A DNA stretch of 59,321 nt, from the IMG/VR virus record IMGVR_UViG_3300037882_001894, positions 1-59,321 of that record, one strand, 5' to 3'. Source of the stretch: a virus. Every line of letters starts with the position of its first letter. The first letter of the stretch is position 1. The notes below the pieces were generated by a model. It did not search any database and had not been told where the DNA came from. It was given only the letters and a program-made list of their open reading frames with translations. The position numbers were made by a program, and so were the translations under genes. Shown here piece after piece: positions 1 through 59,321 of this stretch.

Positions 1-1
1 T

Positions 2-316
2 GGTGATTATAAGCAAACATTTGGTCGGCTGCGAAAAGACGATTGCTTTTGTGTAATAGGTGTACTGTGTGATGTAGCCAAAGAGGATTTGGGACTAGAT
101 TGGGAGCATTTTAGTAACTACGGATATTCTTTTTGTGGTCTTACTATGGCATTACCACAAAAAGTATCTAATTTTTTAGAATTCAAATATTCCGATCATA
201 CATTAAATGTCAACACCGATAACGGTACTACTATGGCTGTATCAATCTGGGCAATTAACGATAATTTAAAATATGATTTCAATCAACTAGCAGATTTAAT
301 CGATGCTCAATTATGA
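2..316 (+). CDS. Conserved phage protein, 5' end cut by window edge
   Basis: The frame is open from the first complete codon at base 2, so the start lies to the left. The visible 104 residues begin with a Tyr-Lys-Gln...GRLRK segment, then a FCVIGVLCD motif. The same arrangement (a short basic stretch, then a Cys-rich CxGVLCD box) recurs in small uncharacterised proteins of many phages and actinobacteria. A TTG at 89 could be called as a start, but the conserved box lies upstream of it, so it is not the real one. The stop overlaps the next gene by 14 bases, consistent with one operon leading into the clamp gene. Function unknown. Confidence 0.7.
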   Translation, partial: GDYKQTFGRLRKDDCFCVIGVLCDVAKEDLGLDWEHFSNYGYSFCGLTMALPQKVSNFLEFKYSDHTLNVNTDNGTTMAVSIWAINDNLKYDFNQLADLIDAQL

Positions 317-677
317 TTTACAAATCACTGGTACATTTGTCCCATTACAACAAAATATCAAATTTAATAACCAATCTTCAATGATATATAAGTATTCTGA
401 AAAACAAATTATTGATGATGTGTTAGTATACATCGACAGCACTTATCAACAACACTATCAATCCAAAAATATTCAATTAATTGATCTCTTTGATAGTGAA
501 GATATGATTGTGGAATATCTTAAAACATCTATCATGCGATATGTGCTAAGATATGGAAAAAAAGATGGTTTTAATACCAGGGATTTGTATAAAGCTATCC
601 ATTGTATTATTTTATTGATCCACTTCACCAAGAAGAAAACCACAGATAGTCCTGAATTATTATTGGAGCAAATTTAG
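303..677 (+). CDS. DUF3310-like protein
   Basis: The protein has 124 residues. Its central part shows HYQSKNIQLIDL, then MRYVLRYGKKDGFNTRDLYK and a hydrophobic helix. This matches the DUF3310 pattern (HYq...iEvid...KYl.RyrkKng...DLkKA) found in phage proteins often annotated as nucleotide-kinase-like. The ATG at 303 lies inside the end of the preceding gene, and the stop TAG shares its last base with the GTG of the clamp gene, so translation is probably coupled. An internal ATG at 381 would still include the whole domain. Biochemical role unknown. Confidence 0.65.
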   Translation: MLNYDLQITGTFVPLQQNIKFNNQSSMIYKYSEKQIIDDVLVYIDSTYQQHYQSKNIQLIDLFDSEDMIVEYLKTSIMRYVLRYGKKDGFNTRDLYKAIHCIILLIHFTKKKTTDSPELLLEQI

Positions 678-1360
678 TGAAAATTTCAAAAGACACGTTA
701 AAGATCCTAAAAAACTACAAAAATATTAATCTATCGTATATATCAAAATCAGGAAATATTATCAGAACATTATCTGATGCCAAAAACATATATGCGGTAG
801 CTAATGTAGATGAAGAATTTCCTGATTTTGCTATATATGATTTGAAAAAATTCTTGGGAATTGTAGATTTATTTGAAGAACCAGATTTTACATTCCATGA
901 TAAATATTTGACTGTATCCACAGGTAGACAAAAAACTAAATATTTTTTCTCTGATCCTACCGTATTAACAGTCAAATTGCCAGACAAAGAAATTAACATT
1001 TCCGATGTTTTGGTGGAATTTATGCTCACTGTTGATGATATTTCTATTATAAATTCGGTTGCTGATAAACTATCATTACCAGATCTTACTGTACAGATTA
1101 TTAATGATGTTGTCGTTGCCGTGGTTTGTGATAAATCCACTAGCGCAAGCAATAATCACATCATTACACTGGATAGTGCTAATCTGTTTCCTGATGTTAT
1201 CGGTGATATCGATATATCACTGAACTTTAAAATCGAAAATCTGAAACTATTATCCGGCGATTATTGGGTTGAACTTAGTAAAAAGAAAATCTCTAAATTT
1301 ACTAATCAACATTTAGACCTTACTTATTACATAGCAATGGAGGCTACATCTGTAACATGA
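677..1360 (+). CDS. 45: DNA polymerase sliding clamp (gp45-like)
   Basis: The 227 residues are close to T4 gp45 (228). The N terminus MKISKDTLKILKNYKNIN parallels the T4 MKLSKDT...LKNFATIN start, and the FAIYDLKKFLGIVDLF segment matches the T4 AIYDLNGFLGILSL strand. gp45 is the trimeric ring that tethers the phage polymerase and, in T4, also activates late transcription by contacting gp33 and gp55. The start is GTG at 677, one base overlapping the preceding stop. The next gene, uvsX, begins inside the stop (ATGA). A gp33-type coactivator gene at 27799 and abundant late promoters fit a T4-like clamp-dependent late switch. Confidence 0.9.
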   Translation: MKISKDTLKILKNYKNINLSYISKSGNIIRTLSDAKNIYAVANVDEEFPDFAIYDLKKFLGIVDLFEEPDFTFHDKYLTVSTGRQKTKYFFSDPTVLTVKLPDKEINISDVLVEFMLTVDDISIINSVADKLSLPDLTVQIINDVVVAVVCDKSTSASNNHIITLDSANLFPDVIGDIDISLNFKIENLKLLSGDYWVELSKKKISKFTNQHLDLTYYIAMEATSVT

Positions 1361-2367
1361 AAACTACAAAAGAATTAATTAAAGCGATTGGGAATAAGAA
1401 TGCAAATTACATTCCAGATTCAGAATTTTACGGACAGAGAACACTAATTAAAACTAGTATTCCGATTGTAAACATAGCATTATCTGGATCTATTAATGGT
1501 GGTTTGAGCAGTGGTTTAACAGTGATTGCTGGTGCTTCCAAAAGTTACAAAACCGTATTATCTCTGACTTGTGCAAAAGCATATTTAGATTTATATCCTG
1601 AATCAGTTTTATTTTTCTTTGATGCTGAATATGGTGCCAGTCTCAGTTATTTTAATTCGGTAGGGATTGATATTAATAGAGTAGTACATATTCCAGTCAC
1701 CAGCGTAGAAGAATTCAAAATTCAATCTTTTGCACTATTGAATACGCTTGAGCGTGGTTACAAATGCTTTATGCTGCTGGATAGTTTGGGTGCATTAGCA
1801 TCAGAAAAAACTATTTTGGATACTACCGAAAGTAAAAATACCACTGATCTCACTAGACCAAAAGCTATTAATCTAGTAGCAAGATTGATCACACCATTAC
1901 TGAATAGTAAGGATATTCCATGTATCTTTATTAATCATTTATATGATAGTATGGATAAGTATACACCACAAAAAATGGGTGGTGGTAATGGGATACTCTA
2001 TGCATCTAATACAGTTCTGTACATTTCTAAGACCAAAATCAAAGATGGTTCAGAATTAGAAGGATACACATTTAATATCAAGATCGAAAAATCTAGATAT
2101 ATCAAAGAAGGTATGGGTTTATCTTTTGATGTGTTGTATGATGATGGTGTCCAGCCATTAAGTGGTGTTGCAGAACTAGCCATAGAATATGGTGTGCTGA
2201 CGCAAGGTGGTGGTTGGTATACCCAAAAAGATCCAACTACTGGTGAAGTAATTGGTGAGAAAATGAGAGCATCTGCACCAAGATTTACTAAAATATTGGA
2301 GGATCTATTATTAGATCAATCCTTTGATAACTTCGTCCAGAAAAAATTCAAGTTAGTTTTCGATTAA
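1357..2367 (+). CDS. uvsX: UvsX RecA-like recombinase
   Basis: RecA/UvsX-family strand-exchange ATPase, 336 residues; T4 UvsX is about 390. The Walker A loop reads GASKSYKT at residues 59-66, close to the T4 GPSKSFKS form. It is followed by a Walker B-like strand FMLLDSLGAL and the KMGGGNG segment typical of the UvsX core. It would coat ssDNA with help from gp32 and drive recombination-dependent replication and repair. The ATG overlaps the gp45 stop by four bases, and the helicase gene follows after 3 bases, so clamp, recombinase and helicase form one replication operon. No intein is seen here. Confidence 0.92.
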   Translation: MKTTKELIKAIGNKNANYIPDSEFYGQRTLIKTSIPIVNIALSGSINGGLSSGLTVIAGASKSYKTVLSLTCAKAYLDLYPESVLFFFDAEYGASLSYFNSVGIDINRVVHIPVTSVEEFKIQSFALLNTLERGYKCFMLLDSLGALASEKTILDTTESKNTTDLTRPKAINLVARLITPLLNSKDIPCIFINHLYDSMDKYTPQKMGGGNGILYASNTVLYISKTKIKDGSELEGYTFNIKIEKSRYIKEGMGLSFDVLYDDGVQPLSGVAELAIEYGVLTQGGGWYTQKDPTTGEVIGEKMRASAPRFTKILEDLLLDQSFDNFVQKKFKLVFD

Positions 2368-2370
2368 ATC

Positions 2371-4755
2371 ATGCAACTAGAACATATAATTTTATCAGCT
2401 TTAATTCACGACGAAACATTTACTAGAAAAGTATTACCATTTTTAAAAGATGAATATTTTTCTAGTGCCGCTGATAAAAATGTATTTTTGATTATAAGTA
2501 AACACTTTAATACATATAATTGTTCCCCTACCACTGAAGCTATCGCAATTGATGCTGTTAATCTGGAAGGGTTGACAGCACCTTTAGCGAAAGAAATAGA
2601 ATCTACTATTAATAAATTAGTAGAGGTTGACTATAATCTTGATTGGCTTATTGATTCTTCGGAAAAATTTTGTAAGGAACGAGCGGTATATCTCGCAATT
2701 GTAGAAGCTATTGAAATACAAGATGGTAACACTAAAAAAACTGTTTCTGCGATCCCAGATATTTTATCTAAAGCATTATCTGTGTCTTTTGACTCTAATG
2801 TCGGTCTAGATTATATTTTATCTGCTGAACAACGGTATGATGATTTCAACAAGACTGAATTAGATAAAATACCTTTTGGTCTGCATTATCTGGATAAAAT
2901 TACTAAAAATGGTTTTGGTAAGAAAACACTTAACCTGATCGTTGCCGCAGCCTCGACTGGTAAAGAACAGCCAATATCAGAACCAGTATTAACACCCAAT
3001 GGGTGGTCTACTATGGGTCAACTGCGTCCTGGTGACTATGTGATTGGTTCTGCTGGACTACCTATTGAAGTATTATCTATCCATCCGCAAGGAATAAAAG
3101 ATGTATATACAGTAGAAACGCAGGATGGGGTGAAGATCCGATGTGGTAAAGATCATTTATGGTCTGTTTATAGTTCATCTAGGATAAATGGAAAAAATGG
3201 TCAAAAATTATTTACTAAAACTACACAGGAACTTATAGATGGTGGTGTACGAAAACTAGATACCACACCAAGATTTACTTTACCAGAATTTGGTGGTGTA
3301 CAATATGGGATAAGTATTGGTTATGCTTATGCACTAGGATATTGCTTAGGTAATGGTTGTTTTAGTAGCAGTCAATTACTAGTTTCATATCATACTAAAG
3401 ATACATCTCAGATTTTGTCTTTATTGTGTAAATCATTGGGTACACCTACTCGCAATAGTATTGTTGGTGAGTTTGGTGGTCAATCTGCCTATAGTTGGGG
3501 AAAACTAGATCCAGAAATTGCTAAATATCGAAATAGTGGATTATCTCATGAAAAATCTTTACACCAAGATCATAAAAACTGGTTGTCTTGGGATTATGAT
3601 TCTAGATTAGAATTATTAAAGGGTTTATTAGATAGTGATGGTTGTATAAGTACATATAAAACTAAAAATTCTTTTAGTTCTACTTCTACCAATCTTTTGA
3701 TTTTAGTAAGAGATTTGATTAGGTCTTTAGGTGGGCGATCTGGAGAAATTCATCAAACGTCTCTTAGTGATAATTGTAAGTTTGATTATTTTGGCGCACT
3801 TTATTTTAGGATGCCCTTATGTCCATTTGAATTGAAGCAGGAACGATGGAAAAAATCTTGCTATAACATGCGTTCATCAATAAGTAGCATCACCAAAGAA
3901 GTTTACCAAGAGGAACAAGTATGTATTACAGTAGATGCACCAGATCACTTATATGTTACTACTGGGTTTAAACTTACCCACAACAGTATACTATTATGTC
4001 ATCATGCAGCACATTCTTTATCTATAGGTAAAAATGTGTTGTTCATCACCTTAGAAATGTCTGCTAATGCCATTAGTGAACGTATTGATGCTAATTTATT
4101 AGATGTAAACATTGATGATCTTTATACTAATGGTAAAGAGCATTATATGAGTAGATTTAAGAAGTTGCAAGCAAAAACTTATGGTAAATTGTATATAAAA
4201 GAGTATCCAATTAGTACAGCACATGTGGGCAATTTCACTGCCTTATTAGATGAGTTGAAAGCCAAAAAGCAGTTTGTTCCTGATATTATTGTGATTGATT
4301 ATTTGAATATTTGTGCTAGCGCAACCAACAGTACAAACAGTAATTCTTATGAGCGAGTAAAACAGATTGGTGAGCAATTGAGATCATTAGCACAAATCAA
4401 TGATGTACCGATTTTATCAGCGATCCAATTGAATAGGTCTGGGGTGGGCAATAACGATCCTGATATGTCTAATTTGGCTGATAGCTACGCACTAGGGATG
4501 GTAGCAGACTTTATTATGGCATTGGTGTCCAATGAGGCATTAGCTAGCTTAGAGCAGATTCTCTGCGTACAGATTAAAAATAGATACAGTAATATCTCAG
4601 TCAATAACAAATTTGTGTTAGGATTAGATAAGTCGCGTATGAAATTCTATGATGTAGAAGATAATTACACAGATGAGAAAAATATTACTAATGAATCTAC
4701 TGTGACATTAGTAACCAAAAAAAGACCACAACTATCATCATTCCTAACAGATTAA
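2371..4755 (+). CDS. 41: Replicative helicase gp41 (DnaB-like) with in-frame intein
   Basis: DnaB-family hexameric helicase that unwinds the fork and partners primase gp61 and loader gp59, both present in the window. The precursor has 794 residues; removing a 340-residue intein (199-538) leaves about 454, close to T4 gp41 (475). The intein splits the P-loop: the host sequence AAASTGK stops at residue 198 and resumes with Ser at 539, so splicing restores an AAASTGKS Walker A. Walker B lies in DIIVIDYLNI. The N-terminal helical domain and the RecA-like C-terminal domain (ITLEMSANAISERI onward) are intact. Start ATG lies 3 bases after uvsX. Without splicing the protein cannot bind ATP properly. 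Confidence 0.93.
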   Translation: MQLEHIILSALIHDETFTRKVLPFLKDEYFSSAADKNVFLIISKHFNTYNCSPTTEAIAIDAVNLEGLTAPLAKEIESTINKLVEVDYNLDWLIDSSEKFCKERAVYLAIVEAIEIQDGNTKKTVSAIPDILSKALSVSFDSNVGLDYILSAEQRYDDFNKTELDKIPFGLHYLDKITKNGFGKKTLNLIVAAASTGKEQPISEPVLTPNGWSTMGQLRPGDYVIGSAGLPIEVLSIHPQGIKDVYTVETQDGVKIRCGKDHLWSVYSSSRINGKNGQKLFTKTTQELIDGGVRKLDTTPRFTLPEFGGVQYGISIGYAYALGYCLGNGCFSSSQLLVSYHTKDTSQILSLLCKSLGTPTRNSIVGEFGGQSAYSWGKLDPEIAKYRNSGLSHEKSLHQDHKNWLSWDYDSRLELLKGLLDSDGCISTYKTKNSFSSTSTNLLILVRDLIRSLGGRSGEIHQTSLSDNCKFDYFGALYFRMPLCPFELKQERWKKSCYNMRSSISSITKEVYQEEQVCITVDAPDHLYVTTGFKLTHNSILLCHHAAHSLSIGKNVLFITLEMSANAISERIDANLLDVNIDDLYTNGKEHYMSRFKKLQAKTYGKLYIKEYPISTAHVGNFTALLDELKAKKQFVPDIIVIDYLNICASATNSTNSNSYERVKQIGEQLRSLAQINDVPILSAIQLNRSGVGNNDPDMSNLADSYALGMVADFIMALVSNEALASLEQILCVQIKNRYSNISVNNKFVLGLDKSRMKFYDVEDNYTDEKNITNESTVTLVTKKRPQLSSFLTD
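2965..3984 (+). other. Intein in gp41, probable class 3, with LAGLIDADG endonuclease
   Basis: Residues 199-538 of the helicase precursor. It begins with Glu (EQPISEPVLTPNGW) instead of Cys or Ser, and ends LTHN before extein Ser. The features needed for a class 3 intein are visible: Trp in block B (DHLW), Cys in block F (QVCITVDAPDHLY) and Thr in block G (LTHN). This WCT triplet splices through an internal Cys nucleophile. Two LAGLIDADG-like helices (LGYCLGNGC and LLKGLLDSDGC) indicate a homing endonuclease domain between the splicing halves. Boundaries follow from restoring the P-loop. Confidence 0.85.
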
Positions 4756-4756
4756 T

Positions 4757-5341
4757 ATGCAAAATATTTTAGAATCATACAGTGAATTCGTAAACGTAGA
4801 AAAACTATCCGAAGATGGATATAGTGTAGTTAAATTGCTTCAGACCATCAATAAACATGATCTTGCTGGAGTTGATTTTACAAGACTATTGTGTGGTGCC
4901 ATCGGACAATCAGCAGAATCAGGTGAACTATTAGTAGAAATGCTAAAACCCATGTCACCAAAAGTTATAGATGAACTAGGTGATGTCATATTCTATACAA
5001 TGGTATCAGCCAGAGCGTTGAATGTAAAATTATCTCATTTTTACTACAACGAATCTTTTGATGATATCCAAACAAAAAATCCAGTAGAGATCACACAATT
5101 GATAATCTCACTCACTGCCGAATATTTAGATATCATCAAAAAAATACTATTCCAGAGTAAGGATATCGATTCAAAATTGTACAAACAATTGATTGATAAA
5201 ATCTGGATGCAGTATGGATTAATTCAGTTATTGTCTGAAAAATTAGAAGTATCGATAGAATATGTGATATTAGTGAACAAAAATAAATTAAACAAGCGGT
5301 TTAAAACAACATTTACTAAACAAGAATCCGAAAACCGATAG
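4757..5341 (+). CDS. MazG-like nucleotide pyrophosphohydrolase
   Basis: 194 residues with the MazG-type metal-binding pattern: E54 and E57 in AESGELLVEM, then E73 and D76 in DELGDVIFY. The C-terminal part (NKNKLNKRF) resembles the distal helix of the fold. Between them lies an extra helical stretch of about 60 residues. MazG-like enzymes hydrolyse (d)NTPs or related alarmone nucleotides, and such genes are common in cyanomyoviruses. The ATG is 1 base after the helicase stop and the gene closes the operon before a strong terminator. The exact substrate cannot be told from sequence. Confidence 0.75.
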   Translation: MQNILESYSEFVNVEKLSEDGYSVVKLLQTINKHDLAGVDFTRLLCGAIGQSAESGELLVEMLKPMSPKVIDELGDVIFYTMVSARALNVKLSHFYYNESFDDIQTKNPVEITQLIISLTAEYLDIIKKILFQSKDIDSKLYKQLIDKIWMQYGLIQLLSEKLEVSIEYVILVNKNKLNKRFKTTFTKQESENR

Positions 5342-5345
5342 TATT

Positions 5346-5375
5346 AAAAGCTGATGTACACACATCAGCTTTTTT
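5346..5375 (+). terminator. Rho-independent terminator
   Basis: Perfect 12-base stem AAAAGCTGATGT / ACATCAGCTTTT with loop ACAC, running into a T tract. It ends the clamp-uvsX-helicase-mazG operon. Confidence 0.9.
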
Positions 5376-5383
5376 GATAAATA
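5376..5383 (+). promoter_or_regulatory. Late promoter GATAAATA
   Basis: T4-type late box directly after the terminator and 25 bases before the ATG at 5408. This spacing recurs at every late gene in the window and decides that start over the upstream GTG at 5393. Confidence 0.75.
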
Positions 5384-5407
5384 TGGATGTAAGTGATAGT
5401 GTATATT

Positions 5408-5881
5408 ATGTCCTATTTAAAAGAATCAAACAGTGCTATTGCGTTAGCAAAAGATATGGAGTTGACACATGTTGGTGGAGGATTTTATAGTAATAAATCT
5501 GGAGTAGTTACACACAAAAGTAGTGATGGTGTAACATTAAAAAGTGTATCTAAATCTCAGTTAAATAAAACAAAGACGGTTGCTAATAAAATAGCAGTCC
5601 AAAAAGACGAAACTATGCCAGATCCATTAGGTAAACCGAGTGGTATATCTAATAATAAAATATTACCTAAGAAAAAAAAGAAATCATTAGTAGAGTTTTT
5701 GTCGGAGAATAAACAACCTACTTGGTTAGTAAAATATCAAATCCATAGTACTGGTTCTAGAATTCATGAATTCTACATAGATGCACTTAATCAAAAGGAA
5801 GCATTGGCTAAAGCTAATACTTTTTTACACGATGCCAAATTTATATTCTCACCAATACGCACGAATAAAAATCATAAATAA
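5408..5881 (+). CDS. Uncharacterised late protein
   Basis: 157 residues, not recognised. The N terminus has a HVGGGFYSNKSG segment resembling short glycine-rich motifs in uncharacterised phage proteins. A central lysine run (PKKKKKS) leads to a mixed alpha/beta C-terminal region (TWLVKYQIHSTG...). The ATG at 5408 is preferred over GTG 5393 because the late promoter 25 bases upstream would start transcription near 5389. Lying behind its own late promoter and before two large late genes, it may be virion-associated or an assembly factor; this is inference. Confidence 0.6.
   Translation: MSYLKESNSAIALAKDMELTHVGGGFYSNKSGVVTHKSSDGVTLKSVSKSQLNKTKTVANKIAVQKDETMPDPLGKPSGISNNKILPKKKKKSLVEFLSENKQPTWLVKYQIHSTGSRIHEFYIDALNQKEALAKANTFLHDAKFIFSPIRTNKNHK
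5873..5880 (+). promoter_or_regulatory. Late promoter CATAAATA
   Basis: Overlaps the stop codon of the preceding gene and lies 29 bases before the ATG at 5909. Confidence 0.65.
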
Positions 5882-5908
5882 TTACATATAATAAATAATC
5901 TATAAATT

Positions 5909-8623
5909 ATGGATCAGGTTCAGTTTACCGCTATGTGCTTGGATTATAGCACACATACACTACATAAAGTAAAAAAGGTAGTAGAATTGGCAGAAAGTAT
6001 GTTTCAACATGGTTCTGACGAATATTATGATTATGTCAATAAGTACACAGACTTGTCAGAAAAGAAATTAGCAGATCTCATGATCTCTAATACTATTGTC
6101 GAAAATACTGGTCGTGAATATATGGGAGTTACTATTTTCAGAAATGAAGATGGTACCTATAATGTACCAGAATTAGGGTTGTATAATATAGATGATGCAA
6201 AAAGTGTCAAAAATAGTGTTAAACTAAAGTTGTCACAAACATCTAGACAATCATTTAAAGAAAATTGTGATCAGGTTATTGATAATATTTTTAATTTAGT
6301 GGACATTGATGAATCAGAATTTTTTAATTTTGTTTTGTCTGAGATGAGTGAAAATGATTATGTTTCTTTAGGTGGTGAAAGCTTTAAAGACTTTGTATTG
6401 TTGATGTCAGAAGTGGTTAATGAAGATTATGGTGTTCCTGAATCTTTGATTAATGAAAGTTATATATTTGATGAAGGTATTGGTGATTTTGTCAAGAAAG
6501 TAAAATCTGGTGTAAGTGATGCTCATGTGAACTTGTCCTATGCTGCACCAGGATTGGCAGCATCTTTGGGTAATGCATATCAGCGTCATACTGATGCAGT
6601 TAGTGGAGCAAAAGATAAATTAGCTAATCTATCTGGTAGCAGTAAAGAATCTGCTGCTAATGCTAAATCTAAGATTAGTAATGCTGTAAGCAACACATTT
6701 AATAAAAATAACTTACAAATGGGTGCCAGAATTGCTGGTGCTACAGTCAAAGCAGCTTCTAGTGGATTTAATAAATCTGTAGCTGCTGTAGCTGATAACG
6801 CCACTGCTGGAGTAAAAGCTGCTGCTAGTCTTACCGATAAGGAATTGAGAAGCAGAAGCAAAAATAATAAATTTGATAGCAGTGACGAAAGACAAAAAAG
6901 TGCTGCTGCTAATGATGTATTAGATAAACTGCGTACTGATGGAGATGCTGAACGTGTAGAAGGCAAACGTAGTGGTAAAAAACTAACGTCTGCTGAGAAA
7001 GGTGCTATGTATGACAAAATGCATAAATCCGGTGAATTGTATAAAGAAGATTTAGATTACCAATTAGATTCTATCAAGAATTGGTTGTATGAAAATGATA
7101 TATTTGATAATTTAGAAGACATAGATCAATATATATTGGACGAAATGACTAAAGACGATTACACCCATATATTATCGGAAATATTTGGTGCTGATAATGT
7201 TAAACAAGCGGCAAAATTGGTAACACCAAAATATAAAGGTAAAGGTGAGACTAGCAAAGAGAGAAATTTAAGAGGTGCTGTAACTAGGGATTTGGCTGAT
7301 GCTACTAAATCTTATGATAGATTTGGTAACAATCACTACGATAATAGTGGCGTTCGTAGTAAAAATTATAATTTAGATAAATCTATTCAAAAATTAGCGG
7401 ATACTAATACTGATCGTATGCGTAAAGATTATGATAGTATGAATAGTAAGTTTTCTTTCCAAAAACCTGGAACTGCTGCTTCTACCCCACCAGCACGTAC
7501 TTCCAAACCACCAGCTAATTATGATGATTTGAAGAGTGGTGTTGTTTCAAAAAATCAACCACCAGCAAGACCATATAATCCAAATACGGGATTAGTATTG
7601 CGTGGCAAAGATTCTACTGCTGTTTCTACTACTGATTCTCCATCTTATTCTATTCCATCATTGAGAGGTGGTGGTGCGCCACGCCCACCAATAAGACCAC
7701 TTGGTAAAGCTATTGATAATCCCCACAGTTTGGCATACAAACAAGCTATATTGAATTTACACGAACCTGCTGGTAAGCAGAGTGTATATAGTAGTGATGG
7801 ATCTAGTCTTGGTAGAAAATCAGCACCAAAACCACTGGGTAAAGCTATTGGTGCCCCACAGAGTATGCAAAAGTCCAGTAGTGAATCGCCAAAACAAAAA
7901 ATGCCATCTTCTTGGAAATCATTGGATGATTATGGTAAATCCGAACCAGAATCACCAACATCCCCATTAGTAGGTAAAGCATCTGGTTCTGGCATACCTC
8001 AATCTTTTAAAGACCGTTATCCAGCACAAGCAAATGTTGATAAAGGTGTATTAAAAGTGCGTGATGATTTTGCTGATAGTCTAAAAAATGTATTCGGTAA
8101 TAATAAAACCAAGCCTTCTTCTATTATTTCCACAGTAGGCAACAAAGCAAGAAAACTAGCTGGTTATGCTGTTGATAGTTTAAAACGTAAAGTTTATGCA
8201 GAGGGCATAAGTGAATCTGATATTACAAATTGGTTAACAGAAGATGAATATATTTCTATTGCTGAATATTTGATTGAGAATGATGTATTTGAAGATGATG
8301 AAGATCTATTAATTTATCTTAGTGAAGGATTGACCTGGGAAGATTTGAGTATTATTAATGATAATATCGAAGCTGATGCGCTAGCACTAATAGTAGAAAT
8401 GTTGTGTGATGAAGAAACATATAATGATACTTGCATAGTGTTAGAATCTGTACTGGGATCGGATTTTTTAATCTTACTAGAAACTTGTGCTAACAATAGC
8501 GATTCTGATTTTTACGAACCAATGCCAGTAAAAGTAGTTGATTGTAGTTGTGGTAAATCTGGATGCAAACCTTGCTCCCAGAAATCATGGAAAAACAAAG
8601 TTTATAATAAAATGGTAAAATAA
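5909..8623 (+). CDS. Large low-complexity putative structural protein
   Basis: 904 residues, not assigned to a family. Three acidic helical modules recur: around FVLSEMSENDYVSL (near 148), YILDEMTKDDYTHIL (near 410) and YLSEGLTWEDLSIIN (near 810). Each has a short 'LSE(M/L)T..D' core like modules repeated in large structural proteins of cyanomyoviruses. Between them lie an Ala/Ser/Lys-rich stretch (about 200-330) and a long Pro/Ser-rich disordered segment with repeated PLGKAI. The C terminus carries a Cys cluster (CSCGKSGCKPCSQ) that could bind metal. The late promoter and size suggest a virion or scaffold role. It is one base from the next gene, so the two are probably co-translated. Confidence 0.6.
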   Translation: MDQVQFTAMCLDYSTHTLHKVKKVVELAESMFQHGSDEYYDYVNKYTDLSEKKLADLMISNTIVENTGREYMGVTIFRNEDGTYNVPELGLYNIDDAKSVKNSVKLKLSQTSRQSFKENCDQVIDNIFNLVDIDESEFFNFVLSEMSENDYVSLGGESFKDFVLLMSEVVNEDYGVPESLINESYIFDEGIGDFVKKVKSGVSDAHVNLSYAAPGLAASLGNAYQRHTDAVSGAKDKLANLSGSSKESAANAKSKISNAVSNTFNKNNLQMGARIAGATVKAASSGFNKSVAAVADNATAGVKAAASLTDKELRSRSKNNKFDSSDERQKSAAANDVLDKLRTDGDAERVEGKRSGKKLTSAEKGAMYDKMHKSGELYKEDLDYQLDSIKNWLYENDIFDNLEDIDQYILDEMTKDDYTHILSEIFGADNVKQAAKLVTPKYKGKGETSKERNLRGAVTRDLADATKSYDRFGNNHYDNSGVRSKNYNLDKSIQKLADTNTDRMRKDYDSMNSKFSFQKPGTAASTPPARTSKPPANYDDLKSGVVSKNQPPARPYNPNTGLVLRGKDSTAVSTTDSPSYSIPSLRGGGAPRPPIRPLGKAIDNPHSLAYKQAILNLHEPAGKQSVYSSDGSSLGRKSAPKPLGKAIGAPQSMQKSSSESPKQKMPSSWKSLDDYGKSEPESPTSPLVGKASGSGIPQSFKDRYPAQANVDKGVLKVRDDFADSLKNVFGNNKTKPSSIISTVGNKARKLAGYAVDSLKRKVYAEGISESDITNWLTEDEYISIAEYLIENDVFEDDEDLLIYLSEGLTWEDLSIINDNIEADALALIVEMLCDEETYNDTCIVLESVLGSDFLILLETCANNSDSDFYEPMPVKVVDCSCGKSGCKPCSQKSWKNKVYNKMVK

Positions 8624-8624
8624 T

Positions 8625-9485
<861 letters not shown>

Positions 9486-9516
9486 ATAAATATAACACAA
9501 ACTAACACTTAAATTT

Positions 9517-9684
9517 ATGTCATTAGCAGCTTTACTCGCATTTTGGAACGGCAATAGTGTAATTATACTATCTACTTTGCTTATTATTAGCGAAAGTCTT
9601 GCGGCAATACCATCTATTAAGTCTAATGCAATCTATCAATTGCTACTTAATATTTTAATTACAATCACTAAGAAAAATAAATAA
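9517..9684 (+). CDS. Small holin-like membrane protein
   Basis: 55-residue protein starting MSLAALLAFWNGNSVIILST. A hydrophobic helix (about residues 14-31, IILSTLLIISESLAAIPS) is followed by a KSNAIYQLLLNIL segment and a lysine-rich end. The pattern 'LLIISE.LA.IPSIK.N..YQL' occurs in small single-helix phage proteins thought to be holin-like or membrane-associated. It has its own late promoter 29 bases upstream and ends 2 bases before the next ATG. A lysis role is inferred only from type and timing. Confidence 0.65.
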   Translation: MSLAALLAFWNGNSVIILSTLLIISESLAAIPSIKSNAIYQLLLNILITITKKNK

Positions 9685-9686
9685 TC

Positions 9687-10193
9687 ATGGGATTAACAGT
9701 ATATCCAATAACTTCAATCAAATTAGAAGACGGTTCTAATTTAGTTGATAAATTTGAATGCTTGGAAACTGCATCTGTTGGTGATATCATAAACTTATTA
9801 GATGTAGATTACCAAATAAAAAATATTGTAGATGATACAATCATCCTCAATAAAAAATATATACATGCTGGTAAACTAACACCAGATAAAATGGTATTGA
9901 AAAAACTACCATCTTATATCAAATCTCAAGTATCTTTGATTGGTGAGTTAGTATTGATCACGGTTGAAGATTCCTTATTAGAATCTAATAGACTAAATGG
10001 TTTAACAATTCCTGGGTGGTATAATATCATCACCACTAAAAATGCTGATGGAACAACTAGAATTAGATCCGAACTACTAAAAGCAATTAGGATCTATGAT
10101 GAGGTCATTGTACCACCTATCCCAGTTAAACCTGAACCAGCGACTAAAACTAAAACTGTAATCAAACCTGATGTAGCAAAAACTGGTGATTAA
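9687..10193 (+). CDS. Uncharacterised protein
   Basis: 168 residues, not recognised. Short beta-strand-rich segments (SIKLEDGSNLVDKF; DYQIKNIVDDTIIL) fill the first 140 residues, followed by a Pro/Lys/Thr-rich tail (PVKPEPATKTKT) that looks disordered. It starts 2 bases after the holin-like gene and overlaps the next reading frame by 8 bases, so it belongs to the same late transcript. Confidence 0.55.
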   Translation: MGLTVYPITSIKLEDGSNLVDKFECLETASVGDIINLLDVDYQIKNIVDDTIILNKKYIHAGKLTPDKMVLKKLPSYIKSQVSLIGELVLITVEDSLLESNRLNGLTIPGWYNIITTKNADGTTRIRSELLKAIRIYDEVIVPPIPVKPEPATKTKTVIKPDVAKTGD

Positions 10194-10461
10194 CTTAGAC
10201 AAAAATAATATATTATCTTATGCCTTAGATAATTACTTAAATAAACAATCTACCACAAGAATAATTTTTATGGCAGATTACCGATTAATTTGTAATTTTC
10301 ATAATTACTATAATAAAAATAAGCACAAACCACTGTTGGTCAAAAACCAAATTAATATCATAATTAATTTGTTTAATTATACTGCTGTTGTAAATATGCT
10401 TCGGTTTTTTATAGGCGAAACTGATGATTTTTATGATATATTGGAGTATGTTTATGTTTAA
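10186..10461 (+). CDS. Uncharacterised small protein
   Basis: 91 residues, Asn/Ile/Tyr-rich and probably all-helical. The GTG at 10186 overlaps the previous stop; an ATG at 10270 would give 63 residues. The C terminus is acidic and aromatic (DDFYDILEYVYV). No family recognised. The next gene's Shine-Dalgarno and ATG lie inside its end. Confidence 0.45.
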   Translation: MINLDKNNILSYALDNYLNKQSTTRIIFMADYRLICNFHNYYNKNKHKPLLVKNQINIIINLFNYTAVVNMLRFFIGETDDFYDILEYVYV

Positions 10462-10888
10462 AAATACTACCAAAGTAGATGTAGTCGAACAAAAATTAAT
10501 CTACTTTGAAGGTCTTTCTCGCGACATGTCATCAGAATTTCGCAGAATTCTAGACAAACTCACAGACAGCAACAGTAACATTTTATTGTTGTTGTCTAAA
10601 CAAGATCTACATATCAACACATTAACTATCCAAAATAACAACACAGTAGATGAAATAAAAAAGATCTATTCTGAGATAGAAGCACAAAATCACAAATTAG
10701 AACAGCTATCAACTGATATGTATGCTATCACCACTACTAACACTAATAAATTGATAGAATTTGGCAATTTTAAAAATATTTTTATTTGGTCGTTAACTGC
10801 TGTAGTCACTGTGACTGGTATAGCTGCATCGGCGGGTTGGTTGTCACCAAACATTGTCACTAATAATAAACAAATTATATCTAAATAA
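10454..10888 (+). CDS. Coiled-coil protein with C-terminal membrane helix
   Basis: 144 residues from the ATG at 10454, chosen over an upstream start because TTGGAG sits 7 bases before it, one of few clear ribosome-binding sites here. Residues about 10-105 form heptad-like amphipathic helices (VEQKLIYFEGLSRDMSSEF; YSEIEAQNHKLEQLSTDMYA), followed by a membrane helix (FIWSLTAVVTVTGIAASAGW) and a short tail. This coiled-coil plus TM layout resembles XhlA/hemolysin-like phage proteins that assist lysis or attach to the membrane. With the holin-like gene upstream it may form a lysis module; this is inference. Confidence 0.6.
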   Translation: MFKNTTKVDVVEQKLIYFEGLSRDMSSEFRRILDKLTDSNSNILLLLSKQDLHINTLTIQNNNTVDEIKKIYSEIEAQNHKLEQLSTDMYAITTTNTNKLIEFGNFKNIFIWSLTAVVTVTGIAASAGWLSPNIVTNNKQIISK

Positions 10889-10918
10889 TTGACAAATTAT
10901 TATTAGTGGTGGTATAAT
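10889..10918 (+). promoter_or_regulatory. Sigma70-like promoter for primase
   Basis: TTGACA (10889-10894), 18-base spacer, TATAAT (10913-10918). The expected transcript start falls on the ATG at 10925, so the mRNA would be leaderless. Confidence 0.85.
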
Positions 10919-10924
10919 TATTGA

Positions 10925-11893
10925 ATGGACTATACAGCATCAATAATTCAATTATCAGACCAATTAGATAAGTTTAAAAAATCAGGAGATTATTATACAT
11001 TTAGATGTCCAATTTGTGGTGACTCGTCGATCAATTCTTACAAAACTAGGGGATATTTATTTAAAACCAAAAACGACAATTACGCCTACAAATGTCACAA
11101 TTGCGGAGTGAGTAAATCTTATAAAAACTTTCTCAAAGATCATTTTCCCCACAACCACCAACAATTGATTTACAGCAAGTATAAACAACAGGATATAACC
11201 ATAACAAAATCGCGTCCTGTTGTTTATAAACCAGTACTGTTTGACAATGTTCCTACTATTAAGGAATTACACAAAAACCACACAGCAAAGTTATACCTTG
11301 CTGAACGTAAAGCACCGCCATTTTGTTATAGTGAGTTTTTTTATGTGAAAAATTTTAAAGCATTTACAAACTCTCATAAACATACATATAACAACCTCGA
11401 TGTCGAAGAAGAAAGAATTGTATTCCCATTAATTATTGATGGCGTAATTGTAGGATATCAAGGTAGGTTAATATCCGGTAATGGATTACGTTATATTACA
11501 ATCATGCTCGATCCATATGCACCAAAAATATTTGGTATTGATGACCTAGATTTCCACCAGCCTATATACATTACTGAAGGGATTTTCGACTCTGTTTTTG
11601 TGCATAATTCTATCGCTATGTTGGGTAGTGATCTGAATGTAGATTTTCTGGATAAACATAAAAACAGCAAATTTGTATTTCTTTTTGACAATGAAAAATA
11701 TAGCGAGGTAATTATTAAAAAAATGAAAAAGGTGGTAAAGTTGGGTCACAGCATTGCTCTGTTTCCATCACACATAGAACAAAAAGACATTAATGATTGT
11801 GTACTGGCTGGTATTGATACCACACAAATTACTAATAATGTATATTCTGGTTTGAGGGCGTTAGTCGAAATTAAAAATTGGATTAAAATTTAG
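10925..11893 (+). CDS. 61: DNA primase gp61
   Basis: 322 residues, close to T4 gp61 (342). A CHC2-type zinc finger is visible: C28-P-I-C31 and C57-H-N-C60. A TOPRIM catalytic centre follows, with the acidic strand ITEGIFDSV and the FVFLFDNE strand downstream. Primase makes RNA primers for lagging-strand synthesis and works in a complex with helicase gp41. The gene has a perfect sigma70-like promoter whose predicted start coincides with the ATG, suggesting early, possibly leaderless expression. An HNH homing endonuclease gene follows directly downstream and separates it from dexA. Confidence 0.9.
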   Translation: MDYTASIIQLSDQLDKFKKSGDYYTFRCPICGDSSINSYKTRGYLFKTKNDNYAYKCHNCGVSKSYKNFLKDHFPHNHQQLIYSKYKQQDITITKSRPVVYKPVLFDNVPTIKELHKNHTAKLYLAERKAPPFCYSEFFYVKNFKAFTNSHKHTYNNLDVEEERIVFPLIIDGVIVGYQGRLISGNGLRYITIMLDPYAPKIFGIDDLDFHQPIYITEGIFDSVFVHNSIAMLGSDLNVDFLDKHKNSKFVFLFDNEKYSEVIIKKMKKVVKLGHSIALFPSHIEQKDINDCVLAGIDTTQITNNVYSGLRALVEIKNWIKI

Positions 11894-11898
11894 TTTTT

Positions 11899-11908
11899 GT
11901 GCTATAAT
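11899..11908 (+). promoter_or_regulatory. Extended -10 promoter of HNH copy 1
   Basis: TATAAT at 11903-11908 preceded by TGC, in the GTGCTATAAT context shared with other HNH copies. The ATG at 11933 lies 25 bases downstream. Confidence 0.7.
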
Positions 11909-11932
11909 AAAAACCTATTAATTTGTAACTAC

Positions 11933-12634
11933 ATGTTCCATTGTAACGACAGTACCAATACATATTCCTTTGATCTACCTAACCACAATATTGATAAAAA
12001 TAGCAAGAAAAAACTAACACACAATCAATTATTCGTAGATAATAAACTACACGTATTAAACGTCATCACTGGTGAACTATATACCAATACCATTGATCTC
12101 TCTGCTGTACCACTACTAAAACAATATAATTTTGGTGTAGATAATAATGGTAGATTTGAAACAAGATCAAATGACAAAACTACATTTATACATGAACTAA
12201 TATGCAATCTCAAAACTAATAAGAATTGGGTGATTAATCATATAGATGGTGATCCCACAAACAACCAAAGATCAAATCTAGAATTAGTAACACAATGGTT
12301 CAACATTGCATTAATGAAAACTACTAATTCTTTGCCATTTGGTATAAAACATCATAATAATGGTAGTAGTTTTGTAACAGCAATTAATTTACCAACAATA
12401 AATCAAAAGATAACTTTTTGTTCGCTATTAACAGATTATCTCCAAAATATCCATTATCAGTTTGGGACTAAATCTGGTTTGGTGTCTCCACAAAGATATT
12501 TGAAAGAGACACCAAATTGGTTGCCAGACAACACTATAATCTTTACAGAAGCACATCAAGAAAAGCTAGATATGCTGATAGCAGAACATCTAGAGAATCA
12601 AGCAAAGTGGGATAAACCAGAATCAATATATTAG
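11933..12634 (+). CDS. Free-standing HNH homing endonuclease, copy 1
   Basis: 233 residues. It starts MFHCNDSTNTYSFDLPNHN, almost identical to the MIHYNDSTNTYSFDLPNHN start of its relatives, so ATG 11933 is used rather than codons inside the promoter. The nuclease core is NWVINHIDGDPTNNQRSNL (HNH_3 type). A C-terminal half (YLQNIHYQFGTKSG onward) probably recognises DNA. It sits between gp61 and dexA with its own promoter. A conserved outward promoter begins 2 bases after its stop. One of seven related copies in the window. Confidence 0.85.
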   Translation: MFHCNDSTNTYSFDLPNHNIDKNSKKKLTHNQLFVDNKLHVLNVITGELYTNTIDLSAVPLLKQYNFGVDNNGRFETRSNDKTTFIHELICNLKTNKNWVINHIDGDPTNNQRSNLELVTQWFNIALMKTTNSLPFGIKHHNNGSSFVTAINLPTINQKITFCSLLTDYLQNIHYQFGTKSGLVSPQRYLKETPNWLPDNTIIFTEAHQEKLDMLIAEHLENQAKWDKPESIY

Positions 12635-12635
12635 C

Positions 12636-12664
12636 TTGACTTTAATATTTGTGTATGATATAAT
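12636..12664 (+). promoter_or_regulatory. Outward promoter after HNH copy 1
   Basis: TTGACT (12636-12641), 17-base spacer, TATAAT (12659-12664) with extended TGA. The spacer closely resembles those after HNH copies 5 and 6. It drives dexA. Confidence 0.85.
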
Positions 12665-12690
12665 TGATAAACAAGCAATGCACAATTAAA

Positions 12691-13347
12691 ATGTCCAAAG
12701 TAGCGTTCGTAGTAACTGATTTAGAAACTTTATCAACTCATGTAGCAATCGCACCTATTTTATCGATTGGTGCAGCAGTATTGGGGGTAGTTAATACTGA
12801 GGAAGGAAACTGGGTTGATGAATTACATTATAAAGGTTTCCATGAGATTGTAAATTATCCAGAACAATTGAAATTTGACAAATTTGTTAGTAAAACTACA
12901 TTAGATTGGTGGGAGAACCAAAATGATGATGCTAAGAAGTTGTTAGAAACATCTAGAACCACCAGCAATAATTTAGTACAATCTCTAATTTCTCTCTGTG
13001 GTTGGATCAACTCTATCAAAGCTGATCATGTAGTAGTATTGGGATATGGATCTAATTTTGATAACGCGATATTAGAAATAAACTATCAGGAGTATGGAAT
13101 TCCAATCCCTTGGGAATACAGGAATTCTTTATGCTTGAGAACTATTTTGAATCTATATACTCCTGTGGAAGAAGAAAATTCTATTGAAGCTGTAAAAAAA
13201 GAAGCAGCAATTTATACTAAATTCATTTTACAAGAAGAATTTTGTAAACACAATGCACTACATGATGCTGTGTACGAATCAGCCAAAGCAAGAATCATGT
13301 TTCCTTTACCATTTTGGTTAACAATCGCTAGACACATTATCAAATAA
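12691..13347 (+). CDS. dexA: DexA-like 3'-5' exonuclease
   Basis: 218 residues; T4 DexA is 227. DEDDh exonuclease signatures are visible: D10 and E12 in VVTDLETLS, the GYGSNFDNAILE motif, and HNALHDAVYESA carrying the catalytic His and last Asp. DnaQ-fold enzymes of this type remove nucleotides from 3' ends. The ATG at 12691 is chosen because an in-frame TTG at 12664 lies within the -10 box of the upstream promoter. Transcription comes from the promoter attached to the HNH cassette. nrdA starts 3 bases after the stop. Confidence 0.85.
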   Translation: MSKVAFVVTDLETLSTHVAIAPILSIGAAVLGVVNTEEGNWVDELHYKGFHEIVNYPEQLKFDKFVSKTTLDWWENQNDDAKKLLETSRTTSNNLVQSLISLCGWINSIKADHVVVLGYGSNFDNAILEINYQEYGIPIPWEYRNSLCLRTILNLYTPVEEENSIEAVKKEAAIYTKFILQEEFCKHNALHDAVYESAKARIMFPLPFWLTIARHIIK

Positions 13348-13350
13348 AAT

Positions 13351-15210
13351 ATGTTAGTACAAAAACGGGACGGATCTAAAGAACCATTAAATATCGATAA
13401 AATCCATCGGATGCTTGAATTAGCTTGTGATGGACTAGATGTATCCATGTCTTTAATTGAGACAACCAGCAAACTACAATTTTATGATGGTGTTACTACA
13501 AAATACATTCAAAATGTATTAATCGGTGCCACGAATAAACTTATTGATCTCGATACACCGGATTATCAATATGTGGCAGCAAGATTGTTGTTATTCGGAT
13601 TGTATAAAGATTTATACCCAAATTGGCAGACATATGGGTTGGGTTCCTTGTATCAACATCTCACTAGATTTAAAGACAAGTACGATGATGTTCTATATAA
13701 TGCTTACACCAAAGAAGAATGGGATGTCTTAGATACAGTAATAAATCATTACAAAGACTACAAATTTACTTATGTATCGTTACAGCAATTATTAGATAAA
13801 TATCTCATTCAAGATCGTGCTACTGGATTTATTTACGAAACTCCACAGTATGCTTACATGAATATTGCTGCTATGGTGTTTAGTAGTTATCCACCAGACA
13901 TCAGATTAGATAAAGTTATTGATTACTATCATGCTATTTCCAATCATGAGATTAATCTACCAACTCCGATTATGGCTGGTGTGAGAACTAAGCAAAAATC
14001 CTACGCTTCATGCGCCTTGTTGGATTTACAAGATAATATACAAAGTATTGGTGCTACTAATGCTGCTATTGGGATGCTTACTGCTGCCTCATCTGGTATT
14101 GGTTTAAATGTTGGCAGAATGCGTAGTATTGGTTCTAGTATTAGAAATGGTACTGTAATCCATCCTGGTATTGTACCATTCCTGAAAATATTTGAAGCTA
14201 CTGGTAAAGCCTTCAGCCAAGCAAATCGTGGTGGGAAAGTTACAGTATATGTTCCAATTTGGAATTACGAAATTGAGGACATTATCAGATTAAAAAATAA
14301 TCGGGGTACAGAAGAAAGTTCGGTAAGACATTTAGATTATTGTATTCAATTGTCTGGGATATTCTATAAACGGTTTTTGAATAACGAACCTATTACGTTA
14401 TTCTCCACTGATGATGTACCTGGATTATATGAGGCATTTGGTACAGATAAATTTGATGAATTGTATATGCATTATGAGAAACAAGACATCCGTAAGAAGA
14501 GTGTCTTAATGCAAAAATTATTCTTGGATTTGGTGGAAGAACGGTCTGGTACAGCAAGAATCTATATCATGAATATAGATCACGCTAATACGCACTCACC
14601 ATATGAAGAAACCGTTTGTATGTCAAATCTTTGTGTTGCACCAGAGACATTATTGCTCACTGATAAAGGATACATCCCTATTGGTGAACTACAGGATAAA
14701 CCAGTTACCATTTGGAATGGTGAAGAGTGGTCTAATACAATTGTACGAAAAACTGGTGTTAATCAAAAACTGATAAAAATTAGCTTTAAAGATCAAAACG
14801 CAAATGTTCACATAATTGAATGCACACCATACCACAAATTTAAAGTTCAATTAGAAAGATTTGTAGTAGAAGTACGTGCGGCATATTTGAAACGGGGTGA
14901 TAAAATACAAAATTATTGTCATCCAGAATTTGAACTTAAAGTCAAGAATCATCAAGACTGGTTAGTATATGATGTAGAGGATAATAATAGATATGATAAT
15001 ACATATTGTTTGACAGAACCAAAAAGAAATACGATGGTGTTGAATGGTGTACTCGCTGGTAACTGTGTCGAAATTATCCAACCTTCTCGACCTCTGAATG
15101 ATATAAATGATACTGGTGTGTATCAATACAAGGTAGCAGTCAAAAAAGACCGAATACATGAATTTGTGTCATTAAAAAACAATAATAAATTTTTGGAGTT
15201 CAAACCTTAA
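13351..15210 (+). CDS. nrdA: Ribonucleotide reductase large subunit NrdA, N-terminal part, with mini-intein
   Basis: Class Ia NrdA reduces ribonucleotides to deoxyribonucleotides. This 619-residue precursor holds the first two thirds of NrdA plus a 144-residue intein (428-571). It carries the first redox Cys in SYASCALLD (C221, E. coli C225). The intein lies immediately before the Cys of the N-L-C-V-E motif, the equivalent of catalytic thiyl Cys439, so the +1 residue of splicing is the radical Cys. After PLNDINDTG the sequence departs from the usual NrdA pattern for about 30 residues and stops at 15208. The rest, from the equivalent of Cys462 on, is coded by the next gene in another frame. 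Confidence 0.9.
   Translation: MLVQKRDGSKEPLNIDKIHRMLELACDGLDVSMSLIETTSKLQFYDGVTTKYIQNVLIGATNKLIDLDTPDYQYVAARLLLFGLYKDLYPNWQTYGLGSLYQHLTRFKDKYDDVLYNAYTKEEWDVLDTVINHYKDYKFTYVSLQQLLDKYLIQDRATGFIYETPQYAYMNIAAMVFSSYPPDIRLDKVIDYYHAISNHEINLPTPIMAGVRTKQKSYASCALLDLQDNIQSIGATNAAIGMLTAASSGIGLNVGRMRSIGSSIRNGTVIHPGIVPFLKIFEATGKAFSQANRGGKVTVYVPIWNYEIEDIIRLKNNRGTEESSVRHLDYCIQLSGIFYKRFLNNEPITLFSTDDVPGLYEAFGTDKFDELYMHYEKQDIRKKSVLMQKLFLDLVEERSGTARIYIMNIDHANTHSPYEETVCMSNLCVAPETLLLTDKGYIPIGELQDKPVTIWNGEEWSNTIVRKTGVNQKLIKISFKDQNANVHIIECTPYHKFKVQLERFVVEVRAAYLKRGDKIQNYCHPEFELKVKNHQDWLVYDVEDNNRYDNTYCLTEPKRNTMVLNGVLAGNCVEIIQPSRPLNDINDTGVYQYKVAVKKDRIHEFVSLKNNNKFLEFKP
14632..15063 (+). other. Mini-intein in NrdA
   Basis: 144 residues, from C428 (CVAPETLLLTDKGYIPI) to AGN before extein Cys. 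Block B His is present (CTPYHKF), and block F/G ends VLNGVLAGN. The penultimate residue is Gly instead of the usual His. There is no room for an endonuclease domain. Boundaries follow from restoring SNL-CVEI. Confidence 0.87.
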
Positions 15211-15211
15211 T

Positions 15212-16183
15212 ATGTACGATCAACTTTTTAGAATTTTACAAGACGGCGATGCAGTATTAGACAATGAAATATTAGTAGAGAATGTTTCAATCATTGATCG
15301 CGAACCGCCTAATATTAGTAGCTGTATCTTAGGTGCCATCTCCTGGGATAAATTATCTGGTGATATGGACAAAAACTTTATTATCTTGAAACGATTATGT
15401 ATGTTAGAGATTGAATCTTTGAATAATATAATTGATCTCCAAGAATATAAAATTCCGTCTACGGAGATTGCTACCAGATGTGGCAGATATTTGGGAGTAG
15501 GGATTAATGGATTTGCTACATTTGCGGCTAGATTGGGGTTGACCTATAATGATCCAGAATTGTGGCAGATCACACATGATATTGCTGAGATGCAGATGTT
15601 TTTGTTGATGTCTGCTTCAAACAAATTAGCAAAAGATGTTGGTGAGTGCCAGTGGTTTTATAAGACAAAATATGCTAATGGTATTTTGCCAATCGATACT
15701 TATAAAAAGGCAGTTGATGAAATAGTTCCCAATGCCCTCAAAATGGACTGGGAAGGCTTGAGAAAATCAATTTATATGTATGGACTCAGAAACAGTGCTT
15801 TCGCGGCTGTAATGCCCGTACAGAGTTCATCTGTGATTAGTAACAGCACCAATGGGATTGAACTACCTCGCTCACCATTAACCATCATCAAATCTAAAAA
15901 TGGATTACTGAGACAGATTGTAAAAGATTTTGATAAATTGGAAGATAATTATACATATGCATGGGAGAAACCAACCAACAAAGGATACATCAATATCTGT
16001 GCAGTCATTCAGAAATTTTTCGATCAAAGTATATCAGCAAATGCATATTATGATCCATCATGGTATGGTGGTACTGTACCAATTTCCGTGATGACAGAGG
16101 ATATTTTGTATGCTTACAAAATGGGACTGAAGACACTATATTATTGCAATACTAACGATAATAGAGACGATATGGAGACTTGA
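15212..16183 (+). CDS. nrdA: NrdA C-terminal part
   Basis: 323 residues covering the last third of the NrdA barrel: ISSCILGAIS (equivalent of redox Cys462), GILPIDTYKK, the GLRNSAFAAVMP and SNSTNGIELPR motifs, and the radical-transfer Tyr pair in LKTLYYCNT. It ends 11 residues after that pair (TNDNRDDMET), without the mobile C-terminal tail that carries the CxxxxC redox pair in standard NrdA. The first 33 residues have no clear NrdA counterpart. The ATG is one base after the upstream TAA and the frame differs by +1, so it is either a split subunit or a frameshifted gene. A promoter overlaps its stop. Confidence 0.88.
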   Translation: MYDQLFRILQDGDAVLDNEILVENVSIIDREPPNISSCILGAISWDKLSGDMDKNFIILKRLCMLEIESLNNIIDLQEYKIPSTEIATRCGRYLGVGINGFATFAARLGLTYNDPELWQITHDIAEMQMFLLMSASNKLAKDVGECQWFYKTKYANGILPIDTYKKAVDEIVPNALKMDWEGLRKSIYMYGLRNSAFAAVMPVQSSSVISNSTNGIELPRSPLTIIKSKNGLLRQIVKDFDKLEDNYTYAWEKPTNKGYINICAVIQKFFDQSISANAYYDPSWYGGTVPISVMTEDILYAYKMGLKTLYYCNTNDNRDDMET

Positions 16184-16208
16184 CAATTAGTTAGTGGTGA
16201 ACTATAAT
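16180..16208 (+). promoter_or_regulatory. Consensus sigma70-like promoter
   Basis: TTGACA (16180-16185), 17-base spacer, TATAAT (16203-16208): perfect in both boxes. It overlaps the stop of the NrdA C-terminal part and drives the 57-residue peptide gene. Confidence 0.9.
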
Positions 16209-16213
16209 AAATA
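16206..16213 (+). promoter_or_regulatory. Possible late promoter AATAAATA
   Basis: Overlaps the -10 box of the sigma70-like promoter and lies 24 bases before the ATG at 16237, the standard late spacing. The small gene may be expressed both early and late. Confidence 0.5.
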
Positions 16214-16236
16214 CATTCACCACTAATATAAAATAT

Positions 16237-16410
16237 ATGCAAGAATTGCTAACTGAAATTTTGCCAGATAAAGTAGAACCGCCACAGCCACAACTATTGA
16301 CTGAAGTTCTCCCTGTAACAGAATTTGAACTGAAAACAAAACCAAAACGAACACGAACATATAATTTAGAAATTGTCAATGATGGCGGTTGCTCTGCTTG
16401 CTCTTGTTAG
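16237..16410 (+). CDS. 57-residue peptide ending in CSACSC, candidate detached NrdA redox tail
   Basis: The protein starts MQELLTEILPDKVEPPQPQ, has two LLTE(I/V)LP repeats, a basic stretch (KTKPKRTRTYN) and ends NDGGCSACSC. E. coli NrdA ends QDDGCESGACKI, whose Cys pair re-reduces the active site. The upstream NrdA part stops just where this tail should begin. It is therefore likely that this peptide supplies the redox tail in trans or acts as a small redoxin. It has its own perfect promoter and a terminator directly after it. Metal binding is an alternative reading of the Cys cluster. Confidence 0.6.
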   Translation: MQELLTEILPDKVEPPQPQLLTEVLPVTEFELKTKPKRTRTYNLEIVNDGGCSACSC

Positions 16411-16421
16411 CATAAAACCAT

Positions 16422-16455
16422 AAAACAATGCTCTCAGTCAGAGAGCATTGTTTTT
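16422..16455 (+). terminator. Rho-independent terminator
   Basis: AAAACAATGCTCTC / GAGAGCATTGTTTT stem of 14 bases, loop AGTCA, followed by T. It ends the nrdA-region transcript before nrdB. Confidence 0.9.
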
Positions 16456-16477
16456 CAACAGAATAATATAATAAATA

Positions 16478-18547
16478 ATGTCAGTAATAAACACAAATTC
16501 AAATATAGATTTTACAAAAGAACCGCAATTTTTTGGCGAAACTTTGGGAATTCAGCGATATGACCAGTATAAATATCCAGCATTACATCAGTTATACAAA
16601 ACACAAAAAAATTATTATTGGTCGCCTTCTGAAATATCCCTACAGAAAGACAGAGGCGATTATTCAACATTAACTGCTAATGAAAAGTTTATCTATACTT
16701 CTAATTTAAAATATCAAATTTTATTAGATAGTATTCAATCTCGATCTACAAGTTTAGCATTTTTGCCATTTGTATCTTTACCAGAACTGGAAAAGAACAT
16801 CATCGTTTGGAGTTTCTTTGAAACTATCCATAGTGAATCCTATACTCATATTATTGAAAATGTATATAGTGAACCATCCACTGTGTTTGATCACATATTA
16901 AACGATGTGGAAATTATTAAACGTTCCAATAGTGTTACAAAATATTACGATGAATTTATTAAACTTTCCTCAGCTTATTATAACAATGATATTGTTAAAG
17001 AATTAGTAAATGATAATAATCTCACTGCCAGATCTCTATTATTAGATTTGAAGCGGTCATTGTACCTATCAATGGTGAATGTTAATATTTTAGAAGGTAT
17101 TAGATTTTATACTTCTTTTGCTTGTTCATTCGCATTTGCTGAAAATAGTAAAATGATCGGTTCAGCAGACATTATATCATTGATTGCTAGAGATGAAGCT
17201 TGTTACACACCAGCACACGAATGTTTAACACAATCTGGATGGAAATATATTAAAAATGTAACATTAGATGATAAAGTATTGCAATTTAATAGTAACAATA
17301 CTGTGGAATTTGTAAACCCCACAGACATAATAACTAAAAAATACCAAGATGAACTATATCATTTTTATGATGATCATGATACTTTTGAGCAGATAGTCAC
17401 TAAAGATCATCGAATGATTTGGCGAGATCTTACTAATGGTAGGTTGCGAGAATCCACCGCCGAAAATACAGCTTTTACAACTAGTTATAAAGCTGTAATT
17501 TTGAGTGGGTTGTTATTGGAAGGGGAAATCGAGATTTCCCCAATTGAAATATTAAACATATTTTTTGAATATTGTGGTAGAGTAATGGCGGTATCTGGTG
17601 ATAATCTTGATCTACAAATGACATTAAAAAATGTTGATTGGTGGCGGATACTTGGTGCAGCTTTGACTAAATTAGGGATCTCCTATGATTATAAAGTTAA
17701 CTATAAAACTAGTGTATACACAGTAACATTAACTGTACCAACTATTACACTAAAGAAATATTTTGGTTGGGTAGATATTAAAGGCAAATCCACTATATGG
17801 GCACAGAATGTAATAAAACTTTGTCGCATACTAAGCAACAATATTAATTATACTACACATACCGAACCAAAGTTTAAATTTTATGTTAATAATGCAGCAT
17901 CATTATTAAAAATTCAGGAATTGTTTGCTATTTCTTATTGGAAGATACGTGCTTCAAAACACTACAAGATCAATCATGGACATACTATCACTGTAGATAC
18001 TAGCAGAAATCATGTCAAAACAAATAATATCCAAATTAAAAAAATACAATATTCTGGATTAGTGCATTGTTTGACAGTACCATCTGGTGCATTTTTAGTC
18101 CGACATAATGGTAAAGTATCAGTTGGTGGTAATTGTCATCGTAGACTGAGCGAAACTGTTATAAAAAATTGGCAGAATGGCGACGATCCTGATTTTACTG
18201 ATATCATTAAAGAAGAAGAATTGACCGTCTATGATATGTTTAGAACTGCTGTAGATGAAGAAATTGCTTGGGCGAATCATTTATTCAAGGACGGTAGTGT
18301 ATTAGGATTGAATGCAGAAATTTTGACTCAATATATCAAATTTACTGCTAATCAAAGATTAAAATCTCTTAATCTTAAACCATTGTTTCCTGATATTAGT
18401 AAGAAAAATCCAATCCCCTGGATCGATAATTATCTAAAATCTTCAAATATATCTGTTGCCCCAATGGAGACTGAGATCATATCGTATATGATTGGTAACG
18501 TTGTTCGTGACGTAGCGGAAAATCAATTTGCTAATTTTGAATTATGA
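16478..18547 (+). CDS. nrdB: Ribonucleotide reductase small subunit NrdB with intein
   Basis: The diiron-tyrosyl radical subunit of class Ia RNR, 689 residues including a 311-residue intein (242-552). Ligands match E. coli numbering: D84 (LLDSIQ), E115 and H118, and radical Tyr Y122 in FETIHSESYTH. The EGIRFY Glu and the RDEAxH pair complete the site. The intein separates the Glu and His of that last motif: RDEA stops at 241 and CHRRL resumes at 553, so an unspliced protein cannot build the diiron centre. The stop overlaps the ATG of HNH copy 2 (ATGA). A preceding terminator implies a separate promoter, not clearly seen. Confidence 0.92.
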   Translation: MSVINTNSNIDFTKEPQFFGETLGIQRYDQYKYPALHQLYKTQKNYYWSPSEISLQKDRGDYSTLTANEKFIYTSNLKYQILLDSIQSRSTSLAFLPFVSLPELEKNIIVWSFFETIHSESYTHIIENVYSEPSTVFDHILNDVEIIKRSNSVTKYYDEFIKLSSAYYNNDIVKELVNDNNLTARSLLLDLKRSLYLSMVNVNILEGIRFYTSFACSFAFAENSKMIGSADIISLIARDEACYTPAHECLTQSGWKYIKNVTLDDKVLQFNSNNTVEFVNPTDIITKKYQDELYHFYDDHDTFEQIVTKDHRMIWRDLTNGRLRESTAENTAFTTSYKAVILSGLLLEGEIEISPIEILNIFFEYCGRVMAVSGDNLDLQMTLKNVDWWRILGAALTKLGISYDYKVNYKTSVYTVTLTVPTITLKKYFGWVDIKGKSTIWAQNVIKLCRILSNNINYTTHTEPKFKFYVNNAASLLKIQELFAISYWKIRASKHYKINHGHTITVDTSRNHVKTNNIQIKKIQYSGLVHCLTVPSGAFLVRHNGKVSVGGNCHRRLSETVIKNWQNGDDPDFTDIIKEEELTVYDMFRTAVDEEIAWANHLFKDGSVLGLNAEILTQYIKFTANQRLKSLNLKPLFPDISKKNPIPWIDNYLKSSNISVAPMETEIISYMIGNVVRDVAENQFANFEL
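17201..18133 (+). other. Intein in NrdB
   Basis: 311 residues from C242 (CYTPAHECLTQSGWKYI) to VGGN before extein Cys. Block B is TKDHRMIW. The penultimate residue is Gly, as in the NrdA intein. The middle is long enough for an endonuclease, but only weak LAGLIDADG-like helices are visible (LSGLLLEGE), so it may be decayed. Confidence 0.85.
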
Positions 18548-19239
18548 TCCATTATAACGACAGCACCAATCTACATTCTTTCGATCTCCCCAATCACAAT
18601 GTTACTAAATCCACTAATACTATAAAAACATATAATCAATTATTCGTAGATAATAAACTACACGTACTAAACACCATCACTGGTCATTTCTATACCAGCA
18701 CTATCGATATTTCTGCTGTACCACTACTAAAACAATATAATTTTGGTGTAGATAGTGCTGGTAGATTTAAAACATGGATAAATAGAAAAACTACATACAT
18801 ATACGAACTAATATGCAATATTAAAACTAATAAGAATTGGGTGATCAATCATATAGATGGTGATTCTAACAACAACCAAAGAGCAAATCTAGAATTAGTA
18901 ACAAATTGGTTCAATACTGCATTGAAGAAAACTACTAATTCTTTACCATTAGGTATGACCCATCATGGTACTAGTTTTAAAACACAAATTTGTCTACCAA
19001 CTACCACACAAAAGATAACTTTTTGTTCGCTATCAACAGATTATCTCCAAAATATCCATTATCAATTTGGTACTAAATCTGGATTAGTATCTCCAGCAAG
19101 ATATTTACAATCCACACCAAATTGTTTGCCTGACAACAGCATAATATTTAAACCAGCACATCAAGAAAAGTTAGATGTGCTGGTGAGAGAGCATCTAGAG
19201 AATCAAGCAAAATGGAATAAACCTACTCCAATATATTGA
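18544..19239 (+). CDS. HNH homing endonuclease, copy 2
   Basis: 231 residues with the family N terminus (MIHYNDSTNLHSFDLPNHN) and the NWVINHIDGDSNNNQRANL nuclease core. The ATG overlaps the nrdB stop by four bases and, unlike most copies, no private -10 box is visible upstream, so it is probably translated from the nrdB message. A TTGACT/TATAAT promoter begins one base after its stop. Located next to an intein-containing host gene, as expected for an element that has homed into nucleotide-metabolism genes. Confidence 0.85.
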   Translation: MIHYNDSTNLHSFDLPNHNVTKSTNTIKTYNQLFVDNKLHVLNTITGHFYTSTIDISAVPLLKQYNFGVDSAGRFKTWINRKTTYIYELICNIKTNKNWVINHIDGDSNNNQRANLELVTNWFNTALKKTTNSLPLGMTHHGTSFKTQICLPTTTQKITFCSLSTDYLQNIHYQFGTKSGLVSPARYLQSTPNCLPDNSIIFKPAHQEKLDVLVREHLENQAKWNKPTPIY

Positions 19240-19268
19240 TTGACTCTAGCATTAATATATGATATAAT
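19240..19268 (+). promoter_or_regulatory. Outward promoter after HNH copy 2
   Basis: TTGACT (19240-19245), 17-base spacer, TATAAT (19263-19268), extended TGA. Spacer is less similar to the other copies but ends in the same TATGA. Confidence 0.8.
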
Positions 19269-19315
19269 TAGTAGTAACAAACTTAAAATCGGATAAAAAA
19301 ATATCTACCATCATT

Positions 19316-19474
19316 ATGATATTAGCTGCATCTGATGTATCATCATATCAATATGCTGCATTAGACTTGTTGGAATGCAGACCGGATAAGATTGAATTAA
19401 TCTCAGTAGTTTGTGGTATTTTGTATAATAAAGAACTTGATCAGTACATAAAGGATAGATTATTAGTGTTATAG
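19316..19474 (+). CDS. Small uncharacterised protein
   Basis: 52 residues starting MILAASDVSSYQYAALDLLE, mixed alpha/beta, with one Cys near each half. Transcribed from the promoter attached to HNH copy 2. No family recognised; accepted because it fills the interval between that promoter and the next late promoter, with the stop directly abutting the late box. Confidence 0.5.
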   Translation: MILAASDVSSYQYAALDLLECRPDKIELISVVCGILYNKELDQYIKDRLLVL

Positions 19475-19481
19475 CTAAATA
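19474..19481 (+). promoter_or_regulatory. Late promoter GCTAAATA
   Basis: Starts on the last base of the preceding stop codon and lies 24 bases before the ATG at 19505. Confidence 0.65.
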
Positions 19482-19504
19482 TTTAATATACTTTATGGAA
19501 GAAA

Positions 19505-20419
19505 ATGAGAGATTTATACGAAGAGATTCAAGAATATTATTTGTTACAAGAAGCATTATCCAAAGAACCATCTACACCAATCGAGGATTATGAAGATGGT
19601 AGAACAAGAACTACCAGATTAACTAAGTACAAAAATGTATCTGGGTTCCAACCAGGAAATAAGTATCATCCTGATTATTCTGGTGTGCGCCATGATGTTT
19701 CATGGAACAATAACATCGATTCAGATCGAATGGATCACAAACAAAAAAAAGATTCTTTGCACGATGCTATGCACTTGCATAATCATTTTATTAAACACGG
19801 CACCAAACCAGGGGATATTGTGTCTAATATGCCTATTCCTGATACTAGCGATGAGCATAGTAGCAATAAAAGATCCAGAATATATTCTAAAATGGCTGGA
19901 TTTGGACAAGTTGGTGATGATGGTGAACAACACGGTATAGTGAAACAGCATCCCCATGACCATGAGGATGAGTCTAAACGTGGACAGCACTATCTACATC
20001 CATTAGAGCATCATGAGATAGAAGCACATGGTGATAAGCCATCTAGAGGCAGTACAGACAACACCACCAGACATCTAAGACAGAAATATGGTGATAACAC
20101 ATTCACACACACTAAACACAATAATGCTGTACATAAGCTGAAATCTACAGGTAACAATCACGAAGTAGATGAAAATAAATATGATGGTGAAAATAGTTAT
20201 AGTGGTGCTGATTATGATAAAGCACACAAAGCTAGTATAGCTAATCATACAAAACCAGGAGATAGTGTATCTCGTACTACTTTTCGTGATGATAAAAATC
20301 TTTCTAGTGTGTCTCGCGGTCATCAAATGGGATTTGGCGCACCAAAAACAAAATTCGATACATATACACAACACGCTAAAATTGGTAAGGATGGTAAACT
20401 AATTCCACACAATACGTGA
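19505..20419 (+). CDS. His-rich late protein, paralogue of the 34593 gene
   Basis: 304 hydrophilic residues rich in His, Asp and Lys. A central segment (LHNHFIKHGTKPGDIVSNMP, then SRIYSKMAGFG) corresponds to LHNHYVKNHVLPNDTLSIAK...REKLYGLLKKH in the gene at 34593, so the two are paralogues. Both start MR(D/E)L and follow a late promoter. The R.R.YxKxGFG signature slightly recalls acetyltransferase-like phage proteins, but no full fold can be claimed. A virion or head-associated role is a guess from timing. An ATG at 19495 in another frame leads nowhere. Confidence 0.6.
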   Translation: MRDLYEEIQEYYLLQEALSKEPSTPIEDYEDGRTRTTRLTKYKNVSGFQPGNKYHPDYSGVRHDVSWNNNIDSDRMDHKQKKDSLHDAMHLHNHFIKHGTKPGDIVSNMPIPDTSDEHSSNKRSRIYSKMAGFGQVGDDGEQHGIVKQHPHDHEDESKRGQHYLHPLEHHEIEAHGDKPSRGSTDNTTRHLRQKYGDNTFTHTKHNNAVHKLKSTGNNHEVDENKYDGENSYSGADYDKAHKASIANHTKPGDSVSRTTFRDDKNLSSVSRGHQMGFGAPKTKFDTYTQHAKIGKDGKLIPHNT

Positions 20420-20425
20420 TATAAT
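20418..20425 (+). promoter_or_regulatory. Extended -10 promoter
   Basis: TATAAT at 20420-20425 preceded by TGA, on the stop of the previous gene; no good -35. The ATG at 20450 follows with AGGA 6 bases upstream of it. Confidence 0.6.
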
Positions 20426-20449
20426 ATAGTTAACTATACAGGACATTAT

Positions 20450-20878
20450 ATGTTTGAACAAAAAATTGTCAAAAAAGTATTTCCTATAAAAACCTACGAA
20501 TCTTCATTAAATTTTGATCACGATTTTCCTCATCAATATAGAAAACAAACAATAATTAATTCTTGGCAATTTATTTTTGGTGAATCTACTGAAGTAGAAC
20601 ATACCACTACCAATAAACATATTAGTTATACTAATTTGCCATTGACTGCTTTTGATATTGTTAAACATGCTATTGTATCATTTACTCCCACCTTAAACTT
20701 TGGCTGGCTTAAACCAGAATACTCAATTCATGAAGTGCCTCAAACCATTGTTCATCACAAAACTTATGTTAATGTAATTCCATTAGAAACATATGATAAT
20801 CACCGAGAACGTGTTTATTTTTTGATGTCAGAACCAGAAGTAATTTCTTACAAACATAGACACAAATTACAAAAATAA
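20450..20878 (+). CDS. Uncharacterised protein
   Basis: 142 residues, His/Tyr-rich, not recognised. The start is supported by AGGA at 20440-20443 and an extended -10 promoter just upstream. Beta-strand-like segments alternate with short polar loops; no Cys, signal or membrane helix is seen. The next gene begins 1 base after its stop and both start MFE, so a small two-gene early operon is likely. Confidence 0.55.
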   Translation: MFEQKIVKKVFPIKTYESSLNFDHDFPHQYRKQTIINSWQFIFGESTEVEHTTTNKHISYTNLPLTAFDIVKHAIVSFTPTLNFGWLKPEYSIHEVPQTIVHHKTYVNVIPLETYDNHRERVYFLMSEPEVISYKHRHKLQK

Positions 20879-20879
20879 C

Positions 20880-21170
20880 ATGTTTGAAGTAGTAAGAAAT
20901 AAAATATTTAAAGATACACTATTGAAATGTGTAGATCATTATTATTCGTATAATGGTGATTATTGTTTGGAAGTAGAGGTGATTGATGGTTGTTACAAAA
21001 AACCTATTTATTTTGGTTTTACTGGTAAAATTCCTTATCATATATTCATGTCTTGTGTAGATAAGCTTAATAGAAAAGAATCATTTTACTTGGCAGTTAA
21101 AATGTATGCCCCACCAGATGCTATGCATTCAGAACTAGATTTTATGGATTTTGAAATTTTAAATATATAA
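20880..21170 (+). CDS. Uncharacterised small protein
   Basis: 96 residues with a MFEVVRNKIF start, beta-rich (DYCLEVEVIDG; KPIYFGFTGKI) and an acidic end (SELDFMDFEI). It may be a small anti-host or regulatory protein like many early T4-type ORFans; nothing specific supports this. Transcript probably ends at the hairpin at 21180. Confidence 0.55.
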   Translation: MFEVVRNKIFKDTLLKCVDHYYSYNGDYCLEVEVIDGCYKKPIYFGFTGKIPYHIFMSCVDKLNRKESFYLAVKMYAPPDAMHSELDFMDFEILNI

Positions 21171-21176
21171 AATCTC

Positions 21177-21184
21177 GATAAATA
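21177..21184 (+). promoter_or_regulatory. Late promoter GATAAATA
   Basis: 32 bases before the ATG at 21216. It overlaps the left arm of the adjoining terminator hairpin. Confidence 0.65.
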
Positions 21185-21215
21185 CTATAGTATATCAATA
21201 TTATAGTATTTTTTT
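21180..21215 (+). terminator. Terminator abutting a start codon
   Basis: Stem AAATACTATA / TATAGTATTT with a 12-base loop, then a T tract that ends at the ATG at 21216. It ends the small-gene operon while the late promoter inside its left arm restarts transcription. Confidence 0.75.
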
Positions 21216-21734
21216 ATGAGTAAATATTTATTAAAGTTTGCCCTTAACACTAATAAATCTTCATCACTAATTGTGGGTTCTCTACAGTTAATCAAAGATG
21301 ATGTTTTGATTAATGAGTATAGAGCAACATCATCTTATAAAGGGTTTCAATATGACGGTTCTTGGAATGAAAAAGGTGGGTTGATACCGCCCACAGAAGT
21401 TTTAAAACAACGTAGAGGTGCCAATTCTTTTTATGAAGTCAAGACTTCACCAATAAAAATGCCCAATGTTAAGGGTGTAAATGGCGACTTTTTCCAAATA
21501 TTGCCATTTTCTACTGTTATGAGTAATGGTGTTGAACGTGGTGATTTTGGTTGCCACGCCGACAAATATAATGAACTACAAGGATACGATCCTGATATGC
21601 CCAAGTCTGGTGAGGGAACATTGGGTTGTATTGGTTTCCGTACTGGTAAAGGATATGCTGCATTCAGACGTGATATGAAAACTATCAAAGCAGAAGGTGT
21701 TACATCTATAGAATTATTAGTCAAATATACTTAA
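21216..21734 (+). CDS. L,D-transpeptidase-like wall-active protein
   Basis: 172 residues. The C-terminal half shows a His followed about 22 residues later by GTLGCIGF (GCHADKYNELQ...GEGTLGCIGF). This resembles the His...GC(I/V)G catalytic pattern of YkuD-like L,D-transpeptidases and related phage murein enzymes. The tape-measure-like protein at 36281 carries a comparable GIHLDANRTRSPGSAGCLVF segment. It has no signal peptide, so it would act from within the virion or through a holin. The late promoter and terminator arrangement upstream mark it as the first gene of a late unit. Endolysin is possible but not proven. Confidence 0.55.
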   Translation: MSKYLLKFALNTNKSSSLIVGSLQLIKDDVLINEYRATSSYKGFQYDGSWNEKGGLIPPTEVLKQRRGANSFYEVKTSPIKMPNVKGVNGDFFQILPFSTVMSNGVERGDFGCHADKYNELQGYDPDMPKSGEGTLGCIGFRTGKGYAAFRRDMKTIKAEGVTSIELLVKYT

Positions 21735-21737
21735 TAA

Positions 21738-21896
21738 ATGAAAACTTTACGAAAATACCCGAAAGGATGCTGGTACGATTTTACTTGGGATGGTGCGTAT
21801 GAGTATCCTATTGTACCGAAAGATCTTAAACGGTATTTTCGTAAAAAACTTAATAGAAAAAACTTAAAAGAACATATGCTAATGGAGAAAGAATAG
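21738..21896 (+). CDS. Small basic protein
   Basis: 52 residues, starting MKTLRKYPKGCWYDFTWDGA, with many Lys/Arg and aromatic residues and a basic helix at the end (YFRKKLNRKNLKEHML). Starts 3 bases after the preceding stop and ends just before a GTG-initiated small gene. Not recognised. Confidence 0.5.
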   Translation: MKTLRKYPKGCWYDFTWDGAYEYPIVPKDLKRYFRKKLNRKNLKEHMLMEKE

Positions 21897-21897
21897 T

Positions 21898-22032
21898 GTG
21901 GTGTATCATAAACCACCAAGACCAGATCTCCTGATAGGCGCATTAGGAGATTCTGTACATATATCTATAGCTAAATATAGAGTAGCAAAGAGCATAAAAG
22001 TACATATGGTAGCAAATAAATTAAAAAAATGA
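21898..22032 (+). CDS. 44-residue protein
   Basis: GTG start at 21898, 10 bases after GGAG (21884-21887). It encodes VVYHKPPRPDLLIGALGDSV and a basic second half. Its TGA overlaps the ATG of the nuclease gene (ATGA), the coupling typical of real genes here. It is probably translated together with the nuclease. Confidence 0.5.
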   Translation: MVYHKPPRPDLLIGALGDSVHISIAKYRVAKSIKVHMVANKLKK

Positions 22033-22409
22033 AAACCTCTAGTTTAAAAAGTAAAGGGCGTTCATTTCAGCAAGATATTAGAGATCTTATTTTAGCAACA
22101 TTTCCTATATTGGAACCAGATGATGTAAAATCTACAGGAATGGGACAATCCGGCGAGGACATACAACTCTCACCCCATGCTAGAAAAATATTTCCATATT
22201 CTATCGAAGCAAAACGGCAAGAAAAACTATCAATTCCCGCATGGTGGCGACAAACAATTACCAACATAAAAGAAAATACTAATCCAGTATTAATTTTTCG
22301 ACAATCTAGACAAAAAGCATTAGTCGTAATCACGCTAGAACATTTTATGGAATTAGTAAAAGAGAATAGTGAAATGAAAATCATCATAAATAATAGTAGA
22401 CCGGATTGA
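22029..22409 (+). CDS. PD-(D/E)XK nuclease, Holliday-junction-resolvase-like
   Basis: 126 residues. The core is consistent with a restriction-endonuclease-like fold: an acidic GEDIQLSP strand, then YSIEAKRQE (the E-x-K motif), then WWRQT and a beta strand (ALVVITLEHF). Phage proteins of this size and pattern are annotated as putative endonucleases or resolvases that cut branched DNA during recombination and packaging. The ATG overlaps the upstream small gene by four bases. Substrate is inferred from family only. Confidence 0.65.
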   Translation: MKTSSLKSKGRSFQQDIRDLILATFPILEPDDVKSTGMGQSGEDIQLSPHARKIFPYSIEAKRQEKLSIPAWWRQTITNIKENTNPVLIFRQSRQKALVVITLEHFMELVKENSEMKIIINNSRPD

Positions 22410-22412
22410 TAT

Positions 22413-22856
22413 ATGAACACAGATTTTATAAAGTTATTAGTATCACTAAACATAATTAGTATGTCCCAAGCAAAAAAAATTACACAAATCGTAGAATATT
22501 ACAAACAAGAAGCTGCTAAACCAAAAAGTGATGCAGAAATTCTATTAAAAGTTGAAGAACTACAATCTAAAGTAGATGAATTGGTAGCGGTTTCTGCTGA
22601 AGTAGATGCTGTTGTCGATGCCTATATTAAAGAACTTCCTGTAGTTGAAGCACCAGTTGAAGCACCAGTTGAAGAACCAGTTGAAGAACCAGTTGAAGCA
22701 GTTGAAGCTGTTGAAGCTGTTGAAGTTGTTGAAGCAGTTGAAGTTGTTGAAGCAGTTGAAGTTGTTGAAGCAGTTGAAGCAGTTGAAGCAGTTGAAGCAG
22801 TCGAAGCAGTTGAAGCTGTTGAAGAACCAAAATATATTATTCAATACCCCGAATAA
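22413..22856 (+). CDS. Protein with VEA/PVEE tandem repeats
   Basis: 147 residues. The first 70 are helical (SMSQAKKITQIVEYYKQEA; LLKVEELQSKVDEL). They are followed by a repeat tract of PVEA/PVEE units and then about 15 VEA/VEV units, ending EEPKYIIQYPE. The repeat region is coded by 12- and 9-base tandem units. Repeats of this type form extended, strongly acidic arms; spacer or linker function is possible. No family recognised. Confidence 0.55.
   Translation: MNTDFIKLLVSLNIISMSQAKKITQIVEYYKQEAAKPKSDAEILLKVEELQSKVDELVAVSAEVDAVVDAYIKELPVVEAPVEAPVEEPVEEPVEAVEAVEAVEVVEAVEVVEAVEVVEAVEAVEAVEAVEAVEAVEEPKYIIQYPE
22641..22829 (+). repeat. In-frame tandem repeat array
   Basis: About five 12-base units of the CCAGTTGAAGCA type followed by about fifteen 9-base units of the GTTGAAGCA type with GCT/GTT variants. 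Near-identical units suggest recent expansion by slippage. Confidence 0.85.
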
Positions 22857-22862
22857 TATCTA

Positions 22863-22891
22863 TTGACAATATCAATTTTTAATGATATACT
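22863..22891 (+). promoter_or_regulatory. Sigma70-like promoter for the beta-barrel gene
   Basis: TTGACA (22863-22868), 17-base spacer, TATACT (22886-22891), with the ATG 29 bases further on. Confidence 0.85.
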
Positions 22892-22919
22892 GATATTAGT
22901 AAACTTAAATAAATAACGC

Positions 22920-23387
22920 ATGAAATTAAAATCAATTCTAGCATCTGTAATTTTGGCATTGGGTGTTGTATCATTAGCACCAAAAGCTAATGCCAACTAC
23001 ACTTGTTTGAACTCAGTATACTCTAGTCAAGGCATTGCTGTTTCTGGCACACAAACTAATACACTAGGCGGTAAATTAAACTTAGTTTGTGGCGAAAACT
23101 CTGCGTTTAGTTTTCGCCCATCAGTAACTATCAAAGATAATAGACTAGGGGTATCTGGTAGCGTCACCGTAGATAAGTATATTATTGATGTTGATGCTTA
23201 TGCTGGATTAGGATTAGCCACTAATCTTTTAGTTAATGATGATAAAGTAAAAGCATTTTTTGTAGTTGGTGGTGAACGGTTCATTAGTAGCAATTACACT
23301 TTATTCGGTGAAGTTAAATTCCCCTTTGAAACAGTAAAGTCCACCTACTCACCCACCATCAATGTTGGATTAGGTTACAAGTTCTAA
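22920..23387 (+). CDS. Secreted outer-membrane beta-barrel-like protein
   Basis: 155 residues with a clear Sec signal peptide (MKLKSILASVILALGVVSLA then PKANA, cleavage likely after residue 25). The mature part has alternating hydrophobic strands (KVKAFFVVGGERF; SPTINVGLGYKF) and ends in Phe, the usual C-terminal signal for insertion by the Bam machinery. Two Cys (C29, C57) could pair in the periplasm. It is a single-gene unit with a strong promoter and a strong terminator, so it is expressed independently. Altering the host outer membrane, for example to exclude superinfecting phage, is a reasonable but untested role. Host origin by transfer is also possible. Confidence 0.7.
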   Translation: MKLKSILASVILALGVVSLAPKANANYTCLNSVYSSQGIAVSGTQTNTLGGKLNLVCGENSAFSFRPSVTIKDNRLGVSGSVTVDKYIIDVDAYAGLGLATNLLVNDDKVKAFFVVGGERFISSNYTLFGEVKFPFETVKSTYSPTINVGLGYKF

Positions 23388-23408
23388 GCCAACATTAAAA
23401 AATAATAT

Positions 23409-23441
23409 AAAATCCTAGATTAACACTAATCTAGGATTTTT
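23409..23441 (+). terminator. Rho-independent terminator
   Basis: 14-base perfect stem AAAATCCTAGATTA / TAATCTAGGATTTT, loop ACAC, then T. Same stem/ACAC-loop design as the terminator at 5346. Confidence 0.9.
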
Positions 23442-23462
23442 AACTAACCTACCAAATTTCTG

Positions 23463-24104
23463 ATGACATACACCATTGCTAATGTATTTGATGATATACT
23501 AGATGATTTTGTCACTAGTAGAGTATATAGAAAAATAAATATCAAAAATATACTGAAATTATACAGTAGCACAGAAGTATTACAATATTACAATTCCAGT
23601 AATTATAAGATGATTCAGCAAAGTTGCGAGGATCTGCTTAGTGATGATGAATACATGCTATCAGCTTATAATTTATTTAATACTAATGATAAAAGAAACT
23701 ATATAAAAATCATCATTGATATAATTAATAATGTAAACTCTGCAACTAAAGAGATACAAACTGAAAAATATAAAAGCATAAGGTACTTAAAAAACTGCAC
23801 ATATTCTGGTAACACATTCACTTCACTACAACCAGTAGATTTAATTGATGCAAAATTATCTATGTTTTTTGATACCAACACTAACACATTGTTTATAGTA
23901 TCTGGAGCAAGTTTGTCCTGTGATAAAAATGGATCTCTTACTGGTATAGATGACATCCATTATAAAAAGACAAAAGTGCCATATATCATCTTGAATGATA
24001 TCCAAGAAAATAATTATGCTTCTATTTTGGATAGTGCTATTAAATCAGAAGACAATAAATTCAAAATAAATAAATACACAATTATTGTAAAAATTGTTTA
24101 CTAA
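23463..24104 (+). CDS. Uncharacterised protein
   Basis: 213 residues, Asn/Ile/Tyr/Ser-rich, not recognised. A helical N-terminal half (ILDDFVTSRVYRKINIKNIL) is followed by a beta-rich segment (MFFDTNTNTLFIVSGASL). There is no signal, membrane helix or Cys cluster. Starts directly after the terminator that closes the beta-barrel gene; its promoter is not obvious. Confidence 0.55.
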   Translation: MTYTIANVFDDILDDFVTSRVYRKINIKNILKLYSSTEVLQYYNSSNYKMIQQSCEDLLSDDEYMLSAYNLFNTNDKRNYIKIIIDIINNVNSATKEIQTEKYKSIRYLKNCTYSGNTFTSLQPVDLIDAKLSMFFDTNTNTLFIVSGASLSCDKNGSLTGIDDIHYKKTKVPYIILNDIQENNYASILDSAIKSEDNKFKINKYTIIVKIVY

Positions 24105-24107
24105 ATA
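24100..24107 (+). promoter_or_regulatory. Possible late promoter ACTAAATA
   Basis: Overlaps the previous stop codon and is 25 bases before the ATG of the RNase H gene, the standard late spacing. Confidence 0.55.
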
Positions 24108-24131
24108 TTCGTGTAAAGTTCAAATTAATAT

Positions 24132-24647
24132 ATGTCTATACTATATGATTGTAATCAATTTTTGATTGGTTCTATGCTAGTGTGTGAGAATTTGGGACAA
24201 GACGTGGACTTGGAACTAATACGAAAATTATTTGTCAAACAGATAAATCAATATGCTATTAGATTTTCACAATATGGCAGTCCAATACTATGTTTTGATA
24301 ATCAAGTGTATTGGAGAAAACAAAAATTCCCACACTATAAACACAACAGAAAAAATGATCGAAAAAAATCTAAAACTGATTGGAGTAAAATTTTTACCGA
24401 TATAAACTCCATCAAGGACAAACTAATAGATGGTGTGTATCCTGTATTAGATGTTCATGGGGCAGAAGCGGATGACTTGATAGCCTGTATAGCCAAACAT
24501 GAGAATAGTATAAATCAGAATACTATGATCATATCAGGGGATAAAGACTTCATTCAGTTATTGATCTATGATAATGTGTCAATATACAATCACCAGAAAA
24601 AAATTTTATTAGTGGGAGAAACTGGTTATGAACGCCGTATGCTATAA
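24132..24647 (+). CDS. rnh: RNase H (T4 Rnh-like 5' nuclease), N-terminal part
   Basis: 171 residues of a FEN-type 5'-3' nuclease that removes RNA primers. Visible metal-site acids: D in ILYDCNQF, ILCFDNQVYW with the basic PHYKHNRKNDRKK helix, GAEADDLIACIA and MIISGDKDFIQL. The frame stops at 24647 (ERRML), before the last conserved acidic motif, which appears in the next frame 20 bases back. T4 Rnh has 305 residues, and this part plus the next gives a similar total. It is either a split gene, a +1 frameshift product or a decayed gene; a single extra base near 24628-24645 would explain it. Confidence 0.8.
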   Translation: MSILYDCNQFLIGSMLVCENLGQDVDLELIRKLFVKQINQYAIRFSQYGSPILCFDNQVYWRKQKFPHYKHNRKNDRKKSKTDWSKIFTDINSIKDKLIDGVYPVLDVHGAEADDLIACIAKHENSINQNTMIISGDKDFIQLLIYDNVSIYNHQKKILLVGETGYERRML

Positions 24648-24951
24648 AAAAGAAGAGTTGACTGCACTATTATTAGAGCATATCATTAGAGGTGATCGTA
24701 GCGATGGTATCCCGAATATACACTCCGATGATAATTGTTTTGTCATTAATAAAAGACAAACGCCTATCACTAGCAAGACTATGACCAAAGTGTTCGACAA
24801 CCCAGCAGAATATTGTGATAGTAATGGTATTGCTGATAACTATAAAAGAAATCAGGTATTAATCGATTTTCAACATATTCCTGACGAATTGTATGAACGC
24901 ATAATCGATGCATATAAATATAGAAAACAATATAATCTACTAAAGAGATAA
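24628..24951 (+). CDS. rnh: RNase H C-terminal part
   Basis: 107 residues continuing Rnh: IIRGDRSDGIPNI matches the T4 LKGDKKDNVASV metal-binding motif, and NQVLIDFQHIPDELYERIID matches the T4 NLVLIDFDYIPDNIAS segment. The ATG at 24628 lies in the +1 frame and overlaps the upstream part by 20 bases, so translation could be coupled. The two halves together hold all acidic residues of the active site; neither would be active alone. Confidence 0.75.
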   Translation: MNAVCYKKEELTALLLEHIIRGDRSDGIPNIHSDDNCFVINKRQTPITSKTMTKVFDNPAEYCDSNGIADNYKRNQVLIDFQHIPDELYERIIDAYKYRKQYNLLKR

Positions 24952-24963
24952 CCAAAATAAACA

Positions 24964-25488
24964 ATGAAAATAAACAATCCTAATGTAAATAGTATGTTGT
25001 TCCCTGAAATATTCTTGAGTATTTCTAACATGGTGGGGAATACTAACAAAGCTAATCTAATAAAAGAATATAGAAGTAGTGTTCATGGTAATGCACTAAC
25101 CACCTTGATTTTCTTGATCTACAATAGTAAATTAGAATATAGATTACCCGAAGGCGAACCACCTTATAAGATCAATGATGTACCAATTGGCACCACACAT
25201 ACTATATTAACTGTCGAGCATAAACATCTATACAGATTTGTCAAAGGTGGACATGACGCATTACCACAACGAAAAGTTGAAGATCTCTATATTCAATTGT
25301 TAGAATCTCTACATCCTTCTGAAGCTGATCTATTGATTCGTATTTTTAATCGTAGTTTTGAAACTATTTGGAAGGGTGCAAGAAAATACAATATTCCCTT
25401 TGATGCTATTAAATTAGCTTATCCAGAGATTTTATGGAGTGAAAGAAAATCTGATATTGTTGTCCCAAAAATAAAAACTTCTCGCTAA
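24964..25488 (+). CDS. DUF6433-like phage protein
   Basis: 174 residues. The middle shows the family pattern LPEGEPPYKINDVP, then LYRFVKGGHDALPQRKVEDLYIQLLE and HPSEADLLI, known from an uncharacterised protein conserved in T4-like cyanophages. It is all-helical and probably an early or replication-linked protein, judging from its place between rnh and thyX. Starts 12 bases after the Rnh C-terminal frame. No biochemical function is established. Confidence 0.7.
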   Translation: MKINNPNVNSMLFPEIFLSISNMVGNTNKANLIKEYRSSVHGNALTTLIFLIYNSKLEYRLPEGEPPYKINDVPIGTTHTILTVEHKHLYRFVKGGHDALPQRKVEDLYIQLLESLHPSEADLLIRIFNRSFETIWKGARKYNIPFDAIKLAYPEILWSERKSDIVVPKIKTSR

Positions 25489-25501
25489 TTTTCAAATATT
25501 G

Positions 25502-25510
25502 TGTTATAAT
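25502..25510 (+). promoter_or_regulatory. Extended -10 promoter
   Basis: TATAAT at 25505-25510 preceded by TGT. The predicted transcript start coincides with the ATG at 25517, so a leaderless mRNA is expected. Confidence 0.65.
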
Positions 25511-25516
25511 AATAAT

Positions 25517-25894
25517 ATGAAAATATTAAATTGCACAAAGAAAGACGTTAAGATTTTTGACAAAACATGTCTTACCAAAGATTATGATGATTGGATGGTC
25601 GATCAAGATAAAATTCCGATGTTCAAATTATATCCAACATCGGAAGAAGATTATTCGGTATTGCATATTCCTGATACCGAATCTATACACCCGATTATTA
25701 AATTATTTAAGGCTGCTTCACCAAATATTCCATCAGACGGGTATGACTATTACATAGTAAATTACAATCAATTAATTTACTATGTAGCCAATAATATCCA
25801 TGTTGGTAAACTGGTGCTGCCGCATGACTATGTACTTGGTGATTATTTTGAAATCTCTGGGTACACTTCACTAAAATTAGTAACATATGATTAA
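25517..25894 (+). CDS. Uncharacterised protein
   Basis: 125 residues from the ATG at 25517; earlier codons overlap the -10 box. Acidic and Tyr-rich, with a beta-strand-rich C terminus (GDYFEISGYTSLKLVTYD). Not recognised. The stop overlaps the thyX ATG by 8 bases, so the two are translationally linked. Confidence 0.55.
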   Translation: MKILNCTKKDVKIFDKTCLTKDYDDWMVDQDKIPMFKLYPTSEEDYSVLHIPDTESIHPIIKLFKAASPNIPSDGYDYYIVNYNQLIYYVANNIHVGKLVLPHDYVLGDYFEISGYTSLKLVTYD

Positions 25895-26711
25895 CACGCT
25901 AAACAGAATCACAGAACACAATAAAGAACTTGGAATTGTAGATGTCACTGTATCTGCGGATTCTATCAATGAATTAGGAAATAGAATTACTACATTTATA
26001 CTACATAGATTTCCTAAAGGTGCCTGTCAAGCCGAATTAAATAAGCACAGAACCATTGCTAATAATAGTTTTAGTTCTCGCGCTGTTAATAAAAGCAAAT
26101 ATATCGAAAATATAAAAAATGATCCATACATACCAATATGGACATACAACAAACCAGGAATGATTGGTGATGTAGTGGAAGATGTCAAATATATCAAACA
26201 TCTCACCAATCAATATTTGAAAAAGATGGAGTATGATGTTGCGTATGTGCATAACAATTATGATGATATACATAAACAAGATACTAATACACAATTAGAT
26301 CATTATGCTCGAATCCCTATTATTGTTACTTCTACAAATTGGGAATACTTTTTTAATTTGCGTACTGCTGATGGGGTAAAACCAGAATTTAGACGTATTG
26401 CTATGATTGCACAAGAATTGTATAACAACAATACTCCAACAGAAACTAATTGGCACATTCCGTGGATAAAACCAGATGAACAGCATTTATCGGTAGAAGA
26501 TAAGTGTATTATGTGTGCTGCAAGAAGTGCGTGGTTATCATATGCTAATCATTTGGGTGAACAATCATTAGAACGTGCCCAAAAATTAGTATCAAGATTG
26601 ATAGCTGATAAGCACTATTCCACGCTAGATCATGCTGCTATTAGCGAACCTAATAGAGTTGGTGGTATATATACTGGGTGGACAGAACACCGACAATTAA
26701 TCCTAACTTAA
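25887..26711 (+). CDS. thyX: Flavin-dependent thymidylate synthase ThyX
   Basis: 274 residues. ThyX makes dTMP from dUMP with FAD, NADPH and methylene-tetrahydrofolate. The signature RHRx7S is present as KHRTIANNSFS (K53-S63), with the first Arg replaced by Lys, followed by SSRA. The FFNLRTADGVKPEFRRIA segment matches the dUMP-binding region. It follows an unknown gene by overlap and precedes nblA by 2 bases. With NrdA, NrdB and MazG-like it forms the phage nucleotide-supply set. Confidence 0.88.
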   Translation: MINTLNRITEHNKELGIVDVTVSADSINELGNRITTFILHRFPKGACQAELNKHRTIANNSFSSRAVNKSKYIENIKNDPYIPIWTYNKPGMIGDVVEDVKYIKHLTNQYLKKMEYDVAYVHNNYDDIHKQDTNTQLDHYARIPIIVTSTNWEYFFNLRTADGVKPEFRRIAMIAQELYNNNTPTETNWHIPWIKPDEQHLSVEDKCIMCAARSAWLSYANHLGEQSLERAQKLVSRLIADKHYSTLDHAAISEPNRVGGIYTGWTEHRQLILT

Positions 26712-26713
26712 TT

Positions 26714-26902
26714 ATGCAAGAAAAAACTGATAATCTTACTCTTGAACAGTTGTTTGCCTGTACTAAATTTAAAGCATTAGTTGAGAAAATGTCTCTAGAT
26801 CAATCTAAAATGATGTTGTTGGAAATGCATCGACAAATGATGATTCAGAGTAATCATTATCAGCAAATATTGAAGCATCATTGGTTCTCTGATCTTAAAT
26901 AA
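26714..26902 (+). CDS. nblA: NblA phycobilisome degradation protein
   Basis: 62 residues, the size of cyanobacterial NblA (about 60). The sequence LTLEQLFACTKFKALVEKMS matches the NblA pattern LSLEQQF...F...V..MS. It continues with DQSKMMLLEMHRQMM and ends YQQILKHHW, like the Y..LLKH.W end of NblA. NblA is a small helical adaptor that delivers phycobilisome proteins to Clp protease. Phage copies are known from freshwater cyanophages and may free amino acids or reduce light capture. The ATG at 26714, 2 bases after thyX, is chosen because the family start is close to it; an upstream GTG/ATG would lie inside thyX. Confidence 0.85.
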   Translation: MQEKTDNLTLEQLFACTKFKALVEKMSLDQSKMMLLEMHRQMMIQSNHYQQILKHHWFSDLK

Positions 26903-26923
26903 TTTTATCATAATAAACTAAAA

Positions 26924-27151
26924 ATGCCGACTTATATTTTTAAAGACACCCGAACTAATGTCAAATTCGAGAAATATTTGGGAATGTCTGAACTAGACGA
27001 TTTTAAACTACAAAACAAACACTTACAGCAGGTACCCACTGGGTTAAATGTTGTAGGCGGAGTTGGTGATATTAAAATTGATGATGGTTTTAAATCTATT
27101 CTCAACAATATTCGCGAAAATAATCCTGGTTCCACTATGAGAAAATATTAA
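26924..27151 (+). CDS. FmdB-like small protein of cyanomyoviruses
   Basis: 75 residues starting MPTYIFKDTRTNVKFEKYLG and containing MSELDDF and IDDGFKSILNNI. The same plan (MPTY-F-D, MSELD-F, DGFKDVLNNI) occurs in proteins annotated as FmdB-family regulators in cyanophages. The zinc-ribbon Cys residues of true FmdB are absent here. It lies immediately before the exonuclease gene with one base between them. Role unknown; a transcription or replication accessory is possible. Confidence 0.7.
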   Translation: MPTYIFKDTRTNVKFEKYLGMSELDDFKLQNKHLQQVPTGLNVVGGVGDIKIDDGFKSILNNIRENNPGSTMRKY

Positions 27152-27152
27152 A

Positions 27153-27809
27153 ATGACCATAGAATTGAATTTTTGGGAAAACAAAGAATATAATCGAGTA
27201 GTGGTAGATGGTGTGCGACATTACGACATCGAAGGAAACTACTATCCATCTGTCACTAGTGTAACATCAGCTTATGGTAAGGCTGGGATTGATAAATGGA
27301 GAAAAAAAGTTGGTGAAGAGGAAGCCAATAGGATCTGCAATACTGCGTCCGCTAATGGCACGTATATACACCATTTAGCAGAGCAATATATCTTGGGTAA
27401 TACTATAGATCATAGTAGATCTACATATTTACAAAAAATGATATTTGGTAATCTCAAAACCAATATCAATAAAATATCTGAGGTAAATTTATTAGAGAAT
27501 ACTTTGTTCTCCCATAAGCTTAAATTAGCTGGTACAGTCGATTGTGTTGGTGTCTATGATGGTAAATTGTCTATCATAGATTTCAAGACAGCAAAGGCAG
27601 AAAAGAAAGAGTCTTGGGTAGAATCATATATAGTACAGACAACTATATATTCGATGATGGTCTACGAAATGTATGGAATAAAGATCAGACAGATTGTGTT
27701 GCTGTTCGCTTGTAGTGATCTAACAACACCGATTATTGTAAAAACTATAGATAAAGACTTATTAGAATTAGTAAAAAAATACATAGAATTTTATCGCAAT
27801 GCTAAATAA
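27153..27809 (+). CDS. PD-(D/E)XK exonuclease (RecB-like)
   Basis: 218 residues. Motifs of the RecB/Cas4-type nuclease fold in order: GTYIHHLAEQYI (His motif), KLAGTVDCVG (Asp), LSIIDFKTAK (D-x-K) and YIVQTTIYSMM (QxxxY). This gene is widespread in cyanomyoviruses beside gp33 and gp59, the same neighbours as here. It probably processes DNA ends in recombination or repair. The last 11 bases overlap the gp33 gene. Confidence 0.8.
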   Translation: MTIELNFWENKEYNRVVVDGVRHYDIEGNYYPSVTSVTSAYGKAGIDKWRKKVGEEEANRICNTASANGTYIHHLAEQYILGNTIDHSRSTYLQKMIFGNLKTNINKISEVNLLENTLFSHKLKLAGTVDCVGVYDGKLSIIDFKTAKAEKKESWVESYIVQTTIYSMMVYEMYGIKIRQIVLLFACSDLTTPIIVKTIDKDLLELVKKYIEFYRNAK

Positions 27810-28053
27810 AAAGCAACAATCATTTTTAGACGAACACTTATTAACCTCGGAAAAGTTCAATGATCTGATTGAACAACACCGAATAAACTTCGATACTTAT
27901 CTAGACACTATATCAGATTATGTCCAAAACAATAATATGGAGATAGCCGTAGTGAAAAAGTTATTAAATCCCCAAATCTTATCAAAATTAAGAGCAGAAT
28001 GTGAATTTGTGAATTTGATCAGTAAACAATCAAACACCAATCCTTTATTTTAG
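27799..28053 (+). CDS. 33: Late transcription coactivator gp33
   Basis: 84 residues. The body (LIEQHRINFDTYLDTISDYV, QILSKLRAECEFVNLI) aligns with T4 gp33 (MVEEFGMSYLEATTAFLEE, GIIEKIQSEAIDENLL), the RNA-polymerase flap-binding domain. The C terminus NTNPLF parallels T4 NTLDFLL, the hydrophobic tip that binds the gp45 clamp. gp33 links the clamp to host RNA polymerase at late promoters, which are abundant in this window. Shorter than T4 gp33 (112) by its N-terminal part. Overlaps the exonuclease by 11 bases and is followed by gp59 after 1 base. Confidence 0.75.
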   Translation: MLNKKQQSFLDEHLLTSEKFNDLIEQHRINFDTYLDTISDYVQNNNMEIAVVKKLLNPQILSKLRAECEFVNLISKQSNTNPLF

Positions 28054-28054
28054 T

Positions 28055-28642
28055 ATGAGTAGTTTAGGTTATAATGCATATACTACATATGTAGCAGTAA
28101 AAATGCACTTTACCAGTAAAAAGTACAATTATTTCAGACACAAGGGTAGTAAAATTTCTGAAGGTGCGTTAAGAAAAAATAATGATCGATACTGGTTTAT
28201 GAAACTACAGGATAAATATTCGGAAGATGATTTGTTATCTTTTTTCCTAGCACAATACACTGCTAACCATATGCATAATTATTGGGTTGGTGATTCTTTT
28301 GGTGATAAATGTCAAGAATTGTACCATGATTATCAGAAAAGAATGGGTCAATTCACGCGATTTGTAAATCAAGATATTGCTGATCTATACAATACATATA
28401 ATCACGATGAAATATATAAGGTATCTTCTGGATATCCAAAGATCATAACATCATATTTGGCTGGTAAAATCTCACTAGAAACGCTGATTGTATTGGACGA
28501 ATTAAATGGCTGGGTGGGAGAATCTGAGGCATTAGTTGGTTTGGTGGGGGAACCATTGTTAAATAAGATAGAAAAATACCGACCATTCCTTAATTACAAT
28601 ATAGTACCAATTCGGAAAAAATATAATCAAATATTCACTTGA
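28055..28642 (+). CDS. 59: Helicase loader gp59
   Basis: 195 residues; T4 gp59 has 217. Matching segments: VAVKMHFTSKKYNYFRHKG (T4 YLMIKQHMNGKYDVIKYN), NNDRYWFMKLQDKYSEDDLLSFFLA, NHMHNYWVGD and IITSYLAGKISLETLIVLDEL. gp59 binds fork DNA and gp32 and loads gp41 onto the lagging strand. All three partners (41, 61, 32) are in the window. One base after gp33. Confidence 0.85.
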   Translation: MSSLGYNAYTTYVAVKMHFTSKKYNYFRHKGSKISEGALRKNNDRYWFMKLQDKYSEDDLLSFFLAQYTANHMHNYWVGDSFGDKCQELYHDYQKRMGQFTRFVNQDIADLYNTYNHDEIYKVSSGYPKIITSYLAGKISLETLIVLDELNGWVGESEALVGLVGEPLLNKIEKYRPFLNYNIVPIRKKYNQIFT

Positions 28643-28647
28643 AAGTA

Positions 28648-28676
28648 TTGACTTATACATAATTACATGGTATTCT
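28648..28676 (+). promoter_or_regulatory. Sigma70-like promoter
   Basis: TTGACT (28648-28653), 17-base spacer, TATTCT (28671-28676), upstream of the small membrane protein gene. Confidence 0.7.
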
Positions 28677-28702
28677 AATTAAGAACATTAAATACAGAGT
28701 AA

Positions 28703-28900
28703 ATGATCTTTACGTTTTGGCTGGTGTCTGGGGTGTTTTTAAATCTAGTTATGATCAACAGCATAACAGAAGAAGAAGATTTTGATACATTGGTAATTTT
28801 GTTATCGTTTGTTGCAAATTTTCTTTTTTCCCCTATTTTGATTGTAGCCAACTCTGCAAAAATGCTCAATGTCTTGCTTGAGGAAAACGAAATAAATTGA
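28703..28900 (+). CDS. Small two-helix membrane protein
   Basis: 65 residues with two hydrophobic helices (IFTFWLVSGVFLNLVMI and LVILLSFVANFLFSPILIVA) joined by an acidic loop (TEEEDFD) and an acidic end. It has its own promoter and lies between gp59 and gp32; its end overlaps the -35 of the gp32 promoter. No family recognised; a T4 Imm-like or other membrane-modifying role is only a possibility. Confidence 0.55.
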   Translation: MIFTFWLVSGVFLNLVMINSITEEEDFDTLVILLSFVANFLFSPILIVANSAKMLNVLLEENEIN

Positions 28901-28925
28901 CCTTTTCTGTATACAATGGTATAAT
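28897..28925 (+). promoter_or_regulatory. Sigma70-like promoter of gp32
   Basis: TTGACC (28897-28902), 17-base spacer, TATAAT (28920-28925). It gives a leader of about 60 bases containing a pseudoknot. Confidence 0.85.
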
Positions 28926-28947
28926 ATTATAAGGTAAGAAAACAAAA

Positions 28948-28972
28948 ACATCTACACGATGTAAAGTGTGTA
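28948..28972 (+). promoter_or_regulatory. H-type pseudoknot in gp32 mRNA leader
   Basis: Stem 1: ACATC (28948-28952) with GATGT (28958-28962). The whole loop TACAC (28953-28957) can pair with GTGTA (28968-28972) to form stem 2. A 20-base A-rich stretch without structure leads to the ATG at 28993. T4 gene 32 uses the same arrangement for translational self-repression: the pseudoknot nucleates gp32 binding that spreads to the start. Confidence 0.7.
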
Positions 28973-28992
28973 ATTAAACAACAACAAAACGC

Positions 28993-29907
28993 ATGATAGA
29001 TCTTAAAGCTTTCAAACAACGACAACGTGCTACATCTTTGACAGAAATTACTGAATCCTATCAATACAAAGGATCAAACTACGTCGATTCCCGTTACTGG
29101 AAACTACCAACTCCTGACAAAAAAGATGGTGCGTATAGTGGAGCAATCATTCGGTTTTTGCCTTCACACAACCCCGAAAAACCTTTTATTACAACCTATT
29201 CCTACAGTTTTAATGGAATCAATGGACAGTACATCGAAGAGTCGTTAGAAACGCTTGGGAAGCCAGATCCAGTTCAACAATACAACTCTAAACTTTGGAG
29301 TACTGGTGATGAGGACAAAAGAGCAGATACTAAAAAACGCAGCCGAAAACTGCATTATATTGGTAATATTTTAGTAGTTAAAGATCCTACTCGTCCTGAT
29401 AATGAGGGTAAAGTATTTTTGTTTAAGTTTGGTGTTAAAATTTACGAAAAGCTGTTGGCAGCTATGCAAGGTGATGAAATGGCGATGGAAGCACCAATCG
29501 ACATTTTTGATCTAGACGAGGGTGCTAATTTTTCCCTCAACATGACGTATAGTGGTAAAACTGGATTTTTTGTGTACGATAAATCCAAATTCTTGCGTTG
29601 CTCCAGTATTGGTGACGAAGATTATCAAGAAATAGTAGTTGGTACTATTTATGATTTGGATGCTTGTGAACCAGTCAAATACAAGACATTTGAGTCATTG
29701 AAAGAGCGATTTGATGCAGTCATGACTAAAGGTACTGTCGCCGCTGATGAATCCCAACCAGACGATGAACTAGAACTACCACAAGAACCCGCAATTCCCG
29801 TTGAGAAAAAAGCAGCTAAAGTTAAAGTCAGCCTACCAAAACCTCCTACTATGGATGATGAATTTGCTGAGTTTGATTCTTTAGTGGATGATGATATTCC
29901 TTTCTAA
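28993..29907 (+). CDS. 32: ssDNA-binding protein gp32
   Basis: 304 residues; T4 gp32 has 301. Signatures: [14 protein letters not shown], the [20 protein letters not shown] and [12 protein letters not shown] segments (T4 [23 protein letters not shown]) and an acidic tail ending [17 protein letters not shown] that would recruit gp59 and other partners. The zinc-finger Cys residues of T4 gp32 are missing: no Cys occurs before about residue 205. This agrees with the PDPV-type cyanophage variant. No Shine-Dalgarno precedes the ATG; expression is probably controlled through the leader pseudoknot. Confidence 0.92.
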   Translation: [304 protein letters not shown]

Positions 29908-29911
29908 AATC

Positions 29912-30514
29912 TTATATTTCTTCAAATTTATTACCACCAGCATTTAGTATGTTGGTCTGGTATTTTATCAACTTAATAAAATCATCTTCAAATCTTGCTA
30001 CAACCAATGGGTTCAACAGCAAGATTTTTCTTTTGTTTTCATTTTTTTCGATTATGTCTTCTCTCGCTGTCACTGGTACTCTTGCACTATTACCACTAAT
30101 GGTTATATTATCTATTTTTTTACTAAAATATTGACCTACTATCAAACCATATGGCACCACTATATATCCATTACTATTCTTCAATTCTATTGTTCTATAA
30201 AATAATATATCATTTTTGTCTAGCCGATCATATACTATCTGCTCGATCTCACTATTGGATAATGCCCACTCATCGTAATGGATATTATTGACCAATAATA
30301 TTAACCAATAATATTTTATATCTCCGTAATAATTGTTTGCTATCTGTTCTGGGCGTTCTCCATCTTTTATATAATACTCTTCGTACAAAGTATTATTTGT
30401 CTGGATATCTCCATTCAATTTTAATCTTCTGAACATATCTACTACATCTACAGCACCACCATCTACTGGATCGGTTATTGTTATTTTTGGGTATGATTTA
30501 AAATATGATGACAT
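29912..30514 (-). CDS. 53: Baseplate wedge protein gp53
   Basis: 200 residues. The segment EEYYIKDGERPEQIANNYYG followed by KYYWLILLVNNIHYDEWALS is the gp53 LysM-like signature, in which a repurposed peptidoglycan-binding fold clamps adjacent baseplate wedges. It is the last gene of a three-gene minus-strand operon (4, 48, 53) and ends 4 bases from the convergent gp32 stop; no hairpin terminator is visible between them. Confidence 0.82.
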   Translation of the reverse strand: MSSYFKSYPKITITDPVDGGAVDVVDMFRRLKLNGDIQTNNTLYEEYYIKDGERPEQIANNYYGDIKYYWLILLVNNIHYDEWALSNSEIEQIVYDRLDKNDILFYRTIELKNSNGYIVVPYGLIVGQYFSKKIDNITISGNSARVPVTAREDIIEKNENKRKILLLNPLVVARFEDDFIKLIKYQTNILNAGGNKFEEI

Positions 30515-30515
30515 T

Positions 30516-31517
30516 CTAGTATCCTTCCACTTCCACTTCTTTTGCTGTAATTATTTCCGTCTCGTAAAAAGACAACGTTAATTCCATTGCCACTGGACTT
30601 ACTTCTCCATCCTCATTTATATGCGTACTCCATACACTATCTGGTGTGTAGTTGGTACTAACACTCACCAACACCAATGGCTTTAGTTTTGGTAGATTGC
30701 TCATCTCCCCATTACTGGATTTGAATTTCAGATCGAAAATATTTGGCACAGTTAGCCATCTATCCCCTAATCCCAATAATTGATTGTTTACTGTTGGATC
30801 GGCATCAGTCAATAATCCAGAACGAGAATAATCCGGTAGCGCATTGATCCGCAAAGCTTTTATTATATTTTTTATTTGTGTCTGCTCCTTTTCATTTCTT
30901 GGTAATAGCTTGTATCTACAATTAAAGGATCTTGGTTCATTGCCCTTGAAGATCTGCTCATAATATGGGTTCAGTATTTTGCCGTTGAATCCCTGCGTAA
31001 TAGCTTGTCCAGAACTGAAAAATCCTAGACTCTCTACTATACCCAATATTGTTTCTGGGATACCTGCTTTAGCCATCGTCGCCAGCGTTTCTGCTGTATT
31101 TTGTTGATTACCTCCCTGAACAAACTGCTGTGCTACCGTTGGAGCAAATCTACCGATTGTACGTGTGTCCTCAAGGTTCCATACAGGATTGTCATCAAAT
31201 TGAATTTGATCTGGCATCGGTAGTTTGAATGTATTAATAATATCGCCTTGGATGAAGCGTTCTACGGCGGTGCCTCTACCACCTATATCTTCACCGAATA
31301 ATTTAGGTGCATTAACCAATCCATTACTGGAAGCTAGTGTAGTGATTGGTATTACATTCTGTGTGACAAAGTATTCTGATAGACTAATATATTTGTATGT
31401 TTTGATCTCAACGAAATCCACATAATCTGAGATCAAATTCTCAGGATATTGGTAAGACTCTCCTTTTATACTTTTTTTGTTTTTTGGATTGATGTATTGT
31501 GCGAGGTTGGTGGGCAT
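30516..31517 (-). CDS. 48: Baseplate tail-tube cap gp48
   Basis: 333 residues; T4 gp48 has 364. It contains the KLPMPDQIQFDDNPVWNLED start of the conserved core, the YEQIFKGNEPRSFNCRYKLLPRN strand pair typical of gp48/gp54-type tube proteins, and a C-terminal LVSVSTNYTPDS...MELTLSFYETEI motif. gp48 forms the layer joining baseplate hub to tail tube. It lies 1 base from gp4 upstream and 1 base from gp53 downstream. Confidence 0.8.
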   Translation of the reverse strand: MPTNLAQYINPKNKKSIKGESYQYPENLISDYVDFVEIKTYKYISLSEYFVTQNVIPITTLASSNGLVNAPKLFGEDIGGRGTAVERFIQGDIINTFKLPMPDQIQFDDNPVWNLEDTRTIGRFAPTVAQQFVQGGNQQNTAETLATMAKAGIPETILGIVESLGFFSSGQAITQGFNGKILNPYYEQIFKGNEPRSFNCRYKLLPRNEKEQTQIKNIIKALRINALPDYSRSGLLTDADPTVNNQLLGLGDRWLTVPNIFDLKFKSSNGEMSNLPKLKPLVLVSVSTNYTPDSVWSTHINEDGEVSPVAMELTLSFYETEIITAKEVEVEGY

Positions 31518-31518
31518 A

Positions 31519-31944
31519 TTATATATTCTCTTCAGTGAGGATCTTGAATTCTATTTCTTTGTCTTTGCACCATTCTGAAGCAGCATTCCATTTTGCCAGA
31601 TTTTTGTGGTATATTTTTAGTGCTTCTATATATGGTTTAGTGGGTTTGGTGGGTTTTTTGGGTTCAAGCGTCTCTTTTTTTGGCTTGATTTCTACCATTA
31701 TTTTTTTGCAGTCTATTGTTTCTATCAAAAAGTCTGGATAGTATTTGTGTAGTTTGTTGTCTTCTTCTAGAAAATATGGGATCGCGATTCCTTCTGAATT
31801 CCAGTGTAAAATATTAGGATTTGTGTCACAGTATGTCATGAATTTATGCTCCCAACTGGATCGATAAGTGATCTGCCCTTTTCCAATATATTTCTCTGGA
31901 TTTTTTGGTGTAAATGTGCCCTGATGATAATGTTTTCTGCTCAT
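31519..31944 (-). CDS. 4: Head completion protein gp4
   Basis: 141 residues. The N-terminal FTPKNPEKYIGKGQITYRSSWE, followed by HKFMTYCDTNPN and KYYPDFLIE...MVEIKP, matches the T4 gp4 (also called gp50/65) head-completion family. That family has a PD-(D/E)XK-type nuclease fold (SSWE, PDF, E-x-K). It acts after packaging to prepare the head for tail joining. First gene of the 4-48-53 operon, driven by a minus-strand late promoter 27 bases upstream of the ATG. Confidence 0.85.
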   Translation of the reverse strand: MSRKHYHQGTFTPKNPEKYIGKGQITYRSSWEHKFMTYCDTNPNILHWNSEGIAIPYFLEEDNKLHKYYPDFLIETIDCKKIMVEIKPKKETLEPKKPTKPTKPYIEALKIYHKNLAKWNAASEWCKDKEIEFKILTEENI

Positions 31945-31970
31945 ACGCTATCTTCTTGTTGATACATTAA

Positions 31971-31978
31971 TATTTAGT
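31971..31978 (-). promoter_or_regulatory. Late promoter ACTAAATA
   Basis: Minus-strand late box 27 bases before the gp4 ATG. Confidence 0.7.
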
Positions 31979-31984
31979 TTATTG

Positions 31985-31993
31985 TGTTATAAT
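31985..31993 (+). promoter_or_regulatory. Extended -10 promoter of HNH copy 3
   Basis: TATAAT at 31988-31993 after TGT. The following GATATACAATTATTTG is shared with HNH copy 7. Confidence 0.7.
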
Positions 31994-32016
31994 AGATATA
32001 CAATTATTTGATGATC

Positions 32017-32712
32017 ATGATCCATTATAACGACAGCACTAATACATATTCTTTCGATCTACCTAACCACAATACCAACAAAAATCATAAATTAACATAT
32101 AATCAATTGTTTGTAGACAATAAACTACACGTATTAAACATCATCACTGGCAATCTCTATACCACTATTATTGATATCTCTTCAATACCACTACTGAAAC
32201 AATATAATTTTAATGTAGATATTGGTGGTAGATTTCGTACAGGATTAAATGACAAAACTATAAAAATACATGAAATAATATACGATATCAAAACTAATAA
32301 CAACTGGGTGATTAATCATATAGATGGTGATCCCACAAACAACCAAAGAGCAAATCTAGAATTGGTTACAAATTGGTTCAATACTGCACTACGCAAAACT
32401 ACTAATTCCTTACCATTAGGTGTAAAATATGCTAATAATGGTAATAGTTTTAGGACAGTAATTAAGCTACCAACTAGTAATCAAGCTACAACTTTTGGTT
32501 CACTTTCAATAGATTATCTCCAAAATATGCATTATCAGTTTGGCACCAAATCCAAATTAGTATCTCCGCAAAGATATTTGGAATCCACACCAAATTGGTT
32601 GCCTGATAACAGCATAATCTTCACACCAGAACACCAGCAAAAATTAGATATGCTGGTGAAAAAGCATCTGGAGAACCAAGCAAAGTGGGACAAACCAGAA
32701 TCAATATACTAA
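32017..32712 (+). CDS. HNH homing endonuclease, copy 3
   Basis: 231 residues, ATG at 32017 chosen to match the MIHYNDSTNTYSFDLPNHN family start. Nuclease core NWVINHIDGDPTNNQRANL. It lies between the minus-strand gp4 operon and another minus-strand late gene, so it is transcribed against its neighbours. It has a private promoter and is followed by a 78-base repeat shared with the GIY-YIG gene at 52803 rather than by the outward promoter seen after copies 1, 2, 5 and 6. Confidence 0.85.
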   Translation: MIHYNDSTNTYSFDLPNHNTNKNHKLTYNQLFVDNKLHVLNIITGNLYTTIIDISSIPLLKQYNFNVDIGGRFRTGLNDKTIKIHEIIYDIKTNNNWVINHIDGDPTNNQRANLELVTNWFNTALRKTTNSLPLGVKYANNGNSFRTVIKLPTSNQATTFGSLSIDYLQNMHYQFGTKSKLVSPQRYLESTPNWLPDNSIIFTPEHQQKLDMLVKKHLENQAKWDKPESIY

Positions 32713-32713
32713 T

Positions 32714-32791
32714 GTCTCTCCAGATGCCTCTAGAATGCCCTACAACAGACGATAACTACGAAAACATATACAACTATCAAATTTAATAAAT
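32714..32791 (+). repeat. 78-base repeat, copy A
   Basis: Ungapped match to 53491-53568: 66 of 78 positions identical by hand count. Conserved blocks are GTCTCYCCAGATGCCTCTAG at the left and CAAATTTAATAAAT at the right, with a variable centre. In both places it starts immediately after a homing endonuclease stop. No start codon, hairpin or promoter of the usual types is seen. Confidence 0.85.
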
Positions 32792-32815
32792 CATCAGTTA
32801 CAGAGCATTCTTGCA

Positions 32816-33745
32816 CTATTTTAAATACCACGCGACTAATGGTAATAAAATTGCAGTTCGTATCTCATCAGGATCAATTTGCCATAATGGTGATAACAAA
32901 TGATTTGGGTGTTTCAAATAAGTGTGAAATAATTCATCTCTGTAATTCGGTTGATTGCCATTTTCGATATCAGCAACGATATCGAATGCTTCGGAATTGC
33001 TGTTGCACCAATGGAAGTTTATACCAAGGAAATGAACTTCGCTGTTGTCTAGACAATATATTAATGGACTTCTATCAAACTTAGGTAAAGTATCGTAGCC
33101 TTTTGCCCAATAGCGAAACGAGTAAAAACTACCAATTTCTGGTTCACGCCCTGAATTGCGTCTAGTATCCTCTATATAGCCTCTTGTGCTGTTTATGGCA
33201 GAGTATCTATTTAATACTTTTCGATAGCTGTGGATGTCATTTGGGGGGCGATACAGCTTAATATAATCAAATACATTACTGGGGATACCTACTGCTGCTA
33301 CTGCATCCCGATCTATAGCTTCCCGTTCTTCTCGTTTCTTTTGTTCTTGTTTTTTCTCACGATTATAAAATCTTTTAAGATTATCCACTTCGATCCCTTT
33401 TTGTTTTTGGGATAAATCTGGACGCACAGTTGGAGTAGTATCAGTTTTTCTGATATATTTCTCACCATCTTTGTCTACTTGTTTTCGTTCTTCTGCTCTT
33501 TTTTCATCACGTAGGGCATTAATAATATCTTCAGCAGCCTTTTTCTTTTCAGCAGTGGTTGCGTTGTCTTTCCAGTTTTTAAATTCGTCTGCTGGTAGAG
33601 ATTTTATATACTCATCATATTCTCTAGCTAGATCCACAAATGATCTTCTTGGTGTTCCATTAGCATTAGCTTCTACTAATTCGTCTACTTGTAGTTTTGC
33701 CAATACTCTTGCTCTGTTTTCGGCTGTGTATTTGTTACTAGGCAT
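32816..33745 (-). CDS. Conserved late phage protein with YDR-PL domain
   Basis: 309 residues. A highly charged helical N-terminal two thirds (many Lys/Glu, KKQEQKKREEREAIDRDAVA) precedes a C-terminal domain with GSFYSFRYWAKGYDTLPKFD and RSPLIYCLDNSEVHFLGINF. The Y-F-Y....LP.(Y/F)DR.PL...FLG-N-H pattern occurs in small uncharacterised proteins of several phages. A late promoter lies 27 bases upstream on the minus strand, divergent from the gp54 promoter. Probable virion or assembly protein; not assigned. Confidence 0.6.
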   Translation of the reverse strand: MPSNKYTAENRARVLAKLQVDELVEANANGTPRRSFVDLAREYDEYIKSLPADEFKNWKDNATTAEKKKAAEDIINALRDEKRAEERKQVDKDGEKYIRKTDTTPTVRPDLSQKQKGIEVDNLKRFYNREKKQEQKKREEREAIDRDAVAAVGIPSNVFDYIKLYRPPNDIHSYRKVLNRYSAINSTRGYIEDTRRNSGREPEIGSFYSFRYWAKGYDTLPKFDRSPLIYCLDNSEVHFLGINFHWCNSNSEAFDIVADIENGNQPNYRDELFHTYLKHPNHLLSPLWQIDPDEIRTAILLPLVAWYLK

Positions 33746-33771
33746 TATATTTAATATACTATATACACCAA

Positions 33772-33779
33772 TATTTAGA
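33772..33779 (-). promoter_or_regulatory. Late promoter TCTAAATA
   Basis: 27 bases before the ATG of the minus-strand gene ending at 33745; back-to-back with the plus-strand box at 33802. Confidence 0.7.
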
Positions 33780-33801
33780 TACTGGTGGAAACTGGAATAA
33801 T

Positions 33802-33809
33802 TCTAAATA
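33802..33809 (+). promoter_or_regulatory. Late promoter TCTAAATA
   Basis: 26 bases before the gp54 ATG at 33835. Confidence 0.7.
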
Positions 33810-33834
33810 CAATAGTAATGTATTATATATTTTA

Positions 33835-34560
33835 ATGGCAGCACCTACGCTCAGAGAATTTGAAAGATTGATATCAAAATATGGTATATCATCATCTAAC
33901 TTATATGATATTAGTTTTGGTGCCAAGATATCCAGCAATAGTAGTGATTCTAAATTATTACAATCACTGAAACGACAATATTCTAATGATATTGGAACTA
34001 ATTATAATGCAGCAGAACAATTAAGATTTTATACAGATGATGTGAATCTTCCTGGTTTGCAATTAGTGACTGGTAGTTATAAAATTAATAATTCTCCAGC
34101 ATATTCTTATGCAGTAGATGCGATATATCCAGAAATGAGTATAACATTCATACTGGATGCATATATGAATCAAAAGAAATTATTTGAAAAATGGATCGAT
34201 TTTATTAAACCTATGTCGGTAGATTCTAAAGGTTTGATGATGAGAATGCGTTATCGAGATGAGTATGTTACAAATATTACAATTGATAAGTACGAAAGAT
34301 ATGGGAATGCCTATAAGCCAAATGATATAAAACTACCAATAAAAATAAATAAGGGTAGTGAAACAGCAACATCCAACAATTCATTACTGAAATATTCAGT
34401 GAGATTGCATAATGCTTATCCCACTAGTATTAGTAGTGTGCAACTTAATAGTGGTAGTAGTCAACTAAATCGAGTGACTGTGGGTTTTAAGTATGAGTAT
34501 TTAATCCAATCTAGTAATAATAATATAGGTGTTGCGGCAACCCTAGAAAATGTGGTTTAA
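33835..34560 (+). CDS. 54: Baseplate tube initiator gp54-like
   Basis: 241 residues. The central DDVNLPGLQLVTGSYKINNS and AVDAIYPEMSITFILDA strands, and the end (LNRVTVGFKYEYL), fit the gp54/gp19 tube-protein fold: LPG loop, long beta hairpin, 'V.F.Y' last strand. T4 gp54 is longer (320), and the tube protein gp19 is 163; the position beside 48, 53 and 26 favours gp54. It would seed tail tube polymerisation on gp48. Confidence 0.7.
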   Translation: MAAPTLREFERLISKYGISSSNLYDISFGAKISSNSSDSKLLQSLKRQYSNDIGTNYNAAEQLRFYTDDVNLPGLQLVTGSYKINNSPAYSYAVDAIYPEMSITFILDAYMNQKKLFEKWIDFIKPMSVDSKGLMMRMRYRDEYVTNITIDKYERYGNAYKPNDIKLPIKINKGSETATSNNSLLKYSVRLHNAYPTSISSVQLNSGSSQLNRVTVGFKYEYLIQSSNNNIGVAATLENVV

Positions 34561-34568
34561 GATAAATA
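34561..34568 (+). promoter_or_regulatory. Late promoter GATAAATA
   Basis: Directly after the gp54 stop, 25 bases before the ATG at 34593. Confidence 0.7.
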
Positions 34569-34592
34569 TATATTTAATAAAATTTAAGGTTT

Positions 34593-35336
34593 ATGAGAGA
34601 ATTAGTAGAAAGTGTGAAATCGTTGTATGAGATTAAATTAGGATTGAATGACATCAAAAATGATATTCCGATAGAACAGGTGAAACACGAAAAGAAAAAA
34701 GCCTATGAGGTAGATGGTGGTGATGGTAAAAAATATCATGATGGTGGTGATGAAGATATAGAATATAGTACTTCACACGGAAAATATACAGGAACCAGAA
34801 CTGCTGGTGGGAATCATACAGTCACTTACACACCAAGCGAAGAGAATAGTCCACATGATTGGGGTTCTGGTATTCGGGGTGGGGAACCAAGTATGATGTA
34901 TAATACTAACGATAGATTAAGAAATACTCAGCACTTGAGACACATGAATGCATTGCATAATCATTATGTAAAAAATCATGTGCTGCCAAATGACACACTA
35001 AGTATAGCAAAAAATAATGATGATAGTAAATTTGAAACTTCCACAAAAGTAAATAGAAGAGAGAAACTTTATGGATTGCTGAAAAAACACAAAGATTTTC
35101 ATGCACCAGATGAATCAGAAAAAGATAATGACGATCAATTGAGAACTACATACATTAGACACCCATCATCAGGAAAGCCAGTGGGTACATCAGATTCTAA
35201 TGAATATGCTATAAATAGAAAAGGCAATATAAAAGCATCGCAATTAGTGAACAAAGATACCGTAGACAGCCAAAAAGAATATAAGCCTAGCCTGACTAAT
35301 AGAGTGAAACGATTAATGAATACTAAAATATTTTAG
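34593..35336 (+). CDS. Hydrophilic late protein, paralogue of the 19505 gene
   Basis: 247 residues, rich in Asp, His, Lys and Thr. It starts MRELVESVKSLYEIKLGLND and contains LRHMNALHNHYVKNHVLPND, parallel to the LHDAMHLHNHFIKHGTKPGD segment of the protein at 19505. Both have a late promoter about 25 bases upstream. The location between gp54 and gp26 suggests a virion role for the pair; no enzymatic motif is evident. Confidence 0.6.
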   Translation: MRELVESVKSLYEIKLGLNDIKNDIPIEQVKHEKKKAYEVDGGDGKKYHDGGDEDIEYSTSHGKYTGTRTAGGNHTVTYTPSEENSPHDWGSGIRGGEPSMMYNTNDRLRNTQHLRHMNALHNHYVKNHVLPNDTLSIAKNNDDSKFETSTKVNRREKLYGLLKKHKDFHAPDESEKDNDDQLRTTYIRHPSSGKPVGTSDSNEYAINRKGNIKASQLVNKDTVDSQKEYKPSLTNRVKRLMNTKIF

Positions 35337-35350
35337 ACCATTTTGCTAAG

Positions 35351-35358
35351 TATAAATA
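35351..35358 (+). promoter_or_regulatory. Late promoter TATAAATA
   Basis: Exact T4 consensus, 25 bases before the gp26 ATG. Confidence 0.8.
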
Positions 35359-35382
35359 TACATACAAATTAAATATTTATGC

Positions 35383-36108
35383 ATGAAATTACCATCAATT
35401 GCTTATCCTACATACGAAATAACTGGTGCTATAACCAAAACCAAGATCCAGTATCGACCATTTCTCACTGGTGAAGAAAAGATATTATATCTAGCGATGA
35501 GAAGTGAAGATAATGAACAAATTAAAAATGCGGTACTGAAAGTATTGAATGCTTGTATTATCACACCAGGAATCAAAGCAGAGACATTGCCAGTATTTGA
35601 TCTCGAAAAACTCTTTTTGTCTGTTCGAGCAAAAGCAATTGGTGAAGTAATCGATCTGAAGATTCCTTGTGATGTAGAGAAACCTGAAGATGAGATTATG
35701 TATGTTGATGTGAAACTACTTATAGATGATGTAGAAGTGAAAATCCCAGATGGACATACTAATGTTATCAAAGTAACTGACAACGTGACGATAATTATGA
35801 ATTATCCAGGTTTGCAAGATTTCTTAGAAGCCAATTTCATCGACACCACCACCGAAAAAAATATGTTTGATATTACTAAATCTTGTATAGGACAGTTGAT
35901 AGTAGAAGATCAAGTATATAATTTTGCTGATGTTAGTGATGTAGAAAAAGAAGAGTTTATTAATACACTACCAACAAAGATATTTGAGAAAATTTCTAAT
36001 TTCTTTAGTAATCTACCAACATTATACTTTGACGTGGTAGTACAACATCCGGTTACTGGGAAAGAAACTACACGTAGATTAGAAGGCATAACCGATTTTT
36101 TTTCATAG
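35383..36108 (+). CDS. 26: Baseplate hub / tail assembly chaperone gp26-like
   Basis: 241 residues of the T4_baseplate (gp26) family. The N-terminal signature ITKTKIQYRPFLTGEEKILY matches the yRPFlv-EEKiLL start; LKVLNACIITPG follows. The frame ends ITDFFS at TAG 36106 just after an eight-T run. A -1 shift there would add 60 residues (see the next entry). That layout corresponds to the short and long products of tail assembly chaperones in other phages and sits just upstream of tape-measure-like genes. Confidence 0.78.
   Translation: MKLPSIAYPTYEITGAITKTKIQYRPFLTGEEKILYLAMRSEDNEQIKNAVLKVLNACIITPGIKAETLPVFDLEKLFLSVRAKAIGEVIDLKIPCDVEKPEDEIMYVDVKLLIDDVEVKIPDGHTNVIKVTDNVTIIMNYPGLQDFLEANFIDTTTEKNMFDITKSCIGQLIVEDQVYNFADVSDVEKEEFINTLPTKIFEKISNFFSNLPTLYFDVVVQHPVTGKETTRRLEGITDFFS
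36096..36102 (+). promoter_or_regulatory. Slippery heptamer T TTT TTT (-1 frameshift site)
   Basis: In-frame reading is GAT TTT TTT TCA TAG. Slippage by -1 on T-TTT-TTT bypasses the TAG at 36106 and continues as TTC ATA GCA CTC. Same type as the T-rich site of the P2 E/E' tail gene. Confidence 0.7.
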
Positions 36109-36284
36109 CACTCGGTTATACTAGTTTGGAGAATATCTATTCTAAATATTTTGAATTCATACATATACATCACTGGGATATGACATTTGTAGAAAACTGT
36201 ATCCCTTGGGAATTGGATGTATATGTACAAAAATTAAATCAATATACTGAGGAAAAAAATCAAGCACAAGCGCAACCAAGTTAG
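36102..36284 (+). CDS. -1 frame extension of gp26 (gp26/51-type long form)
   Basis: 60 residues reached only by -1 frameshifting: IALGYTSLENIYSKYFEFIH then HHWDMTFVENCIPWELDVYV. The pattern SLE.yY...F....HHW.....E..IPWE.dvYv is what single-frame relatives in cyanomyoviruses show at this point. No ATG or ribosome-binding site lies at its beginning; the first in-frame ATG (36174) is in the middle of the conserved block. The fused protein would have about 300 residues. Its stop overlaps the convergent stop of the minus-strand gene. Confidence 0.7.
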   Translation, partial: FIALGYTSLENIYSKYFEFIHIHHWDMTFVENCIPWELDVYVQKLNQYTEEKNQAQAQPS

Positions 36285-38677
36285 ACAAATATGGGTTCTG
36301 TTACGATTCCATTCATACTAGCGAGTGCTGTAAATCTATTAGCATCGCTACTATAATTGAATCCAGCAGAACTACTAATTTGTTTATCAGCTATATTAAC
36401 TTTATTACCAGAAGACAACAGATTTCTATTGACATCTGTTTTTTTGGTTTTTGTTTTTTGTTTAATTTTTTGTACAGTTGGTAATGGTGTTACTGCTGGT
36501 ACTGGATTAGCACTATTTTTATTGGTTGGTAATGGTGTTACTGCGGGTACTGGATTAGCATTATTAGTTGTTACTGGTGGTGTTGTGGTATTTGCGCTTG
36601 TGTCATTATTTTTAGGTGTTATACCCAACATTTGTGTCAAACTACTAATTGCTTTATTGATCATACCAAAATCTGGCATCATAGATGTAGAATTGGCAGT
36701 TTGATTTTGGGTTTGTTGTCCGGTTTCTGTTGGATTAGTGCTTGCTATATTGCTATCAATTGTATTTGTAAAAGATAAATTTTTGATTTTTTTTGGTATA
36801 ACAGTAGATCTAAATTTATCTAAATCTACTTGGTTAGAAAATACTAAACATCCAGCCGATCCTGGTGATCTGGTTCGGTTGGCATCTAAATGTATCCCTA
36901 CCGCTTGTCGTTTACTACTAAATTTTGGATTTAATGGCATGAATGTACTACCTACTGTCTCTTGTGGATTACCCGCGACGGTATTGCCAATATTATAATC
37001 CCCATATTCCATTGGCATCAACGAACCAGATTCACTTTGTCCACCAGCCACAAATGTTTGTTTGCTAGATACACCAGAATTAGCTATTAATTTTAATAAT
37101 GAGTTTCCTTCGGTATCTAACACATTTACGTTTAACTTTTCCAAACCTCTTTCATCTTTCATACCAGAGCGATTCACCATTACCTTACCACCATCAGCCA
37201 TTTTCTGTACATTAGATGGTAGTTCATAACCACCTTTGATCGCTTCATTTATTCTTCTTTTCGTCAATCCTTTGTCTTGTTTTGTTGCTGGTGTTTCAAA
37301 TGGTATTACAAAATTATCACTATTTGTCTTGTGTTTAGCTACATATTCTTTACCATGCCCAATAAAACTAGTATTTTTACCATCTAATGATACTGGATAC
37401 CCATCATTACTACCATCAATCCAGCCACTACTTTTTCCATTTATCACACCACCTATGCTCATTTGTGGTACTGCCTTTTTATCAGACAAGATAGACAAAA
37501 TATCTGATAAAATATCTTTGGTGTCGGTATCATCCTTTGTAGCAGCAGTATCATCTTTACTGGTTTTCGTCACCCCACTATCTTCTTTTTCTTCATTTAT
37601 CTCATTAATTGGTACATCGAAAGATTTGCCAATGTTGGTGAGCATGGGCATCAATACATTTTCATCCTTGATCGAAGATCTTAGTGCTGATAATATACCT
37701 TTACCAATTACCTCAAATGGTAGTTTTAATAGTTGTTCAAAATCTGGTGTAATTTTTTTGATATCATTATTAAATTTCTCATTATTAGTATTACCTGTCA
37801 GTAATGTTGACAACGGCTTGATATTATTAACTTTATTGTTGCTGACTACACCACCTTTAGCAAGTTTTGGTAGTGCTGATACCGTTGGTACTTTTTTTGG
37901 TTCGGCTGCTGCTGGTTTATCTTCTACCTTTACTTTTGGCAACTGATCCGGTTTTATTATTGGCGTTGCGGATTCTGGTGCTGGTGTTATATCTTTTTTT
38001 TCTTCTGTCTTTTCTGGTGCTAATGATTTCACACCATCTTTGATCTCTGATTCTGCTTCTTTAGTAGCAACTTCTGCGGATTTTGTTAATATTCCCTCTA
38101 CACCTTTTAGTAGATTATTAAAGCCATCCCCAATAACTTTAGGAGTTTCTTTGATCACATTAGTCATAGTTTCAACTGGGTTTAATAATGCATTGGCAAA
38201 TTTTCCAGCATTATTAAAAAATTCAGAAAAAGATTTACCTAATTTTTTTGCATTAGATAGTGTTCCGATAATCCCCCATATCGTACCATCTACCAAATCC
38301 ATCAGAAATTTACAAACTGCATATGCACCTTTCAATACTTTTGCTAATTTTTTGGTGTTTTCTGGTTTTCCAATCCATTCTGCTACCTTATACGCAATCA
38401 CCAATGCAGCCATCTTTGCAAACCAACCCAGTAGATCAGATAAGAATCCTTGTGATTTTTTCAGATCTTTTTGGTGTTGTGCATATTTTCTTCTTTCTTG
38501 TTCCTTGTATTTCTCTTTTTCTTTGACTTCCTTACTATTATTTTTTGCAGTCATATATTTTTCGTCTGCTTGCATTAATTTATTAGTCTTTTTCTCGATA
38601 TCCAATATTTGATCTAGCTTTAATCCTATGTCTTTCATGTCAAAATCTGGACTAGCTTGTACTTTATTCTTAGCCAT
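36281..38677 (-). CDS. Tape-measure-like protein with L,D-carboxypeptidase-like domain
   Basis: 798 residues from the ATG at 38677; longer upstream reading is rejected because a late promoter lies 27 bases before this ATG. A charged coiled N terminus (KYKEQERRKYAQHQKDLKKS) is followed by hydrophobic helices, Gly-rich LAKGGV/MADGGK motifs as in tape measures, and near residue 595 GIHLDANRTRSPGSAGCLVF, a His...GC pattern of murein L,D-peptidase/transpeptidase type. The tail has duplicated NPVPAVTPLPT. PDFGMINKAISSLTQMLG matches PDFNIINKALVDLTQMLG in the divergent gene at 38768, and the N termini also correspond, so they are paralogues. Tape measure or tail-tip wall-degrading protein. Confidence 0.65.
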   Translation of the reverse strand: MAKNKVQASPDFDMKDIGLKLDQILDIEKKTNKLMQADEKYMTAKNNSKEVKEKEKYKEQERRKYAQHQKDLKKSQGFLSDLLGWFAKMAALVIAYKVAEWIGKPENTKKLAKVLKGAYAVCKFLMDLVDGTIWGIIGTLSNAKKLGKSFSEFFNNAGKFANALLNPVETMTNVIKETPKVIGDGFNNLLKGVEGILTKSAEVATKEAESEIKDGVKSLAPEKTEEKKDITPAPESATPIIKPDQLPKVKVEDKPAAAEPKKVPTVSALPKLAKGGVVSNNKVNNIKPLSTLLTGNTNNEKFNNDIKKITPDFEQLLKLPFEVIGKGILSALRSSIKDENVLMPMLTNIGKSFDVPINEINEEKEDSGVTKTSKDDTAATKDDTDTKDILSDILSILSDKKAVPQMSIGGVINGKSSGWIDGSNDGYPVSLDGKNTSFIGHGKEYVAKHKTNSDNFVIPFETPATKQDKGLTKRRINEAIKGGYELPSNVQKMADGGKVMVNRSGMKDERGLEKLNVNVLDTEGNSLLKLIANSGVSSKQTFVAGGQSESGSLMPMEYGDYNIGNTVAGNPQETVGSTFMPLNPKFSSKRQAVGIHLDANRTRSPGSAGCLVFSNQVDLDKFRSTVIPKKIKNLSFTNTIDSNIASTNPTETGQQTQNQTANSTSMMPDFGMINKAISSLTQMLGITPKNNDTSANTTTPPVTTNNANPVPAVTPLPTNKNSANPVPAVTPLPTVQKIKQKTKTKKTDVNRNLLSSGNKVNIADKQISSSAGFNYSSDANRFTALASMNGIVTEPIFV

Positions 38678-38703
38678 AATATTATATTTTATATATACAT
38701 CAA

Positions 38704-38711
38704 TATTTAGT
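38704..38711 (-). promoter_or_regulatory. Late promoter ACTAAATA
   Basis: 27 bases before the ATG at 38677; divergent from the box at 38736. Confidence 0.7.
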
Positions 38712-38735
38712 TTTGTGGTATAATATAGAAGGAAT

Positions 38736-38743
38736 TCTAAATA
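38736..38743 (+). promoter_or_regulatory. Late promoter TCTAAATA
   Basis: 25 bases before the ATG at 38768. Confidence 0.7.
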
Positions 38744-38767
38744 TACTAGTAATAGATAATTATTAGT

Positions 38768-41551
38768 ATGGCAGTTTCTATCAGTGATATAAATAAAAAA
38801 TTTGATAATATTATTAATATTAAAGGTCGAACACTGTCTGCTTTGTCTAGACATGATCGATATATGCGATATAAACGATCACAAGAAGAATATCAAAACA
38901 AATATGCTATAAACCAACGCAACAGAAAATCTCCATCATTTGGTGCGGATTTAATTGGTACCGCTATTAAGATGGGATTGATGTTCGGGTTATTAAAAGT
39001 TTCGCAATTTGTAGCAGATCCAAAGAATAAAAAAGTAGTAACATCTTTATTACAACTGGGCAAAGGATTATTCGATATTGCCACTAAAGTAGCTGGATTT
39101 GGTGCAGATAAACTATTAGATGGAGTGTCACAAACTGCTGGTAATAAATCTATATTAGGTAAATTAAAAGGGATACTAATTGCAACAGTGGGTTTTGTAT
39201 CATTACGTTGGTTAGTAAACCCATTAAAGATAATTACTGATATAAAAGGTTTACCCAAAACATTAGGTAAACTATACAAAGGCATAAAGCTATTAAATGG
39301 TAGTTTATCAGATTTAGCAAAATGGACTAAATTTGGAGTAACCAGTATATTCAAGGGAATAGATAAATTTTTTAGTAGATTGGTATTGAAAGTGTTTGGC
39401 AAAGGCATCTGGAGTTTTTTAAGAAAAGCCGTAGACGGACTTTATCGAGGGATAGGTAGTGTGGCATCAAAACTTGGTGGTGGTATAGCAAAAGGAATAG
39501 GTAAAATGATTCCATCACCAGCAATTAGAGCATTTGGTAAAGCAATATCCAAAGTGCCTATTGTGGGTGCTTTGATGGGATTCGGAATAAATTTATTATT
39601 GGGTGATCCGATCCAGAAAGCATCAGTAAAATTGGTGACGGGTGGTATTGGTGCCTGGGTAGGTGGTGCTGTAGGTGCTATATTCCCACCAGCGATACCT
39701 GTAACAGCCGTTATCGGGGGTGTAATTGGGGATTGGATAGGAGATACCATTTATGATAAATTCGTGCCTCCGCTAGCACTTGGGGGCGTAGTAGAGCATA
39801 TATCTACAGAAGGAACCCATGTGATCGTAGCTGAGAAAGAAGATGAAGTGGTGATACCACTATCGATGCTGACATTTACTAGTGAACTGGGTGCTAAATT
39901 ATTTGAACCGATGTTGATGATGGGTTCTAGTATAGTAGGTTCGATACAATCAGTCATAAATAGTAAAGATAGTGTTTTTGCTAATATCAAATCTGATGTA
40001 TCACCAAAACTGTTACCATTGGTAAAAACCTTTGGTAGCAGAACTATAATCAGTAAAACGATCAAACGGGGATATACCGGATCTCCTAGTAAAAACGCAT
40101 CATTGACTAATGTGAAGAATAGTGATAAACTATTAAGAACTAATAACAACATTTCCAATATAGGGAATACCACTAATACCAGTGTTCTACAATTATTACA
40201 ATCTATTAAAGATGTATTATTGGAAGACACGATAAAAGCAGGAAAAACCAATATGTTTACAACAACAAATATCCCACCAGCAATTGTAGGAGAAGTACAA
40301 CAAAGCACAACAGCAGACAAACCAGGAACATTTATCGCAAGAGGACGAGCAACATATTATGATCCTAATGATCCTAATGACACAACAGCAGGTGGGCACA
40401 AGCTATCAACCGGAGAAAGATATGATTCTAATACTTTCACTGGTGCTGTATTTCCAAATGTTATCCTAAAACTACCAGAAAGATACACAGCAAAAACTAA
40501 CGAAAGACCAGCATATTTTAAAGGCAAGACAATTAAAAAACCATTTATGCTAAAAATGGTGGACGAAAAGAGTGGAAAACAAGCATATATCAGAATTAAT
40601 GATGTTGGTATCGGTGTAATGGGTGATACCACGCGATTAGTAGATATGAGTGCTGCCACAAAACGGTACTTTGGTGGAGATAGTAAAAATATTAGAGTGT
40701 ATCTCGCACCAGATGATGCGATACCAGGAGCATTACCCAATTTACCAGGATTCGCTGAAGGTGGTGAATATAAATTTAATTCCGCACCACATAAGCGTTG
40801 GTTAGGCAAACGACGTGGACGCAAACATGCTGGCGAAGATTTTGATATGAATGCGGCTGGTACTTTCCAATCCTTTATTGGTGGGCGTGTAATGTATCGT
40901 GGATTTCAGCCAGGACGATTCATGTATGGTCATTATATTGATATTCATAATGATAAACTGAAGGTAACAGAACGAATTGCCGAAGCAGCTAATATCTCTG
41001 TTAATGTTGGCGATGTAGTACAACCAGGACAGTATGTATCATCTGGTACTAGTACTGGCATGATCCATTATGAGATTCGCAAACAAGATAAATATTATAC
41101 TAAATTTGGAGAAGCTGGCACAAGTGATCCTATTAAATTTTTAGCATCAATTGGTGCTGGTAATATATCTGGTAATATTATCAAAAATGCTGCGTTAGCG
41201 TCTTTGATGGATGGTTCTACAGCACCTTCTGTGGCTGATAGTGATGGTGCTACTCCTAGTGATCCTAATAATGCGAATATGCAACCGATTATCGCTAGTG
41301 CTGCACAACCAGATTTTAATATTATTAATAAAGCATTGGTTGATCTTACCCAAATGCTAGGTGTATCCAAAGAAAAAATCAAACCTAATATTAGCAGCAG
41401 CAATATCATGCCTAGTATCGATATGAATCCAGACACCAGCACTAACACAAATATGATCAAAATAGGCGATACAACTAACATCACTAACACAATTCAGTCC
41501 ATCCTACCTAATCACAGCGTTGTGTCTTTCACCAGATTAAGAATGGTGTGA
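38768..41551 (+). CDS. Tape-measure-like protein with RlpA-like and degenerate M23 domains
   Basis: 927 residues. A basic coiled N terminus, then many hydrophobic Gly/Ile helices (about 55-330, e.g. IPVTAVIGGVIGDWIGD) as in tape-measure proteins. Residues about 520-645 resemble an RlpA double-psi barrel (ARGRATYYDPND, YIRINDVGIGVMGDTTRLVD). Residues about 670-790 resemble an M23 peptidase: zinc ligands H687 and D691 (HAGED) and H767 (MIHYEI). The first His of the HxH pair is Met765, and the other catalytic His is not found, so activity is doubtful. Next to gp27-like and gp5, it is the best gp29 (tail-length) candidate. Confidence 0.68.
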   Translation: MAVSISDINKKFDNIINIKGRTLSALSRHDRYMRYKRSQEEYQNKYAINQRNRKSPSFGADLIGTAIKMGLMFGLLKVSQFVADPKNKKVVTSLLQLGKGLFDIATKVAGFGADKLLDGVSQTAGNKSILGKLKGILIATVGFVSLRWLVNPLKIITDIKGLPKTLGKLYKGIKLLNGSLSDLAKWTKFGVTSIFKGIDKFFSRLVLKVFGKGIWSFLRKAVDGLYRGIGSVASKLGGGIAKGIGKMIPSPAIRAFGKAISKVPIVGALMGFGINLLLGDPIQKASVKLVTGGIGAWVGGAVGAIFPPAIPVTAVIGGVIGDWIGDTIYDKFVPPLALGGVVEHISTEGTHVIVAEKEDEVVIPLSMLTFTSELGAKLFEPMLMMGSSIVGSIQSVINSKDSVFANIKSDVSPKLLPLVKTFGSRTIISKTIKRGYTGSPSKNASLTNVKNSDKLLRTNNNISNIGNTTNTSVLQLLQSIKDVLLEDTIKAGKTNMFTTTNIPPAIVGEVQQSTTADKPGTFIARGRATYYDPNDPNDTTAGGHKLSTGERYDSNTFTGAVFPNVILKLPERYTAKTNERPAYFKGKTIKKPFMLKMVDEKSGKQAYIRINDVGIGVMGDTTRLVDMSAATKRYFGGDSKNIRVYLAPDDAIPGALPNLPGFAEGGEYKFNSAPHKRWLGKRRGRKHAGEDFDMNAAGTFQSFIGGRVMYRGFQPGRFMYGHYIDIHNDKLKVTERIAEAANISVNVGDVVQPGQYVSSGTSTGMIHYEIRKQDKYYTKFGEAGTSDPIKFLASIGAGNISGNIIKNAALASLMDGSTAPSVADSDGATPSDPNNANMQPIIASAAQPDFNIINKALVDLTQMLGVSKEKIKPNISSSNIMPSIDMNPDTSTNTNMIKIGDTTNITNTIQSILPNHSVVSFTRLRMV

Positions 41552-41552
41552 T

Positions 41553-41560
41553 TCTAAATA
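41553..41560 (+). promoter_or_regulatory. Late promoter TCTAAATA
   Basis: 31 bases before the ATG at 41591. Confidence 0.65.
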
Positions 41561-41590
41561 TTGTTGTAAGCTTAATATACAACAACAATA

Positions 41591-42889
41591 ATGTCAGTAG
41601 AATTTGTAGGTGATTATTCGTTAAAGAGTGTCGTACTTCGTAAAAATAAACAAGATACCGACATTAAAGATTTAGTAACTGAGATCAATATATATTCTTC
41701 CGTTAATTCAGTTGCTATATCTGCTGATATGGTGATCTCTGATAATAAAGATCTTCTTTCTTCACTACCAATCGTAGGTGGTGAGGAAATTTTTATTGAA
41801 ATTGGTACTAATGACACTAAATATACAATACCATTTGTATTATATAAGATCGATGCTAAAGTCCAACAAGAAAAGTCTCAAGTATATATCATGCGACTAT
41901 GTACTGCTGATACTCTGAAAAATGAGACATCTCGGTATTCGGTTAGACACAACAATCAATATTCGGAGAATATAGTAAAAGATCTGCTGGTTAATAGATT
42001 AAAAACTGATAAACCAATTGAAGTTGATAAAACCATTTACCCATTCAACTTTGTTAATCCAAACTGGCGTATATTTGATACATGCCAGTGGCTTGCTAGA
42101 AAGTCAGCACCGAGACAAAACGTAGAAAGTGCTGGATTTTTGTTTTATGAGACATTGAGAGGCTATCATTTCAAGAGTATTGATAATTTATTTTCGCGCC
42201 GTAGTGAGAATGAGAACAAACCATTCACATACGTTGCAGCAAAAACTAATACTAAATCAGATAAGAATTATAGGATCTTTAAATATGTCTCTGGTGAGAA
42301 ATATTTTGATGTGCTGGAAGAAATTAGAATAGGTTCTTTAGCACATTACACACAGAAAATTGATCTTACGCAAAGAAAGATGTCTTTGAATAAATCCAGC
42401 ATCAGTAGTGTATGGAATAATATGTCACATCTAGGTGGTGGTAGTATTCCAATTGATATTAGCAATGATTTGATTAACAGACCATCAAGAATCATTTACT
42501 CACCAATAATTAATAATTTATTTGGTGATAGTACTGTATATGATGAAGATGCTGATAAAATTAATAAACTAGTTGATCGGTCTTCGTATCGATATAATTC
42601 TATGGATTATTATACGATTGATTGTGAAATCGCTGGCAATTTAGCTGTGGAAGTTGGTAAAATATATACTTTATTATTCCCTTCACAAAATTCTGATAGT
42701 AGCAATGATCGAAACCGAATTAAAAATGACAACTTATCTGGAAATTGGATGGCACACTCGTTGAAAACTACTATCAATAGAACTAATGCTACTACGATTG
42801 TGCGATTCTGTCGCGATTCTAATGGCGTATCTACAAAAAATACTATAATATCTGCTGAGATCGAAACGCCGCTATTTAACATTGGATAA
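41591..42889 (+). CDS. 27: Baseplate hub protein, gp27-like
   Basis: 432 residues. The ordering of segments fits the cyanophage gp27-type hub: LVTEINIYSSVNSVAISADM, LSSLPIVGGEEIFIEIG, a YIMRLCTADTLKNETSRYSV block, NPNWRIFDTCQWLARKSAP, then ESAGFLFYETLRGYHFKSID. gp27 trimers carry the gp5 spike at the tail tip. gp5 is the next phage gene, now separated by an HNH element inserted between the two. Confidence 0.75.
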   Translation: MSVEFVGDYSLKSVVLRKNKQDTDIKDLVTEINIYSSVNSVAISADMVISDNKDLLSSLPIVGGEEIFIEIGTNDTKYTIPFVLYKIDAKVQQEKSQVYIMRLCTADTLKNETSRYSVRHNNQYSENIVKDLLVNRLKTDKPIEVDKTIYPFNFVNPNWRIFDTCQWLARKSAPRQNVESAGFLFYETLRGYHFKSIDNLFSRRSENENKPFTYVAAKTNTKSDKNYRIFKYVSGEKYFDVLEEIRIGSLAHYTQKIDLTQRKMSLNKSSISSVWNNMSHLGGGSIPIDISNDLINRPSRIIYSPIINNLFGDSTVYDEDADKINKLVDRSSYRYNSMDYYTIDCEIAGNLAVEVGKIYTLLFPSQNSDSSNDRNRIKNDNLSGNWMAHSLKTTINRTNATTIVRFCRDSNGVSTKNTIISAEIETPLFNIG

Positions 42890-42892
42890 ATG

Positions 42893-42901
42893 TGTTATAA
42901 T
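42893..42901 (+). promoter_or_regulatory. Extended -10 promoter of HNH copy 4
   Basis: TATAAT at 42896-42901 after TGT. ATG at 42925. Confidence 0.7.
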
Positions 42902-42924
42902 GGATCATAATTTACAAATATTGT

Positions 42925-43620
42925 ATGATCCATTATAACGACAGCACTAATACATATTCCTTCTATCTTCCTAACCACAATGTTAGTAAACCTCATGCTA
43001 GAAAATTAACATACAATCAATTATTTGTAGATAATAAACTACACGTACTAAACATCATCACTGGTGATTTCTACACCATCACTACTGAACTCTCTGACAT
43101 ACCACTACTAAAACAATATAATTTTGGTGTAGATAATGATGGTAGATTTAAAACAACAACAAATGGAAAAACTACATACATACACGAACTAATATATGGT
43201 ATCAAAACTAATACAAATTGGGTAATCAATCATATAGATGGCGATCCTAGTAACAACCAAAGATCAAATCTAGAATTAGTAACAAATTGGTTCAATTCTG
43301 CATTACGCAAAACTACTAATTCTTTGCCATTAGGTATACAACATCATGGTACTAGTTTTAGAACACAAATTAGATTACCAACTAGTAATCAAGCTATAAC
43401 TTTTGGTTCGCTTTCAATAGATTATCTTCAAAATCTGCATTATCAATTCGGTACTAAATCCAAATTAGTATCTCCAGCAAGATATCTACAATCTATGCCA
43501 AATTGGTTGCCAGATAACAGCATAATCTTTACACCAAAGCATCAAGAAAAGCTAGATATGCTGATAACAGAGCATATAGAGAATCAAGGAAAATGGGATA
43601 AACCAGGATCAATATACTAA
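42925..43620 (+). CDS. HNH homing endonuclease, copy 4
   Basis: 231 residues starting MIHYNDSTNTYSFYLPNHN, with core NWVINHIDGDPSNNQRSNL. Inserted between the two hub genes (gp27-like and gp5). Its stop codon lies within the late promoter that serves gp5 (ACTAAATA), so the insertion kept the neighbouring late unit functional. Downstream there is no sigma70-type outward promoter, unlike copies 1, 2, 5 and 6. The C-terminal part (AITFGSLSIDYLQN, KSKLVSP) groups with copy 3. Confidence 0.85.
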   Translation: MIHYNDSTNTYSFYLPNHNVSKPHARKLTYNQLFVDNKLHVLNIITGDFYTITTELSDIPLLKQYNFGVDNDGRFKTTTNGKTTYIHELIYGIKTNTNWVINHIDGDPSNNQRSNLELVTNWFNSALRKTTNSLPLGIQHHGTSFRTQIRLPTSNQAITFGSLSIDYLQNLHYQFGTKSKLVSPARYLQSMPNWLPDNSIIFTPKHQEKLDMLITEHIENQGKWDKPGSIY

Positions 43621-43623
43621 ATA
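43616..43623 (+). promoter_or_regulatory. Late promoter ACTAAATA overlapping HNH stop
   Basis: Includes the TAA of HNH copy 4; 28 bases before the ATG at 43651. This spacing decides the gp5 start. Confidence 0.65.
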
Positions 43624-43650
43624 ATGGTAGTAAAGATGCTACTGCTACTG

Positions 43651-46077
43651 ATGATCAATCCTAATTTTTCCACCACCAACAACCTAAACGAAAATAACTA
43701 TTATTTTGGAGTAATTGAATCTGTAAATGATCCGTTGGGTTTGCATCGGGTAAAGTGTAGAATCATTGGTGTCCACAACGACAATAGAAAGTTATTAACT
43801 ACTAATGATTTGCCTTGGTCATTGGTGGCCAACCCAACTGATGGCACTGGTAAGCATACTTTGAAACCAGGGAATTTTGTAGTGTGCGTATTTGTCGATC
43901 AGGATCTACAACAGCCTGTAGTTCTTTATACTCTATTCAGCAAGATAAAAACCAACAATATTAAATTTAATAGTATCGACGATGTTAGATCTCCTGGTAC
44001 AGTATTCTTAACCAACAACACCAGCAAAATTCCAGACCAAATCATATATGATGGTAAATTAGCAAATGAGATAGTGGCAAAATCCCAATTAATTGCTGAT
44101 ATTGGTAATCCATATGGGCGGAATACCAACACACCGACAGCAAATGGTAAATCTGGTGGAGTAGGTATATTTGAGGATATTCAGCGTGAGATTGTATCGT
44201 TAGCGAATATCTTTAAGTATGTAGAATTGTATGATACTGATGATATTACATTGTCTGAGGATATTGATGAAGGTGTTGGGTTTATACCATTATCCAGAGT
44301 AGAGAGTATACCTAGATCTGGTATTATTAAAATTGATAATGAATTTATCACATATAATGGGATAGCTGACACAGGATTGTCTGGACAAATCATGCGTGGA
44401 TCTCCAGATCGCGGTGAAATAGTACCATCATTTAATGCTACACATACTAAGGGAACATCAGTACAATGGATCTATCCAATCGTTAAGAATGATAATGCAC
44501 CGTTATTTTATAGTAAACTGACTGGACAAGCAATTAATTTTGGCAAAGAGATCAAAAAAAAAATGTCAGTCATTTCTGGATACATTACCTGGATTACCTC
44601 ACAAATATCAGCGCAAATCACAAAATTATTAAGTGAACTAATATCCAACATCACACTAGTATTAAAATCACCAATAGCAATAACTGGTAAACTGATAGTA
44701 GATGCTTTATTGCTAATTTTGTCTCAAGTATTGTGTGCGTTTAATAAATCTACTGTTGACAGCTTAGTAGATGTGATTGAGAATTATATTACAGAGCAAT
44801 TGATGGGTGTGGTGAAGATGTTTTATGCTGCTGGGGGTGCTGTAACAGATTTTATAACTAATTGTAGTAATAAAATATTTGATGCTATCTTACAATTTTC
44901 CAGCATTATACAATCGGTTGGTACCATTATCAATGCTGTGACCGCTACAAAATTTCCTACAGCATCCTCTTTCAATATATCTGATGGTGATGGTGGGTTG
45001 TCAATGGAATCTATTACATCAGCAGCACCGATTGTTGGTAATTTATTAAATTTATTAGGTTTGGGTTGTCGGACAGATGTTGGTGAGAATAAGATCACTT
45101 ATACTGATAACAATGGTACTACTTGTACTACTAATGGTTACTTCCCTGATGCTATATTATGTGCGCCAAATCCAGATATAATTGGTGAATTGAACAATCT
45201 GTATCGACCGTTACCAGCATTTATTACATCTTATGATTTCGGTGGTGGATTGAAGATAGAGCAAGATAACACGCCTGGTACAGAGCGTACACTAATCCAG
45301 TCACCAGCAGGTACATATACTGAAGTTTTTAATGATGGCACCAGCAAGACTGTTATCACGAAAGATAATTATACACTCATTCTAAATGATAATTTTGTAG
45401 AAATTAAAGGTGCTGCTTATTTCAAGGTAGATGGTGATTTTGGGTTAAAAGTGTCAGGTAACATGGATATTGAAGTAGGCAAAGAATTGAGAATGAATAT
45501 TGGCGGAGCATCAAAGATCACTTACGGAGGTTCGCATAATACTAATTATAATAATGATGCTATTATTAATGCCACTAATAAATTGTCGATCACTGGTGCC
45601 CAAATAGGTTTATCGGGTAGTGGATCAGTAGATATCGCTGGTGGCGTATTTACTACTGTAGTAAATGAAGCAAATATCACTTCACTTGGATCGTTATCAT
45701 TGTTGTCGTTATACAGCAATCATGTTAGTACGTTATCACACAAAGAGATCCACAGCGGATCTGTTGACAAATTAGTATTAGGTACTGAGAAAACTATTAA
45801 TTTGTCCACACATACAGCAGATTATATTGGTGCTAGAACAGAGAATCATAGTAGTATACTGACCACCAATGTCTCTGGTATACACAACGTAACTAATAAC
45901 AGCGTATACAATGTTTCTTCAAAGTTAAAAGTAGAAAATGTATCAGAATTATTACAATTGACTACAAAACTCACTGTGAATAACAGTCAAACTACGACAA
46001 ATAATGTTAGTGGTAGTTATTTTACTTATGCTGGTGGGATCAATGTTCGTTCTTCTTCTGCAAACTTTGACAGTTGA
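43651..46077 (+). CDS. 5: Baseplate central spike gp5-like
   Basis: 808 residues from ATG 43651; in-frame ATGs at 43624 and 43636 are less likely because the late promoter at 43616-43623 would start RNA near 43630. The N-terminal OB fold is clear (YFGVIESVNDPLGLHRVKCR, WSLVANPTDGTGKHTLKPGN, DLQQPVVLYTLF). The middle holds an acidic insertion, hydrophobic helices (about 300-420), then an alternating short-strand region (GDFGLKVSGNMDIEVGKELR onward) forming the trimeric beta-helix needle. No T4-type lysozyme domain (E-D-T catalytic set) is seen, so wall digestion probably depends on the tape-measure-like proteins. Confidence 0.8.
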   Translation: MINPNFSTTNNLNENNYYFGVIESVNDPLGLHRVKCRIIGVHNDNRKLLTTNDLPWSLVANPTDGTGKHTLKPGNFVVCVFVDQDLQQPVVLYTLFSKIKTNNIKFNSIDDVRSPGTVFLTNNTSKIPDQIIYDGKLANEIVAKSQLIADIGNPYGRNTNTPTANGKSGGVGIFEDIQREIVSLANIFKYVELYDTDDITLSEDIDEGVGFIPLSRVESIPRSGIIKIDNEFITYNGIADTGLSGQIMRGSPDRGEIVPSFNATHTKGTSVQWIYPIVKNDNAPLFYSKLTGQAINFGKEIKKKMSVISGYITWITSQISAQITKLLSELISNITLVLKSPIAITGKLIVDALLLILSQVLCAFNKSTVDSLVDVIENYITEQLMGVVKMFYAAGGAVTDFITNCSNKIFDAILQFSSIIQSVGTIINAVTATKFPTASSFNISDGDGGLSMESITSAAPIVGNLLNLLGLGCRTDVGENKITYTDNNGTTCTTNGYFPDAILCAPNPDIIGELNNLYRPLPAFITSYDFGGGLKIEQDNTPGTERTLIQSPAGTYTEVFNDGTSKTVITKDNYTLILNDNFVEIKGAAYFKVDGDFGLKVSGNMDIEVGKELRMNIGGASKITYGGSHNTNYNNDAIINATNKLSITGAQIGLSGSGSVDIAGGVFTTVVNEANITSLGSLSLLSLYSNHVSTLSHKEIHSGSVDKLVLGTEKTINLSTHTADYIGARTENHSSILTTNVSGIHNVTNNSVYNVSSKLKVENVSELLQLTTKLTVNNSQTTTNNVSGSYFTYAGGINVRSSSANFDS

Positions 46078-46086
46078 TGATATGTG

Positions 46087-46095
46087 TGTTATACT
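46087..46095 (+). promoter_or_regulatory. Extended -10 promoter of HNH copy 5
   Basis: TGT then TATACT (46090-46095); a second TATAAT at 46101-46106. ATG at 46119. Confidence 0.55.
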
Positions 46096-46118
46096 GGATA
46101 TATAATATTTGTTGCATT

Positions 46119-46808
46119 ATGATCCACTATAACGACAGCACTAATACATATTTCTTCGATCTACCTAATCATAATGTAGACAACAGTAGAAAATTAACAT
46201 ACAATCAGTTATTTGTAGACAATAAACTACACGTACTAAACACCATCACTGGTGATCTTTATACCAACACTATTGATCTCTCTGCTGTATCACTACTAAA
46301 ACAATATAATTTTGGTGTAGATGATAATGGTAGATTTCGTACCCAGCTAAATAGAAAAACTATATTCATATATGAACTGGTGTGTAATACCAAAACCAAC
46401 AGGAATTGGGTAATTAATCATATAGATGGCGATCCTAGTAACAACCAAAGATCAAATCTAGAATTAGTAACACATTGGTTCAATACGGTATTACAAAAAA
46501 CTACCAACTCTCTGCCATTGGGTATAAAACATAATGATAATAGTTTTCTAACACAAATTTGTTTACCTACTATCGACCAAAAGATAAATTTTTGCTCACT
46601 TTCAATAGATTATTTACAAAACATCCATTATCAGTTTGGTATCAAATCCAAATTAGTATCTTCAGCAAGATATTTGGAAGCTACACCAAATTGGTTGCCA
46701 GACAACAGCATAATATTTAAACCAGATCATCAAGAAAAGCTAGATATGCTGATCTCAGAGCATCTAACAAATCAAGCAAAGTGGAATAAACCTGAACCAA
46801 TATATTGA
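46119..46808 (+). CDS. HNH homing endonuclease, copy 5
   Basis: 229 residues; ATG 46119 matches the family start (MIHYNDSTNTYFFDLPNHN). Core NWVINHIDGDPSNNQRSNL. Lies directly after gp5, so gp5 is flanked on both sides by copies of this family. Followed without a gap by the conserved outward promoter. C-terminal segments mix features of different copies (KINFCSLSIDYLQN with KSKLVSSARYLEA), which suggests exchange among copies. Confidence 0.85.
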   Translation: MIHYNDSTNTYFFDLPNHNVDNSRKLTYNQLFVDNKLHVLNTITGDLYTNTIDLSAVSLLKQYNFGVDDNGRFRTQLNRKTIFIYELVCNTKTNRNWVINHIDGDPSNNQRSNLELVTHWFNTVLQKTTNSLPLGIKHNDNSFLTQICLPTIDQKINFCSLSIDYLQNIHYQFGIKSKLVSSARYLEATPNWLPDNSIIFKPDHQEKLDMLISEHLTNQAKWNKPEPIY

Positions 46809-46837
46809 TTGACTTTAACATCTGTGTATGCTATAAT
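46809..46837 (+). promoter_or_regulatory. Outward promoter after HNH copy 5
   Basis: TTGACT (46809-46814), 17-base spacer, TATAAT (46832-46837), extended TGC. The spacer differs from that after copy 1 at only a few positions. Confidence 0.85.
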
Positions 46838-46895
46838 CAATTATGAATCGAACCAAAAGATATTAAAATTATGAACTACAACTATATCAACCAAA

Positions 46896-47099
46896 ATGAA
46901 AATAAAAACCAATGCAGTCTTAGACGTTTGCATCATCGATATTTCTAAAAGAAAATTGATAATGATTTCAGATAAAAACGATCCAATTCATATCACATGG
47001 ACTTCTACTGAAAACTTCATGTATTTGTGGAATCTGTTAGAAACTATCAAGCACTGTACTAATATTAGTTATGTTTATTCTACAACAGCAGCAGACTAA
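46896..47099 (+). CDS. Small uncharacterised protein
   Basis: 67 residues starting MKIKTNAVLDVCIIDISKRK, mixed alpha/beta, not recognised. Transcribed from the outward promoter of HNH copy 5. Its stop overlaps a late box used by the next small gene. Confidence 0.5.
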   Translation: MKIKTNAVLDVCIIDISKRKLIMISDKNDPIHITWTSTENFMYLWNLLETIKHCTNISYVYSTTAAD

Positions 47100-47102
47100 A
47101 TA
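47095..47102 (+). promoter_or_regulatory. Possible late promoter ACTAAATA
   Basis: 28 bases before the ATG at 47130. TATAAT at 47120-47125 lies too near the ATG to serve it with a leader. Confidence 0.5.
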
Positions 47103-47129
47103 ATTAAAGTATAGTATAGTATAATAGAT

Positions 47130-47288
47130 ATGGCACAAATTATTGTAAATTTGAAATATTATAAAATTTATGTAAAAAATCCTGATGGCAAGCTAGGTCA
47201 ATACAAAACAGCCAAATTTTCCGACTTTGTTGAACTAAAATCGAAATTAGAAAAAGACAAAACTAATGAAATCGAATATACAAGATAG
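47130..47288 (+). CDS. Small basic protein
   Basis: 52 residues starting MAQIIVNLKYYKIYVKNPDG, a probable beta hairpin followed by a charged helix (FVELKSKLEKDKTNEIEY). Overlaps the next small gene by 23 bases. Not recognised. Confidence 0.5.
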   Translation: MAQIIVNLKYYKIYVKNPDGKLGQYKTAKFSDFVELKSKLEKDKTNEIEYTR

Positions 47289-47451
47289 TCTTGGTGATAT
47301 AATTTTAACAGAATCTATGTTTTGGGAGGAAATACAAGAAGCAAGAGAAGTATCATGTACTATCAATGATTTTTATTTTATTGTTGAGAATATATTAGTT
47401 TATTATGAGAGTATAGTAGAGGTAGATATAGAAGACATAAACTATTGGTAA
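47266..47451 (+). CDS. Small acidic protein
   Basis: 61 residues starting MKSNIQDSLGDIILTESMFW, strongly acidic (VEVDIEDINYW end). The ATG lies inside the previous gene; the stop is 1 base before a strong terminator, which supports it as the last gene of this small operon. Not recognised. Confidence 0.5.
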   Translation: MKSNIQDSLGDIILTESMFWEEIQEAREVSCTINDFYFIVENILVYYESIVEVDIEDINYW

Positions 47452-47452
47452 T

Positions 47453-47484
47453 AAAAAAGGAGCGGTTATATCCACTCCTTTTTT
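47453..47484 (+). terminator. Rho-independent terminator
   Basis: AAAAAAGGAG / CTCCTTTTTT stem with a 12-base loop, immediately followed by a late promoter, the same terminator-then-late-box layout as at 5346-5383. Confidence 0.85.
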
Positions 47485-47492
47485 GATAAATA
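47485..47492 (+). promoter_or_regulatory. Late promoter GATAAATA
   Basis: 23 bases before the ATG at 47515. Confidence 0.75.
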
Positions 47493-47514
47493 TATATACT
47501 AAAGAAGAGTATAT

Positions 47515-50500
47515 ATGATCAATAAAATACCAGCAGCCGGATTAGAACAAGGCAACAAAATTAATCTGGCTATTGCGAATGGAACCACGCCAAATTTAAC
47601 ACCACCAATTAATTTTTTAAATGATTTAGGAACTGGTATATTTTCACCGTCTCCTGGTGTCACTGCTATTGCATCTAGTGGGGTGGAGGTATTGAGATTT
47701 ACCCCCAATGGTATTGAAACTGAGAATGGTATATACGGGGGTCAGAATCCTGATTTTACCGCAACTAATGTAGTATTGTATGTTAATAGAGGTGATCTTA
47801 ATAGTACTGATTCTGTTTTGAATAGTGGGGGTAATCTAAACACACCATTTAAAACTATAGAAAGAGCGTTATTAGAGGTAGGTAGACGCAGTTTTGTATC
47901 TGGTATTAATAATGATACTATTAATGGTTATACTGTGATGGTTTATCCAGGTGAATATTTGGTAGACAACCGACCAGGATTAAAAACAGCAGCACAGATC
48001 CCTAATATTACTCAGTTAGAAAATGAGTTGTATAAATTTAATCCATCGTTTAGTGGTGGTATAGTTGTACCTAGAGGTACCTCTATAATCGCCATAGACC
48101 CACGTAAAACCACAATTAGACCCAAATATGTACCAGACCCAACTTTGACCATTCCTGGGGTCATGTATGATGGTGCTGCGATGATAAACAAGAACTTCGG
48201 ATATATTGTAGAGCAGACATATCTCAAACTTATACAAGATTATCCTACTATAACTAATATAAATGCCACTTGTAAACGCGACATTGGGTTGGTATTAGAA
48301 TCGGTGGTATTAGATTTACAAAATGGTGGTAATAGTAATAGTTATGTTGCTGGCGAAGCATATATCTCTGGTACAAACTTACAATATATTACTGGTTTAG
48401 AAATAACTGCTGCGATATCAGCATACAACCGATTAAAGGTATTAGCTATTGCTACAGTATTAAATAATTGGACTGGTTATACCGAACTAACCGTAAACAA
48501 AACAATTGATAGATATGTTCCAGTAGTGGTGGTAGATTATGCGGCTAATGGTGATTGTTCATCAGTGTCCTCAGCAATTACTACATTATTAGATATAGTA
48601 ATTGGAATTATATCTAATCCCACTGGTTACAGCAGCACCTTTTACAAAATTAATGAAACTACAGCAGAAACCCCGATTTTGAAAGTGACAGGTAGTTGTT
48701 ATATATCTAATATTACATTTGCTGATGCTAAAGAAACTCCATACAAACTGACTACATATAGTGGTGATGTTCCCGCATTTTCTATCGCTACTAATGCTCA
48801 ATATTCACATCACAAATTAGTAGCATTTGGGTTTGTAGATCAACGCAATTCCTATGGTGAATTGACTGAGTATTATAAAAAGATTGATGCTTGGGATTTG
48901 ACTATTGATGGTGGTGGTCAGCGAGAAACTGTAGTGGATGAATATACTATCGTTAGTACGTTATCTAATCCTAATAGCGTTAAAGGTGCCTCGCCTTATA
49001 TATTTGGTTGTGCTGTTCGTTCTGTTTATGGTCTAAATGGTTTGTTGGTAGATGGTAAGAAAGTATCTAGCAACAGTCTCAAATCTTTTGTGTTGGCACA
49101 ATTTACTACTATATCTCTCCAATTAGATCCAAATGCATATGTTACGGATTTAACAGATGTAATTGATAGTACTGCTTATAACTATATAAATTATGGATAC
49201 AAGGTGATAAATGATGCCTATGCACAGATCGTAAGTTGTTTTGCTATAGGACAAGCGAGACAGTTTATCACACAAACTGGTGGAGAAGTGAGTATTAATA
49301 ATAGTACTAGTAATTTTGGTGGGGTGTCTTTATATTCATCTGGCAACAGTAAAGCAGCAGTAAATCAAGATACGAATTACAATATTTTGGGAATAATCCC
49401 ACCAAAATTAATTGGATTAGATTATCGAGAATTGAATATTGGTACCATCAACACTAACACTGTTACCACCACAAGCATTACTGTTAATAACCTTAATACA
49501 AATGGTGGAACATTAATATTTCCGATAGATTCTTATATCTACATTAATATTGTTGATCCTACTAACATAGCTAATATAGTAAGATTACAAGCAAAAATGC
49601 AAACTACTAATATTAACAGTTCTGCATTTTCTGTAGTCAATGGTTCTGGTACATCAGAAAACAGCATATATTTGTATCTGAATTGTTTAGGTGCTTATCG
49701 ATATGAATCCACATGGTACACCACAGGTAGTTTACCTGCTGCTGAAGCCATAGAAATTGCTGCACGTAAAGCAGCTTTAGCTACAGCTAATCTGTTTATC
49801 CAAAGATTAGTAGACAATCGTACACCAGAAGAAAAAAATTATCAGGTTGTGGTAGCATCACCCACTACAAAAAGATTACCAACTAATAATTATGTAATCT
49901 CACAAGCCAGTATATTTACACCAATCAATAAATATTTTGTTACTAATATAGTAGATATTACTGCTGCTGAATTGAATAGTAGTTACAATAATCAAGGTGA
50001 TATTGTAAAAGTGAAAATACTTCGCGCTAATCGTAATAGTACAATTGGTGTTGGTGGTGATTATCCAGATAATATAGATGATTTAGTACCAACACCAGCA
50101 TATATAACAACCACTAATAATTTAGATCCTAGATTATTTGTTAACACTATTGTACCATCAGTGGATCAAACTGCTGTTTCTTATTTGGCAATCAGACAGT
50201 TTCTATTGGATTTTGGTTATAGTAATATTCAGGCGGATACTATTTTAACGCCCAATGCTGGTGCATCATTGCTGAGTAGCATAAACAGTTTAATTACTAT
50301 AACTAATAAAACTAATAGTACTAGCACTGGTGCTGCTATTAAATTTAATTTGTTAAAACCTTCGATCATTCGTTGTAGTAATCATACTTGGGAATATGTT
50401 GGTTATAAAAACTATAGTACAGCATTACCAAGATTACAAATAAAAACTTTATCTAAAGAGATTAAGTATAAAGCGATACAATCCTCACTCAATGGTGGGG

Positions 50501-51375
50501 TGGTGTACGCTACTGGTATGGATGAAGTTGGTAATCTATATCAAGGTAATAATGTGATAGATTTGACTGATAATACTAGTTCTAGTATTAGATTTGATGG
50601 ATTAACATCAAATAATGGCAACAACGGTAATAATTATTTCACTGATATCACGGTTTCTAATCTTAGTAGATTAAATATAGCTAACATTAATAGATTAGCT
50701 GCGACTACATTAGAGTTTTCTGCTAGTTCTGCTTTAAAAATGAATTTAGGTAATATATTATCTGATATAGTAGATAGTAATATTCCGGTTGGTTTAAAAT
50801 CTACTGCTGCTAAGTATGGATTGGTTCGCAAAGCAACTCCCACAGAAATCACAAATTATACTGGTGATGGTTATGTTACTCCCGTAGATTTAGAATTTTT
50901 TGGTCTAAACATTGCCAGTCTCACTACTTTTGTTAATGATAATACAGTTAAAACTACTGGTGATCAAACTGTAGCTGGTGTAAAAACATTCAGTAGTTCC
51001 CCTAAAGTGCCTAATGGTGCTACTGGACTGGATGCAGTCAATTATGCTCAATTAATTAGTGCTACTGGTGGTGTACCAATCACTAATAGTTTTAATAGAT
51101 TGTTGATTGATAATTTACAAATTGTAACTGGTACTTTAGCATTAACTGTCAATTGGAATGCTGGTGGCGTTGCTGCTGTAAATGTAACATTCACTACTGC
51201 TGCTGGTTTTGTTACTTATGCTGGCACACCAAAAGTGTTTATATCTATTGACAGATTGGTAATCTATCAGGTTGTGCCATTTAATACATATTTTGAATTT
51301 AGTGCAGATGCATTACCCCCCAATTATGCACCAAATGATGGAATTATTTCTTGGATGGCTATAGGATACATCTAA
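47515..51375 (+). CDS. Large tail-fibre/baseplate adhesin-like structural protein
   Basis: 1286 residues, the largest gene here. The segment with NTPFKTIERALLEVGRRSFV, GYTVMVYPGEYLVDN and GGIVVPRGTSIIAIDPRKTT then IRPKYVPDP is a hallmark of large cyanomyovirus structural proteins with a pectate-lyase-like beta-helix. Later come ITFADAKETPYKLTTYSGDV and SHHKLVAFGF-like strands, then a Ser/Thr/Asn-rich fibre region. The N terminus lacks a signal, as expected for a virion protein. It begins a tail-fibre cluster that follows its own late promoter. Exact T4 counterpart (gp10/12 or a long-fibre part) cannot be decided. Confidence 0.72.
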   Translation: MINKIPAAGLEQGNKINLAIANGTTPNLTPPINFLNDLGTGIFSPSPGVTAIASSGVEVLRFTPNGIETENGIYGGQNPDFTATNVVLYVNRGDLNSTDSVLNSGGNLNTPFKTIERALLEVGRRSFVSGINNDTINGYTVMVYPGEYLVDNRPGLKTAAQIPNITQLENELYKFNPSFSGGIVVPRGTSIIAIDPRKTTIRPKYVPDPTLTIPGVMYDGAAMINKNFGYIVEQTYLKLIQDYPTITNINATCKRDIGLVLESVVLDLQNGGNSNSYVAGEAYISGTNLQYITGLEITAAISAYNRLKVLAIATVLNNWTGYTELTVNKTIDRYVPVVVVDYAANGDCSSVSSAITTLLDIVIGIISNPTGYSSTFYKINETTAETPILKVTGSCYISNITFADAKETPYKLTTYSGDVPAFSIATNAQYSHHKLVAFGFVDQRNSYGELTEYYKKIDAWDLTIDGGGQRETVVDEYTIVSTLSNPNSVKGASPYIFGCAVRSVYGLNGLLVDGKKVSSNSLKSFVLAQFTTISLQLDPNAYVTDLTDVIDSTAYNYINYGYKVINDAYAQIVSCFAIGQARQFITQTGGEVSINNSTSNFGGVSLYSSGNSKAAVNQDTNYNILGIIPPKLIGLDYRELNIGTINTNTVTTTSITVNNLNTNGGTLIFPIDSYIYINIVDPTNIANIVRLQAKMQTTNINSSAFSVVNGSGTSENSIYLYLNCLGAYRYESTWYTTGSLPAAEAIEIAARKAALATANLFIQRLVDNRTPEEKNYQVVVASPTTKRLPTNNYVISQASIFTPINKYFVTNIVDITAAELNSSYNNQGDIVKVKILRANRNSTIGVGGDYPDNIDDLVPTPAYITTTNNLDPRLFVNTIVPSVDQTAVSYLAIRQFLLDFGYSNIQADTILTPNAGASLLSSINSLITITNKTNSTSTGAAIKFNLLKPSIIRCSNHTWEYVGYKNYSTALPRLQIKTLSKEIKYKAIQSSLNGGVVYATGMDEVGNLYQGNNVIDLTDNTSSSIRFDGLTSNNGNNGNNYFTDITVSNLSRLNIANINRLAATTLEFSASSALKMNLGNILSDIVDSNIPVGLKSTAAKYGLVRKATPTEITNYTGDGYVTPVDLEFFGLNIASLTTFVNDNTVKTTGDQTVAGVKTFSSSPKVPNGATGLDAVNYAQLISATGGVPITNSFNRLLIDNLQIVTGTLALTVNWNAGGVAAVNVTFTTAAGFVTYAGTPKVFISIDRLVIYQVVPFNTYFEFSADALPPNYAPNDGIISWMAIGYI

Positions 51376-51380
51376 GTTTT

Positions 51381-51388
51381 CATAAATA
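51381..51388 (+). promoter_or_regulatory. Late promoter CATAAATA
   Basis: 25 bases before the ATG at 51413. Confidence 0.7.
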
Positions 51389-51412
51389 ATAATATACATA
51401 AAAAATATATAA

Positions 51413-52735
51413 ATGGCTACTAATTTTAGATTTAAAATTCGCAGATCTACATCTTATGCTGGTACGGTATCAGCAATTCCCGCAGCAGTTGGTGAACTAG
51501 TTCACATTACTACCAATGCCAACAACTATACAACGGGTGCTGGACATAAAGTTTATGTTGGTGTTGGTACTGAAACCGCTGGACAAGCATCAGCGTTTGA
51601 GGCAATTGGTGGGCAATACTATACTCAACTATTAGATTCTGTAGCTGGTGTGCTATCTCCTTCTGCTGCAATTATTACTGATTCTAACAGCAGAATTACT
51701 GGTCTCAACATTGGTAATAACGGTACTTTAGTATTAAACAATACAGCCGATACTTTTAATACTAGTATTAAAGCCGCACCAGGACTAACTGCTTCTTACG
51801 CTCTTACTCTTCCTTCTGTAGTTGGTACTTCTGGACAAGTATTAAGTACTGATGGTACTGGTGTCTTGTCTTGGATTACCTCTGGTGGTAATACTGCACT
51901 AATTCCTACTAACACTGCTACTGCATATCGCGTATGGGATGGTACCGAAGATTATATTAAAATTGATACGGTTACTGGTGCTAGTGTACTACAATTGGGT
52001 AATACATTAACCACGCAGAATAATATTGTTAAAACCAATACTGCTGGTGCTTACAACATCACTGACGGTACTAACAATTTCTTTAAAATTGATACCACAT
52101 CTGGTTCTCAATTAACCACTATTGGTTTTGGTAATGCTGCTATTACTAATAACTTAGCTGTCAATGGTGGTACCATTAGCACTACTGCTACTACTGCTAA
52201 TTTACTTAATACTGGTGCAACTACTGTTAACTTCGCTGGTGCTGGCACAACTGTAGTTATTGGTGCTACTAGTGGTACTACTACGGTTCGCAATGATTTA
52301 GTTGTTACTGGTGCGCTAACCGTAAATGGTGGTTCTACGCTAATTAATGCCACGAACCTTTCCGTTCAAGATCCAATCATCGAATATGGTCGAATTAATG
52401 GTGCAGCACCTACATCTTCTACTACTTTTGATTTAGGTAACAAATTTAACTACTTTGACACTAGTGCTAGAATTTCCACCTTCTTCTATCAGAGATCTAG
52501 CGGCAACTTCGTATTGGCTAAAAATGCTACAGAGGCAGCAAATGTTCTTACTGTTGCTACTCCTACGACATCTGTAACAGATTATGGTACATTAGTGTTA
52601 GGATCTGTACTCGTTAATGATCAAGCCTGTAGCACTCTTGGTGTGGCTGAACAAGTAATAGCCTATCGCACCATTAACGGGACGACAGGAAGATTTATTG
52701 ATGGAGTAATCGCAGATGGCGGGATCTTCTCATAA
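51413..52735 (+). CDS. Tail-fibre-like protein with Mtd-type N terminus
   Basis: 440 residues. The start (FRFKIRRSTSYAGTVSAIPA, then VGELVHITT and HKVYVGVG) follows the 'lkRs...iP..GEl.i...KlyvG' pattern of phage fibre N-terminal attachment domains such as that of Mtd. The rest is Thr/Gly/Asn-rich with repeated short strands (GAYNITDGTNNFFKIDTTSG; TTVVIGATSGTTTVRNDLVV) typical of a trimeric shaft, ending in a more complex tip (SARISTFFYQRSSGNFVLAK). Slightly more G+C-rich than its neighbours. Receptor binding is likely but unproven. Confidence 0.68.
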   Translation: MATNFRFKIRRSTSYAGTVSAIPAAVGELVHITTNANNYTTGAGHKVYVGVGTETAGQASAFEAIGGQYYTQLLDSVAGVLSPSAAIITDSNSRITGLNIGNNGTLVLNNTADTFNTSIKAAPGLTASYALTLPSVVGTSGQVLSTDGTGVLSWITSGGNTALIPTNTATAYRVWDGTEDYIKIDTVTGASVLQLGNTLTTQNNIVKTNTAGAYNITDGTNNFFKIDTTSGSQLTTIGFGNAAITNNLAVNGGTISTTATTANLLNTGATTVNFAGAGTTVVIGATSGTTTVRNDLVVTGALTVNGGSTLINATNLSVQDPIIEYGRINGAAPTSSTTFDLGNKFNYFDTSARISTFFYQRSSGNFVLAKNATEAANVLTVATPTTSVTDYGTLVLGSVLVNDQACSTLGVAEQVIAYRTINGTTGRFIDGVIADGGIFS

Positions 52736-52768
52736 TGATTTTGTAATATAGTTAAAAATTAATATTCA

Positions 52769-52777
52769 TGATATAAT
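52769..52777 (+). promoter_or_regulatory. Extended -10 promoter of GIY-YIG gene
   Basis: TGA then TATAAT (52772-52777). An in-frame ATG at 52776 falls inside the box, so the gene must start at 52803. Confidence 0.7.
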
Positions 52778-52802
52778 GGTTGTAGAAATACAGCCATTTT
52801 TT

Positions 52803-53489
52803 ATGCCCAAATATAATCAAATTCACTACGTCTATATCACCACTCATAATATCACAGGAGAATACTATATTGGCAAAAGAACTACCAAAAAAGATATAAA
52901 ACAATCCCCAGAAACAGATAATTATTATGGATCTGGTACTTGGGTGAAGTCTATTTTGGATAAAACATTGCTGACTAAAACGGTAGTGGGTGTATATGAT
53001 TCTTTTGATGAATCTAGTGATGCAGAATACAATTTGATAAAAGAACATATAGAAAATCCATTGTGTACTAATATTAGGGTTTGTAGCAGTTCTGGGCATT
53101 TCGGTAAAATTCCATCAGAAGAAACTAAATTAAAAATATCAGTATCGTTATCTGGTGAAAACAATCACAATTTTGGTAAAACTCCATCAGATGAAACTAA
53201 ATTAAAAATATCGGTGAGGAATTCTGGTAAAATTCCATCAGAAGAAACTAGACAAAAATTATCAATAGCGGGAATGGGCAGAACACAAAAAGCTAGTACA
53301 AAGAAAAAAATAGCCTCGGCGCAATATGGCGAAAAAAATCATGCGGCAAAATTAACACAACTACAGGTAGAACAAATACGGATAATGCTATCAGATGGTT
53401 TAAAGCAAAAAGATATAGCTAGTAGATTTGGAGTGGCAGAGGGTACAATCAGTAAAATACATACTGGTGTAAGATGGAGTGCTGTCTAA
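52803..53489 (+). CDS. GIY-YIG homing endonuclease with NUMOD3 repeats and HTH
   Basis: 228 residues from ATG 52803. The nuclease head has YVYITTHNITGEYYIGK (GIY...YIG), with later catalytic residues in a Glu-containing AEYNLIKEHI helix. Three NUMOD3-like DNA-binding repeats follow (GKIPSEETKLKISVSLSGEN and two variants), then a helix-turn-helix (QKDIASRFGVAEGTISKIHT). This is the modular plan of T4 Seg-type and I-TevI-like enzymes. It sits between two late structural genes with a private promoter. The 78-base repeat shared with HNH copy 3 starts 1 base after its stop. Confidence 0.88.
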   Translation: MPKYNQIHYVYITTHNITGEYYIGKRTTKKDIKQSPETDNYYGSGTWVKSILDKTLLTKTVVGVYDSFDESSDAEYNLIKEHIENPLCTNIRVCSSSGHFGKIPSEETKLKISVSLSGENNHNFGKTPSDETKLKISVRNSGKIPSEETRQKLSIAGMGRTQKASTKKKIASAQYGEKNHAAKLTQLQVEQIRIMLSDGLKQKDIASRFGVAEGTISKIHTGVRWSAV

Positions 53490-53490
53490 C

Positions 53491-53568
53491 GTCTCCCCAG
53501 ATGCCTCTAGAATGCCCCACAACGCATATAAACTATAAAGACGTATACAACTATCAAATTTAATAAAT
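53491..53568 (+). repeat. 78-base repeat, copy B
   Basis: Partner of 32714-32791 (66/78 identical, no gaps). It lies between the GIY-YIG stop and the ATG of the next gene, which starts 3 bases after the repeat. Confidence 0.85.
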
Positions 53569-53570
53569 GA

Positions 53571-53942
53571 ATGGATTTCGCTCATACTAATATGGATTCA
53601 AAAGTTTGTCATCATTGCACAAATGGATTAAGATTAGAAAATAATTGTAATAGATCTGAATATTATTCTGCTTATTATAAAAACATCCAGCCACAATTGA
53701 AATATTACATATTGCCATGTGATCGGTGTTGGCATGGGAAATTTATTAAAGATTTCTACAACTTCCCAGAAACAGAGATTTTAGGTTATAGACAAGATTG
53801 CTATCGAAATATAATGGTTACTACGATAGATGGTAGTGAAATGTCACCAACAGAAATGTTGTACAATTGGATCAAATATAAATCTTTGACAAAACCAAAT
53901 AATCCATCAAAAAAATATGATCCACTACAACGACAGCACTAA
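53571..53942 (+). CDS. Cys-containing protein with 3' end overwritten by HNH copy 6
   Basis: 123 residues, with Cys pairs in KVCHHCTNG and LPCDRCWHG that could bind zinc, and a helical end (MSPTEMLYNWIKYKSLTKPN). The final residues YDPLQRQH are coded by the first bases of the HNH gene in another frame, so the original C terminus has been replaced or the gene was cut by the insertion. An ATG at 53592 is an alternative start. Not recognised otherwise. Confidence 0.5.
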   Translation: MDFAHTNMDSKVCHHCTNGLRLENNCNRSEYYSAYYKNIQPQLKYYILPCDRCWHGKFIKDFYNFPETEILGYRQDCYRNIMVTTIDGSEMSPTEMLYNWIKYKSLTKPNNPSKKYDPLQRQH

Positions 53943-54615
53943 TACATATTCCTTTGATCTTCCTAATCATAATACATATAAAGGTAGTAAACTAACATAC
54001 AATCAATTATTTGTAGACCATAAACTACACATACTAAACACCATCACTGGTGATCTCTATACCAACACTATTGATCTCTCTTCTGCACCACTACTAAAAC
54101 AATATAATTTTGGTGTAGATAATGATGGTAGATTTCAAACAAAAGCAAATGGAAAGATGGTAAAAATATACGAATTGATATATGGTATCAAAACTAATTC
54201 AAATTGGGTCATCAATCATATAGATGGCGATCATACAAACAACCAAAGAGCAAATCTAGAATTAGTAACTTTATGGTTCAACACAGCATTAATGAAAACT
54301 ACTAATTCTTTACCATTAGGTATAAACCATGATAATGGTAATAGTTTTAGAACACAAATTAATTTACCAACTATACAACAAATTATAACTTTTGGTTCAA
54401 AATCAATAGATTATCTCCAAAATCTCCATTATCAGTTCGGCACCAAATCTGGCTTGGTGTCTCCACAAAGATATTTGAAAGAGACACCAAATTGGTTGCC
54501 TGATAACAGCATAATCTTCGCAACAAAACATCAAGAAAAGTTAGATCGATTAATAGTAGAGCATCTAGAGAATCAAGCTAACTGGGATAAACCAGAATCA
54601 ATATTTATTGATTGA
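53917..54615 (+). CDS. HNH homing endonuclease, copy 6
   Basis: 232 residues, family start MIHYNDSTNTYSFDLPNHN and core NWVINHIDGDHTNNQRANL. The ATG lies 26 bases inside the preceding gene and no private promoter is seen, so it is read from the upstream transcript, as for copy 2. The family C-terminal SIY is altered to SIFID by a short extension, and the outward promoter overlaps this end. Confidence 0.85.
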   Translation: MIHYNDSTNTYSFDLPNHNTYKGSKLTYNQLFVDHKLHILNTITGDLYTNTIDLSSAPLLKQYNFGVDNDGRFQTKANGKMVKIYELIYGIKTNSNWVINHIDGDHTNNQRANLELVTLWFNTALMKTTNSLPLGINHDNGNSFRTQINLPTIQQIITFGSKSIDYLQNLHYQFGTKSGLVSPQRYLKETPNWLPDNSIIFATKHQEKLDRLIVEHLENQANWDKPESIFID

Positions 54616-54640
54616 CTTTAATGTCTGTGTATGGTATGAT
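54612..54640 (+). promoter_or_regulatory. Outward promoter after HNH copy 6
   Basis: TTGACT (54612-54617), 17-base spacer, TATGAT (54635-54640). Spacer nearly identical to those after copies 1 and 5; the TTGACT begins on the stop codon. Confidence 0.78.
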
Positions 54641-54672
54641 ATATAGATAAACAAGTAATATTAGTGAATATT

Positions 54673-54846
54673 ATGTTGGACGGGGTAATAGATTTCGCAT
54701 ATAGCTTTGAACATTGGTTGATCATCATGACTAGGGAAAAAGATCAACATCATATATCGGTTTTCTTTGATTCTTTGTCTTGGTGGTGGTATTATGACAA
54801 TGCAGCACAAAACTTTTCCAATTGTTTCTCTCAAAAATTAGATTAA
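54673..54846 (+). CDS. Small uncharacterised protein
   Basis: 57 residues from ATG 54673, starting MLDGVIDFAYSFEHWLIIMT. Aromatic-rich (SWWWYYDNA). Driven by the outward promoter of HNH copy 6 and followed 5 bases later by the RNA ligase. Not recognised. Confidence 0.5.
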   Translation: MLDGVIDFAYSFEHWLIIMTREKDQHHISVFFDSLSWWWYYDNAAQNFSNCFSQKLD

Positions 54847-54851
54847 AAAAT

Positions 54852-56954
54852 ATGGCTGAACTAACCGTTAACGTTGTAAGAATTGAAACAGTAACAACAC
54901 ATCCAAATGCGGATAGATTGGATCTAATTACATTAGTAGATCTAGGATATCAAGTGATCAGTGGCAGGGGTAATTACGAAGCTGGGCAATTAGCATTTTA
55001 TTTTCCGATTGATGCAGTGATTCCCGAAAAATATGTATTGGAGTTTGGGATTAGTGCATATTATAATAACCGATTACGAGCAACTAAACTACGTGGTTTG
55101 TTCTCAGAAGGATTGTTGGTGCCAATTGATCCTTATTTCTACCAATTTGATCCAGAACTCAAACCAGGAGATGATTATACAGAATTTTTTGGAGTAACAA
55201 AATACCAACCCCCAGTAACCATAGGACAAGGCAAGAATCCAAATCCAATTGGTGAAGAACGATTCCCATCACCAGAACATTTGAAAAAGTATAAAGGAAT
55301 TTTTGAAGAGGGCGAAGAAGTAGTCATAACAGAAAAGATTCATGGTTGTTTTCCAAAAAATGCTAAAATAACTATGCATGACGGAACTACAAAAAATATT
55401 TGCGATATCAAAACTGGTGATATTGTACTGGGTGTCGATAAAGATTTAACTCCAATTCCCACGCCAGTGACTAATACATTCATAAATGGCATTACTGATA
55501 TTTGGGTAAAAATACAAACAAAACATACAGAATCTCCAGCAATAAATAAAAACATTGTATGTACACCAAATCACCAAGTTTATGTAATTGGTCGTGGTTA
55601 TGTTGAGGCACAACAACTTACTACTGGTGATAGACTATTGACAGTAACTAAATTCCTAGTGTTGAACAACATTGCTAAAAGTGTGTTAATAGGTAAAGCA
55701 TTAGGTGATGGATATATAAACAACAAAACTGGCAATACTAATATATCATTTGGTCATAAAATCTCTCACGAAGAATATTTAGATTATTGTTTGTCATTGT
55801 TGGGCAATTTAACATCAAGAACAAAACACTATAGAACTTCTGGGTACGGCAGTGCAATCGTCGCTAGTAGAAGCAAAAATGCTTTATGCATCACTAAAGA
55901 GTTTGAAAAATGGTTTGATGTTAATACTAATAAAAAAATAATTCCATCCGACTTGGTATTAGATAATCTATCATTGGCAATCTGGTATATGGATGATGGT
56001 AGTCTTTCTCACACAGAATTGCAACAAGATAGAGTAAATTTTGCTTCCTGTGCATATTCAGATGTCGAATGCAATTATTTAATTAATGCATTAATTAAAT
56101 ATGGGTTTAATGAACCAAAGTTATATAAAGATAATTTGGGATATAATAGAATTAGATTGAATTTCCGAGATGCAAAACTTTTATTTGAATCTATAAAAGA
56201 GTTAGTGCCTGAATGTATGCAATATAAATTACCTTTAGAATATCGAGGTAACTTCAAATCACCAATATTACCACCAGATCTTTATGATTATTCTACAACA
56301 TCTTCAATAATTACTGGCATTGAAACTATATCTTCATCAAATTATCCTTCAGATTTATCTAATAGTCCATATAATAAAAAGTATGACATAGAAACTGAAA
56401 CTCATAACTATTTTGTAAGTGGAAGCTTAGTACACAATTCAAACTTTTCTATTCATAAAGATGTTGATGGTAATATTAAAGTTGCCAGTCATAATTGTTT
56501 CTGGGATGACACTGAAGAAAACCAAAAAGTACCACAAATCGTATTATTTCATCAATCACCAGAATTTTTAGAATTGCCCAATAATGTTATTGTGTATGGT
56601 GAAGTTTATGGTAGCAAAATTCAAGATCTTACTTATGGTTTAACTGGTATAGATTATGTTTTATTTGCTGTGTCTAAAGAAGGTGTATTTTTAGATTATG
56701 ATGATTTTGTAGAATTTTGTAATTATTACAAATTGAAACGTACTCCAGAATTATATCGTGGTAAGTATAGTTATGATGTTGTGCAGCAATTTAATAATAT
56801 TGATAGCAAATTAGTAAAAAATGCTCAGATGTCTGAGGGCGTTTGTATTATTCCAGTTAAAGAGCGTTGGGATCGTTCTATCCAATCGCGAGTATGTATG
56901 AAATTTGTTTCCGACCGTTATTTGTTGCGAAAAAATGGAACCGAGAACAAATAA
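54852..56954 (+). CDS. RNA ligase (DRB0094-like) with intein in the nucleophile motif
   Basis: 701 residues; without the 364-residue intein (166-529) about 337. The N-terminal OB-like domain (VVRIETVTTHPNADRLDLIT, GQLAFYFPIDAVIPE) precedes the nucleotidyltransferase domain, as in DRB0094-family RNA ligases. Motif I is ITEKIHG with adenylated Lys162; the intein follows Gly165 and the protein resumes SNFSIHK. Later motifs: VIVYGEVYG (motif III/IIIa) and MSEGVCIIPV (motif IV/V). It would seal nicks in RNA, for example tRNA cut by host defence. ATG 54852 is chosen; the earlier in-frame ATG is inside the preceding gene. Confidence 0.85.
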   Translation: MAELTVNVVRIETVTTHPNADRLDLITLVDLGYQVISGRGNYEAGQLAFYFPIDAVIPEKYVLEFGISAYYNNRLRATKLRGLFSEGLLVPIDPYFYQFDPELKPGDDYTEFFGVTKYQPPVTIGQGKNPNPIGEERFPSPEHLKKYKGIFEEGEEVVITEKIHGCFPKNAKITMHDGTTKNICDIKTGDIVLGVDKDLTPIPTPVTNTFINGITDIWVKIQTKHTESPAINKNIVCTPNHQVYVIGRGYVEAQQLTTGDRLLTVTKFLVLNNIAKSVLIGKALGDGYINNKTGNTNISFGHKISHEEYLDYCLSLLGNLTSRTKHYRTSGYGSAIVASRSKNALCITKEFEKWFDVNTNKKIIPSDLVLDNLSLAIWYMDDGSLSHTELQQDRVNFASCAYSDVECNYLINALIKYGFNEPKLYKDNLGYNRIRLNFRDAKLLFESIKELVPECMQYKLPLEYRGNFKSPILPPDLYDYSTTSSIITGIETISSSNYPSDLSNSPYNKKYDIETETHNYFVSGSLVHNSNFSIHKDVDGNIKVASHNCFWDDTEENQKVPQIVLFHQSPEFLELPNNVIVYGEVYGSKIQDLTYGLTGIDYVLFAVSKEGVFLDYDDFVEFCNYYKLKRTPELYRGKYSYDVVQQFNNIDSKLVKNAQMSEGVCIIPVKERWDRSIQSRVCMKFVSDRYLLRKNGTENK
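55347..56438 (+). other. Intein in RNA ligase, LAGLIDADG type
   Basis: 364 residues, C166 (CFPKNAKITMHDGT) to LVHN before extein Ser. Block B TPNHQVYV is present. Endonuclease helices IGKALGDGYINN and LAIWYMDDGSLSH are well preserved, so homing may still be active. Splicing restores KIHG-SNFSIHK. Confidence 0.9.
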
Positions 56955-56963
56955 AACTTGCCG

Positions 56964-56971
56964 TATAAATA
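56964..56971 (+). promoter_or_regulatory. Late promoter TATAAATA
   Basis: Exact T4 consensus, 23 bases before the ATG at 56994. Confidence 0.8.
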
Positions 56972-56993
56972 TTAATATTAAACTTAATAGTAT

Positions 56994-58070
56994 ATGGCTA
57001 TAACACTGAAGTTAAAACGAACAGTCACACCGTCACTAGTGCCAACAACATCGCAACTAACTAATGGTGAATTGGCACTTAATGTATTTGATGGTAAACT
57101 ATTCTTTGAAAAGGACAATGGTACACAATCTATAGTTGAGGTGTGTAATACTACTGGTAGCACATTTAGTGGTATATTAAATGCTACATCGGGAAGTGTT
57201 GGATCAATACTATTAGGGCGTGGTGGGGGCAATTTAGCCTCAAACGTCGCTATAGGCAATATTTTGTTACCAGCAAACACTACTGGACAGCAAAATATTG
57301 CTTTGGGTACATCATGTTTATCATCAAATACTACTGGTGGTAGTAACCTAGCTATAGGTGCGGATGCTTTATTATCCAATACTAATGGTAGTTTTAATAT
57401 AGCAATCGGGGTTGGTACATTATTCAACAACATTACTGGTGGTGATAATATAGCAATTGGGAAGGCTGCGTTAAATAGTTCATCGGCTTCCAACAACCTA
57501 AGTATTGGTAACAGCAGCCTTCAGAACAATACTTCTGGGAATCTTAATGTAGCTATTGGTAATGAAGCATTGTTTTTTAATACTGGTAGTAATAATACTG
57601 CTGTTGGTTGGAGAGCGGGGTATTCGACCTCTAGTGGTGCTGGTAGTAATAACACACTAATGGGTGTTGGGGCGAATATTGGATCAGTAACAGACACCAA
57701 TTGTCTGGTTTTAGGTTTTGGTGCTGTAGGATTGGGTAGTAATACTAATGTAATTGGAAATAATTCAACATTATCGACCAGAATATTTGGTAAAATAACG
57801 CAAGTTAGTACTATTATTACTACTCCCGCGACCACATTTACCGCTAATACTCCCACTGGGATATTAACTTGTGGATTGAATGCCACCATTACCGTAAATA
57901 ATAGTTTAGTGACTGCTGGTAGTATAGTAATTGTAAATTTTCGTAGTGTACCGAGTCCAGCAACACTATATATTAGACGAGTACTACCTGCTGTTGGTTC
58001 ATTCGCTATTACATTCAGTGCTACTCCCACAACAACAAACCCAGTAATTTCCTTTGTGGTAATTAATTAA
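56994..58070 (+). CDS. Tail-fibre-like protein with YadA/Hia-type head repeats
   Basis: 358 residues. The N terminus (LKLKRTVTPSLVPTTSQLTN then GELALNVFDGKLFFE) is the same fibre attachment pattern as in the protein at 51413. Residues about 90-250 hold repeats of the form NTTGG-N-AIG-AL--N (QQNIALGTSCLSSNTTGGSN; FNIAIGVGTLFNNITGGDN), as in trimeric autotransporter adhesin heads, forming a left-handed beta roll. The C-terminal 90 residues form a separate beta domain. Receptor-binding fibre is likely. Confidence 0.7.
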   Translation: MAITLKLKRTVTPSLVPTTSQLTNGELALNVFDGKLFFEKDNGTQSIVEVCNTTGSTFSGILNATSGSVGSILLGRGGGNLASNVAIGNILLPANTTGQQNIALGTSCLSSNTTGGSNLAIGADALLSNTNGSFNIAIGVGTLFNNITGGDNIAIGKAALNSSSASNNLSIGNSSLQNNTSGNLNVAIGNEALFFNTGSNNTAVGWRAGYSTSSGAGSNNTLMGVGANIGSVTDTNCLVLGFGAVGLGSNTNVIGNNSTLSTRIFGKITQVSTIITTPATTFTANTPTGILTCGLNATITVNNSLVTAGSIVIVNFRSVPSPATLYIRRVLPAVGSFAITFSATPTTTNPVISFVVIN

Positions 58071-58074
58071 AATT

Positions 58075-58569
58075 ATGTTAAACAATAAAATAACTTTAGC
58101 GGCTAAAGAATCAATCGAATCATATATTGAACAAAAACAAATACTAGAATCGATGTTGGATAATTTATCTAATATTTTGTCTAATATTGATTACAAAGCA
58201 ACAAAAGAATACGAAATATGTGAGATTGAATATGCACTTGATGTTCTAAATACTGGTGGGAAATTGATTGATAAATACTACAATACCGAACCACTACCGA
58301 TTCCAAAACCAGTATTATATAAATGCCAATTATATAAAACCGAAAATATTGCTTATGAAGTATGGATCAAAATTAAAAAACAATTGACTACCAAATTATC
58401 AAATTTCTTGATTTTTGCCGATTTTGCCGACAGTCTCAATGACTATTATGATTCGGTATTAACTCAGTCTTATTTGGATGTTATAATGACCATCGCTGTT
58501 ATTGATGAGATCGAACGAGAACTACTAAACCAATCATTCACCATTTACAACTTAGAACTTAAAGTATAA
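58075..58569 (+). CDS. Uncharacterised helical protein
   Basis: 164 residues, almost wholly helical (ESYIEQKQILESMLDNLSNI; IAVIDEIERELLNQ). Follows the fibre gene by 4 bases and precedes the coiled-coil gene by 4 bases, so it is part of the same late unit; a fibre chaperone is one possibility. Not recognised. Confidence 0.5.
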   Translation: MLNNKITLAAKESIESYIEQKQILESMLDNLSNILSNIDYKATKEYEICEIEYALDVLNTGGKLIDKYYNTEPLPIPKPVLYKCQLYKTENIAYEVWIKIKKQLTTKLSNFLIFADFADSLNDYYDSVLTQSYLDVIMTIAVIDEIERELLNQSFTIYNLELKV

Positions 58570-58573
58570 AACT

Positions 58574-58837
58574 ATGGATATCCAAGCAATTAAAGAAGAT
58601 TTTCAAGCACAACTGAAGCAAGAAGCAGAAACGATCACCGAATTGAATCAAAAACTACAACAAGCGCAACAACACGCTCTAAAATTACAAGGTGCTGTAG
58701 AGGCTTTAACATTGGTGATCGATAATACTGTGGCACCAGAAGAAATTGTTGATGATTTTGCCACTGGTGAGATTGTCGAAACTGCGGTAGTAAAGACACC
58801 TAACAGCAGAAAAAAGCAAAATCCTGAATTTAATTAA
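58574..58837 (+). CDS. Coiled-coil protein
   Basis: 87 residues. The first 50 form a clear heptad coiled coil (FQAQLKQEAETITELNQKLQ, QAQQHALKLQGAVEALTLVI), followed by an acidic linker and a basic tail (SRKKQNPEFN). One base before the next gene. Function unknown. Confidence 0.55.
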   Translation: MDIQAIKEDFQAQLKQEAETITELNQKLQQAQQHALKLQGAVEALTLVIDNTVAPEEIVDDFATGEIVETAVVKTPNSRKKQNPEFN

Positions 58838-58838
58838 A

Positions 58839-59057
58839 ATGGATATAAATTCGCTATCTGACAAAATAGTTGCTGAAATTTCTGAAGCTTTTGATAATAT
58901 GGGCATTACAGACGTTGATAAAGCAAGCAAGCGCATATCTATTTGTAATAATTGCTCTAACTATCTGACTGCAACTAAACAATGTAAACTATGTGGTTGT
59001 TTTGTACCGATTAAGGCTAGATTAAAATCTGCTGTTTGTCCAAATAACTTATGGTAA
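58839..59057 (+). CDS. Small zinc-finger protein (DUF6171-like)
   Basis: 72 residues. A four-Cys cluster ICNNCSNYL...KQCKLCGCFVP and an ending SAVCPNNLW match the CxxC..tCkxCGC...K....CPxxxW pattern of small cyanophage zinc-binding proteins (DUF6171 type). The N-terminal half is helical. Last gene of the fibre operon; a terminator follows directly. Function not established. Confidence 0.68.
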   Translation: MDINSLSDKIVAEISEAFDNMGITDVDKASKRISICNNCSNYLTATKQCKLCGCFVPIKARLKSAVCPNNLW

Positions 59058-59063
59058 ACTAGT

Positions 59064-59096
59064 AAAAAAACAGCATATTCAATATGCTGTTTTTTT
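59064..59096 (+). terminator. Rho-independent terminator
   Basis: AAAAAAACAGCATA / TATGCTGTTTTTTT stem, loop TTCAA. The right-arm T tract runs into the promoter of HNH copy 7. Confidence 0.9.
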
Positions 59097-59097
59097 G

Positions 59098-59106
59098 TGC
59101 TATAAT
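59098..59106 (+). promoter_or_regulatory. Extended -10 promoter of HNH copy 7
   Basis: TGC then TATAAT (59101-59106). Downstream GATATACAATTATTTG is identical to that of copy 3. Confidence 0.7.
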
Positions 59107-59129
59107 GGATATACAATTATTTGTAACAC

Positions 59130-59273
59130 ATGATCCACTATAACGACAGCACTAATACATATTCTTTCGATCTTCCTAACCACAACATTAATAAAACTGG
59201 TAGTGGTGGTAATACTAAAAAATTATCAGGAAGCTGGGTGAAAACCCCGTCCTTCAGGACGGCTTTCTCCTAA
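59130..59273 (+). pseudogene. HNH homing endonuclease, copy 7, truncated by foreign sequence
   Basis: Starts MIHYNDSTNTYSFDLPNHN like the other copies and follows them to the codons for KKL near 59225 (others continue KLTYNQLFVDN). It then switches to SGSWVKTPSFRTAFS and a stop at 59271. The nuclease core is absent, so it is dead. The breakpoint is the left edge of the hairpin-containing sequence. Confidence 0.82.
59226..59272. mobile_element. Possible IS200/IS605-type element end
   Basis: Contains hairpin CCGTCCT-TC-AGGACGG in the context AAAACCCCGTCCTTCAGGAC. Read on the minus strand, GAAAGCCGTCCTGAAGGACG followed by GGGTTTTCACCC strongly recalls the right ends of cyanobacterial IS200/IS605 (tnpB-type) elements. 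The body would lie to the right, outside the window. Confidence 0.5.
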
Positions 59274-59280
59274 TCTCTTC

Positions 59281-59309
59281 TTGACATTACTGTCTACATA
59301 TCCTATAAT
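59281..59309 (+). promoter_or_regulatory. Consensus sigma70-like promoter at window end
   Basis: TTGACA (59281-59286), 17-base spacer, TATAAT (59304-59309), perfect boxes, directed out of the window. An ATG at 59318 may begin the next gene. Confidence 0.85.
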
Positions 59310-59321
59310 ATAATTAATGAA

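Follow-up and report, generated by a model that had tools for sequence, protein, structure and literature searches.

A full-length NblA family member beside thyX in an uncultured T4-superfamily phage

NblA hands phycobilisome proteins to the Clp protease (PMC7966870), with an N-terminal motif that binds ClpC and a C-terminal motif that binds phycobiliproteins (PMC4103541), the former role being ascribed to an LTMEQ-like sequence (PMC4103541, PMC5083919). Phage-encoded versions were first found in Ma-LMM01 (2008), then in PaV-LD, MaMV-DC and phages from marine viral metagenomes, and nblA has also been reported, using HHpred, in the T4-like phage S-SCSM1 and its relatives (PMC9602691). Expression of nblA is early and strong during Ma-LMM01 infection (PMC4103541), in the course of which the host phycobilisomes are degraded (PMC5780444). 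Expression of phage nblA in Synechocystis or S. elongatus results in phycobilin loss, and the benefit suggested for the phage is a supply of amino acids along with protection from excess light (PMC9602691). Phage nblA as such has been known since 2008, and the interest of the gene described here lies in its phage lineage and in a possible link to dNTP synthesis.

The DNA analysed (henceforth the window) is the 59,321-bp IMG/VR virus contig IMGVR_UViG_3300037882_001894, a fragment from an uncultured virus. Its genes of interest are:

677..4755, plus strand: gp45 clamp, UvsX recombinase and gp41 helicase of the T4-superfamily core (phrog_223, phrog_97, phrog_19)
13351..16183, plus strand: nrdA in two ORFs, 13351-15210 and 15212-16183 (phrog_84/phrog_86 and PF02867/PF00268, jointly with nrdB)
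16478..18547, plus strand, upstream of nblA: nrdB (same families, jointly with nrdA)
24132..24647, plus strand: N-terminal part of a 5'-3' exonuclease of the RNase H type (PF02739, E 2.2e-19; phrog_107)
25887..26711, plus strand: thyX, FAD-dependent thymidylate synthase (PF02511, E 4.2e-7; phrog_85, 1.4e-18)
26714..26902, plus strand: nblA, phycobilisome-degradation adaptor homologue of 62 aa (PF04485, 1ojh_A, AlphaFold2)
26924..27151, plus strand: 75-aa protein, weakly FmdB/transcriptional-regulator-like (phrog_385 'transcriptional regulator', 3.9e-9)
27153..27809, plus strand: PD-(D/E)XK exonuclease (phrog_298, 1.3e-60; PF12705)
28055..28642, plus strand: helicase loader, gp59-type (phrog_269, 2.5e-35)
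28993..29907, plus strand: gp32 single-strand DNA-binding protein (PF08804, 1.6e-35)
31519..31944, minus strand: gp4 head completion/closure protein (phrog_218, 6e-51)

The first-pass annotation had placed nblA in a T4-like replication module, and the profile matches of gp32, gp45, UvsX, gp41 and gp59 bear this out; by these core genes and gp4 the record is a T4-superfamily phage. A gp61-type primase was also recognized in the core, as were baseplate genes alongside gp4, and no gp23 capsid, gp20 portal or gp17 terminase was recognized among the ORFs scanned in the 59-kb fragment. Identities to sequenced phages reach about 54% at most, the best values being 38-41% for gp32 (to Synechococcus phages), 43% for gp45 and 52-54% for gp4 (among them up to 52% to cyanophages; 46% to a Pelagibacter phage). 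A megablast search with a 25-kb stretch of the record gave no match, and scans of viral contigs with the single proteins NblA, ThyX, gp32, gp4 and UvsX found no relatives.

Several coding regions of the window appear interrupted. The two nrdA ORFs lie 2 nt apart and each carries extra residues at the break, which is similar to the nrdA fission known in Aeromonas phage Aeh1. The first of them holds an apparently complete mini-intein of about 130 aa, and a split intein in nrdA was rejected on this account. Intein-like insertions are also seen in the gp41 helicase (2371-4755; large, LAGLIDADG-type), nrdB (16478-18547; large) and an RNA ligase (54852-56954; large, with Hint and LAGLIDADG_2), which together with that of nrdA brings the candidate inteins in the 59 kb to four. 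The window also encodes at least five HNH homing-type endonucleases that are related to one another (11933-12634, 18544-19239, 42925-43620, 46077-46808 and 53917-54615), and a further homing endonuclease lies at 52776-53489. The RNase H-type exonuclease seems broken, apparently lying in two overlapping frames (24132-24647 and 24628-24951) with a break near 24640 that may be a frameshift, an assembly error or a real split. The 147-aa protein at 22413-22856 has a V-E-A repeat in its second half (EAVEAVEVVEAV...), which accounts for the long open frames on other strands there.

The nblA frame is intact, with its ATG at 26714 and TAA at 26902, and translates as MQEKTDNLTLEQLFACTKFKALVEKMSLDQSKMMLLEMHRQMMIQSNHYQQILKHHWFSDLK. 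A codon-usage score prefers this frame over the other five, and its base composition and codon frame are those of the phage itself. It starts 2 bp after the stop of thyX, whose placement upstream in the initial description holds with the PF02511 match, and 21 bp separate its end from the start of the next ORF. The same description had called that next gene FmdB-like, and this stands only in part: the phrog_385 match (3.9e-9) is weak, the likeness is confined to an N-terminal MPTYIF, and the 75-residue product has neither a Pfam or NCBIfam match nor the zinc-ribbon cysteines.

As had been proposed from its letters, the 62-residue protein is an NblA: it matches PF04485 with 51.3 bits (E 1.6e-13) over profile positions 1-50 of 50, about twice the curated cut-off of 25 bits, and is the only match to this profile in the 59,321-bp record. 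It also matches Anabaena NblA (PDB 1ojh_A; E 2.1e-9, about 40% identity over the whole domain), and its length falls within the family range of roughly 55-65 aa. The best cellular relative, from one genome among about 390 cyanobacterial genomes, shares 47% identity over 56 residues (E 3e-11). With the NCBIfam NblA equivalog NF045916 the protein scores 21.5 bits, below the required >100 bits. We rejected this shortfall as an argument against NblA identity since the model covers one subtype only: the S. elongatus type scores 122.5, and the NblAs of Anabaena (24.1) and Ma-LMM01 (14.4) are also low. A tblastn search of 50,697 phage records gave no match, which reflects the short query rather than absence, as Anabaena NblA likewise finds nothing. 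The product of 26714-26902 is hence a full-length, intact NblA family member inside a T4-superfamily phage.

The complete NblA plan that had been read into the protein is present, with LxLEQ and Y..(I/L)LKH.W both kept. The former is LTLEQ at residues 8-12, in which L8, E11 and Q12 are invariant, and the putative phycobiliprotein-binding LKH.W region retains Y49, L53, K54, H55 and W57, with I instead of L/F at position 52 and F in place of the G following the W. Among positions conserved at 90% or more across about 100 host and viral NblAs the window protein keeps 18 of 28, and at less conserved positions it has the commonest residue in only 3 of 24 (Fisher p 2e-4), so the likeness is not a chance resemblance. 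This pattern is what a family member that has diverged under constraint would show. The ten changed positions include Q13 to L, Q22 to L, E46 to S and G58 to F. In an NblA tree, built from too few alignment columns, the protein joins two host NblAs (88/81) on a branch of 2.86, a placement that for the same reason was not used to name a host. AlphaFold2 places helices at 10-25 and 28-61 (mean pLDDT 87.7), and the protein is predicted to fold as the NblA helix-turn-helix hairpin; a Foldseek search of the PDB with this model gave no match at all, the hairpin being very short for such a search.

The closest described counterparts are the NblAs of the Microcystis phages Ma-LMM01 and MaMV-DC (Fukuivirus), which are Pfam-level NblAs like that of the window, encoded by lytic cyanobacterial myoviruses, as the window phage probably is, with nblA beside a dNTP gene in each case. 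Their proteins are about 34-37% identical to that of the window and score similarly against PF04485 in the same type of search (52.0 and 52.3 bits respectively, 50.5 for the window, 45.4 for PaV-LD). For all three of these known phage NblAs, published experiments support the function. Unlike the window phage, Ma-LMM01 has no gp32 match, and expression of these nblA genes in infection has been shown by published experiment. The Planktothrix phage PaV-LD also has a Pfam-level NblA, but it is integrase-bearing, belongs to a non-T4-like lineage and encodes a very divergent version; the best match of this protein is phrog_23930, which the window NblA matches weakly. Conversely, the marine cyanomyoviruses S-SCSM1 and S-TIM5 are T4-like and have a reported nblA (Nadel 2019, PMC9602691), but their proteins are reported to cluster with picocyanobacterial NblA and lack a PF04485 match. 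A search with this profile found none in S-TIM5, S-SCSM1, S-CRM01 or an Aphanizomenon phage, and profile comparison of the S-SCSM1 protein with the standard NblA family yielded no alignment. The cellular NblA of Nostoc/Anabaena sp. PCC 7120 (1ojh) is a solved helical hairpin of about 40% identity, whose conserved G after the W and second-helix E are changed in the window protein. The window NblA is best classed, on these comparisons, with the standard freshwater/filamentous type.

Among the records searched, Pfam-level NblA is uncommon in T4-superfamily phages: the 50 nearest T4-like viral contigs tested contained none, no NblA was found in the DNA of 80 loci, and T4 gp32 (PF08804) was found in 0 of 20 longer nblA contigs, with S-SCSM1 detected as positive control; the viral contigs compared are fragments. 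A pattern scan recovered host-like nblA on 62 viral contigs; on one of them (L128) the gene lies beside tail sheath and tube genes, and some of the others may be host fragments. On the 97.5-kb viral contig IMGVR_UViG_3300035018_000013 (L160 and L187), two different nblA genes are separated by about 23 kb.

Most of the best relatives of the window's core genes come from phages of Synechococcus and Prochlorococcus, but for some genes Pelagibacter phages come about equally close. The T4-like core was for this reason rejected as proof of a cyanobacterial host, and NblA becomes the main host clue. As the proposed working NblA would act on phycobilisomes, a phycobilisome-bearing cyanobacterium is a reasonable inference for the host. 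No further photosynthesis genes were recognized among the ORFs scanned in the 59-kb fragment. Of 146 cyanobacterial genomes, 3 encode relatives (38-44% identity, best E 6e-15) of a 172-aa protein without a family match (21216-21734), which would agree mildly with such a host.

We propose, with a probability of roughly 0.8, that nblA encodes a working phage NblA that delivers phycobiliproteins to the host ClpC protease, supplying amino acids. The protein would be made early or in mid infection together with ThyX and the replication proteins and would dimerise, with the C-terminal helix (Y..ILKHHW) binding phycobilisome rods and the N-terminal LTLEQ binding host ClpC, such that phycobiliproteins are passed on to the ClpC-ClpP protease. 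Gains for the phage may be amino acids, nitrogen and reduced absorption of excess light while photosynthesis still powers its replication. The role suggested at the outset, in which the antenna is broken down for its amino acids or to limit light damage, fits the profile match, the motifs and the published experiments (PMC4103541, PMC5780444, PMC9602691). The divergence of the protein (10 of 28 conserved positions, the 2.86 branch) would weigh against a working NblA, as would the Pelagibacter phages among the relatives of the T4 core and the lack of a further photosynthesis gene among the ORFs scanned. It is conceivable, though improbable, that the altered NblA is a decoy which, by pairing with host NblA or by occupying ClpC or the rods, blocks or redirects host-driven breakdown so that the antenna stays intact. 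Several conserved positions are indeed altered, among them E46 to S and G58 to F, and interference is possible in principle given that Synechocystis NblA acts as a heterodimer (Baier 2014, as cited in PMC7966870). However, both motifs described for ClpC and phycobiliprotein binding are retained (PMC4103541), and the reports on phage NblAs to date describe promotion of breakdown (PMC9602691). Even less probable is a ClpC adaptor re-aimed from phycobilisomes to other host proteins, for instance defence or regulatory ones; the long branch and divergent helix surface would be in its favor, as would a host that is inferred rather than proven to be phycobilisome-bearing, but the phycobilisome-side C-terminal motif is kept besides the ClpC side. 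A recently captured or decaying copy, useless to the phage, could account for the fast divergence, but is very hard to reconcile with an ORF that is intact and shares the base composition and codon frame of the phage, tight packing within a core gene cluster, and conserved residues selectively retained at about 40% identity, which needs long-term selection.

The proposed working NblA acquires a further context from its neighbors, as nblA adjoins thymidylate/dNTP genes in four phage lineages: it follows thyX in the window, overlaps nrdA in Ma-LMM01, overlaps thymidylate kinase, its direct neighbor, by 4 bp in PaV-LD, and in a group of about 45 IMG/VR contigs precedes a ThyA-type synthase (PF00303) by about 0.7 kb or less, with nrdA coming next. 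These neighbors (thyX, nrdA, thymidylate kinase and thyA) belong to different families. For about eight further types with nblA, the proteins tested included no thymidylate/dNTP neighbor. Adjacency in 3-4 of 12, at a guessed chance of 5% per genome, gives a binomial probability of about 0.02 or less, a rough hand estimate with categories chosen post hoc; moreover, the NrdAs of Ma-LMM01 and the IMG/VR group are 46% identical, so that these two cases may not be independent of each other. The pairing is suggestive only, and because of the after-the-fact categories we keep it as a lead. This raises the speculative and rather doubtful scenario that a deep T4-superfamily lineage acquired standard-type NblA independently, and that cyanophages repeatedly wire nblA into dNTP operons so that one nitrogen-to-DNA module turns on antenna breakdown along with dNTP synthesis.

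Should the gene work as proposed, phage-driven phycobilisome breakdown would extend to a T4-like lineage well removed from the cultured cyanophages. The window nblA also offers a clue to the host of an uncultured virus. Its pairing with thymidylate and ribonucleotide-reduction genes leads to a testable idea, namely that the antenna may be dismantled to feed DNA synthesis.

Follow-up and report, generated by a model that had tools for sequence, protein, structure and literature searches.

The gp32 leader of a T4-like phage: a predicted 5'-proximal hairpin, an open ribosome-entry stretch and a marginal pseudoknot potential

The gp32 gene in the T4-like phage sequence analysed here (a virus record of 59,321 bases, hereafter the window) is preceded by a promoter-like site, a small predicted hairpin near the 5' end of the leader and an open, A/C-rich ribosome site. 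In the reading that we favour, to which we give a probability of about 0.4, these elements make up the leader, gp32 possibly coats the open site, and a pseudoknot is a marginal and unproven extra. An earlier proposal from the letters of the DNA (the sequence-only reading) had been that the leader folds into a T4-like autoregulatory pseudoknot. Its assignment of the gene to gp32 is borne out by profile matches and by the order 33-59-32, found with Pfam and PHROGs, which is that of T4; solved structures of the T4 protein (8gme, E=4e-33; 1gpc, E=3e-31) are matched by the product as well. The locus is laid out as follows:

27799–28053, + strand: gp33-like late-transcription coactivator (PF16805, E=1.7e-13; phrog_254)
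28055–28642, + strand: gp59 helicase loader, the upstream neighbour as in T4 (PF08993, E=4.5e-9; phrog_269, E=2.5e-35)
28703–28900: orphan open reading frame of 65 amino acids between gp59 and gp32
28897–28925, + strand: sigma-70-type promoter-like site TTGACC-N17-TATAAT with an extended -10 TGG (11 of 12 consensus positions)
28932–28992, + strand: putative 5' leader of the gp32 mRNA, about 61 nt, delimited by the predicted promoter and the ATG
28973–28992, + strand: G-poor single-stranded ribosome-entry stretch AUUAAACAACAACAAAACGC, with one UUAAA-like element and no Shine-Dalgarno sequence
28993–29907, + strand: gp32 single-stranded DNA-binding protein, 304 amino acids (PF08804, E=1.6e-35; phrog_224, E=4.9e-72; PDB 8gme/1gpc)
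29912–30514, strand opposite to gp32: gp53 (Pfam/PHROGs)
29936–29956, + strand: terminator-like hairpin 3' of gp32, a weak candidate (2 found against 0.9 expected in the scanned region)

The promoter-like site in the gap between gp59 and gp32 is the best-scoring one within 27700–30200. Over the whole window, sites of the form TTGAC-N18-TATAAT with one mismatch allowed occur 14 times against 5.4 expected, a count reached in none of 100 shuffles. With the usual promoter spacing transcription would start at about 28932, so that gp32 would be driven from its own host-type promoter and would carry a leader of about 61 nt. The stretch before the ATG is open and A/C-rich with a single UUAAA-like element. 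Both the unstructured A-rich stretch and the ATG without Shine-Dalgarno sequence had been pointed out in the sequence-only reading, and both are there, yet neither is unusual in this genome: the stretch ranks fifth in openness among 42 window leaders, and only about 5 of 42 window genes have a Shine-Dalgarno-like match.

Within this leader the segments ACATC (28948–28952), TACAC (28953–28957), GATGT (28958–28962), GTGTA (28968–28972) and the ATG (28993) had been given with the correct letters and positions. The proposal was that the first and third of these form a stem of five pairs, and that the loop between them forms five more with GTGTA to give an H-type pseudoknot. While the segments are indeed complementary, the exact pairing of 5+5 bp without a loop 1 is sterically implausible. 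In H-type pseudoknots at least one nucleotide must span the deep groove of stem 2, and as none is left to cross it the structure cannot be built in this form. If one pair is opened, a buildable form 4-1-6-0-4 results (ACAU-C-UACACG-AUGU-AAAG-UGUGUA), with a stacking energy of -13.0 kcal/mol and one G-U pair. A second buildable form joins ACAUC/GAUGU through a U to ACAC/GUGU (5-1-4-0-3 or 5-1-4-0-5), with a stacking energy of -13.5. The predicted pairings are:

28948–28962, + strand: hairpin or stem 1, ACAUC-UACAC-GAUGU, the likeliest local helix in folds of the leader by itself
28953–28972, + strand: possible stem 2, UACACG (28953–28958) with UGUGUA (28967–28972)
28954–28957 with 28966–28969 or 28968–28971, + strand: alternative stem 2, ACAC with GUGU
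28966–28994, + strand: competing weak hairpin at the start codon, GUGUGU (28966–28971) with ACGCAU (28989–28994), present in the minimum-free-energy fold

The probability of the stem-1 hairpin is 0.95 when 28932–28994 is folded and falls to 0.28–0.39 once coding sequence is added, and the folding stability of the whole leader is ordinary (z from -1.2 to +0.5). The hairpin at the start codon, with its 17-nt loop and two G-U pairs, has an energy at 37 °C of -2.5 kcal/mol in isolation and -3.0 kcal/mol in the context of the leader. It has a probability of 0.5–0.9 in the predicted fold and is stronger at 20–25 °C. Stem 2 and this hairpin both use GUGUGU and are mutually exclusive, and it is conceivable that they form a switch, in which GUGUGU would pair either with the hairpin loop, leaving the start free in the knot, or with ACGCAU, hiding it, such that the knot would favour translation. 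Given the weakness of the start-codon hairpin and the absence of comparative support, we consider such a switch improbable.

The wider set of gp32 leaders, 131 non-redundant sequences from IMG/VR contigs and named phages, provides the setting for these elements. Hairpins at -55 to -25 occur at about double the expected frequency (17 versus 7.9), while from -30 to -1, where 48% of the bases are A and 11% G, there is 1 versus 2.8 expected. Leaders of gp32 thus repeatedly combine a 5' hairpin with an open ribosome site downstream of it, without a knot. Eight cyanophage-type leaders carry a 5-bp hairpin whose loop has 5 nt (GUGAU-AGGGC-AUCAC or a variant of it), just after the promoter at about -50 to -31 of gp32. 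Its closing pair is U-A, U-G or C-G and is the only one to vary on both sides, so that the covariation is slight. The window leader resembles these in having a promoter-like site near gp32, a 5-bp/5-nt hairpin 30–50 nt before the ATG and then an open A/C-rich stretch; the cyanophage-type leaders differ in their stem sequence, in the lack of a T4-geometry knot above threshold and, in many of them, in the presence of a Shine-Dalgarno-like GAGG. We prefer the reading of promoter, hairpin and open site because 5' hairpins are over-represented among gp32 leaders, because the 30 nt before their start codons are rich in A and poor in hairpins, and because the cyanophage-type hairpin has the same size and place.

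In T4 and RB69, gp32 has been proven to repress its own synthesis, binding across a leader rich in A and U (PMC535899, PMC3014915). By analogy, surplus gp32 in the window phage would most likely coat the open stretch downstream of ACAUC-UACAC-GAUGU and in this way limit its own translation. The hairpin would be at most a boundary, a nucleation site or an element protecting the mRNA, and its loop may pair weakly downstream to give a marginal H-type knot, whose membership of the T4 operator family is unproven. Two observations count against the combination of hairpin and coating: the open stretch is ordinary for the genome, and the T4-like geometry of the pairing, at 0–1 per 1000 shuffles, exceeds what this reading needs.

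To judge how often such a knot arises by chance we used three descriptors, chosen after the structure had been seen: T4-like, within about one unit of T4; loose H-type; and very loose. The scanner works, in that it recovers the knots of T4 (-18.3; 4/1000 shuffles) and RB69 (-20.8; 1/1000). For the window leader the T4-like descriptor is reached in 0–1 of 1000 shuffles; a further run gave 1 of 2000 with the 61-nt leader and 11 of 2000 with the 92-nt one. For 92 nt the loose descriptor is reached in 19–24 and the very loose one in 73 of 1000, so that depending on the descriptor 0.1–7% of shuffled leaders match the knot. Among the 42 gene leaders of the window that of gp32 is the best, and no other reaches the T4-like descriptor at its strength. 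By the measure of the shuffles, a knot of T4 topology, as had been proposed, can form in this leader more easily than chance predicts.

The leading alternative to the preferred reading, although still unlikely in our view, is nevertheless that the complementarity is fortuitous, the hairpin and its extra pairing having no regulatory role and the promoter being the sole control of gp32. Knots as good or better occur 155 times over both strands of the window with the loose descriptor, and clusters of equal strength 19 times with the T4-like one; 2–7% of shuffles satisfy the loose descriptors, and the fold is of ordinary stability. On the other hand, the 19 clusters correspond to only about 0.015 expected per 92-nt leader, yet one is found in the very leader where T4 has its knot. 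A further alternative is a functional operator that arose independently, with gp32 recognising the 4-1-6-0-4 knot through a protein surface unlike that of T4, coating the 20-nt open stretch and blocking the ribosome. In its favour, every element of the knot is within one unit of the T4 topology, the T4-like descriptor is matched by only 0–1 of 1000 shuffles and best by this one of the 42 leaders, and a UUAAA-like element and the open stretch lie downstream. However, its stacking is 5–8 kcal/mol below that of all T4-type knots, ordinary hairpins compete with it, and the zinc ligands are absent from the protein. In addition, outside the T4-type group just 2 of about 126 leaders reach the threshold of the survey described below, against about 0.7 expected. 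We regard an independent operator as also unlikely, and rank it after chance.

In the survey of the 131 leaders a T4-like knot was counted at a threshold of -12 or better. Seven leaders have one, those of T4, RB69, LF82-1, KP17, P545 and the window together with a further one, L065, where 0.73 would be expected from shuffles. The window and L065 are the two outside the T4-type group; the knot of L065 was rejected as a second case of this kind, because the -10-like element of that leader lies downstream of the knot, which the transcript would therefore probably not include. The exact geometry 4-5/1/7/0/5 is common to T4, RB69, LF82-1, KP17 and P545. No T4 knot was found in the leaders of JS98, RB49, PG7, PEi20, Ah1, leB, phiKp_9, avDM3 and K566, or in essentially all of the cyanophage-type relatives among the 131; for RB49 the lack of the knot has already been published (PMC535899, PMC3014915). 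When the five knots of T4 geometry are aligned all cells pair, and 6 of the 12 pairs have changed on both sides, with a total of 11 cells. Neither this cell count nor the covariation score is reached by any of 500 shuffles, and sliding of the partner strand destroys the signal. The five knots thus form a strong positive control and demonstrate what real conservation looks like.

The knots of the Klebsiella phages P545 (Marfavirus) and KP17 (Jiaodavirus) have exactly the T4 geometry, and when they are compared with T4 and RB69 both stems show compensatory changes. They occupy the same slot in the gp32 leader as the window structure, which differs from them in geometry. A limited literature search found no mention of these Klebsiella knots. 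Leaders like that of KP17 occur in 129 records of Klebsiella or Raoultella phages, and leaders like that of T4 in 472 records. No Rfam family was matched at its gathering score anywhere in the window; since the known loci of T4, RB69, P545 and KP17 are likewise unmatched, Rfam cannot decide the case of the window.

The window structure shares with the T4/T2/RB69 operator the gp32 gene in its 33-59-32 order, the potential for an H-type knot 5' of an open A-rich ribosome site, a stem 1 of 4 bp, a loop 1 of 1 nt and no loop 2. Set against the 4/1/7/0/5 of T4, the 4/1/6/0/4 of the window differs by no more than one unit in any element, but the exact geometry of 4-5 bp/1 nt/7 bp/0/5 nt is absent from both the 61- and the 92-nt window leader. 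Stem 2 has 6 bp including the G-U pair instead of 7, loop 3 has 4 nt, and loop 1 is a C where T4 has an A. Only 20 nt separate the knot from the ATG, compared with about 29–54 for that operator, and the window structure differs further in its lack of a Shine-Dalgarno sequence and its single UUAAA-like element. The features that are invariant in T4, RB69, KP17 and P545, namely the A of loop 1, the inner C-G pairs of stem 1 and a loop 3 ending in UG, are missing from the window leader.

The protein is also different. Of the T4 zinc ligands His64, Cys77, Cys87 and Cys90 none is kept in the window gp32, where they are replaced by Tyr, Ser, a gap and Gln, while every knot-bearing gp32 of the survey has the full set of His, Cys, Cys and Cys. 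To our knowledge, no gp32 without zinc ligands has been demonstrated to control its own synthesis, which counts against the coating reading too. According to a reference title within PMC535899, the zinc domain is essential for translational repression in T4; taken with the absence of the ligands, this means that the window phage lacks one of the features that go with the T4 mechanism. Near the N terminus the window protein has a basic stretch, KQRQRATS, which from its sequence resembles the LAST motif of the cooperativity region. Its C terminus (29887–29907) reads FDSLVDDDIPF, an acidic tip of the type found in bacterial SSB proteins; that of E. coli SSB is DFDDDIPF. Among the approximately 180 other gp32 proteins gathered, none has IPF at its end, and the extended motif had no match among viral contigs. 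Such a tip may allow gp32 to recruit the SSB partners of the host.

That the structure is a true homologue of the T4 operator, inherited from a common ancestor, was the earlier proposal, and it now appears the least probable of the explanations considered. It has in its favour the same gene, topology and placement between promoter and ribosome site, as well as the 9-mer GTAAAGTGT found both in the window leader and in the T4 knot, so that the two are not, as had been stated, devoid of primary-sequence similarity. We do not take the 9-mer as a sign of homology, since 29 of 2000 shuffles do as well and its structural register differs: in T4, stem 1 supplies GUA, loop 3 supplies AAGUG and stem 2 a single base, and in the window leader the 9-mer is shifted by one with other roles. 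Nor is it conserved in the family, being absent from the KP17 and P545 knots. Most sampled lineages are without a knot, which makes common descent with the T4 knot unlikely. The invariant family features, to which the 7-bp stem 2 can be added, are not present, and the zinc domain reported as essential for T4 repression is missing. With the T4 geometry confined to five phages among the 131 leaders and a window gp32 that lacks all four ligands, the view of an ancient conserved T4-like control device is not supported. Within the leaders surveyed, the T4 knot instead has the look of a device restricted to certain coliphages and Klebsiella phages.

A 2010 review of post-transcriptional control in T4 called for work on how gp32 controls itself across a range of T4 relatives (PMC3014915). 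It is doubtful that the zinc-less gp32 of this T4-like lineage, which is distant and probably infects cyanobacteria, came independently by an operator with a knot of T4 geometry, possibly together with a start-codon switch. If a gp32 without zinc ligands did rely on such an operator, the need for the zinc domain reported in T4 could be put to the test, and knot control would be able to evolve without the domain thought essential in T4.

The lineage itself is a deeply separate one, because the best identity of its gp32 is only about 40% to any phage in the annotated collection and about 41% to any fetched locus. No close relatives were found by single-sequence gp32 scans of viral and genome contigs, by two alignment-based viral scans, by four DNA-pattern scans, by a UvsX scan or by tblastn of four proteins, in collections that may omit records very near the window. 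The NrdB protein with its intein has a near full-length match only in the Pseudanabaena phage PA-SR01, and a tail-tube-cap-like neighbour protein has its most frequent matches in Synechococcus phages; our guess is that the host is a cyanobacterium.

Upstream of gp32 in six of the surveyed leaders there is a palindrome ACAGGT-TCNG-ACCTGT that looks like a repressor or activator site. Inverted repeats of this kind, present in several cyanophage-type leaders, were rejected as leader structures as they lie inside the spacer between -35 and -10. Elsewhere in the window four genes seem to bear inteins, to judge from interrupted homology and Hint/LAGLIDADG-like inserts, and a family of six or more HNH-endonuclease-like paralogues (MIHYNDSTNTYSFDLPNHN...) is dispersed among the phage genes:

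2371–4755: replicative helicase, apparently intein-bearing
13351–15210: NrdA, apparently intein-bearing
16478–18547: NrdB, apparently intein-bearing
54822–56954: RNA-ligase-like gene, apparently intein-bearing
11897–12634, 18544–19239, 32008–32712, 42925–43620, 46074–46808 and 53917–54615: HNH-endonuclease-like paralogues

Four of the HNH-like paralogues are directly followed by promoter-like sites that resemble one another (TTGACTTTAATNTCTGTGTATGNTATAAT), as though a promoter for the next gene travelled with every cassette.
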